Assembly (NCBI GenBank): GCA_011056635.1
Contig: DSEO01000375.1
Coordinates: 1 to 37,532 of the forward strand
Reading direction: 5' to 3'
From: Bacteroides sp.
Lineage (GTDB): Bacteria; Bacteroidota; Bacteroidia; Bacteroidales; GCA-2748055
Length of the DNA stretch: 37,532 nucleotides
In this document: piece by piece, positions 1 through 37,532 of the stretch
Numbering within the stretch: the first letter of the stretch is position 1
Layout of the letters: each line of letters begins with the position of its first letter
Made by a program: the position numbers and the translations under genes
Notes under the pieces: generated by a model
Database searches by the model: none
What the model was told of the DNA's origin: nothing
Seen by the model: only the letters and a program-made list of their open reading frames with translations

Positions 1-1
1 A

Positions 2-277
2 TTGAGGCGGGAGCCCCAGGTGATCCGGATCCGCCATGCCGGTATCGGGGTGGTGCAGGAGAACTGCATCCGGTGCCATGACCAGATCCTTCACGGATTC
101 AAATATCTTGCAGGGGAAAGCATCCAGCACAGGGAGGCCACCGAGCGCCTCTGCTGGGACTGCCACCGCGAGGTTCCCCACGGCAGGGTCAACAGCCTTA
201 CCAGTACGCCATGGGCACGCGTACCGCTTCCCGAAAGCCCGGTACCCGAATGGCTCAGGTCTTTCACAGGAAAATAA
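2..277 (+). CDS. nrfH: NrfH, cytochrome c nitrite reductase membrane subunit (3' part only)
   Basis: This is the C-terminal end of a small multihaem quinol dehydrogenase. NrfH takes electrons from menaquinol and passes them to NrfA at the outer face of the inner membrane. The visible 91 codons hold two c-type haem sites, CIRCH and CWDCH, separated by about 30 residues, followed by HREVPHGR and a short tail. NrfH proteins normally carry four haem sites after an N-terminal membrane helix, so the first half lies before the window. The first codon read is not a start. The stop lies 14 nt before nrfA, the usual nrfHA order. Assignment rests on the haem spacing and the neighbour. Confidence 0.88.
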   Translation: MRREPQVIRIRHAGIGVVQENCIRCHDQILHGFKYLAGESIQHREATERLCWDCHREVPHGRVNSLTSTPWARVPLPESPVPEWLRSFTGK

Positions 278-291
278 GCGCAATTAATAAT

Positions 292-1794
292 ATGTATCGC
301 ATGACCACAATCAGAGAAAAAGTAGAAAAAAAACCATGGCTCGGATGGCTCCTTTTCGCCGTCACGGTGATCGTGGTTTTCCTGCTGGGCCTGCTTGCCT
401 CCAGCATCATCGAACGGCGCGCAGAAGCCCTTTTTGCTTATACCCCCCGGGTAGAACTGTCGGAATTTGAACCCCGCAACGCCGAGTGGGGCAAAAACTT
501 CCCGCGTGAGTACCAGTCATACCTGCAGACAACTGACACTTCCTTCAGAAGCAAATACAACGGCAGTGCCTGGATCGATATGCTCGAGGTGGACCCGCGC
601 ATGGTGGTGCTGTGGGCGGGTTATTCCTTTTCAAAAGATTACAACCAGGCACGCGGACATGCATACGCCATTGAGGATATTCGGCAGATTCTGCGCACAG
701 GCGGACCGGCAGGTCCCGATGACGGTCCGATGCCCAATACCTGCTGGAGCTGCAAGGGACCGGATGTGCCCAGGGTAATGGCCGAGGTGGGAGTGGCCGA
801 GTTTTACAGCGGAACATGGGCATCCCGGGGTGAGGAAATTGTAAATCCGATCGGATGTGCGGACTGTCATGACCCGGAGACCATGAACCTGCGCATCACG
901 CGTCCTGCATTGATAGAGGCATTTGAACGAATGGGAAAGGATGTCACCAAGGCATCCCACCAGGAGATGCGTTCCCTGGTTTGTGCCCAGTGCCATGTGG
1001 AATATTACTTCAAAGGAGCGGGGAACTACCTCACCCATCCCTGGGATAACGGTTTCAAAGCAGAAGAAATGGAGGCGTATTACGACCAGGCGCAATTCTC
1101 GGACTGGATCCACTCCATGAGCCGCGCTCCGATGCTCAAGGCCCAGCATCCGGGCTATGAGATCTATATGACGGGCATTCATGCTGACAGGGGTGTATCC
1201 TGCGCTGACTGCCATATGCCGTACACAAGTGAGGGAGGGATGAAATTTACCGATCACCACGTGCGGAGTCCGCTGGACAACGTGGCCAACTCCTGCCAGG
1301 TGTGTCACAGGGAAGAGACTGAGAAGCTGATTGCCAATGTTTACCAGCGGCAGGACCAGATCATTGAGAACCGCGACCAGCTCGAAAGGCTACTGGTACG
1401 TGCGCATACCGAGGCACAGAAAGCATGGGAACTGGGTGCCACAGAAGACGAGATGAAAGAAATCCTGACCGCCATCAGGCATGCCCAGTGGCGGTGGGAC
1501 TATGCCGCTGCCTCGCACGGGGCATCCTTCCACTCACCCGTGGAGGTCAGCCGCACCATTGCCACGGCCATAGATATTATCCAGGAAGGAAGGATCAGGC
1601 TGGCCCGCCTGCTGCTGAACAGGGGATTCACAGCAGAGGTGCCGTACCCCGATATCACCACCAAAGCACAGGCCCAGCAATTTATCGGTCTCGACATGGA
1701 TGCCCTCAATGCTGCAAAAGCACTTTTCCTGCAAACCCTTGTGCCTGTATGGGACAGCATTGCAGCGGAGCGGCATGCATCGTGGGACAGATAG
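292..1794 (+). CDS. nrfA: NrfA, ammonia-forming cytochrome c nitrite reductase
   Basis: NrfA is the periplasmic pentahaem enzyme that reduces nitrite to ammonium with six electrons. The product is 500 residues from the ATG at 292; an in-frame ATG at 301 is equally possible. Residues about 14-38 form a hydrophobic segment that is a signal or anchor. Five haem attachment sites are seen: CWSCK at 151-155, then CADCH at 189, CAQCH at 231, CADCH at 304 and CQVCH at 335. The lysine in the first site is the diagnostic active-site haem ligand of NrfA. The gene directly follows nrfH, so they are probably cotranscribed. An in-frame ATG-type extension upstream to 211 would overlap nrfH by 67 nt and is less likely. 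Confidence 0.96.
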   Translation: MYRMTTIREKVEKKPWLGWLLFAVTVIVVFLLGLLASSIIERRAEALFAYTPRVELSEFEPRNAEWGKNFPREYQSYLQTTDTSFRSKYNGSAWIDMLEVDPRMVVLWAGYSFSKDYNQARGHAYAIEDIRQILRTGGPAGPDDGPMPNTCWSCKGPDVPRVMAEVGVAEFYSGTWASRGEEIVNPIGCADCHDPETMNLRITRPALIEAFERMGKDVTKASHQEMRSLVCAQCHVEYYFKGAGNYLTHPWDNGFKAEEMEAYYDQAQFSDWIHSMSRAPMLKAQHPGYEIYMTGIHADRGVSCADCHMPYTSEGGMKFTDHHVRSPLDNVANSCQVCHREETEKLIANVYQRQDQIIENRDQLERLLVRAHTEAQKAWELGATEDEMKEILTAIRHAQWRWDYAAASHGASFHSPVEVSRTIATAIDIIQEGRIRLARLLLNRGFTAEVPYPDITTKAQAQQFIGLDMDALNAAKALFLQTLVPVWDSIAAERHASWDR

Positions 1795-1844
1795 CCGCCG
1801 CTGCAAGACTATCCGCGGACCTGCCTTTCCCGTTGAAACAAGAT

Positions 1845-2834
1845 TCAGCGCGACCGGATTTCCCTGCGCATAAAAGAGAGGTAGGAAAGCGCGAAACAGA
1901 GCAGGGTCAGGGCGATCAGTCCCGTTAACTGCGGCCAGACAAGCAGGAGGCTCTGGCCGGGCGGGAGCGGTCCGGGAATGGTACCGTGCAACTGTTCCAT
2001 GGTCAGCGGACCGATGCTTCTCACAGAAGGCATCAGCAGGGTCGAGGTGATCTCGCTGAACAATTCACCGGGCATGACCTGGACCAGGGCGAATTTCAGT
2101 TTCTGGTACAGATACACTGCACGGGGCGAAGCGAAATCGGATGGCTCGATCCCCTTCAGCACCAGGTTCACGATCAATGGATAGAACACCGTAAAAAACA
2201 ACCAGACCGCAATGCCTGCCAGGGCTGCGGTTGCGGGTTGCCTGAACCTGACCGAAAAGAAAATGGACAGGTTCAGCCAGAATGAGACATAGATGATGCT
2301 CAGTACAGTGTAAATTGTAATGCGCAGGAACTCTTCGGCAGTGGGCGGGATCCCGAGCACGATCAAACCCGTCCCGATCACCAGGAAACTGAGCGTGAAG
2401 AACATGATGCTTACCACGATCAATCCGGCCATAAACTTGGCATTCAGCACATAATCCCTCGGTACGGGCTGCGCCATGATCCGGCTCAGCGTTCCTTTGC
2501 TCTGCTCCGAATTGATGGCATCGAATCCCAGGCTGATACCCAGCAACGGCCCCAGGAAGCTGACGAACACGAAGAAAGAGGGCAGGGTGCCGTCGGACAG
2601 GGTAAACAGGTTCAGGAAAAAGAAATCGTTCTCGGCATCGTTTTTACCGAGCGCTTCCGTAAAATTTGAGAGCGACGTGTACAGCGAACCCAGGCAGGTG
2701 AGGACCACGATACCCAGCAGAATGATGAAGCGCCAGCTCCTGGCATGATCCGCAGCCTCTTTCTGCACCATGACCCAGAAAGGCCGTGTGGAGATTCTGT
2801 CCTTTCCCCGTGTATTTGGATGTGCATTATTCAT
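1845..2834 (-). CDS. ABC-2 type transporter permease
   Basis: This is an integral membrane subunit of an ABC-2 type transporter, about 329 residues with about six hydrophobic segments. It opens with a hydrophilic stretch and the sequence FWVMVQKE typical of these permeases, then a first helix. A large extracytoplasmic loop follows, then a conserved-looking NSEQSKGTLSRI segment of the NosY/ABC-2 kind. The start at 2834 is chosen because a strong GGAGG lies 8 nt upstream, while the alternative ATG at 2840 is only 2 nt from it. The gene overlaps the ATPase stop by 8 nt (ATGAATAA), which suggests translational coupling. The substrate cannot be told from sequence. Confidence 0.87.
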   Translation of the reverse strand: MNNAHPNTRGKDRISTRPFWVMVQKEAADHARSWRFIILLGIVVLTCLGSLYTSLSNFTEALGKNDAENDFFFLNLFTLSDGTLPSFFVFVSFLGPLLGISLGFDAINSEQSKGTLSRIMAQPVPRDYVLNAKFMAGLIVVSIMFFTLSFLVIGTGLIVLGIPPTAEEFLRITIYTVLSIIYVSFWLNLSIFFSVRFRQPATAALAGIAVWLFFTVFYPLIVNLVLKGIEPSDFASPRAVYLYQKLKFALVQVMPGELFSEITSTLLMPSVRSIGPLTMEQLHGTIPGPLPPGQSLLLVWPQLTGLIALTLLCFALSYLSFMRREIRSR

Positions 2835-3591
2835 GGTCATCTCCTCCCTGAAAATACCTGTAATAAATTTCATCCAGCCCGATCTTCCTGGTCATGTGGG
2901 TGTCCGGGAACAATTGTGCAGCCAGGGACCCGATATCACCCTGAGCCAGCAGCCTTCCATCCACAAATATACCCACCCGGTCGCATACCTGCTGCACCTG
3001 GTGCAACTGGTGGGACGAAAAAAGGACCGTGATGCCATCCTCCCTGCTCAGCTTCACAATGAGCTCGAGGAATTCCTTCACCCCTGCCGGATCAATGCCC
3101 AGGGTCGGCTCATCCAGAATGATCACCTCCGGGTGCTTGATCAGCACATCTGCAAGGCCCAGTCTCTGCCGCATGCCCCGGGAGTATTTTCCCGTCTTCT
3201 TATGTTTCACCTCCCTCAGTCCCACATTTTCAAGCAGCCCGCCTGCCCTGCGTGCCGCCTCGTCAGCGTGAATCTCATTCAACCGTGCCGTATAGACCAG
3301 GTTTTCCATGCCGGTCATGTCCTCGTAGAACCCGACATCCTCGGGCAGGTACCCCACTTTTCGTTTCACCTGGATCGGACGGCGGACAGGATCCAGGCCG
3401 CAGACCCTCACGGTCCCCGCATCCGGCTCAGTGAGCCCCATCATCATCAGTATGGTGGTCGATTTTCCTGCGCCGTTGGGGCCCAGCAATCCGAATATTT
3501 CGCCCTTTCCGACGGACATGTCCAGGTGATTTACAACAATATGCGTTCCGTACCTTTTGGTCAGGCCGGACAGCTCGATGATTTTCTCCAT
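2827..3591 (-). CDS. ABC transporter ATP-binding protein
   Basis: This is a complete 254-residue ABC ATPase that powers the adjacent permease. The Walker A motif GPNGAGKST lies at residues 37-45, the signature-like YSRGMRQ at 136-142, Walker B VIILDEP at 156-162, and the switch histidine in SSHQLHQ. At the Q-loop position it reads GYLPED, a variant common in ABC-2 associated ATPases. The short C-terminal extension ends GGDDHE. The gene starts 3 nt after the NEW3 gene stop, with a GGAGG ribosome site inside the end of that gene, and overlaps the permease. The three genes therefore form one operon. Fold and role are certain; substrate is unknown. Confidence 0.95.
   Translation of the reverse strand: MEKIIELSGLTKRYGTHIVVNHLDMSVGKGEIFGLLGPNGAGKSTTILMMMGLTEPDAGTVRVCGLDPVRRPIQVKRKVGYLPEDVGFYEDMTGMENLVYTARLNEIHADEAARRAGGLLENVGLREVKHKKTGKYSRGMRQRLGLADVLIKHPEVIILDEPTLGIDPAGVKEFLELIVKLSREDGITVLFSSHQLHQVQQVCDRVGIFVDGRLLAQGDIGSLAAQLFPDTHMTRKIGLDEIYYRYFQGGDDHE
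2841..2848 (-). promoter_or_regulatory. Shine-Dalgarno site deciding the permease start
   Basis: The minus strand reads GGGAGGAG directly before two in-frame ATG codons. The core GGAGG lies 8 nt from the ATG at 2834 but only 2 nt from the ATG at 2840, so the former is the likely start. The whole operon uses strong sites of this kind: GGAGG at 3598-3602 lies 6 nt before the ATPase ATG, and AGGAGGA lies before the NEW3 gene. Such sites are not general in Bacteroidota. Confidence 0.6.
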
Positions 3592-3594
3592 GGA

Positions 3595-4743
3595 TTACCT
3601 CCTTCCGTATTTCCGGAACAGATAATAAATGAGCCCGATGATGGCGACGATGATCAGGATGCCCAGCCATCCCCAGAGCAGCGGTGTTTTCACAGAGATC
3701 CTGAACGAGGCCTCCGAGGAAGCTTCGGGAGTCCGGGCAGTGATCCGGGTTACATAATCCCCGGGTATGGCCTTGTCTGCGGCCGTAATTGTGGCATATA
3801 CACCGGCGTTTTCTCCTGGTTTTAAATGAGCTACCGTATCGGGGGTGAATTGTACATCCCAGTTACGGGGACTGGCAGCCCTGAATATCACATTTTCCAG
3901 CTCACCCGAACCTGTGTTCTTCAGCAGAAGTTCGATCCTTTTCTCTTTCCCGGCGGTGGTTTTCGCACTCAGCAATCCGTTGGGCGTTGTAAGCTCCATC
4001 TCATAGGAACCGGTGATCACCACCTCCAGGTCCATTTCGGCGGACGTGGCGCTGTTGACAGCCTGCACGGGAATTCTGTAGGTTCCGGCTTCAATGGCAT
4101 GGGGAGGCTTGATCTCCACGGAGATATTCGCAGTCTGGCCCGGTTCAACCTCCACCGCCGTCGCCTGCTTGTAATTGGGCTTGAAGACTACATTCCATCC
4201 ACGGGGGGTACCTGCCCGGAGAGAATACATCTGCTTCACACCGGTCTGGTTCTTCAGTTTTGTGGAGAATGTGAAATTAAAATCGGAATGGCCTTCCATA
4301 TTGGCCTGGTCGGACGTGAATTCGGTTTTGAATGTGCCCTGCTCGGATACGTTGACAACCAGGGTCAGCGCGTCATAGTTGGTTGCGACAAGCCTGAAGG
4401 AATGGTTTCCCTTGTCCACTTTCAGGGGGACATTCACCTGGAATGAAAGTGTCTTTTTCTCGCCCGGCAGCACGGAGATCTGCCTGATGAGATACCCCCC
4501 CGCTTTCAGGGTGGCTTCCCATCCCTCCGGCAATCCGGTCACACGAAGGTCCACATTTCTTACCACACTCCCGTCGTTCCTGACTTCGACGGAATAATCG
4601 ATGGATTCACCGGGCGGCACCGAGATACTGGTGTACGGGGTGTACAGCGTAATGCCGCCGGCTGCCTGAAGAACCGCCCCGGCCGGTAAAAAAACGGACA
4701 GGGCAAGCAGCAGGAACCGGAAAAATTGCGTACGGACAATCAT
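3595..4743 (-). CDS. NEW3-domain protein, membrane anchored
   Basis: The 382-residue product has a signal peptide (residues about 8-28), then repeated Ig-like beta-rich modules, and one C-terminal membrane helix (about 353-376) followed by the basic tail FRKYGRR. The modules carry features of the NEW3 (alpha-galactosidase associated) family: PPGESIDYSVEVRNDG, LPEGWEA, a second unit with TPRGWNV and EPGQTANISVEIKPP, and a third with SPRNWDV and KPGENAGV. The protein should be anchored in the inner membrane and project into the periplasm. The first-gene position before the ABC genes suggests an accessory or ligand-presenting subunit of the transporter; that role is inference. An AGGAGGA site precedes the ATG. 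Confidence 0.85.
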   Translation of the reverse strand: MIVRTQFFRFLLLALSVFLPAGAVLQAAGGITLYTPYTSISVPPGESIDYSVEVRNDGSVVRNVDLRVTGLPEGWEATLKAGGYLIRQISVLPGEKKTLSFQVNVPLKVDKGNHSFRLVATNYDALTLVVNVSEQGTFKTEFTSDQANMEGHSDFNFTFSTKLKNQTGVKQMYSLRAGTPRGWNVVFKPNYKQATAVEVEPGQTANISVEIKPPHAIEAGTYRIPVQAVNSATSAEMDLEVVITGSYEMELTTPNGLLSAKTTAGKEKRIELLLKNTGSGELENVIFRAASPRNWDVQFTPDTVAHLKPGENAGVYATITAADKAIPGDYVTRITARTPEASSEASFRISVKTPLLWGWLGILIIVAIIGLIYYLFRKYGRR

Positions 4744-4788
4744 GAAAAAATCCTCCTATTATTTTTAAATGAAAATTGGTACGGAACG

Positions 4789-4821
4789 CAAAAATAAGAC
4801 TGTCTGAAAATTTGAAATCAA
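4789..4821 (-). promoter_or_regulatory. Candidate promoter of the NEW3-ABC operon
   Basis: On the minus strand TATTTTTG (complement at 4789-4796) matches the Bacteroidota -7 consensus TAnnTTTG exactly. A TTG lies 22 nt upstream (4819-4821), longer than the 18-nt spacing seen at other candidates in this window; at 18 nt only TTT is found. Transcription would start near 4782, giving a leader of about 40 nt to the ATG at 4743. Confidence 0.35.
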
Positions 4822-4933
4822 TTGAATTGTTAAAAAATCTAAAAAATCAGGGTGGGTTTAACATTTCTTTAACAAACAAAACCTGCGCAACCATGTTTCC
4901 GTGATTATTTCACTTTTTTGACACCCATATAAA

Positions 4934-6307
4934 TTGAAACGGCGTTTTTTTGCAGGATCATTCCGGCCAGGTTCCGGGGTCCTGTTTTTGTTGTTATGGC
5001 TCCCGCTGATTGAAACAGCGGGACAGCAATTCTGGGAGCTGACCGGGGAATTTCCCGGGGAGCCCAAAATCGGAATCGCTATTGCAGCGGATTCCATCCT
5101 CTTTGCAGGTCTCACCGACGGGATCATCAGAAGTCCGGACGACGGCGGTTCATTTCAGACCGTTTTGAAGGCATCTGCTGTCCACTCCATGTATGTATCT
5201 GGATCAGGCGTCATCCTTGCGGGTGGCACAGGGAGAATTTACAGCTCTGCTGACCTCGGCAGCAGCTGGGACAGTGTGCCGGTAAGTTCTGCTTATCCGG
5301 TGCTGCAGATCATAGAAAACAAGGAAGGGGCATTATTTGCCATCACCGGCGGATACGATGATACGGGGTATAAGGGCGACGGAGTATTCCATGCTCCGGG
5401 GCCGGGGGGCGACTGGGAGCAAAGGAACGGGGGACTGGGCAGTTACACAGGTTCGGAGAAGATCGCCATTGACAGCAACGGGAGACTCTACCTGGCAGTC
5501 CACGATCATTTTGTTACCGGGAACGGCGGTTTGTTCATTTCGGAAGACAACGGTCTGCACTGGGAGCACGTGGCCATAAACATCGACGGGAAGAACGATG
5601 TGGAGGACCGGATGAAAATCGAATTTACCACCGGATTATCGATCTCCCCAGGCGACTCCGTCTATCTCAGTTTCCAGGGGATTGCCGGTAAGGGCATGGT
5701 AAGGCTGAACCTGAAAAAGCACATCGGCGATGTCAAAGGATCCGGAAACTGGTCCGTCTTCACCCTGATGGAACCTGAGCAATGGTGGCTTGACCGGACC
5801 CTGTACAACATTTTCTTTTCCGGGGATGGTCTGTGGTACAGTTCCACTTCAGGATCACTGCATACCGGGGGCACCTGGTATACCCGGGATGGTAGCAGCG
5901 GGTGGGAACAGGTCACCCAGAACCTCGGATACTATCCGCAGGGTGGCAGGGATCCCCAGTATTACACCGAAGATGCCAAGGGCCGTATATTTATGGTGCA
6001 GTTTATGGGAGAGCGGGTCTTCACACGGACGGCCTACCAGTCTCCGGTGGCACTCCCCCCCGGAACCAGTCCAGCAACCATGACGGTGTACCCGAATCCC
6101 GCGATGAGGGGTCAGTCCGTTTCCCTTGCAGGATCGCGGCCGGAGGCCGGTCCTTTCTTTCTGTTTGACGGAACCGGGAGGAAGGTGGCGGATCTGTCCG
6201 TCTTCGGTGAACCTGTTCAATTTCCGGCACCCGGTGAGCCCGGAATGTATTACCTCCTGACAGCAGGCCGTGAGAAAAACAGCGTCATCAAACTGGTCGT
6301 CCTGTAA
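4934..6307 (+). CDS. Secreted Asp-box (BNR-like) repeat protein with T9SS sorting domain
   Basis: The product is 457 residues. A basic N-terminus and a hydrophobic run (about 15-30) ending near ETAGQQ form a signal peptide. Several Asp-box type turns follow: SPDDGGSF, SADLGSSW, SEDNGLHW and TRDGSSGW, which point to a beta-propeller of the BNR/sortilin kind. The C-terminal 75 residues start YPNPAMRG and end IKLVVL, a type A T9SS sorting domain that sends the protein to the cell surface. No catalytic residues of a sialidase are claimed. The start is TTG at 4934: a TGA lies in frame five codons upstream, and the first in-frame ATG would remove the signal peptide. A gap of 25 nt to the next gene suggests cotranscription. 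Confidence 0.8.
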   Translation: MKRRFFAGSFRPGSGVLFLLLWLPLIETAGQQFWELTGEFPGEPKIGIAIAADSILFAGLTDGIIRSPDDGGSFQTVLKASAVHSMYVSGSGVILAGGTGRIYSSADLGSSWDSVPVSSAYPVLQIIENKEGALFAITGGYDDTGYKGDGVFHAPGPGGDWEQRNGGLGSYTGSEKIAIDSNGRLYLAVHDHFVTGNGGLFISEDNGLHWEHVAINIDGKNDVEDRMKIEFTTGLSISPGDSVYLSFQGIAGKGMVRLNLKKHIGDVKGSGNWSVFTLMEPEQWWLDRTLYNIFFSGDGLWYSSTSGSLHTGGTWYTRDGSSGWEQVTQNLGYYPQGGRDPQYYTEDAKGRIFMVQFMGERVFTRTAYQSPVALPPGTSPATMTVYPNPAMRGQSVSLAGSRPEAGPFFLFDGTGRKVADLSVFGEPVQFPAPGEPGMYYLLTAGREKNSVIKLVVL

Positions 6308-6332
6308 TTTATTTAAAATCTGTATAAATGAA

Positions 6333-7694
6333 ATGAAAGCACAAATATTGTTCACTGCACTTGTCCTCCAATTCTCCGTATCGTTACAGGCCCAGGATCC
6401 GGAAGTCTACCGGCTCAGACTGGATATCCCCTTATTCGACTACCCGCAGAATCTTTCACTTCCCGGTTACTTTCCTTCCATGAACCAGTCCCTCGAATGG
6501 TCCAGGGACTTTTATGAACTGGGTTTCTATGGCATTGATGCACTGGGAAATGCCATATTCAGGCCAGGGAACAATCCCGGTTATCAGTTGAGGAATATCT
6601 CAAACCATGCTTTTAAGTACCTGTCAGGACTGGCATTCTCCCGGTACGCCAGTGAACTGCCAATCCCGCTGGGCGTATGGGCGCATGAGGAATTCCACCG
6701 GACGGTGCTCGGGGAGGCAGGCGTTCCATCAAAAAACGGCAACTGGCTTTTCCACCGGTGGGACGGGACCGTTTACGGGATTCCCGATGAAATGCTGGAA
6801 ATCCTGAAAGCGGATGAACCCGACCGGTTGCTTAATTCATATGTGGCCGGAGTGCAGTATGAGGTCATTCTGAACCGCAGGATTTCCACAGGGGATTTTT
6901 ATCATCACAGAAGCCTGGCGAAGAACGCACTGCTGCTCTACAATGCCTGGTATGTGCACAATTATTTCAGATTCTCAACCAGTGCGGCCTCGGATTCCGT
7001 AAAGATCATCGCCCCGCCCCATGAGGACCCGGACCCGGCGCTGCGGGATTATGCCGGAGCGGACCTGACGGCCTGGGCTGCTGACATGTTCAATCCCGGA
7101 CTGCCCTATACCGAAACCAGGGACCCTTTTCCGAACGGTGAGGGGGTCAACCGAAGGGTCGGTTTCTCCGACCTTTCTTCCGAAGCGCAGGAATACCTGG
7201 TCCGGCAGAAAAGGCTTTCACTGCTGAATTTCCTGAACCCGGCCATTTTATTCGTGAACAGGATCCGCTTGAGTCCCGAATTCTCATTCAATTTGTTCAC
7301 CCAGTATGCCCCCACCCATTTCGGAAATGACATTGCCCTCTTTGTACCGCTGAAGATCATGGATCACAACCTTCTCGTAAATGCCCACAGGTACGGCAAC
7401 AGGTCGGCAGCCGGTTACGGGATCGGACTGGGCGTGTTCGATTTCAGGTTGAGCGAAAGAATGAGCGCGGACATGGAGATGGACCTCTGGAACCAGCCCG
7501 CCTCCTTCTGGCTGAATGAAAAGAAGGCCGGGGGCTCCCTCTCTATCAGGCCACAGTTCATTATCAGCAGAGCAATCTCCGGCTATATCCGGCTGTCCGG
7601 GAAAACGCACGGATGGCAGATGGGAAATCCCTATCTGGAAAAGAATCTTTCCGTTCAGCTGGGGATGAATATAAATGTCGGTATACCTGACTGA
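6333..7694 (+). CDS. Exported protein of unknown function with HExxH motif
   Basis: I do not recognise this 453-residue protein. It has a clear signal peptide ending near SLQAQ. At residues 118-122 it reads HEEFH within a segment VWAHEEFHRTVLGEAG, which fits the HExxH zinc site of metallopeptidases; a third zinc ligand could not be fixed. The C-terminal third has alternating aromatic and polar residues (for example FSFNLFTQYAP, FIISRAISGYIRLSG, LSVQLGMNINVG), which may be outer-membrane beta strands. The ATG at 6333 is chosen because the signal peptide begins there; another ATG at 6328 is out of frame. It lies 25 nt after the Asp-box gene. A surface or periplasmic protease is possible but not shown. 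Confidence 0.75.
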   Translation: MKAQILFTALVLQFSVSLQAQDPEVYRLRLDIPLFDYPQNLSLPGYFPSMNQSLEWSRDFYELGFYGIDALGNAIFRPGNNPGYQLRNISNHAFKYLSGLAFSRYASELPIPLGVWAHEEFHRTVLGEAGVPSKNGNWLFHRWDGTVYGIPDEMLEILKADEPDRLLNSYVAGVQYEVILNRRISTGDFYHHRSLAKNALLLYNAWYVHNYFRFSTSAASDSVKIIAPPHEDPDPALRDYAGADLTAWAADMFNPGLPYTETRDPFPNGEGVNRRVGFSDLSSEAQEYLVRQKRLSLLNFLNPAILFVNRIRLSPEFSFNLFTQYAPTHFGNDIALFVPLKIMDHNLLVNAHRYGNRSAAGYGIGLGVFDFRLSERMSADMEMDLWNQPASFWLNEKKAGGSLSIRPQFIISRAISGYIRLSGKTHGWQMGNPYLEKNLSVQLGMNINVGIPD

Positions 7695-7776
7695 TATATT
7701 CTGACATTCCTTATTTTTACAGGGTAACAGGAATGTGCCGTTGCGGATATGCGCACATCCATTAACGATCCAATGC

Positions 7777-9723
7777 ATGCATGATTTATTCAAACTCCTG
7801 GATGACAAGCATATAGAAATCCCCGATCACATCAGGGAGGTACTGACCGGATGCACAGGGTTCCGGGTTTACGGAACCACCGGCGAACTGGCAGATGCCG
7901 CCACCGGCGGCAGGGAGAACAGGGAATATGTAGTCAAATACAAAGTCCCCGGGAAAGGGGAAGTGACGGAAGCATATGTTCACCGGGTGAAGAATGGTAT
8001 TGCCGTGAATTACCCGGAGCCCTACATGCGGCGCCGGGATCCGGCCACCATGGCCATAGCCGACGATCAGCCGAGCGATAAAAAACGTTTCGGGGAAAAG
8101 TACGGGTATGCGTTCAGCTCCCTGCAGGAAGAAACATTTCAGTGGTTACAGGCACAGGAGCTGGCGGTATTCTTCTATTTTGCCGGAAGGCTTGGAGTAG
8201 GGTCGCATGGCCTGGCCATCGTTCCCTCCAATGCGGCTTTCTTCGCCATGGGACTCTCCATGCTGCAGGCCATCATCCCCCCGGATGAACTGAAGGAAGG
8301 GACGGAACTGGGATCGGTGATATTTGTGGCTCCTGTTTTCAGGCATACCCATTTCAATGGAAAGCAGGTGGTGGTCCATCTCCGGACCGACCGGATGCAT
8401 GAACTCTACGCCTACAACCTCTATCCAGGTCCCAGCGCAAAAAAAGGCCTGTACGGGGTACTGCTCACCCAGGGGGAAAAAGAGGGCTGGATCACGGCCC
8501 ACTGCTCCGCTGTACAGTCCGTCAGCCCCTACGACAACATCACCACCTTCATGCATGAGGGAGCCAGCGGCGGCGGAAAAAGCGAACTGCATCAGCATAT
8601 TGTCCGGGAACCTGACGGACGCGTGCTGCTGGGTACAAACAGCGTAACCGGGGAAGAAAGACTGATCACCATCCCCCGGTTCTGTTCTTTCAGACCGGTG
8701 GCCGATGATATGGCCTTCTGCCATCCTTCCCTTCAGCGGAACGACGGAAAGCTCCGTATCATCGATGCCGAAAATGCATGGTTTGTCAGGGTGGATGGCG
8801 TAACACAGTACGGTGATGATCCTTTCCTGGAAAAAGTAACCATCCATCCGGGAAAACAGATGCTATTCCTGAATATTGAAAGCAATCCCGGGGCCACCAC
8901 GCTGATCTGGGAACATATCGAGGATGAGCCGGGAAAACGTTGCCCCAATCCCCGTGTGATTCTGCCCAGGGATACTGTGCCCAATGTGATCGATAAGCCG
9001 GTCTCGGTGGATATACGCAGCTTCGGCATCAGGACTCCCGTTTCTTCAGCCGATAAACCAGCCTATGGCATTATAGGCATGTTCCACATCCTTCCTCCTG
9101 CCCTGGCCTGGTTATGGCGCCTGGTCTCCCCGCGCGGTCACAACAATCCCAGCATCGTCTCCACCGGAAGCATGGAAAGCGAAGGGGTGGGCTCCTACTG
9201 GCCTTTTGCCACCGGGAGAAGGGTGATCCATGCCAATATATTGCTGAAACAGATCATCGAGACACCCCGGACCACCTTCACCCTGGTGCCCAACCAGTAC
9301 ATCGGCGTCTGGAAGGTGGGATTCAAACCCGAGCTTCTCATGCGGGAATACCTGACCCGGAGGGGAGTGGCCAGGCTGAGACCCGACCAGTACCAGCCCG
9401 CGAGATGCCCCCTGCTGGGTTATGAATTGAATTACATGACCCTGGAAGGATCCAAGATCCCGTCCCGGTTCCTGAAGGTTTACAACCAGACCGAGGTGGG
9501 ATTGGAAGGATACGATGCCGGGGCAGAACAGCTGAAAGATTTCTTCCGGGAGCAGCTCCTGCAATACCTGCAGCCGGATCTGCTTCAGACCGGGAAACGG
9601 ATCATCGACGCCTGTCTCTCCGATGCGACCACGGACGAATACAATGAGCTTGTACCGATGACCTACCAGTACAGTTTCAACGATATGGATTCCTACGAGC
9701 GGGACCAGGAATTCATGGATTGA
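7777..9723 (+). CDS. DUF4914-like protein with PEPCK/HPr-kinase-type P-loop
   Basis: The product is a soluble protein of 648 residues from the ATG at 7777; a GTG at 7735 would add 14 residues without a convincing N-terminus. It has no signal peptide. At 262-270 it reads GASGGGKSE, a P-loop of the kind found in PEP carboxykinase and HPr kinase, preceded by FMHE and followed by LHQHI. Further conserved-looking blocks are IIDAENAWFVRVDG, FLNIESNPGATTLIWEH and GSMESEGVGSYWPFATGRR. From memory this matches the DUF4914 family found in Bacteroidota and Firmicutes, whose function is not known to me. It stops 1 nt before the convergent DUF5916 gene. A nucleotide-dependent kinase or carboxykinase-like role is only suggested by the P-loop. 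Confidence 0.8.
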   Translation: MHDLFKLLDDKHIEIPDHIREVLTGCTGFRVYGTTGELADAATGGRENREYVVKYKVPGKGEVTEAYVHRVKNGIAVNYPEPYMRRRDPATMAIADDQPSDKKRFGEKYGYAFSSLQEETFQWLQAQELAVFFYFAGRLGVGSHGLAIVPSNAAFFAMGLSMLQAIIPPDELKEGTELGSVIFVAPVFRHTHFNGKQVVVHLRTDRMHELYAYNLYPGPSAKKGLYGVLLTQGEKEGWITAHCSAVQSVSPYDNITTFMHEGASGGGKSELHQHIVREPDGRVLLGTNSVTGEERLITIPRFCSFRPVADDMAFCHPSLQRNDGKLRIIDAENAWFVRVDGVTQYGDDPFLEKVTIHPGKQMLFLNIESNPGATTLIWEHIEDEPGKRCPNPRVILPRDTVPNVIDKPVSVDIRSFGIRTPVSSADKPAYGIIGMFHILPPALAWLWRLVSPRGHNNPSIVSTGSMESEGVGSYWPFATGRRVIHANILLKQIIETPRTTFTLVPNQYIGVWKVGFKPELLMREYLTRRGVARLRPDQYQPARCPLLGYELNYMTLEGSKIPSRFLKVYNQTEVGLEGYDAGAEQLKDFFREQLLQYLQPDLLQTGKRIIDACLSDATTDEYNELVPMTYQYSFNDMDSYERDQEFMD

Positions 9724-9724
9724 G

Positions 9725-12364
9725 CTACCTCAACCCGAACCTGTAGGAGAATTTCAGTAAAAAGGTATCGGTGGGTTTCTTATCGGTGAATAATTTGTCC
9801 ACGTTTTCCCGCAGCTGGAAGCTTCCTTCCGGAGCGAAGTAATCCCTGGTCTGCGACCACACCAGGTATGCGGTTGACCCGGGCAGGAATTCCCAGCGAA
9901 TGACCAGGTTAGACAGCCATTCATCCACATTGAAATCGGGATTCCCGAAGCTGTAGTCCGTTTGCAGGTCCAAATCCTCGTCTACCATATAGGAATCGTC
10001 CACGAGGCTGATCTGCCCGGATGTGAACACATGGTACCTGTCGGTGAACTCCGCCGCCTTCGGATCGGTGATCATTTTGAAGCCGGTGTATTCGCCGGAG
10101 GCGACAAATGGCTGACCCCAGTACTGGATGGTCAGATCAGGCACGATGCTGAAGTTGATCCTGAGCGACATGCTGAGCACTTTTTGATCAATCTTGCCAA
10201 ACAGATATCGATCGTCCCCGTTCATTGCTTCACGGGTAGTATACTGGAGTTCATTGGTCGAGACGGAGTAGGACGGATTGAGTGAGATGGTCAGGGTATT
10301 CAGCGGCCGGACAGTCAGGTCCAGCCCGACGGAGCTTTCCCGGTAATACTTTTCCGTACCCCGGGACGTAAAAAAGTTGGCCCCGGCCGAAAATGCCTTC
10401 CGGTCATCGGACTCAATGTAACCATGGAACCTGCCACTTTTGGGCAGTTGCATGGAAGGACCGCCCCTGAGGATGCTGTTGGAGACCTGGTGGAAATTGA
10501 ACCCTCCACCAAACCCCGCGTCCCATTCGTTCTTGAAATCCGCATTCACATTGTATTCGTACCCGATGCCGTTGACCCGGCCGCCGAAATCGGAGGAGAG
10601 AAACACATCATTGTTCAGGTTCAAAGACCTGAAGACGCTGAACGGCTCGGTAAAATTGTACCCGGTCCACAATACACTCAGGATCTGATCCGCCTGCTGC
10701 ATATACCCCATATCGTTGAATTCCAGCCCGGGACTCTTGAATACATTCATGAACAAGAAGTTCCATTTTCCCCCGATCCTTCCGACCTGAAGCTTTCCCC
10801 CCAGTCCGGAAAGACTGGTGCGGGTGGAGTCATATGCCACGTAACCGGCATCGGGCCGCTGGAAATATCTTGCCGGCGAAAGCTGGGTATTTGAAATGGC
10901 TTCCGTGGAACCTGTTATGCGGCTCATGTAGAGTGCCGCGTTGAACATGTAATTACGCTCCTTGAAATACTGTGTGAAATCCACTCCCGCACTGGTTGCA
11001 TTTCTGTGAAGCCAGTCCAGTTCCGTCCCTTCCAGTCTCCTGATGGTGCCGGTGGCTGCCGCCCCGAATATGGAATTTCCCTTGTTGAAATCCTTCTGAA
11101 CCCTCACCAGGGAATAGCTGGTCAGCGGTTCCACCGTCTCCTGCCGCCGGTCCCCGTTGTGAGCTATGGTTGCCCTGGTTTCTGCCGTCACGGCCTCGAT
11201 CACTCCCAGGGAAATACCTTTTTCTGTTTTCCCGGTAAGTTTGGCCGCTCCCAGGATGGGTGTGAATATGGGCATCTTCACATATTCGTCTTCCTCCACC
11301 CCGGGGTAGCCCTGCGGCCTGCGGCCAATGCGCCTTGAATAGAAAAGGTTGTCATTCCCCACATCCCCGTCGCCCAGTCCCACATTAAAGCTTGTAATAC
11401 TGTTCCCTTCGATAAAGAAGGGCCTTTTTTCCTCGAAATAGGTCTCATATGCCGTCAGGTTCACCTCCGAGGGATCCGCTTCCACCTGTCCGAAATCCGG
11501 ATTGACTGTAAAATCCATGGTCAGGTTGTTGGTGACCCCGATCTTCCCGTCCAGACCGAAGTTGAACTTCGGCTCGGATCCGTCGGCAAAAGGATTCCCC
11601 TCCACGGGCTCGTAGGTTTTGATGGCAGCCACACCGTATGGCATCAGGTCCAGCTGCCTTCGCGGTTCAATCTCCTGCAGTCCGTCCAGCTCACCCATGG
11701 CATGGATCACTCCGGGGGCGGTCCTGGGGAGCGGGTGCCACAGGCTCATTTCATTATGCCTGAAGATCTGCCGGGCCACCTCGAATCCCCACACTTCCTC
11801 TGCGTTTTTCTTAAACCGTAACTGGGTGAAGGGGATCTTCATCTCTGCGCCCCACCCCCATGCATGGATCATTGACTTCGCCTGCCAGATGGGATCCCAA
11901 GTGGGATCTTCATTTTCGCCGTTGTTGGAAAAGATAAAATCAGACCGCACCCCTGCCGAACTAACCCCGAAGCAAAAACCGGTGCGCAGGTCGTGGTAGC
12001 TGTCAAAAATCACGAAGACCATGTCCCCGTCCCCGTTATCGCGGCGGCTCATCCGGTTGTTGATGCTGTCCGGCGCATTGTCCAGCGCCCTGATGGCCAA
12101 ATACAGGTTCGTGTCGTCGAAAGCAAGTTTGAATTCGGTCTGTTGTGAGGGTGGTTTGCCTTCACTGGGTTCAAACTGGACAAAACCCGAGGCCCACTCC
12201 CCCTGCTGCCATGCCGGGTCATCAAACGCACCATCGATGTCGGGGGCCACATCCACGCGGTATGCGTTGTATCTTTTCTTGGGGAGATATTCAGTCTGTC
12301 CGTGCAATATCGTAATCGCAAATATCAAAAGGAATGAAGTTGCAATCAGGGTTCTGTTCAACAT
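9725..12364 (-). CDS. DUF5916 outer-membrane protein with CBM9-like N-terminal domain
   Basis: This 879-residue protein has a signal peptide (1-22, ending LHGQ). Residues about 35-215 resemble a family 9 carbohydrate-binding-like beta sandwich: DVAPDIDGAFDDPAWQQ, FKLAFDDTNLYLAIRA and WGAEMKIPFTQLRF. From about 235 onward it matches the DUF5916 pattern, including NPDFGQVEADPSEVNLTAYE and YFEEKRPFFIEG. The tail is rich in amphipathic strands and ends LLKFSYRFGLR, as in outer-membrane barrels. These proteins are common in Bacteroidota, and their function is not established as far as I know. A good promoter-like site and a nested inverted repeat lie just upstream at 12403-12460, so it is probably transcribed on its own. 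Confidence 0.88.
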   Translation of the reverse strand: MLNRTLIATSFLLIFAITILHGQTEYLPKKRYNAYRVDVAPDIDGAFDDPAWQQGEWASGFVQFEPSEGKPPSQQTEFKLAFDDTNLYLAIRALDNAPDSINNRMSRRDNGDGDMVFVIFDSYHDLRTGFCFGVSSAGVRSDFIFSNNGENEDPTWDPIWQAKSMIHAWGWGAEMKIPFTQLRFKKNAEEVWGFEVARQIFRHNEMSLWHPLPRTAPGVIHAMGELDGLQEIEPRRQLDLMPYGVAAIKTYEPVEGNPFADGSEPKFNFGLDGKIGVTNNLTMDFTVNPDFGQVEADPSEVNLTAYETYFEEKRPFFIEGNSITSFNVGLGDGDVGNDNLFYSRRIGRRPQGYPGVEEDEYVKMPIFTPILGAAKLTGKTEKGISLGVIEAVTAETRATIAHNGDRRQETVEPLTSYSLVRVQKDFNKGNSIFGAAATGTIRRLEGTELDWLHRNATSAGVDFTQYFKERNYMFNAALYMSRITGSTEAISNTQLSPARYFQRPDAGYVAYDSTRTSLSGLGGKLQVGRIGGKWNFLFMNVFKSPGLEFNDMGYMQQADQILSVLWTGYNFTEPFSVFRSLNLNNDVFLSSDFGGRVNGIGYEYNVNADFKNEWDAGFGGGFNFHQVSNSILRGGPSMQLPKSGRFHGYIESDDRKAFSAGANFFTSRGTEKYYRESSVGLDLTVRPLNTLTISLNPSYSVSTNELQYTTREAMNGDDRYLFGKIDQKVLSMSLRINFSIVPDLTIQYWGQPFVASGEYTGFKMITDPKAAEFTDRYHVFTSGQISLVDDSYMVDEDLDLQTDYSFGNPDFNVDEWLSNLVIRWEFLPGSTAYLVWSQTRDYFAPEGSFQLRENVDKLFTDKKPTDTFLLKFSYRFGLR

Positions 12365-12402
12365 GCGAAATTCGGATTAGTCATCCGTTATAAGACGGCC
12401 GG

Positions 12403-12460
12403 GTTGCGGATTCGTTACAGGCATTATCCACAAATCTAAAAAAAAATGCCTTCCCGCAAC
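12403..12460. repeat. Nested inverted repeat overlapping the DUF5916 promoter
   Basis: The outer arms GTTGCGG (12403-12409) and CCGCAAC (12454-12460) are perfect complements. Inside them AGGCATT (12419-12425) pairs with AATGCCT (12445-12451). A further copy AATGCCTG at 12472-12479 could pair with CAGGCATT at 12418-12425 instead. The arms flank both promoter elements. It may be an operator, or a transcript hairpin after the lyase gene that lies upstream in the same direction. Confidence 0.45.
12431..12459 (-). promoter_or_regulatory. Candidate promoter of the DUF5916 gene
   Basis: On the minus strand TTG (complement 12457-12459), an 18-nt spacer and TAGATTTG (complement 12431-12438) match the Bacteroidota TTG/TAnnTTTG promoter form. 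The -7 element is perfect. Transcription would start near 12424, leaving a leader of about 60 nt before the ATG at 12364. The site sits within a nested inverted repeat. Confidence 0.55.
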
Positions 12461-12487
12461 AATTCACGGACAATGCCTGGCGGTGAT

Positions 12488-13933
12488 TTATCTGGCCCGG
12501 TAAATCTTGTCGTATATGCAGGTGATCATCTCCTTCAGGTTGTGCCTGTTTTTAATATTTGTGCTGATGCCATAAAGGGCCCGGTGCCCGGATGAGTTGT
12601 CTCCCGCCGGGATGAGTCGGGAGGCTGAATCCATGAGCTTCCCGAATAGTTTTTCCGGAAGCAGTCCGGAGAGTCCCGTTACGGCAGCGATGATCAACCG
12701 GTTTACCGGACTTGCGTGGTTCTGGGACTTTACCGCAGCAACAGCATCCCCCAGATCATCCAGAAAATCCTCCTCTTTGCCGACCTGGAGGCTGTTTACG
12801 GTCAGATGTATACAGGCGGGATACTGCAACCGGTCGACAAACCACCCCCTTTTTGCAAGCTCATCGCCAATGGCATGGATGTCGTATCTGTCCGACTTTA
12901 CTGCAAATACGCTCATCTCAGGATGACCGGCTATATCCAGTCCCCCGGTCTCCCGAATCCCTTCCTGGATTTTTTTCACCGCGTTCATCACTGCGGCTGC
13001 ATTCGCCATGTATCCTTTTAATCCCATCAGTTTCACCACAGTCCAGGCGGCAGCCACCGGACCCCCGCTCTTGCTTCCGAGCAACGAATTGGAGGCAAAT
13101 ATTCCGCCGGGCCATTCGGTGGTGATGAAAAACTGTCGTTTTCGCAGTTCCGGATCCCGGTACAGTATCAGGGACACACCTTTTGCAGCATAACCATACT
13201 TGTGCATATCCGCTGATATGGATGTGACACCTTTCACACGGAAATCAAACGGGGTTACGGGATAGCCCAGTTTTTCCAGGAATGGGAGCATCAATCCGCC
13301 CATGCAGGCATCCACATGGCATAGCAGTCCATGTTGCCTGGCCAGTCCCGCAATCCCGGCAATGGGATCCACCACGCCATACGGAAAGCACGGAGCGGAT
13401 CCCACCAGCATCGCGGTGCGGCGGGTGACCAGCGATTCCATTTTAGTTACATCCACCCTGAAATCCTGGTCCACAGGGGCGTGGAGCAGCTTCATATCCA
13501 GATAGTGAGCGGCTTTGTCAAATGCAGGATGGGCGGTAGTGGGAACGATCACCTCGGGCGTGATGCCGGGCATCTCTTCCCTCTTCCGGTCCCTGGCCAC
13601 CTTCATGGCCATCAGGATGCTCTCCGTCCCGCCCGAAGTTACGGACCCGGTCGTATCCCTGCTACCGTGCAGCAGGTCCCCAACCATGGCGACCAATTCA
13701 TTCTCCATTGCTCTCACCGAACAGAACATAGTCGGATTCAATGTATTGTCATGCATATAAAGCCTGAATACATTTTCCAGGATCTCTGCGATTTCATCGC
13801 CCGGATAGTATACAAAACCAAACATTTTCCCGTCTTTCCATCCGAAATCCTCTGTCCGTTTCCGGCTGATCTCGCGGAGTACTTCCTCCGGTCTTTTTCC
13901 CTGCACAGGGAAATGAAATGCTGTGGTTCTCAT
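12488..13933 (-). CDS. Sphingosine-1-phosphate lyase-type PLP-dependent enzyme
   Basis: The product is a 481-residue group II PLP-dependent decarboxylase-family enzyme. Its motifs are closest to sphingosine-1-phosphate lyase. Residues 99-105 read TSGGTES, 206-209 HVDA, and 238-248 SISADMHKYGY with Lys245 as the PLP lysine. These are followed by AAKG, LRKRQFFIT and WPGGIFASN, which strongly recall S1P lyases. The lyase cleaves phosphorylated long-chain bases to an aldehyde and phosphoethanolamine. Unlike eukaryotic forms it has no obvious N-terminal membrane anchor. Bacteroidota make sphingolipids, so a role in their breakdown is plausible; another amino-acid decarboxylase activity is the alternative. 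It starts 12 nt after the true end of the DUF819 gene, so the two are probably one operon. Confidence 0.85.
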   Translation of the reverse strand: MRTTAFHFPVQGKRPEEVLREISRKRTEDFGWKDGKMFGFVYYPGDEIAEILENVFRLYMHDNTLNPTMFCSVRAMENELVAMVGDLLHGSRDTTGSVTSGGTESILMAMKVARDRKREEMPGITPEVIVPTTAHPAFDKAAHYLDMKLLHAPVDQDFRVDVTKMESLVTRRTAMLVGSAPCFPYGVVDPIAGIAGLARQHGLLCHVDACMGGLMLPFLEKLGYPVTPFDFRVKGVTSISADMHKYGYAAKGVSLILYRDPELRKRQFFITTEWPGGIFASNSLLGSKSGGPVAAAWTVVKLMGLKGYMANAAAVMNAVKKIQEGIRETGGLDIAGHPEMSVFAVKSDRYDIHAIGDELAKRGWFVDRLQYPACIHLTVNSLQVGKEEDFLDDLGDAVAAVKSQNHASPVNRLIIAAVTGLSGLLPEKLFGKLMDSASRLIPAGDNSSGHRALYGISTNIKNRHNLKEMITCIYDKIYRAR

Positions 13934-13945
13934 GGTATCCGGCGG

Positions 13946-15069
13946 TTATTTCAGAACAGTGGCAACAAGGATGCCAAGATAGTTGGCGCATGCAAACCCC
14001 AGTAAGCTCATGGTAATGCCCGAAAAAACCACACCTGGATTCCTGATCGCATTGGAAACCGGACCCACGAAGGCAGGTCCGAAAATTGCTGCCGTGGAGG
14101 TAATGATCACCGTATCGGCATCAATCCGGAAGAGGGCGGAGAACGAAAAATGAAAAACGATGGAAAAAAAACGATGAAGCCACAGTAAAGGAAGATCCGG
14201 GGTCCCGCCAGCATCAGGTCCCGAATGTCGGCCATGGCACCCATGGCGATGGCAAAAACAAACAGCAGGTATTCCGCTGTCCGGTAACTGTTCCTGAGGT
14301 TCCTCACTTTTCCGGAAAATGAAGCGCCGATGGCAAAGGTGGTAAGCAGCAAAATGATCACCGGTGTTGTAATTTCTCCCGTGATCAGCATGGACAGCCC
14401 GATGGCCGCTCCCACGATCACAGCTGAAAGGGTAACTCCCAGGGCAATATGCAAAAGTCCCCGCTTTCTGTTATCCGCAGAATCAGGAGGACCCGATACT
14501 CCAGTAGAGGCTTTGGGACCTGAAAAAGCAGGCAGGAACAGGCGAAGGAAGGGTTTGGCCAGCGTGAGCAGGAAAATGAAGTATATACCGCTGATGATGA
14601 TGTCCGCACTGTTCAGCAGGATAAAAATCTCTTCCTCGGCATTCAGGGCCATTCCGATGGCGCTCATGTTCGGCGTTCCGCCCGTATATACACCGATCAT
14701 CATTCCCGAAACCTTGTTTGCATCCGGGACATGGTCCGAAAAAACAAAGTAGGCGATCACAGATACGATTGTCACTCCCGTGGCAGCGATCAGAAATGAA
14801 AGAAGGGTCTTTCTGGCATGCCTCATCCACCCCTTCAGGTCCGTGGAGAAAAGCAGGAGCGGGATGGCCAGGCATACGCTGATCTCCGTAACGGAAGAGA
14901 GCATGCCGGGATCCGGTTCCAGCACATGGGTGTTCGCGATGAGGATCCCGGCCAGGTAACAGAGGATGATGGGACCGATCCACCGGATGATCCTGGAACG
15001 TTTTTCTGCGAAAATCAGGAATCCGGGGAGACCGAGAACGATGATCAGTGTGATCAAATTGGGTATCAT
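13946..15069 (-). pseudogene. DUF819 family membrane protein, frameshifted near the 3' end
   Basis: This is a multi-helix inner-membrane protein of the DUF819 (YjcL-like) family: it opens MIPNLITLIIVLG, then LGPIILCYLAGILIAN-like helices (here IGPIILCYLAG), and contains YTGGTPNMSAIGMAL. The frame that starts at 15069 stops at 14107 after an unnatural tail, PPSSGLMPIR. In the next frame the expected family ending is present: ALFRIDADTVIITSTAAIFG, then GPAFVGPVSNAIR, and a last helix ending in VATVLK before TAA at 13946. Adding one base to the T8 run (A8 on the plus strand, 14164-14171) joins them into one 374-residue protein. Upstream in-frame starts (to 15192) add non-membrane sequence and are rejected. 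The break may be a real mutation, slippage or a sequencing error. Confidence 0.82.
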
Positions 15070-15168
15070 GGCTGCAGGGTTTTTGGTTTTGTCCGGTGTT
15101 AATGATCTTATCAGGAATAAAATTACGACCGGAACATGGCCCCGGGAAAATGAATATCCGGGTAAGGG

Positions 15169-15180
15169 AACCTGCAGGTT
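15169..15180. promoter_or_regulatory. Perfect 12-bp palindrome next to the regulator promoter
   Basis: AACCTGCAGGTT is a perfect palindrome one base before the TTG element of the candidate promoter of the helix-turn-helix gene. A dimeric regulator could bind here. It lies between divergent transcription units (DUF819-lyase and HTH-SDR-AttH), so it could affect both. Binding by the neighbouring HTH protein is inference. Confidence 0.35.
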
Positions 15181-15181
15181 A

Positions 15182-15211
15182 TTGAAATTCAAAAAAATGT
15201 CTTATATTTTG
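15182..15211 (+). promoter_or_regulatory. Candidate promoter of the HTH regulator gene
   Basis: TTG (15182-15184), an 18-nt spacer and TATATTTTG (15203-15211) approach the Bacteroidota promoter form. Transcription would begin near 15217, leaving a leader of about 125 nt to the ATG at 15344. The 18-nt spacing equals that of the candidates at 12431-12459 and 22028-22056. Confidence 0.45.
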
Positions 15212-15343
15212 AAAAGAAAGACGGAGATATGCAAAAATTGCACCCAGGGCAATACTGCGTTGCAATACGTGCTGAAACTATCCGGTCCGCAGCGGTCGTA
15301 TTATGAATTTTTCATAACTTTTACTGAGGTTCAACTGATTCGC

Positions 15344-16351
15344 ATGATGGAAAAGTCACCCGACCTTCAGAAGGTACTGTTTGAAAGCATCAGAAGCAGC
15401 CTGCCTTCACACCTGTCCCTTGTGGATGAAATAGCTGAATTGCTGAATCTGAGCTCAGACAGTGCATACAGGAGGATAAGGGGGGATAAGACACTTACGC
15501 TCGACGAGGCGGAGACCCTGGCAGCGCATTTCAACATTTCCCTGGATAACCTGATGGGCATTAGACCGGATTCCGTCACTTTCCGGCTCATGTACCTGGA
15601 TGAGGAAAAGTATGGTTTCACCAGTTATCTGAGGACGGTTCTCGGACTGATGGAAAACCTGATGCAGCAGGCACCGGTGGAACTCATCTTTCAGCTGAAT
15701 GAATTGAATCTCTTCCATGCAGTGCAATTTCCTGATATCCTGGCATTCAAAATATTTTTCTGGAGCAAGTCGAACCTGGATTTCCCTTCTTACCGGAACC
15801 GGAAATTCTCCCTGTCCGCCGTGGATGAAGAAAATTATGAACTCAGCTCCCTCATCGCCAGTCACTTCATGAAGTTCAATACAACAGAGCTGTTGACCCA
15901 GGAATTTTTGCTGAGTTTCCTGAAGCAGCTTGAATATTACTGGATTTCCGGATTTTTTGAGAAAAGGGATGATGTGATCACCCTGTGCAATTCAGCCCTG
16001 GATCTGATAGAACACCTGAGGAACCAGGCCGAGGCGGGCTGCAAATACCTCCGTGGTTCAGAACCTTCAGGGATCGAAGACAATCTTAAATTTTACAGCA
16101 ACAACCTCACCCTGACCGATAACGTGATACTGGTCTGCTCGGGCGGCCAGGGCACGACCTATCTCACCAACGGAGCGATCAACCTGCTTTTCACCAACAA
16201 CCAGGATTTCTTCAGGCAGAACCTGATCATGGTTCGTAATATCATCAAGAAGTCAACCCTGATCAGCGGAAATGCGGAGCGGGAAAGGAACTGGTTTTTC
16301 AATAATATCCATGAAAGTGTGATCCGGGCAAGGGAACGGGTGTCCCGGTGA
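15344..16351 (+). CDS. Helix-turn-helix transcriptional regulator, large C-terminal domain
   Basis: The 335-residue product has an N-terminal Cro/C1-like helix-turn-helix at about residues 24-70: LVDEIAELLNLSSDSAYRRI, then RGDKTLTLDEAETLAAHF and NISLDNLMG. The rest (about 90-335) is helical, with no motif I recognise. It may be an effector or dimerisation domain of a Bacteroidota-specific regulator family. The start is one of two adjacent ATGs at 15344 and 15347. Upstream in-frame ATGs, such as 15197, lie inside the candidate promoter. It is divergent from the DUF819-lyase operon and codirectional with the SDR and AttH genes, so it may regulate either. The DNA-binding role is well supported; the target is not. 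Confidence 0.75.
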   Translation: MMEKSPDLQKVLFESIRSSLPSHLSLVDEIAELLNLSSDSAYRRIRGDKTLTLDEAETLAAHFNISLDNLMGIRPDSVTFRLMYLDEEKYGFTSYLRTVLGLMENLMQQAPVELIFQLNELNLFHAVQFPDILAFKIFFWSKSNLDFPSYRNRKFSLSAVDEENYELSSLIASHFMKFNTTELLTQEFLLSFLKQLEYYWISGFFEKRDDVITLCNSALDLIEHLRNQAEAGCKYLRGSEPSGIEDNLKFYSNNLTLTDNVILVCSGGQGTTYLTNGAINLLFTNNQDFFRQNLIMVRNIIKKSTLISGNAERERNWFFNNIHESVIRARERVSR

Positions 16352-16479
16352 AGTACCACCATAATGGATGTATGGTCCTCTCATTAACCCTGAAATTGAA
16401 CACTGCCGCTGCAGGATTGTTTTATATGTGCAGCATGCGTAAAACTGGTTTGAACCCAACATAATAACTTAAAAAGATC

Positions 16480-17226
16480 ATGAACAAGCTGAAAAACAAA
16501 ATCGCCATTGTTACCGGAGGTGCATCCGGCATCGGACTGGAAACGGTGAAAGCGCTGGTGGACAGAGAAGCCAGCGTGGTTATCGCCGACTACAATGAAA
16601 AGGCCGGAAAATCGCTGGAAAAAGAACTGCTGGAAAAGGGAGCGGAAGTATTCTTCATTTACGTGGATGTGGCCAAGGAAGAATCCGTTGAGAAAATGGT
16701 CAATGATACCGTGCGGAAATACGGACAGCTGGATATTATCGTCAATAATGCAGGGGTGGGCATCATCACTTCCACACATGAAATGAGTTTTGAAGAATAC
16801 AACAAAGTGATATCCATCAACCAGCATGGCGTTTTTTTCGGGTGCAAACACGCCATTCAGCACATGCTGAAAACTGCAGGCTGTGGTTGCATCATCAATA
16901 CTTCCTCCATCCTGGGGTTTGTGGGACAACCGGGAGCATTTGCCTACAATGCCAGCAAAGGAGCGGTGAATACGCTGACAAAATCACTGGCGCTTGAATA
17001 CGCAGCAAAAAATATCCGTGTCAATTCGGTAAATCCCGGATACGTGGAATCCGGTATGGTAAACAGGGAAGCCCTGGGTGATTTTTATGACACACTGGTT
17101 GAAAAGCATCCGATCGGGCGGCTCGGCAAGCCGGAAGAAATTGCACATGCAATTATTTTCCTCCTTGAAAATGAATTTGTTACAGGCCTCAACCTGATCG
17201 TGGACGGCGGGTACACCACACAATAA
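16480..17226 (+). CDS. Classical short-chain dehydrogenase/reductase
   Basis: This 248-residue SDR is a cytosolic NAD(P)-dependent oxidoreductase with a Rossmann fold. It has the cofactor motif TGGASGIG at 12-19, the NNAG motif at 89-92, and the catalytic set Ser143, Tyr156 and Lys160 (YNASK). The C-terminal pattern DGGYTTQ is typical of the family, and its length is standard. An aspartate after the second strand (VVIADYN) favours NAD over NADP. It lies 12 nt before the AttH/CrtC-like gene, so the two are surely cotranscribed and may act on the same lipid-like substrate. The substrate cannot be read from sequence. Confidence 0.93.
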   Translation: MNKLKNKIAIVTGGASGIGLETVKALVDREASVVIADYNEKAGKSLEKELLEKGAEVFFIYVDVAKEESVEKMVNDTVRKYGQLDIIVNNAGVGIITSTHEMSFEEYNKVISINQHGVFFGCKHAIQHMLKTAGCGCIINTSSILGFVGQPGAFAYNASKGAVNTLTKSLALEYAAKNIRVNSVNPGYVESGMVNREALGDFYDTLVEKHPIGRLGKPEEIAHAIIFLLENEFVTGLNLIVDGGYTTQ

Positions 17227-17238
17227 CCGGACAGGTGC

Positions 17239-18354
17239 ATGAATACTGCCATGGGTTACACACATCAGGGAATAGTCCAGGATAATGGTGTCGTTGTGTT
17301 TGATCCGGATCAGGCAGGAAAAGTGCTGGACGCTGATCTGATAGTCAGTCCTGAAGATGACGGGCTTCACATTACCGACTACAATACCGGGGATTTCGAA
17401 TGGTGGTATTTCGATATCATTGACCGGGAAGCCGGTATCTTCCTGAAGATCGTGATGCATATCGGGACCGATCCGCTGAAAACCAGGATATTCCCTCAGC
17501 TGGCGGTTTCAGTGAACACCCCGGAACATCGTGAAAGCTTTTCCCTTGCCTATTCACTCAACGATATGAATGCCGGCATCTGGCACTGCCATCTGTCCAT
17601 CAGGGATGAAGTAAAAATCCTGGCAACGCCTGATACACCCCCGGAATATTTTATCAACATCAATATACCGAAGTTCAGGTGCAATTTCAGATTCAAGGGT
17701 GTGATTGAAGGGTGGAAACCCCTGGGAAAGGAAGTGGTTCACCGCATGGGGAAAAAAAAGGGTGCCTTCGCATGGATCATCCCCATGCCCCTGGCCGTTG
17801 TTGAAGGCGATTTTTACCACGGGAACAAGCACTATCTGATCCAAAACGGCAGCGGATATCATGATCACAATTATATCAGGGTTGATGAACATCATCCACT
17901 GCACCTGGATCAACTGATCCCAAAATGGTACTGGGGAAAATGTGAGGCCGGTGGGTTCACTGTTGTCTTTATGGACACCCATGGCAGGACAAACCGAATA
18001 CGCTCCCTGATGGTAGCCGAAAACAAGCAGATCATTTACAGCGCCAATAATTTAATAGAATGTGCCGTGGGTTCATTCGGTTATGACAGCATCCTCAAAA
18101 CAAAATACCCGGAATCTATCATGTTAAGGTCAACCGATGCACAGTTTCCTTTCCAGGCTGAATTTGAATTTGAAAAGATGCTGGACCGGAAAGACCTGCT
18201 GGAAGGAGTCCTCCCGGTCCTGAAATTTCTTATTAAAAAGCTGGTCGCCAATCCGGTATACCATGGAATTCTTGCGAAAGTCCGGCTGAAATTGCTGGAC
18301 CGGGAACTGGAAGGATTCGGAAATTACGAATCCATGGTTTTCAGGGATAAATGA
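17239..18354 (+). CDS. AttH/CrtC-like lipocalin-type protein (hydroxyneurosporene synthase-like)
   Basis: The 371-residue product lacks a signal peptide. It carries the family marks of AttH/CrtC-like proteins: EWWYF at 54-58 and GYHDHNY near 206-212, followed by a tryptophan-rich WYWGK segment. CrtC in this fold hydrates carotenoids, and other members act on or bind hydrophobic substrates. The C-terminal 80 residues are helical and basic, with no clear motif. The gene follows the SDR by 12 nt and ends 14 nt from the convergent CotH gene. With the SDR it may form a two-step modification of a polyene, sterol-like or fatty substrate. No carotenoid gene is in view, so the substrate remains open. 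Confidence 0.78.
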   Translation: MNTAMGYTHQGIVQDNGVVVFDPDQAGKVLDADLIVSPEDDGLHITDYNTGDFEWWYFDIIDREAGIFLKIVMHIGTDPLKTRIFPQLAVSVNTPEHRESFSLAYSLNDMNAGIWHCHLSIRDEVKILATPDTPPEYFININIPKFRCNFRFKGVIEGWKPLGKEVVHRMGKKKGAFAWIIPMPLAVVEGDFYHGNKHYLIQNGSGYHDHNYIRVDEHHPLHLDQLIPKWYWGKCEAGGFTVVFMDTHGRTNRIRSLMVAENKQIIYSANNLIECAVGSFGYDSILKTKYPESIMLRSTDAQFPFQAEFEFEKMLDRKDLLEGVLPVLKFLIKKLVANPVYHGILAKVRLKLLDRELEGFGNYESMVFRDK

Positions 18355-18368
18355 CCCCCCCGGATGGG

Positions 18369-21300
18369 TCAGAGCACCACGATCCGTGCCACCCCGGCTA
18401 TGCCTTCCGTTTCCACCCTGATCATGTACAGTCCGCTGCCCACCCCCAGCGAAGAGAGGCTGATCTGGCTGTTGTTATCGATCGTCCCCCGGTAAACCGA
18501 ATACCCGGTCGTATTGAAAATGGTCACTGTCAGCCGCGAAGTTTCGGGGACTGACCTCAGGTGAAGGGTGACCTGGTCCCGGGTCGGGTTCGGATAGGCC
18601 AGCAGTCCCTCTTGATCTGTCGCACGTAAAGGTTCAAGGTTCACCGGTCCGTTATGGGCAAAGGGCGTCCCTCCTGTTTCAAAGGAGACGGTCCAGTAAG
18701 TAGGGTCATTGGGATCACCGGACGGATATTTCTCCACCGCGTTGAGCGAGAATCCATATCCGTCTGCAAGCAGGGGCCAGGGAGCTTCATCCATGTAAGT
18801 AAAGTGGATCACCGGGTTCCCGCCGGCATCAACAAGCAACACCTCCTCCCCCGCATTGGAAAAATGGCCCTGGTAGTTGCCCGAAGCGATCAGCCCGTAA
18901 AAATCAAAGAACGCCGCCGGCTTGGAGGCCACCACGTAGAATTCCTCCGGGAGAAGCTGCAGGTTATCAGGGAACCGGTAATGGACCGCCGTATCGAGGT
19001 TCAGTCCCGTCAGGTTCACGGACCGGTCGCCCGTATTCAGAAACTCTATGAACTCCAGATCGGTGCCCGGGATGGTATCCATCTCACGGACCCAGTCAGG
19101 CGGATGATAATGAAGTTCCGTGACTTTCAGCATCCCGTAATCTTCGATCTGGCTGAGGAAGGATACCTCCTTCAGTGCGCTCCACTGTCCGTTATATCGT
19201 ATCCGGGTTTTCAGGATGGATGATCCGCTGACCTGCAGCGATGTGGCAGCGGCTGACTGGATGGCCTCCGGCAGGGCCCCATTCCCCACCATCCTGGGAT
19301 CCATGCCATTGAGGGTGTAGTAGATGGTCCCGCCGGCATTCGGATTTTCCACGGTAACAGACAGGGTGGATGAAACCGGGAAAGTGGTGCCCGTTACTTT
19401 CTCCCCGGACACTTTGACCAGGGGTGCATCCAGCTCCCGGTAAAGTCCCGCCGTCAGAAGCTGGTCAATGACAATACCGGTCCTGTTGGGAATGAACAGG
19501 TTCCGGATCCTGTTGATCTCCACCATCCACTCCGCGTTCCTTGTATAGGGTTCACTCCCCGGCCTTTTTGCATCCCCCCAGCGTGCCGATTCGGCAATGA
19601 TGGCCAGGTCAATTTCCTCCACACGGCTATCGACCCTTTTCCGTACGTTTTCCGCTGACAGCGCCCCTCCCTCTTCCAGGTGCCTGGTCGCCCTGTCGGC
19701 GAACCGGGACCTGTATTCCGCATTCGCACAGAGTTTATGATGCAGCCACTGGGGGTGAAAGCGCTGAAAATCGTTTACCACCATCTTCATGTAGTCAGTC
19801 CGTTCGGCCAGGTTCACCCGGTCCTCGTTGATCCCGATGCCCGGGGAGCGTGCATAGTAGAACAGGGAATGCTCGGCGTCATGGTTATAGAAGGTGAATC
19901 CGGTCGACCGGTCATTCCGGTTATCGATCGCGTAGAAGTTATTGCATCCCTTGTTCTGGCCGAAGGATGAGGTCGGGGCATCAAAATTCCCCGTATAGAA
20001 AATGAGGACCATGTAATCGATCAGGTTGTCTATGTCCACAAGCACCTCAGCCCCCGGAACAGGGTCCCCGTTTACATCCTTCCCTTCCAGCGCGAAGTAA
20101 CTGGTGTTGGAGGCGAATCCGGTACCGCAGAGGTTCCATAGCTGCCGCCAGCTGTCAAGTTTGCCGTCCGTGGCCTCGACGGTGTACACATAATCTTCCA
20201 TGTTCACCTTCACCACGTCGTAGTCCTCCTCATCGCCCCCGAAATAGGTTTCCGCATACCTTGCCTCCGACCGTTCCTGCGTCTGGTAAAGGCCCCAGTA
20301 CATCCCGTTCAGGTAGAGGTGGTAATACCGGCTCCTGGTATAGGGCTGTCCCATATCCCGCTGGCTGTCCCGGGAAAAGACCTCCCGTACAAAAGTGTTT
20401 TCCGGGAAACCGTTGCTCCAGGCATAGTTCTGTGCGGTACGCAGGTCAATCTTATCATACTGGGCTGCCCCCTCCTCGCCGAAAAGCGGGAAATAGAGCT
20501 TGTCGTTCCCGTAGATCTCCCTGAAAAAAAGTCTGAAGGCATGCTTGGGGTAATCGGGATGCCGGCTCCACCCCCCCCGGATCCGAAGGCCCGCGTTCAC
20601 ATTGAAGCCTTCCGTGCCATCGGGCTGGATCAGCTCCACGCTGCATTCCTTCTCCCATTCCAGGCCGTGCCCGTCCGCATTCACATAAATGCCCGAAGCC
20701 GGATCGAACAGGTTTTTGATATCGGTGATCACGGATATCGAGGGGATGTCGAGCAGGGCATCGTCCATCAGATCGGCGTAGCGGGAATCATTGACCACCC
20801 TTCTGTCCATCCCCAGGTCAATGATCTGGCTGTTGATGTTCGTGGAAGGCCATTCACCCCCGGGATGGGTTTGCTCCTTCACCTGATCCAGGAAAATGTA
20901 GGTGGCTCCGACCGGGATGGAAGGCTTGTAACCCGGCCGGGTGATCGAAGCACGGATCACAAAGGCCGGTGTCGCCGGTCTCCACGTTTCACTTTCGGGA
21001 TCCACCAGGATATTGCATGTGCTGCCCGCCAGGATGGCCGTCGGCGATTGCTGCGGGTTGCTACCGTCCAGTGTATATATGATATCCGCATCGCTGAAGG
21101 GGGATGTGAGTACCAGGTTGAAAGGAGATTCGTAAAACCCGGAAGGGTGACTGAAGGAGATCCCGGCAGTGTCCTGAATGACAGGCTGGCTGGGTTCGGC
21201 ATAGAGGGCCAGGTCGAAATAAAAATCGGTACTGGTAAGGCTCACATTGAATCCCTGTACCGCCACCAGGTTTGTTCCCTCCACCAGGTTCAGTCCCCCC

Positions 21301-21785
21301 GTGGATACGATAAAATCCTCTCCCACTCCGGATTCATGATTATCGGGCGCAAAAGCATCATGTCCCAGCGAAGCCGGAGCATTCCTCCGGAGCGCCTCCA
21401 CCCCGTTGATCCAGATCACAAAACCATCGTCATAATCCACGGTCAGGGTCATCTCCCTGACCTGGGAGGTATCCGTACATTCGAATGTGGACCTGAGGTA
21501 CAGGGTCGAATAGTTGTTCATCATATCCGTCAGCTCCACACCGCCTGTACCGTCCCCGTACCGGAAGGGTGCATTGCCCGAAGCCCAGCCCTGGTCATCG
21601 AATGCGGCGGTCATCCAGCCGGCGGACAGTCCGGCCGCATCTTTTCCTTTCAGGTATTGATAGGCGGAGTGATAGGTGAAATTCACCTGTGCTGATGCGG
21701 CTGCCGCCAAAAGCAGGATCAGGGGAAGCACAGAAAAGCGCTTCTTCCACCACTTATATTTGCCGTATGAATAATTTTCTGACAT
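18369..21785 (-). CDS. CotH kinase family protein, secreted, with lamin-tail and T9SS domains
   Basis: The product is 1138 residues. A signal peptide (about 16-32, ending ASAQ) is followed by a jelly-roll-like domain (about 40-195, with DYDDGFVIWINGVEALRRN). A chitobiase-type module (IIYTLDGSNPQQSP, about 230) comes next. The CotH kinase-like core (about 345-745) has RIRGGWSR, PKHAFRLFF, LYLNGMYWGLYQTQERSE and FYNHDAEHSLF; the acidic residues of the last may bind metal and nucleotide as in CotH. A second chitobiase-type unit lies near 818 and a lamin-tail domain at about 887-960. A type A T9SS sorting domain starts at YPNPTRDQ near 1063. CotH proteins are Fam20C-like protein kinases. A surface or extracellular kinase is inferred, though activity outside the cell would need ATP there. 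Confidence 0.88.
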   Translation of the reverse strand: MSENYSYGKYKWWKKRFSVLPLILLLAAAASAQVNFTYHSAYQYLKGKDAAGLSAGWMTAAFDDQGWASGNAPFRYGDGTGGVELTDMMNNYSTLYLRSTFECTDTSQVREMTLTVDYDDGFVIWINGVEALRRNAPASLGHDAFAPDNHESGVGEDFIVSTGGLNLVEGTNLVAVQGFNVSLTSTDFYFDLALYAEPSQPVIQDTAGISFSHPSGFYESPFNLVLTSPFSDADIIYTLDGSNPQQSPTAILAGSTCNILVDPESETWRPATPAFVIRASITRPGYKPSIPVGATYIFLDQVKEQTHPGGEWPSTNINSQIIDLGMDRRVVNDSRYADLMDDALLDIPSISVITDIKNLFDPASGIYVNADGHGLEWEKECSVELIQPDGTEGFNVNAGLRIRGGWSRHPDYPKHAFRLFFREIYGNDKLYFPLFGEEGAAQYDKIDLRTAQNYAWSNGFPENTFVREVFSRDSQRDMGQPYTRSRYYHLYLNGMYWGLYQTQERSEARYAETYFGGDEEDYDVVKVNMEDYVYTVEATDGKLDSWRQLWNLCGTGFASNTSYFALEGKDVNGDPVPGAEVLVDIDNLIDYMVLIFYTGNFDAPTSSFGQNKGCNNFYAIDNRNDRSTGFTFYNHDAEHSLFYYARSPGIGINEDRVNLAERTDYMKMVVNDFQRFHPQWLHHKLCANAEYRSRFADRATRHLEEGGALSAENVRKRVDSRVEEIDLAIIAESARWGDAKRPGSEPYTRNAEWMVEINRIRNLFIPNRTGIVIDQLLTAGLYRELDAPLVKVSGEKVTGTTFPVSSTLSVTVENPNAGGTIYYTLNGMDPRMVGNGALPEAIQSAAATSLQVSGSSILKTRIRYNGQWSALKEVSFLSQIEDYGMLKVTELHYHPPDWVREMDTIPGTDLEFIEFLNTGDRSVNLTGLNLDTAVHYRFPDNLQLLPEEFYVVASKPAAFFDFYGLIASGNYQGHFSNAGEEVLLVDAGGNPVIHFTYMDEAPWPLLADGYGFSLNAVEKYPSGDPNDPTYWTVSFETGGTPFAHNGPVNLEPLRATDQEGLLAYPNPTRDQVTLHLRSVPETSRLTVTIFNTTGYSVYRGTIDNNSQISLSSLGVGSGLYMIRVETEGIAGVARIVVL

Positions 21786-21888
21786 TCCGCCGGGGATGGA
21801 TTCCTTTAACCTCCGTTTATTAAGGGGACTAATATAACAATAAATGGTTGCATAAAAATCCAGCCACCGTTGAGTGACTAGAAAAGTG

Positions 21889-21906
21889 ATAACCGGGAGT
21901 GGTTAT
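21889..21906. repeat. Perfect inverted repeat ATAACC-N6-GGTTAT
   Basis: Two perfect 6-nt arms are separated by 6 nt, in the divergent region upstream of the FAS1-SusCD operon and the CotH gene. The size and spacing suit an operator for a dimeric regulator or a small hairpin. Chance occurrence in 391 nt cannot be excluded. Confidence 0.3.
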
Positions 21907-21929
21907 AAACAATCTGCAGGAAAAATTAC

Positions 21930-21960
21930 AAATGATGGGGCTGGTTTCGGTGAATCATTT
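21930..21960. repeat. Inverted repeat AAATGAT-N17-ATCATTT
   Basis: Perfect 7-nt arms lie at 21930-21936 and 21954-21960, about 70 nt upstream of the candidate promoter. The arms are AT rich and the second runs into TTTTATT. It could be an operator or a weak hairpin. Confidence 0.28.
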
Positions 21961-22027
21961 TATTCAGTCCCTGAGGTTTGGATAGAAACGCGGCAGATTG
22001 TATGAAGGATTCGTGTGGGAACAGATA

Positions 22028-22056
22028 TTGTTATTGCATACTTTTTTTTATATTGG
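22028..22056 (+). promoter_or_regulatory. Candidate promoter of the FAS1-SusCD operon
   Basis: TTG (22028-22030), an 18-nt spacer and TATATTGG (22049-22056) approach the Bacteroidota TTG/TAnnTTTG form with one mismatch. Transcription would start near 22062, giving a leader of about 115 nt before the first FAS1 gene. Close gene spacing downstream means this could serve all seven genes to 37285. Confidence 0.42.
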
Positions 22057-22176
22057 TAGCTGAAAAACCCTGAAATCTGAATCAAACCAATATGGAAATC
22101 CATCCTTGCCTTTTCAATGCGGGGAAAGGCATTACTATCAGGAATATTAAAAATTATGCGATTTAAACTTAAGATC

Positions 22177-24429
22177 ATGAAGAAATCTTTGTGGCTTCTT
22201 CCGGTTGCTGTATGTGCTGCCGGGATACTGGGGATAACAGGATGTGACAAGCATCAGGACAGGTTTGAACCTCCTCCATGGCTGGGCGGATCGAGCATTG
22301 AGACACTGGAAGAAAGGGGGAATTATACCATCTTTCTCACGCTCATGGAGATGGCCAACTATACGGATCCCATCACCAAGCAGTTGTTCACGCTTTTTGT
22401 ACCGGATGATGACGCATTCGAAGCATATTTCCAATCGGCCGGGATCAATTCGGTGGAAGATTTGACGAAAGAGGAAGCGGTGCAGCTTTTCACCCTCCAT
22501 GTGCTGCGCAATCCCCGGTCCAGGTACTACCTGATCTACGAATATGTGTGGTCCGAATTCCAGGGCCCAAAGGGAGAGTATGCATCCCTCTACCACAGAA
22601 AGGAGGTTCCGAGTGAAAACACTTATAAAGAAACGGTCAGGTACAATCCGGGAATGCTGGGCAGGGAAGTGAACATCTATACAGACCATAAGCATGTGCC
22701 GCTTTTCTCAGCAGAATGGTTCGGAGATTACGGTGGAGCCCAGGATGGTTCCGACTACACCTTTATGTACCCGGGAAGTACCTGGGAACTGGGGTACCCG
22801 GACAACCTGAAAGGCCTGAACTGGCATAATGCCATGGTGATCCCCAATCCGGAAATACCCGATGAACTGGAAGTCAGGACCTCCAGCGGTTTCATCTATT
22901 TCCTGGACAGGGTGGTCCCCCCCATGCCCAGTATTGAAGAATACATGATCGCCCACCCGGAAAAGTACGGATTGTATTACGACCTGCTTCAACGCTTCGC
23001 CACCTATGGTAATTCCAGGGTGGATGAGCAAAGAAATGTGGAGTACAAGAAAGGATACGAACTTGTTTTCAACCTTGCGGAGGAAAGGGGTCCGTCCACC
23101 GGTACGCTCACGATCCCTGCACAGAACATGTGGACTGCATTCCTGCCCACCAACGAACAGTTGCAGGGTTACCTTGACAATACGATTTTCAAGTATTATT
23201 CTGCCATTGACAGTGTTCCGCGGGTCACGCTGTATTACATCCTGCAGACCCAGTTGTCCGGATCCCTCGTACTGCGTTCGAAACTCGAAACGAGTGGCTA
23301 TTTTAATGCGTTCGGGGATCCTACTGACCTTGGTCCCAATGATCTGATCTCCGGTTACATGTGCAGCAACGGGGTTATCTACCAGACAGACGCAGTGCTT
23401 GAGCCCAACGTTTTCACCACGGTGCCGGGAACCCTTTTCTTCGACAAGGACTATTCCACACTGCTTTTCGTGCTGAACGCGGCAAATATGCTTTCCACCG
23501 TTTCCAATCCCGATGCGGATGTAACGGTTTTTGCGGCCACGGATCAAGATATGGAGGAATACGGGATACGGTACAATGCCACCAGCGATGTGGTTGAGTT
23601 CAGGGGACCCGTCGACGGACAGTGGTCACCGATGAAAGAGACCGAACTGGTCATGTTCGCCCAGGACCAGATATATAAGGGCAGGCTGGAAGACCTGGCC
23701 GGAGCGGGCGGATATGCGGAAATGAGTTCCGGAAACCATATTTACTATACAGGCAACCAGGTGGCCGCCGGAGAGAACATGGTGACAGGTGAATTGGCCA
23801 CTGTACAGGAAATACTTGAAAATGAGCAAAATGGATTTCTTGTTAAGGTGGATCACCCGGTGGCATCCAGGCTTGAAATGGGGCAATTGCTCACCTGTTC
23901 ACCCATTGAACCCGACTGCATGCTGGCCGACCCCGAGTTCTCGGAGTTTGCAGACCTGCTGGTGAAGTTGAACCTGATGGACAACCGTTACAGGGATCCC
24001 ATTACCAAGGAAAATATCCCCAGGGTTAAGTTCCTGGCCGCCGCCAACTACTGGACCGCCTTCGTTCCGACCAATGATGCCCTGGCACAGGCCCGTGCGG
24101 AGGGGATCATTCCCAATGAATTTCCCACAACCACGAGTGGCAAGGATTCCATATCGAATTTTGTCATGTACCATTTCGTAAGGAATAATGTGATCTTCGA
24201 TGATGGCAAGCTGTCCGGAAATTTCACTACCAATTATTCCTACCCGGATACCATAGACAATGTGCCCCAGACGGTGTTCGCTCCCCTGATGATCAGCAAT
24301 GCACCCAATAATCTGACCCTTACGGATCGCACAGGTAACGTGGTCCATGTGAATCATGCAGACGCCGGAAAACTGGTGAGAAAGGGTGTGATGCACAAAA
24401 TCCACTCTGTATTAAGATATACAGAGTAA
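22177..24429 (+). CDS. Fasciclin (FAS1) lipoprotein with four FAS1-like modules
   Basis: The product is a 750-residue lipoprotein. The start at 22177 gives a compact signal (MKKSLWLLPV...) with lipobox LGITGC, Cys23; an ATG at 22156 would add seven residues. Four FAS1-like modules are seen: about 41-245 (TLFVPDDDAFEAY, with a long insertion), 264-414 (WTAFLPTNEQLQGY), 426-564 (VTVFAATDQDMEEYGI) and 587-748 (WTAFVPTNDALAQA, ending RKGVMHKIHSVLRY). FAS1 domains mediate adhesion and ligand or matrix binding. The protein is probably on the outer surface. It is the first gene of a tight cluster, 22 nt before SusC, so it may cap or present ligand to that transporter. That partnership is inference. 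Confidence 0.88.
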   Translation: MKKSLWLLPVAVCAAGILGITGCDKHQDRFEPPPWLGGSSIETLEERGNYTIFLTLMEMANYTDPITKQLFTLFVPDDDAFEAYFQSAGINSVEDLTKEEAVQLFTLHVLRNPRSRYYLIYEYVWSEFQGPKGEYASLYHRKEVPSENTYKETVRYNPGMLGREVNIYTDHKHVPLFSAEWFGDYGGAQDGSDYTFMYPGSTWELGYPDNLKGLNWHNAMVIPNPEIPDELEVRTSSGFIYFLDRVVPPMPSIEEYMIAHPEKYGLYYDLLQRFATYGNSRVDEQRNVEYKKGYELVFNLAEERGPSTGTLTIPAQNMWTAFLPTNEQLQGYLDNTIFKYYSAIDSVPRVTLYYILQTQLSGSLVLRSKLETSGYFNAFGDPTDLGPNDLISGYMCSNGVIYQTDAVLEPNVFTTVPGTLFFDKDYSTLLFVLNAANMLSTVSNPDADVTVFAATDQDMEEYGIRYNATSDVVEFRGPVDGQWSPMKETELVMFAQDQIYKGRLEDLAGAGGYAEMSSGNHIYYTGNQVAAGENMVTGELATVQEILENEQNGFLVKVDHPVASRLEMGQLLTCSPIEPDCMLADPEFSEFADLLVKLNLMDNRYRDPITKENIPRVKFLAAANYWTAFVPTNDALAQARAEGIIPNEFPTTTSGKDSISNFVMYHFVRNNVIFDDGKLSGNFTTNYSYPDTIDNVPQTVFAPLMISNAPNNLTLTDRTGNVVHVNHADAGKLVRKGVMHKIHSVLRYTE

Positions 24430-24451
24430 AACAAGACTAACCAAAACTACC

Positions 24452-27400
24452 ATGAAAAAAATCGTACTGTTAACTGGATTGCTCGTGTGCCTACTGTCCG
24501 CCATGAATCAGGTGCAGGGACAATCAGCGATTATCTCGGGAAGGATTGTCGACTCGCTGACCCGGGAAACACTGCCTTCTGTAAATATTGTGGAGATCGA
24601 CAAGAACGGAAGGTTTATCGGCGGAACGGTATCGGACCTGAACGGGAATTACGTATTCAAGGTTTCCAACGTGGACAACCCGGTCCAGGTTTCCTTCATC
24701 GGTTACCAGAAAGAAACTGTTTACGTAAGAGGCCGCTCGGAGATCAACTTCGACCTATCGCCTGAATCCATACAGATGGAAGAAGTGACGGTGGTGGGGG
24801 AGAAAATGGGTCATGACGGACTGACCAGCGTGAGGGACCGGGCCACTTCCGTGGCACGAATCGAGCTGTCGGGCATGAAATCCGTCATGTCCACCACGGT
24901 GGAAGATATGCTGCAGGGCCGGATCGGGAATGTGGATATCTCATCGGTGTCGGGTGACCCGGGAGCGGGACTGAATATCAGGATCCGGGGAACGGCATCC
25001 CTCAATGCAAGGAACCAGCCCCTCATTGTCATCAACGGCATCCCCTACGATGCCAATATTGACGAAAGCTTTGATTTTGCCAGTGCCGATATAGAAAAGT
25101 TCGGCAGCCTGATCGATGTGTCGCCGGAGGACATCGAGTCCATCGAGGTGCTGAAAGATGCGGCCTCCACCGCTGCCTGGGGATCCAGGGCATCCAACGG
25201 TGTGCTGATGATCAAAACCAAGCGGGGGATCAAATCGAAACCCATCTTTGAATATACCGCCAAACTGACATCGGCCTGGGAACCGGATCCCATCCCGATG
25301 CTGGACGGTGCGGGATATGCACGCCTGATCACGGAGGAACATTATAATGTCACCTACAATACATTCTACAGCGATGAGATTGCCTTTGATCCGGAATGGG
25401 AAGAGTACTACAATTATTCACAGAATACCAACTGGGTGAAGGAGATCACCAGGAGGGCCTTCACCCACCAGCATGATTTCTCGGTCCGTGGCGGGGGAGA
25501 GAAAACCAGGTACAACATGTCCATGGGCTTCTTTGACGAGGAGGGAACAACCATCGGCAATAACCTGAAGAAGCTCAACCTGCGCAGTTCGCTGGACTAC
25601 GATCTTTCGCGCAAGCTGCAGTTCAAAACGGATATCATGTATACCCGGTATGACCAGGAAAATACATATGATGTGGAGGATTATGAATATGGCGGCTGGA
25701 AATCCCTCCGGTCGGTGGCATACCGCAAGATGCCGAACCTGTCCATTTACGACAGGGACACGAGCAATGTCCACTACGGCGAATATTTCACACCCATTTC
25801 AACCCTCCAGGGTTCAGCCAGGGATGCCTACAACCCTGTGGCCTTTGCCAACCTGGGCGAGCAGCAGCGTTACAAGGACAATGCCAGGGCATTGTTCAGC
25901 GCCAGGTACTTCGTTACTCCACGGCTTATTTTTAATTCCACGGTCACCCTGGACATTTTTGACAACAAGATAGCCAAGTTCCTGCCCCACAAAGCGCTGG
26001 GGTATTATTACAGCAGTGACATCTCCAATCATGCGGTCAATGAATTTTCCAAAAAGAGCTCCATATTCACGTTCAACCAGTTGATCTACAGGCCAGAGCT
26101 GGGCATTGATCACGAACTTGTCTTCATGGGACAGTTCGATACGGAGGCCACCCAGTCCAGGTGGTACAAGACCGAATCGAGCCAGTCAGCCTCGCCTTTT
26201 CTGACAGAGCCTGTAAACGATGTGCACCTGACTTATTTCGGCTCCAGTTTCAGCGAATACCGGGCCATGGGTTTGTTTCTCACGGGAAGCTATATCTTCA
26301 GGGACAGATACAGCCTGATGCTGGGGGCCAAGTATGAGGGGAACTCCAAGTTCAGCAGGGAAAGCCGTTGGGGCCTGTTCCCCACTTTCTCGGTCTTCTG
26401 GCGGCTTTCGGAAGAGGCCATGCTCAGGGATGTGGCTTTCATCGACGATCTCAAACTCAGGTTCAGCTGGGGACAGAGCGGGAATTCACCTGCACAGAAT
26501 TACCTGTATTTCAATACCTATGAGGCCGGTTCGGGTATTTCCTACATGGATATGCAGGGTGTCCGGCCCACGGGTGTGGAGCTTACCAGCCTGAGATGGG
26601 AAACCATCGACCAGGTGAACCCTGGGATTTCATTTTATGGCCTGCAGGGCAGACTGAATATTGAAGTGGATTATTACAGGAAGAAAACCCTGAACCTTTA
26701 TCTCGAAAATTCAGGCATTCCCGAGCAAACCGGCTTTTCGAGCATCGACCGCAACGACGGAGAAATGGAAAACAGGGGATTTGAGTTCCTGATCGATTAT
26801 ACGGTGGTCAGAAGGCAGGATTTTCAGCTGAGTTTTAATATGAACCTGTCCAGGAACCAGAACCAGGTATTGCGGCTTCCGGAAAACTACAGCCTGGTAT
26901 ATGGCAATATGCTCGAGAACGGGAACTACAAGATCAGTGTAACACCGGGAGAACCGCTCGGAGGATTCTTCGGTTACGAATATGCAGGGGTCTATCTGTC
27001 AGATGATGACGCCATCGTCAGGGATGCCAACGGCGATCCGGTCTATGGCCTGAATATTGACAGTCCCCTCACCATGATCATGGGCGGCCCTTCCGGCTAT
27101 GTATTTGAAGGAGGTGATGCGAAATACGTGGACCAGAATTACGACGGTAAGATCGATGAGCTGGATCTTGTCTACCTGGGGGATCTCAATCCGGACCTGA
27201 TGGGCGGTGCCGGAATCAGGGTCCAGTACAAGAGCTTCATACTGAACACATTCCTGTTTTTCAAGCTGGGACAGGAGATCATCAATCAAACCCGCATGGA
27301 CACTGAAAAGATGTACAACTATGACAACCAGAGCCTGGCCACCAACTGGCGGTGGAGAAGGGAAGGAGATGAGACCGAAATACCCAGGGCGCTCTTCAAC

Positions 27401-27685
27401 GACGGCTACAACTGGCTGGGATCAGACCGTTTCGTGGAGGACGGGTCCTACCTGCGCCTGAAAACGGTTTCCCTGAGCTACATGGTCAGTCCGAACCTGC
27501 TCCAGAAGATCAGGGTGAATGAAATGCGGCTTTTTGCCACCGGGTATAACCTGTTTACGTGGACCAACTATTCCGGACAGGATCCGGATGTGGCTCCTCC
27601 CTCGAGGCCGGACGTGCTGCCGAAGGACTACAGTAAAACCCCGCCGAGCATGAGGCTCATGTTTGGAGCAACCATTACATTTTAA
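24452..27685 (+). CDS. SusC/RagA family TonB-linked outer-membrane transporter
   Basis: This 1077-residue protein is a canonical SusC. A signal peptide (about 1-23, QVQGQ) precedes a carboxypeptidase-D-like regulatory domain (about 26-102: SGRIVDSLTRETLPSVNIV). The TonB-box-like EEVTVVG lies at 110-116. The plug has NIRIRGTASLNARNQPLIVI and SPEDIESIEVLKDAAS, and a 22-strand barrel ends MFGATITF. It should import a large ligand across the outer membrane, driven by TonB, with the SusD encoded 17 nt downstream as its lid. Length and motifs are complete. No carbohydrate enzymes are nearby, so the ligand need not be a glycan. Confidence 0.96.
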   Translation: MKKIVLLTGLLVCLLSAMNQVQGQSAIISGRIVDSLTRETLPSVNIVEIDKNGRFIGGTVSDLNGNYVFKVSNVDNPVQVSFIGYQKETVYVRGRSEINFDLSPESIQMEEVTVVGEKMGHDGLTSVRDRATSVARIELSGMKSVMSTTVEDMLQGRIGNVDISSVSGDPGAGLNIRIRGTASLNARNQPLIVINGIPYDANIDESFDFASADIEKFGSLIDVSPEDIESIEVLKDAASTAAWGSRASNGVLMIKTKRGIKSKPIFEYTAKLTSAWEPDPIPMLDGAGYARLITEEHYNVTYNTFYSDEIAFDPEWEEYYNYSQNTNWVKEITRRAFTHQHDFSVRGGGEKTRYNMSMGFFDEEGTTIGNNLKKLNLRSSLDYDLSRKLQFKTDIMYTRYDQENTYDVEDYEYGGWKSLRSVAYRKMPNLSIYDRDTSNVHYGEYFTPISTLQGSARDAYNPVAFANLGEQQRYKDNARALFSARYFVTPRLIFNSTVTLDIFDNKIAKFLPHKALGYYYSSDISNHAVNEFSKKSSIFTFNQLIYRPELGIDHELVFMGQFDTEATQSRWYKTESSQSASPFLTEPVNDVHLTYFGSSFSEYRAMGLFLTGSYIFRDRYSLMLGAKYEGNSKFSRESRWGLFPTFSVFWRLSEEAMLRDVAFIDDLKLRFSWGQSGNSPAQNYLYFNTYEAGSGISYMDMQGVRPTGVELTSLRWETIDQVNPGISFYGLQGRLNIEVDYYRKKTLNLYLENSGIPEQTGFSSIDRNDGEMENRGFEFLIDYTVVRRQDFQLSFNMNLSRNQNQVLRLPENYSLVYGNMLENGNYKISVTPGEPLGGFFGYEYAGVYLSDDDAIVRDANGDPVYGLNIDSPLTMIMGGPSGYVFEGGDAKYVDQNYDGKIDELDLVYLGDLNPDLMGGAGIRVQYKSFILNTFLFFKLGQEIINQTRMDTEKMYNYDNQSLATNWRWRREGDETEIPRALFNDGYNWLGSDRFVEDGSYLRLKTVSLSYMVSPNLLQKIRVNEMRLFATGYNLFTWTNYSGQDPDVAPPSRPDVLPKDYSKTPPSMRLMFGATITF

Positions 27686-27702
27686 CACACAAACCGACTG
27701 TC

Positions 27703-29157
27703 ATGAAAAAACGCGATATGAAAAGGTCTTTAAGATTTGTCCTGCTGGCCGGTGTAATGACTTTTACGTCCTGTACCGACTGGCTGTCCATTGCCCCTGA
27801 GAATGACCTTATCAGGGAGAAATTCTGGACGAAGACCGCCGATGTGGAAGGAGCCCTGGCTGCTGCGTACGATGCCCTCCGCGAAGCAAGCCTGCAATCA
27901 CTGATATTCGGTGAGCTGCGGGCCGACCTGGTAGAATTTACGGGGACCAACTTCACGGATTACGCCAAGATTGCTGCCAGCAACATCAGTCCGACCAACG
28001 GTGTGATTTCGTGGAACAACTATTACACAGCCATCAATCTGGCGAATACGCTGATGCATTACGATGACGAAGTGTTCGAAAAAGACCAGACCTTTACGCC
28101 GGAACTGAAAGATGCCATTGAAGCGGAAGCCCGCTTTATCCGTTCAATGGCATTCTTTTACCTGGTACGCCTTTGGAAAGACGTGCCACTGGTGGTGGAA
28201 GCATCCGTTTCGGATACATCCAATCTATTTGTGGGGAAAAGCAGCGAAAAGGAGGTGCTGCACTTTATCATCAACGATCTCCTGGCTGCCAGGGATATGG
28301 CCTATTCCACAGAATTCAGCGGAACCGATTATTTCTACGGGCGTGCGAACAAATATTCCATCATGGCCCTGCTGGCCGATGTGTATCTGTGGGATCAGCA
28401 ATATGAAAAATGCATCCAGTACTGTGATGAAATAATCAATTCGGGACTTTACGGTCTGGAACCCACCGAAACCTTCTTCAATATTTACTATCCCGGCAAT
28501 TCCCCGGTGGAGAGCATCATAGAGATCCAGTATGATGATGATCTCGAAGGACAGGAGAATCCCATTTATTACAACATGATTTCCTTTTCGGGAGGAAACC
28601 AGGTAAACATGGTAGCTAAAAACATCAATATGTTCATGCTCAGGGAAGACCTCAGGATGTTCCAGGGAAAAGGAGCCGTCTGGAAATACCAGGGGAAAGA
28701 TGCGCTGGGGCTGATACCCAGAATCATCACCGAACGGGATGCAAACTGGATCCTTTACAGGTATGCAGACATCCTGCTGATGAAGGCTGAGGCATCCATC
28801 GAGCTGAACCGGTTCAAAGATGCCAATGAACTGATCGCAGAAACCCTGTTGCGTGCCGGTATGCCCTATGTGGAAGAATCCGACAAAGAGCTGCTGAGAC
28901 AGGCCCTTCTGGATGAAAGGGGAAGGGAATTCCTCTTTGAAGGGAAACGCTGGTTCGATCTGCTGCGCGCTGCCAAGCGGAACAATTTTGAAAACAAGCA
29001 GATCATTATCAATATGATCCTCTCGGGTGCTGACATCAAACAGCAGGCAGTTCTAAGAACCAGGGTGTATGATACCCTGAGTTATTATCTGCCCATACCG
29101 GAACATGAGCTGATATACAATCAGAACCTGAAACAAAATCCTTATTATGATCGGTAA
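27703..29157 (+). CDS. SusD/RagB family nutrient-binding lipoprotein
   Basis: The 484-residue product is the surface lipoprotein partner of the SusC upstream. It has a lipoprotein signal (VMTFTSC, relaxed lipobox), an early block ENDLIREKFWTKTADVEGAL, a helical TPR-like core including EARFIRSMAFFYLVRLWKDV and VYLWDQQYEKCIQYCDEII, and the family ending ERGREFLFEGKRWFDLLRAA with YYLPIPEHELIYNQN. An alternative start lies at 27718. It ends inside a possible upstream start of the next FAS1 gene. SusD proteins close over the SusC barrel to deliver ligand. Confidence 0.95.
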   Translation: MKKRDMKRSLRFVLLAGVMTFTSCTDWLSIAPENDLIREKFWTKTADVEGALAAAYDALREASLQSLIFGELRADLVEFTGTNFTDYAKIAASNISPTNGVISWNNYYTAINLANTLMHYDDEVFEKDQTFTPELKDAIEAEARFIRSMAFFYLVRLWKDVPLVVEASVSDTSNLFVGKSSEKEVLHFIINDLLAARDMAYSTEFSGTDYFYGRANKYSIMALLADVYLWDQQYEKCIQYCDEIINSGLYGLEPTETFFNIYYPGNSPVESIIEIQYDDDLEGQENPIYYNMISFSGGNQVNMVAKNINMFMLREDLRMFQGKGAVWKYQGKDALGLIPRIITERDANWILYRYADILLMKAEASIELNRFKDANELIAETLLRAGMPYVEESDKELLRQALLDERGREFLFEGKRWFDLLRAAKRNNFENKQIIINMILSGADIKQQAVLRTRVYDTLSYYLPIPEHELIYNQNLKQNPYYDR

Positions 29158-29179
29158 AAAAATTCAAACAGATAGACCC

Positions 29180-30667
29180 ATGAAAAATTCAGGCCGGCGA
29201 CTGCTCTCCATGGGCAGCCAATTAGTAGTGATTGCATTTGCCTTGCTGGTGTCAGGCTGCGACGAAGACCCGGTGCTGTGGGAAGTAGCATCCATGGACC
29301 AGGTCATTTCCGAATACATCGCCAGCAATGAGCAATTCTCGGAATTTGAAGGGATTCTGGAAACCACAGGTTTAACCAGCCTGCTGAGCGTACGGGGACC
29401 TTTCACCATGTTTCTGCCCACAGATGATGCCATGAAAGCATTTTACCAGGAGAAAGGCGTTTCATCCTATGAGGATTTTCCGGTGGAATACCTGAATGAT
29501 CTCGCACTCAATCACTTGGTGCCAAGCAAAATAGAAACGGGTGACTTTCAACTTGGAGCCATTCGTGACCTGAATGCTGTGGGAGATTACCTGGTCACCG
29601 AATTTGATGGTTCTGACATCATTGTCAACAAGCGCAGCCTGGTCATTAAAAGGAATATTTCAGCCGCGAACGGGGTGATCCACCTGCTGGATCGTGTGAT
29701 CGAACCCGTCACCATCAGCGTGTACGAGTATCTTGCGGCGAATCCTGCCTACTCCCTGTTCACGCAAGGCCTTGACCTGACCAATCTGAAGGACACCCTG
29801 AACCTGATTGAATTCCCCTATGGCAATAAAATGGCCCGTACCAGATTTACCGTCCTTGCCGTGGCCGATGCCACCTTCAATGCATACGGAATATCCACCG
29901 TTGACCAGATGATTGACTATTTTACAGATGCCCCTGACAGCATCACCTACCTGGAAAATGAGTTTTACAGGTATATGGAATACCATTGCCTCGGGGGAAC
30001 CTACTACCTCAATGAACTGGAAAGCCGGGTATATCCGATCCTTTCCTATGACAACAACGTGGACGTAAGGATCTCGGATGATTATAAGCTGAATTTAAAG
30101 AGCGAAACGCAGGAATATACCGGTTTTGTTATCGAGCAGTCCAACAACCCTGCTAAAAACGGTACGGTGCATACCATCAACGACCTGCTTCCCGTTTTCC
30201 AGCCCGAACCTACCACCATCGTGCATGAAACGACCGACTATTTCGACATGAAACAGGGAGACTATTTCGGCAAATATTACATGAGATGGTTTGACGGGCA
30301 GAACACCTTTGAATATATCAAGTGGGAAGGCGACTACCTTTTGTATTATTTCAAGGATCACGATACAGGAAAGCTGGAGAATGACGATTGCCTGAGCATG
30401 AACGGTTGGTGGTGGGTACAGATCACCACTCCCAAGATCATGAAAGGCAAGTATAACATGACCGCCAACCTATGGGCCGGCCAGACGAACTATGCCGTGT
30501 ATGTGGACGGGGTGAATACCGCACTGATCAAATCCACTGACCCAGCGGAATCGACCAGCTGGGGCGAGTTTGACTGGGACAAGACCGAAAGGCACGTAAT
30601 CAAAGTGGTAACGAAAAGTCCCGGGTTGCTTTTCTGGGATACAGTGATTCTGACACCCATCCAATAA
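29180..30667 (+). CDS. Fasciclin (FAS1) lipoprotein with C-terminal beta-sandwich-like domain
   Basis: The product is 495 residues from the ATG at 29180, which starts a proper lipoprotein signal (lipobox LLVSGC). An ATG at 29147 would overlap the SusD gene by 11 nt and lengthen the signal. FAS1 module one (about 35-185) has FTMFLPTDDAMKAFYQEK and ANGVIHLLDRVIEP; module two (about 190-345) has FTVLAVADATFNAYGIS and NGTVHTINDLLPVF. The last 145 residues are different: aromatic and beta rich (WWWVQITTPKIMKGKYNMT, YAVYVDGVN), resembling a jelly-roll ligand-binding fold. From memory this could be DUF5108, but I cannot verify that. It sits between the two SusCD pairs. Surface location and ligand binding are inferred. 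Confidence 0.85.
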   Translation: MKNSGRRLLSMGSQLVVIAFALLVSGCDEDPVLWEVASMDQVISEYIASNEQFSEFEGILETTGLTSLLSVRGPFTMFLPTDDAMKAFYQEKGVSSYEDFPVEYLNDLALNHLVPSKIETGDFQLGAIRDLNAVGDYLVTEFDGSDIIVNKRSLVIKRNISAANGVIHLLDRVIEPVTISVYEYLAANPAYSLFTQGLDLTNLKDTLNLIEFPYGNKMARTRFTVLAVADATFNAYGISTVDQMIDYFTDAPDSITYLENEFYRYMEYHCLGGTYYLNELESRVYPILSYDNNVDVRISDDYKLNLKSETQEYTGFVIEQSNNPAKNGTVHTINDLLPVFQPEPTTIVHETTDYFDMKQGDYFGKYYMRWFDGQNTFEYIKWEGDYLLYYFKDHDTGKLENDDCLSMNGWWWVQITTPKIMKGKYNMTANLWAGQTNYAVYVDGVNTALIKSTDPAESTSWGEFDWDKTERHVIKVVTKSPGLLFWDTVILTPIQ

Positions 30668-30703
30668 ATGAATCCCTGTGCAATCATTTAATATGACACT
30701 GAA

Positions 30704-33700
30704 ATGACAAAAAGACAATTATTTTCCACATGTGCATTCCTTGTTGCCCTGCTCTTTACCGGTGCGTGCACCCTTCCCCTGGCAGCGCAGACAACTGGAA
30801 CAGAAGTTACGGGGGTGGTCACAGAGGCGGGGACCGGGCTTCCATTGAGCCAGGTAGCCATTTCGGTTTCCTCCACCGGTGCTTCCTCGGCAACAAATGA
30901 ACAGGGAGCTTTTACCATCACAGTCCCCGATCTGCAGGCAGAGATCATTGTGAACCTGCCGGGTTACAACCTGCGCTATATTTTTCTGAACGGAAGAGAT
31001 TACGTGAAAATATCGCTGGTTCCCGACCGGTTCAGTTCCATGGACAATTCCTTCAACACGCCAACAGGCCCCAGGTTGAGGAAAGACGCGGTTTATCCGG
31101 TAACTTCCTTTGTACAGGGTGATATGGCACTGGAAAAGACCACCTCATTTGACCAGGCCCTCCAGGGAAGGGTCCCGGGAATGTCGGTCATCGATCAATC
31201 CGGAATGCCCGGACACAGGACATTCATGAACCTGCGCGGATTCTCCTCCTTGTTCGCCAATACCGAGCCTTTGCTGTTCATTGACGGAATGATCCATGAT
31301 TACTCCTACGCACAGCACAGCCTCATGGAAGGTTTCGCACTGAATCCCCTCGATGTGGTAGATATCGAGGATATTTCAGATGTCACGATTCTGCGGGGCG
31401 GCGTTTCCCACCTGGGCGCTGTGGGTTCCCACGGTGTGATCAACCTGAATACCGAGCAAAAGGCTGAAGCGAGTACGGTGATCAAATTCTCCGCCTACGG
31501 CGGGATCTCCATGGCCCCTGATAAGCTGCCGCTGCTCAATGCTTCGCAATTCAGAAACTACTTTGAGGAGGTGCTGGTTACCCAGGGTTATGATGCAGGC
31601 CAGATCAACACCATGTACCCCTGGCTGCACGGGGATGCTTCGTCGGAGGATTACTACAAGTACAATAACAGCACGGACTGGCAGGAAGAAATATACAGGC
31701 CTGCAGCCGTTTCGAAATTTTACTTTTTCCTGAAGGGGGGGGATGATATCGCCACCTACAACGTATCCGTCGGAAACCTCATGCAGGAAGGTATATACGA
31801 TAATTCAAGATATAACCGGTTCAACCTGCGAATCAACGGGAAGGTCAATATCACCGATAAATTTTCGGTCACGCCGAATGCCAAACTCTCCCTGGCCGAC
31901 AGCGAGCTGGCGAACCAGGGCCCGAGTGCGTGGAAAAACCCGGTTGCCTCAGCCCTGCTGAAGTCTCCCCTCATGACCCCCATCGCCAGGGATGAAACCA
32001 CAGGCGAAACCCTGACCTACCTGGATGATGTGGGAGTTTTCGGTGTAAGCAACCCTGTGGCGATTATCAACAATGCCCTGGGCGTGAACAGGAATTATCA
32101 TTTCCTGGCATCCATCAGGGCAGATTACAGGTTCAACGATCACTTCAACCTCTCCACCCTCTTCGGCATCAATTTCAACAATACCCGGGAAAACATCTTC
32201 CTGCCGGATCTGGGTATCGTGCAGGTGGATTCGGCATACAACAGTCCCGGCGATTTTGTTTATGAATTCAGGTCCACCCAGAACCACACCATGCTGACCT
32301 ACACCAACAGCACCACCTCCGGACACAACATTTCAGTCAACGGGGGATTCCGGTACATGGATAACAGCTATAAATACAACCGCAGCATCGATCTGAATAC
32401 GCCATCGGATGACTTTAAAAGCCTGGGTGACGGGTCTCAGTACAGCTTCCTGCAATCCACAACGGGAGATAACAGGGGACTGGCCTGGATGTCATTTTTC
32501 GGGATCGTTGATTATAATTTCAGGGACCGGTACCTGGTCACCGCCAACCTCTCCTATGACGGAAATTCCGCCACAAACGAATCCCACAGGTATAATTTTT
32601 ATCCCTCCCTGGGCGCCGCCTGGCGACTTTCCTCGGAAGGCTTCCTGAACCAGGTGAGCTGGCTGGAAGACTTGAAAATCAGAGGGTCCTACTCGGTGAC
32701 AGGCAACATGTTCAGTACGGTGTACGATTATTCCAAATTGTATTACACCAACCGCAGGCTGAACGGGGACGGGGTGCTGATCAGGGAGGCAATTCCCAAT
32801 GAAGACCTGGAGCTTGAAAAGAAACATACCATCAATGCGGGTCTGGATCTGTCCATCCTGGGCCAGTCGCTGAACCTGCATGCAGACGTATATCAATCCA
32901 ACGTGAACAACCTGATCGTTCAGCAGGAACTACCTTCCTCCTTCGGGTTTACGCATTACTACGACAACGGGGGCAAGCTGGCGGTTACGGGGATGGAGAT
33001 TGCTGCGGACGGACGTATCCGGTCAGGAGGTTTTGTATGGACCCTCGGCGCATCCGTGGGAAAAGCCGCCACCGAGATCACCAGCCTGGATTTCCTGAAC
33101 CCGGAAACAGAATACATCATCACATCCATTAAGGGAGCACAGCTGATCACTTCTGAAGGGAACCCGGTGAATGCCTATTACGGGTACAAGACCGACGGTC
33201 TCATTTCCGAATCAGAGGCAGGATCGGTAACCGGACCCAAAGGAGTGCCCATGCAGGCCGGAGATGTAAAATATGTGGATGTGGATCAAAACAACGTCAT
33301 TAACGAGGATGACAAGATGATCATCGGTGACCCGAACCCGGACCTTTTCGGGGGGATCCACACGGCGTTATCCTATGCGAATTTTGAGCTGTCGGCCCTT
33401 TTTTACTATTCAATGGGGAACGATGTATACAATTACATGAGGTACCGGACAGAGTCCATGGATTCGTATGGCAACCAGTCTACCGCGGTGCTGGACAGAT
33501 GGACACCTTCCAACACCAGCGCGGACCTGCCCAGGGTCAGTTACGGGGATCCCACCGGAAATACCGTATTTTCGGACCGCTGGATCGAGGACGGCTCCTA
33601 CCTCCGGCTGGAGCGGATAACCCTGAGTTATTTCCTGCCGGACATCGCGGGCCTCACCAAGGGAGTCACACTTTACGTTACGGCGACCAATCTGCTCACC

Positions 33701-33826
33701 CTCACCAATTACACGGGATATGATCCGGAGTTCATCTATTTGAACAGTCCGTTTTACATGGGAGTGGATTACGGGATGATGCCTCAGTCCAGGTCCTTCA
33801 TAGCCGGATTAAAACTGAACTTATAA
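30704..33826 (+). CDS. SusC/RagA family outer-membrane transporter, atypical plug
   Basis: The product is 1040 residues. A signal peptide (ending LPLAAQ, about residue 28) precedes a carboxypeptidase-D-like domain (TGVVTEAGTGLPLSQVAISV). The plug has FMNLRGFSSLFANTEPLLFI and LDVVDIEDISDVTILRGG, and the barrel ends FIAGLKLNL. The order is that of SusC, but three features are unusual. No EEVVVVG-type TonB box follows the first domain; instead a variable stretch runs to TSFVQGDMALEK. The usual IEVLKDASA-IYGSRAANG block reads VTILRGGVSHLGAVGSHG. The plug also has a longer insertion around MIHDYSYAQHSLMEG. It precedes its SusD by 18 nt. It may be a divergent or paralogous transporter serving the same operon. 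Confidence 0.9.
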   Translation: MTKRQLFSTCAFLVALLFTGACTLPLAAQTTGTEVTGVVTEAGTGLPLSQVAISVSSTGASSATNEQGAFTITVPDLQAEIIVNLPGYNLRYIFLNGRDYVKISLVPDRFSSMDNSFNTPTGPRLRKDAVYPVTSFVQGDMALEKTTSFDQALQGRVPGMSVIDQSGMPGHRTFMNLRGFSSLFANTEPLLFIDGMIHDYSYAQHSLMEGFALNPLDVVDIEDISDVTILRGGVSHLGAVGSHGVINLNTEQKAEASTVIKFSAYGGISMAPDKLPLLNASQFRNYFEEVLVTQGYDAGQINTMYPWLHGDASSEDYYKYNNSTDWQEEIYRPAAVSKFYFFLKGGDDIATYNVSVGNLMQEGIYDNSRYNRFNLRINGKVNITDKFSVTPNAKLSLADSELANQGPSAWKNPVASALLKSPLMTPIARDETTGETLTYLDDVGVFGVSNPVAIINNALGVNRNYHFLASIRADYRFNDHFNLSTLFGINFNNTRENIFLPDLGIVQVDSAYNSPGDFVYEFRSTQNHTMLTYTNSTTSGHNISVNGGFRYMDNSYKYNRSIDLNTPSDDFKSLGDGSQYSFLQSTTGDNRGLAWMSFFGIVDYNFRDRYLVTANLSYDGNSATNESHRYNFYPSLGAAWRLSSEGFLNQVSWLEDLKIRGSYSVTGNMFSTVYDYSKLYYTNRRLNGDGVLIREAIPNEDLELEKKHTINAGLDLSILGQSLNLHADVYQSNVNNLIVQQELPSSFGFTHYYDNGGKLAVTGMEIAADGRIRSGGFVWTLGASVGKAATEITSLDFLNPETEYIITSIKGAQLITSEGNPVNAYYGYKTDGLISESEAGSVTGPKGVPMQAGDVKYVDVDQNNVINEDDKMIIGDPNPDLFGGIHTALSYANFELSALFYYSMGNDVYNYMRYRTESMDSYGNQSTAVLDRWTPSNTSADLPRVSYGDPTGNTVFSDRWIEDGSYLRLERITLSYFLPDIAGLTKGVTLYVTATNLLTLTNYTGYDPEFIYLNSPFYMGVDYGMMPQSRSFIAGLKLNL

Positions 33827-33844
33827 CACTGAAAATACACTGAA

Positions 33845-35389
33845 ATGAGAAAGAGATCACGATTCAATCCATATCTGCTGGTTATCCCCGGACTGATGCT
33901 GGTCATCAGCCTGGGATGCAGCGAAGATTTCTTCAACAAGACAGCCGGGGACAGGATCACGCCGGATCTGCATTACAAGAATTCGACCGATGCTGACATA
34001 TCTGCCAGAGGAGCCATCTCCTTTCTCCAGGAAGCGATGCCGAGACTGGTCGTGCTGGACGGTCTCCGGTCTGATATCATGGACGTCACGGCCAATGCCG
34101 ATGCGTACCTGACAGAGATCAACCGCCAGGTATTTTCAACCGGGAACCCGTATACGGATCCGGCTGACTTCTACAAAGTCATTATCAATTTGAACGAAGT
34201 GCTCGCCAATATCGACCGGGTGGCTGAAAGTGACCGGGAATTTGATGAATATATTCTCTATTATTTCAGGGGAGGCCTGATCACCATGAGAGCGTGGACC
34301 TACCTGACCCTGGTCCGCCTTTACGACCAGGCGGCTTATGTGGATGATAACCTCACTTCTCTTCCGGAGAGCCTGGAGCAGAACATCCTGACCAGGGATG
34401 TGATGATCGACACGCTGATCAATCAGATCACCCCCTATGTGTTCGATGCTTCGGTGGGAACCGAACGCGAGGAACTGAAGATGCCCTTTTACGTGAATAC
34501 GAAAGCACTGCTCGGTGAACTTTACCTGGAAAAGAATGATTACGCCAATGCCGTCACATACCTGAAACTGGCATGTGAAAGCTATCTCAATACATCTTCC
34601 ATGCTCAAGGTCGACAACACCTATAAGGACGATGCGTGGGCCACGATCTTCCTGAATGCCGAGACCGCCGAAGTTGAGAATATCGCGGTTGTGCCTTTCT
34701 CTTCGGTGGAAGACCAGTACAATCCGCTGGCAAATCTGTTCGGATATTCGCTCCAGTACAAGATAAAGCCGTCTGATGTCCTGGTGGAATCATTCATGTC
34801 CCAGGTCCCGGCCGCAGGTCCGGAAGGAGATCCGTACAGGGGACTGGGAGTGACTTTCGGCGTGGACTCCGCAGCCATGGGATCCGGCGATTATACCTAT
34901 TTCACAAAGTACGAGATCGACAAGAGCGACCCGTTCAGTTCGGACATTATCATTTCCAGGGCAGCAGACATCCACCTGATGCTTGCGGAAGCATACAACC
35001 GTATGGGCGATGAGGAATCACAGGAATTTGCACTGATGCTGCTGAACGAGGGGGTGAACAAGGTGAATCCCAAGCCCGCTCCTTTTGCAAGATGGAACAG
35101 GAACATCGGTATCAGGGGCAGGGTTTACCTGACCTCGCAGGAGGTCCCCGAAGGTCTGGCAGGAACGGAAAGGATCCGTTACATCGAAGACCTCATTATC
35201 CAGGAAAGGGCCCTGGAACTGGCCTGTGAGGGGAAAAGGTGGTTTGACCTGGTACGTATTGCGGAACGCAGGAATGAGCCTGAATACCTGGCCGACAGAG
35301 TGGCTGCCAAATTCGAGGGAACACCCATGTATAACGAGATCCGCGCCAGACTGATGGATCCGGCAAACTGGTACCTGCCGTTTGAATAA
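33845..35389 (+). CDS. SusD/RagB family lipoprotein, second pair
   Basis: The 514-residue lipoprotein (lipobox VISLGC) is the likely partner of the atypical SusC. It keeps SusD-type features: an early SEDFFNKTAGDRITPDLHYK block, LTLVRLYDQAAYVDD, YVNTKALLGELYLEKNDYANAV and the late ERALELACEGKRWFDLVRIAER, ending NWYLPFE. It differs strongly from the first SusD of the cluster, so the two pairs did not arise by recent duplication. The stop is 6 nt before the DUF362 gene. A surface-exposed ligand-binding role is inferred from the family. Confidence 0.92.
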   Translation: MRKRSRFNPYLLVIPGLMLVISLGCSEDFFNKTAGDRITPDLHYKNSTDADISARGAISFLQEAMPRLVVLDGLRSDIMDVTANADAYLTEINRQVFSTGNPYTDPADFYKVIINLNEVLANIDRVAESDREFDEYILYYFRGGLITMRAWTYLTLVRLYDQAAYVDDNLTSLPESLEQNILTRDVMIDTLINQITPYVFDASVGTEREELKMPFYVNTKALLGELYLEKNDYANAVTYLKLACESYLNTSSMLKVDNTYKDDAWATIFLNAETAEVENIAVVPFSSVEDQYNPLANLFGYSLQYKIKPSDVLVESFMSQVPAAGPEGDPYRGLGVTFGVDSAAMGSGDYTYFTKYEIDKSDPFSSDIIISRAADIHLMLAEAYNRMGDEESQEFALMLLNEGVNKVNPKPAPFARWNRNIGIRGRVYLTSQEVPEGLAGTERIRYIEDLIIQERALELACEGKRWFDLVRIAERRNEPEYLADRVAAKFEGTPMYNEIRARLMDPANWYLPFE

Positions 35390-35395
35390 TCAGGA

Positions 35396-37285
35396 ATGAG
35401 GAAAAAACCGTTTTCAAGGTTCAATTTTACATCTTCGAAATCTTACCTGATCATTACAGGCGCGCTGGCCACCCTGTGGTTCCTGATCCGGGTCATACCC
35501 AAACCCAGCCGTGCCAGGTACCCATGCATGCAGGTGGCCGCACCCATCATGTCCTCATTCATCATCTACCTGCTGGGGATCAGTGCATCCTGGCTTTCCT
35601 TTAAAAAATTCAGGCAATCGCTGCACAGGTCCAGGTATCTGGCAGGTTCCCTGTTTTTGATGCTATCCATCGCTGCATTTGCCTTCATTTTCATGTGGGA
35701 CAGCAGGGAAACCATTGCTGGGGCTGTTATTCCAGGTTACAATACCTACCCCGTGGAATCCAACGCACCCGTCGGACAAGCACGGGGGCTCTATCCCGGC
35801 AGGGTGGTATGGGTGCAGGACCACAGGGCAACCAATGAGAACTATGTCCCGGTAGACGGCAGCGAGGACTTCTGGTACAGCAACGACAATGCCGATGAAA
35901 GCGTGATCGGCGACATGCTTGCCCTGTCCATCACCCTGTATGCCGGAACAGAAAACCTTGCCGATGCCTGGGATTCCATTTTCACCGCCTTCAACAGGTC
36001 CCATGACCGGGGTGAGGTGGGCTATACACCGGGTGAAAAGATCGCCTTTAAGATCAACCTGACCAACCAGAGTGCCAGCTACCGGGAACGGCCCTCCAGG
36101 ATGGATGCCACACCCCAGCTGCTCAATGCAGTCCTGGACCAGCTGGTGAACGTGGTGGGAGTGGCCCAGGCGGACATGATCCTGGGCGATCCCTACCGTG
36201 ATTTCAGGCAGGAATACAGGGACCAGGTCATGGGCAGGTTCCCGGATGTCTGTTACGTGGACGGTAAAGGACTTTACGGAGTGGACCAGACCGTCCCCTC
36301 ATCGGAGGAAGTGCTGGTATTCAGCGACAAACGCTACAGATCCACCCTGCCGCAGCATTACCTGGATGCAACCTATCTCATTAATATCCCCTGTCTGAAG
36401 ACCCATAACGAAGGGGGCATCACACTCATTTCCAAGAACCACCAGGGATCATTCCTGGAAAAAGGCGACGATCCCAAAACCCAGTTTGCCATTGACATGC
36501 ATTACAGTCTGCCGGGAAACAGCAGCGGAACGGGAAAATACAGGCATACTGTGGATTACATGGGACACGGAGAGACTGGGGGCAAAGGCCTGATCTATAT
36601 TATCGACGGGATCTGGGGAGGTGAAAGCTGGGAAGGATGGATCAAAAAATTCAAATCAGATCCTTTCGGCAATGATTACCCCAGTTCCATCCTGGTGGGA
36701 CAGGATCCCGTGGCCCTGGAGTCTGTCTGCTTCGATATCCTTTTCCAGGAATACGTGGTTGATCCCACCAAAATCAATTACCCCATCCGGATGAAAACTG
36801 AAATTGCCGATTACCTGTTACAATGTGCCAGCAGCGACTTCTGGCCGGAAGGCATTGAATATGATCCGGAAGGCGACGGGACCCCCATGGGCAGTTTGGG
36901 GGTTTTCGAACACTGGAATAATCCAACGGACAGGCAGTACTCCAGGAACCTTGGAACGGGTGACGGCATTGAACTGGTATACCGCAATGCAAGCATCATC
37001 GGGATCCCTTCCGAACCCTGCCCCACCCTTCATGCAGCCGCCCCCAACCCGTTTTCAGCCCATACGGTCTTCAACCGTCCTGAGCAGGTCTCCCGGAATG
37101 CAATCCTTGAGATCTATAACATGGAAGGGCGCCTGATCCGTACGCTCAGCTTTGCCGGTTCGGACAGGGTCATCTGGTACGGCACCGACTCCGGCGGTCA
37201 TGACGTTCCCGCCGGAACCTATCTCTACCTCCTGCACGACAACCGCGTTCATACCGGCTTCTCAGGGAAAGTCATCCGGCAGTAA
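35396..37285 (+). CDS. DUF362 protein with N-terminal membrane segments and FlgD/T9SS-like C-terminus
   Basis: The product is 629 residues. The first 105 residues carry three hydrophobic segments (about 17-34, 49-65 and 82-100) with PCMQVAAPIMSSF between the first two. A DUF362 region follows (about 190-490), with YLINIPCLKTHN near 326-337, GITLISKNHQGSF, DGIWGGESW and LVGQDPVALESVCFD. No ferredoxin-type CxxCxxC cluster is present, although DUF362 proteins often have one. Residues about 548-629 form a FlgD-like Ig/T9SS type sorting domain: APNPFSAHTVF, NAILEIYNMEGRLIRTL and GHDVPAGTYLYLL. It is the last gene of the FAS1-SusCD cluster. Three membrane segments together with a secretion signal at the far end are odd. 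Function unknown. Confidence 0.85.
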   Translation: MRKKPFSRFNFTSSKSYLIITGALATLWFLIRVIPKPSRARYPCMQVAAPIMSSFIIYLLGISASWLSFKKFRQSLHRSRYLAGSLFLMLSIAAFAFIFMWDSRETIAGAVIPGYNTYPVESNAPVGQARGLYPGRVVWVQDHRATNENYVPVDGSEDFWYSNDNADESVIGDMLALSITLYAGTENLADAWDSIFTAFNRSHDRGEVGYTPGEKIAFKINLTNQSASYRERPSRMDATPQLLNAVLDQLVNVVGVAQADMILGDPYRDFRQEYRDQVMGRFPDVCYVDGKGLYGVDQTVPSSEEVLVFSDKRYRSTLPQHYLDATYLINIPCLKTHNEGGITLISKNHQGSFLEKGDDPKTQFAIDMHYSLPGNSSGTGKYRHTVDYMGHGETGGKGLIYIIDGIWGGESWEGWIKKFKSDPFGNDYPSSILVGQDPVALESVCFDILFQEYVVDPTKINYPIRMKTEIADYLLQCASSDFWPEGIEYDPEGDGTPMGSLGVFEHWNNPTDRQYSRNLGTGDGIELVYRNASIIGIPSEPCPTLHAAAPNPFSAHTVFNRPEQVSRNAILEIYNMEGRLIRTLSFAGSDRVIWYGTDSGGHDVPAGTYLYLLHDNRVHTGFSGKVIRQ

Positions 37286-37299
37286 GGCTCCTCCCAGCC

Positions 37300-37346
37300 T
37301 TGTTCCCCGGCGGGATCTCCGGTGAGCTGCCTAAAGGATTTTCGCA
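37300..37346 (+). repeat. Direct repeat copy 1 of an intergenic element
   Basis: A 47-nt unit, TTGTTCCCCGGCGG...TTTTCGCA, begins 15 nt after the DUF362 stop. It recurs at 37487-37532 with about five differences (one deletion, four substitutions). Start-to-start distance is 187 nt. Confidence 0.75.
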
Positions 37347-37355
37347 GAAAAGAAT

Positions 37356-37390
37356 TTCAACAGCGGGCGGAGATGCCGCCGGCTGTCGAA
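37356..37390. repeat. Strong stem-loop between the direct repeats
   Basis: TTCAACAGCGGGCGG pairs with CCGCCGGCTGTCGAA around the loop agatg: a 15-bp stem with two mismatches and a 5-nt loop. No T-run follows on the plus strand, so it is not a standard terminator. Its centre CGGAGATGCCGCCGG is also close to the reverse complement of the CCGGCGG-ATCTCCGG core of the flanking repeats. Confidence 0.6.
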
Positions 37391-37422
37391 CCCTGGTGAG
37401 CGTGCCTTCCGCAGTATACGGT

Positions 37423-37465
37423 ATCGCTGCTGAACCTGCTGCTTCGCACCAGCTTAGGCAGCGAT
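37423..37465. repeat. Second stem-loop between the direct repeats
   Basis: ATCGCTGC (37423-37430) is perfectly complementary to GCAGCGAT (37458-37465). Inside, GCTG (37438-37441) pairs with CAGC (37450-37453). This makes a long hairpin with an internal loop. TTAGGCAGC in its right side is the reverse complement of GCTGCCTAA in both flanking repeats, so alternative pairings exist. Confidence 0.5.
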
Positions 37466-37486
37466 GACCGCATCTGCTTCAGGCTG

Positions 37487-37532
37487 TTGTTCCCGGCGGT
37501 ATCTCCGGTAAGCTGCCTAAATGATCTTCGCA
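37487..37532 (+). repeat. Direct repeat copy 2, reaching the window end
   Basis: This 46-nt unit matches copy 1 at 37300-37346 at about 42 positions and ends TCTTCGCA at the last base of the window. It is either the start of a second 187-nt tandem unit or the right-hand flank of a small element. The following sequence is not visible. Confidence 0.7.

Follow-up and report, generated by a model that had tools for sequence, protein, structure and literature searches.

An ordered FAS1-SusCD-FAS1-SusCD module as a probable capture-and-import core of polysaccharide utilization loci in Bacteroidota

The usual description of SusCD systems assigns a single pair to each glycan, with accessories that vary. 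In the window (the whole 37,532-nucleotide stretch of DNA analysed), seven co-directional genes at 22177–37285 follow the order FAS1a-SusC1-SusD1-FAS1b-SusC2-SusD2-DUF362, and the question is what a unit with two SusCD pairs interleaved with FAS1 lipoproteins captures and imports. All seven genes claimed in an earlier note on this DNA are found on one strand at the coordinates given there (Table 1), the Pfam/NCBIfam domain scores of each exceed the cut-off, and the adjacent SusC/SusD pair that marks a polysaccharide utilization locus (PUL) occurs twice. The gaps of 6–36 nt that the note reported hold if FAS1b starts at its second Met (29180), most likely the true start, which is preferred because M12 is invariant; a start at 29147 is also possible. 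For FAS1a, the start at 22177 is preferred, as it yields a signal peptide and a lipobox Cys. The Bacteroidetes promoter pattern TTTG-N17..23-TANNTTTG has zero matches in the window. The cluster is probably the capture-and-import core of a PUL in the outer membrane, with the FAS1 lipoproteins as glycan binders or scaffold.

Table 1. Features of the cluster and its borders in the window
Feature	Position	Strand	Evidence and assignment
CotH-LTD-T9SS protein	18369..21785	-	PF08757 83 bits, Por_Secre_tail 40 bits; divergent upstream neighbour
FAS1a	22177..24429	+	PF02469 78.2 bits; lipobox ..GITGCDKHQD; lipoprotein, modelled as elongated FAS1 tandem
SusC1	24452..27685	+	TIGR04056 687 bits; SusC/RagA TonB-dependent transporter, module-specific clade
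SusD1	27703..29157	+	PF07980 108 bits, PF14322 58 bits; lipobox SCTDWLS; SusD lid lipoprotein
FAS1b	29180..30667	+	PF02469 90.5 bits; lipoprotein, modelled as two FAS1 domains and a C-terminal CBM-like beta-sandwich
SusC2	30704..33826	+	TIGR04056 600 bits; second SusC/RagA transporter, distinct clade in tree
SusD2	33845..35389	+	PF07980 52 bits; divergent SusD lipoprotein
DUF362 protein	35396..37285	+	PF04015 40.2 bits; three N-terminal hydrophobic segments, weak T9SS-like tail
Contig-end repeat, 186-bp period	37286..37532	+	about 50 matches in own genome; dovetails with contig C133

A contig search with SusC1 as the query gives 43 complete, distinct modules, the window included, 15 of them of the window type and 28 with an additional FAS1c. 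The plan is fixed as FAS1a-SusC1-SusD1-FAS1b-[FAS1c]-SusC2-SusD2, the first six genes of the window forming a strictly ordered unit, and the intergenic gaps across the 43 modules are mostly below 60 nt. The carriers belong to Prolixibacteraceae and to two or more further families of the class, genomes with several modules are frequent, and FAS1a identity between clades is 21–27%. Distance matrices of the components correlate (r 0.93–0.98, values reached by 0 of 999 permutations), and these correlations show co-inheritance, not physical contact. The earlier note had predicted one operon with its gene order kept in relatives and with FAS1 lipoproteins dedicated to the two transporters. The six-gene order in 43 loci bears out both the kept order and a conserved operon-like unit, and the dedicated partnership is supported within the window's genome, where eight of the nine FAS1 genes sit in three such modules. 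Chance neighbours were rejected as an explanation of the cluster, as was a cluster peculiar to the window's genome.

The absence of degradative enzymes, which the note had taken as a property of the system, is not supported. On the window's own contig (C11), neither a degradative enzyme near the module nor a glycan-responsive regulator (HTCS, anti-sigma, SARP) was identified. That contig stops at 37532, 247 bp past the DUF362 stop codon, the last of the contig, so that the downstream side was invisible when the note was made; the 186-bp-period repeat at the contig end breaks the assembly. Positions 1–124 of C133, a contig of the same genome, dovetail with the last 124 bp of the window contig with 1 mismatch. 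C133 encodes CBM9-T9SS, TPR-GDSL and GH5-CBM6/35-T9SS proteins, in the same order as downstream of DUF362 in a congener. A single contig of genome G012 (C15) carries DUF362-CBM9-TPR/GDSL-GH5 in the order and orientation of C133, and the module contig of G012 overlaps C15 within the DUF362 gene (181 bp, 95.6%). Overlap and synteny with G012 thus place C133 probably just downstream of DUF362; the C11–C133 junction is probable, not proven, because the repeat has about 50 matches and the overlap carries one mismatch. That the cluster looks enzyme-free probably reflects no more than where the contig ends.

Next to sister modules lie genes for GH5, GH115, GH88, GH2, sulfatase, esterase and rhamnose catabolism as well as hybrid two-component regulators, the latter at L010, L065, L069, L087 and further modules. 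Among the 15 window-type modules, 6 have a GH5 homolog of the C133 enzyme beside them; in other families, GH115 and GH2 adjoin L095/L101, GH88 adjoins L096, and rhamnulokinase-like and L-rhamnose isomerase-like genes adjoin L098. A raw tally of 93 flanking genes, made without a background set, comprises 17 T9SS tails, 8 CBM6, 7 GH5, 4 CBM35 and 3 CBM9, together with 5–6 genes with hybrid two-component regulator domains and 2 each with GDSL, GH2 and GH115_C. A six- or seven-gene block that keeps its order over deep divergence, with several copies per genome beside different enzymes, suggests a modular capture device reused for different polysaccharides.

The seventh gene encodes a protein with a DUF362 domain (PF04015 score above the gathering score of 24 bits), TM segments and the motif RVIPKPsRAxYPC, the latter two conserved across its family. 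Its N-terminus has three conserved hydrophobic segments where a cleavable Sec signal peptide would show one, and a sequence search against solved structures returned zero relatives. The earlier description of this protein as DUF362/T9SS-like stands for the DUF362 domain; the tail stays under every curated cut-off for a T9SS C-terminal sorting domain (Por_Secre_tail 18.4 vs 23; FlgD_ig 20.8 vs 27; CHU_C 19.9 vs 27). A paralog in the same genome (C90) has the architecture DUF362-CBM9-T9SS, with a T9SS domain that passes the cut-off, and so resembles the DUF362-CBM9 proteins of lignocellulose-fed microcosms (PMC5742341), whereas the window protein has no CBM9 and a separate CBM9-T9SS gene probably comes next, on C133. 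The window, G012 and G016 are the only cases in which DUF362 directly follows SusD2, at a gap of 6–12 nt; in the other complete modules examined this slot holds different genes, often for a T9SS-tailed protein, or none. DUF362 is an addition specific to one clade, not the integral member of the module that the note had made of it.

Both FAS1 proteins belong to the FAS1 family, with PF02469 above the gathering score and the FAS1 fold in their models. FAS1a (AF2, pLDDT 86) models as an elongated chain of FAS1 domains, and its best Foldseek matches are periostin and TGFBIp (1e-23, whole chain aligned). FAS1b (pLDDT 81) models as two FAS1 domains followed by a CBM35-like beta-sandwich at residues ~352–506, numbered from the 29147 reading. 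The FAS1 half again has TGFBIp and periostin as top fold matches; these share the tandem FAS1 architecture but are animal extracellular-matrix proteins with no transporter link. The C-terminal domain matches MiXBM (Z 13.0), Xyn30D CBM35 (10.7), GH26-CBM35 (10.4) and CBM86 (10.3), and contains the conserved aromatics W393, Y397, Y400, Y401, W421, W422, Y436 and W497. The CBM-like assignment is by fold match only (Z 10–13), to a fold that is a common one, and a Pfam-type profile search matched no CBM family in FAS1b. The lipoprotein signal of FAS1b has the lipobox SGCDEDP, and 42 of 43 FAS1b proteins have a lipobox-like site. FAS1 by itself is no proof of a glycan ligand, because in other organisms FAS1 domains bind proteins, carotenoids or cells. 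The ligand had been left open between protein matrix, glycan, metal complex and cell contact; the CBM-like fold and the flanking enzymes point to a glycan.

SusC1 and SusC2 form two clades in the tree, each separate from the 16 other SusCs of the window's genome. The solved chain nearest to SusC1 in sequence is 8aa4_A, the SusC of the dextran utilisome, and RagA is also among the SusC matches. In the mechanism that we propose, FAS1b, joined by FAS1c in the longer form, would capture a polysaccharide of plant type outside the cell, at its surface, via its predicted CBM-like domain, and FAS1a would serve as a rod-like scaffold or an additional binder. The polymer would be cleaved or held by secreted enzymes, which in this genome are probably the GH5-CBM6/35-T9SS protein of C133 together with the CBM9 and DUF362 proteins, the last as an accessory of the window's clade that probably also acts on plant-type glycans. 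Both SusCD pairs would then import oligosaccharides, either side by side or in one joint complex like the Bacteroides utilisomes. A stronger version, in which SusC1D1-SusC2D2 is an obligate heteromeric importer held and fed by the FAS1 lipoproteins, and FAS1-CBM proteins add a class to the known surface glycan-binding proteins, is conceivable but doubtful; if true, the joint unit would be a type of outer-membrane importer new to description.

It is quite improbable that the FAS1 proteins are chiefly cell-surface or cell-cell adhesins, merely co-expressed with ordinary SusCD transporters. FAS1 is a classical adhesion domain, and a bacterial FAS1 transcript has been interpreted in that sense (PMC10199937); the fixed interleaving in 43 loci would be unexpected for independent adhesins, and the location of eight of the genome's nine FAS1 genes inside SusCD modules also speaks against this reading. 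We also regard as unlikely a RagAB-like import of peptides or protein fragments, in which FAS1 would bind a protein matrix in the manner of TGFBIp and periostin. The closeness of the FAS1 parts to those two proteins, the RagA match and an M64 peptidase gene beside L090 agree with it, but this is the sole peptidase named in the examined flanks, where GH, CBM, sulfatase and sugar-catabolic genes are numerous, and FAS1b carries the CBM-like domain.

A system that transports a metal complex, a cofactor or a lipid and has no partner enzyme is very unlikely: no enzyme was identified near the module on the contig itself and DUF362 is frequently described alongside iron-sulfur proteins (PMC5742341), but related loci have enzymes and carbohydrate-type sensors, the DUF362 paralog is fused to CBM9, and pectinesterase, GH106 and GH127 genes adjoin DUF362 homologs. 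We give equally little credence to the earlier view of a stand-alone seven-gene system that includes DUF362 and lacks degradative enzymes. The tight SusD2-DUF362 spacing in three genomes favours it; it is opposed by the DUF362-free slot of all other complete modules examined, by G020 and G037, where the DUF362 homolog (59–63%) lies on a separate contig, and by the GH5 enzyme placed downstream through C133 and C15.

A PUL capture-and-import core invites comparison with known systems. Like Sus-type PULs of Bacteroidota, the module has SusCD pairs and surface lipoproteins, and its sister loci have linked GHs and hybrid two-component sensors; it differs in its two distinct SusCD pairs interleaved with FAS1 lipoproteins, with constant order and varying enzymes. 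In B. thetaiotaomicron, the utilisomes for levan and dextran (PMC7618045, PDB 8AA0-8AA4) likewise join SusC and SusD to additional lipoproteins on the surface, an SGBP among them. A four-component utilisome contains a single kind of SusCD pair with one SGBP and one lipoprotein GH, whereas the gene module, a candidate for such a complex, encodes two SusCD pairs and two or three FAS1 lipoproteins in a unit with no lipoprotein GH. In a cellulose/hemicellulose-like PUL of Gramella portivictoriae (PMC4891872), Fig. 6 draws a FAS1 gene with GH5, GH9 and GH26, a possible parallel; the section of text on it contains no FAS1 analysis and mentions no FAS1-SusCD-FAS1-SusCD unit. A full-text literature search, with subscription papers outside its scope, found no description of the FAS1-SusCD module, and its novelty is provisional; among its results, FAS1 appears only in that figure's legend and in a guess at adhesion (PMC10199937). 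Many bacterial 'fasciclin domain' lipoproteins, elsewhere taken as adhesion proteins, gain a candidate function from the module.

Upstream, the divergent CotH-LTD-T9SS gene is a neighbour outside the operon. Homologs of it lie near two other modules, L061 and L112.

The module FAS1a-SusC1-SusD1-FAS1b-[FAS1c]-SusC2-SusD2, carried by the window in a version without FAS1c, is probably the transport core of a polysaccharide utilization locus (PUL), one that combines FAS1-type binding proteins with a linked pair of transporters. The seven genes listed in the earlier note, with DUF362 last, are all present at the positions it gave, and with FAS1b starting at its probable start codon (see table) all intergenic gaps measure 6–36 nt. 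The window makes up an entire contig (C11 of the window genome G000, 37,532 bp), which ends 247 bp past the last stop codon of the cluster. Eight of the nine FAS1 genes in this genome lie inside three modules (contigs C11, C35, and C1), and the remaining one, a FAS1b that stands alone, is on contig C79, where locus L011 holds dispersed copies of two components of the locus (FAS1b and the CBM9-T9SS gene). The same three modules hold 6 of the 23 SusC genes above the TIGR04056 cut-off, a count that includes fragments.

Features of the window and of related loci (L numbers, regions read around FAS1/SusC matches)
Feature	Position	Remark
FAS1a, best start	window:22177	lipoprotein signal begins there
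FAS1b, probable start	window:29180	M12 (twelfth residue) is the invariant start in family alignments
Cytochrome c552 (NrfA-type nitrite reductase)	window:211-1794	opposite contig end
CotH kinase-LTD-T9SS protein	window:18369-21785; L061:2428-5829; L112:1331-4726	recurrent near modules
DUF362, three hydrophobic segments	window:35396-35720	also in family members
Tandem repeat, 186-bp period	window:37286-37532	many genomic matches near contig ends
Lone FAS1b paralog	L011:7251-10957 (G000:C79)	51% identical; divergent from CBM9-T9SS gene
DUF6057 membrane protein	L119:4083-7492; L121; L127; L111; L120	recurrent beside window-type modules; often paired with PD40 propeller protein

With FAS1a and FAS1b as queries against 41 relatives, dozens of pairs were found at fixed spacing, and the gene order was the same throughout the loci read. 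Named records assign relatives of the window to the Prolixibacteraceae. Once duplicates were removed, 43 modules were complete; FAS1c is present in 28 of them and absent from 15. A search of 395 evenly drawn Bacteroidota genomes found full-length FAS1a in seven, not counting the window genome, and these belong to two other families of the class; all eight modules read there keep the order and include FAS1c. A ninth locus (L100, genome G309) is divergent, lacks FAS1c, and has a second SusD that scores as SusD1-like; with a sulfatase, BNR (sialidase-like) proteins and an N-acetylneuraminate epimerase-like protein as its neighbours, it is possibly a sialoglycan variant. Correlations between the distance matrices of the six components are 0.93–0.98. 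In a tree that includes 16 further SusCs of the window genome, SusC1 and SusC2 each make up a clade of their own, separate from those 16. On this evidence the module is old and inherited as a block. The module of L109, labelled as a Chitinophaga pinensis MAG, clusters within Prolixibacteraceae, and the record is probably mislabelled.

Confident AlphaFold2 models built from homologs (pLDDT 86 for FAS1a, 81 for FAS1b) match periostin and TGFBIp. For FAS1a the aligned columns cover the entire chain, though it does not superpose as one rigid body; for FAS1b the match covers residues 49–350. FAS1b residues 352–506 match carbohydrate-binding modules, best the xanthan-binding MiXBM (Z 13.0, rmsd 2.2 Å over 119), followed by the CBM35 of Xyn30D (10.7), GH26-CBM35 (10.4) and xylan-binding CBM86 (10.3). 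The fold is a common one, and Bacillus Cry protein domains that share it reach scores of about 10 as well; by itself it is therefore no proof of glycan binding. Aromatic residues of this domain are kept within the clade.

Among 93 genes flanking modules, T9SS tails (17), CBM6 (8), GH5 (7) and hybrid two-component regulator domains (5–6) were found, along with CBM35, CBM9, GH115_C, GH2, GDSL and ROK. In the window genome, the C35 module has a sulfatase and hybrid regulator upstream, and the C1 module adjoins a GH5-CBM6 gene closest to endoglucanases; elsewhere the neighbours are GH115 and GH2 (L095/L101), GH88 (L096), and rhamnulokinase-like and L-rhamnose isomerase-like genes (L098). Neighbours of this kind are features of PULs.

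No degradative enzyme was found within the window, as the earlier note had said of the cluster. A GH5-CBM6/35-T9SS gene adjoins 6 of the 15 window-type modules, and in the relative G020 SusD2 is followed by a CBM9-T9SS gene. Contig C133 of the window genome carries homologs of both, at 53% for the GH5 gene and 71% for the CBM9-T9SS gene. C133 opens with 124 bp that differ by a single mismatch from the final 124 bp of the window. This overlap is weak on its own, because it lies in a repeat of 186-bp period (about 50 matches genome-wide) that probably breaks the assembly. In the congener G012, a single contig (C15) runs from the DUF362 end through CBM9-T9SS, TPR-GDSL and GH5-CBM6, ordered and oriented as on C133, and overlaps the module contig inside DUF362 (181 bp, 95.6%). 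From homologs, overlap and synteny together, C133 very probably follows the window, which would put a GH5 enzyme in the locus, about 5 kb beyond DUF362.

We found no published account of a FAS1-SusCD module; one paper shows a FAS1 gene as part of a cellulose/hemicellulose-like PUL, and the accompanying section does not analyse it (PMC4891872). Utilisomes contain one kind of SusCD pair (PMC7618045), whereas the window module has two linked transporters. The PUL transport core is the known part; the combination of FAS1-type binding proteins with a linked pair of transporters is, as far as the literature searched goes, new. The analysis shows how the module is built and that it is conserved; its ligand, complex formation and co-transcription we infer.

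Among the loci read, DUF362 sits next to SusD2 in just three, those of the window, G012 and the relative G016. In these genomes the family has three conserved N-terminal hydrophobic segments and an RVIPKPsRAxYPC motif, and its longer members add CBM9 and a T9SS tail. Neighbours of its homologs include pectinesterase, GH106, GH127 and sulfatase genes, and in a study of metagenomes DUF362 was consistently linked to CBM9 (PMC5742341). DUF362 is probably an auxiliary protein that acts on plant-type glycans. Three hydrophobic segments alongside T9SS-like tails are odd for a secreted protein.
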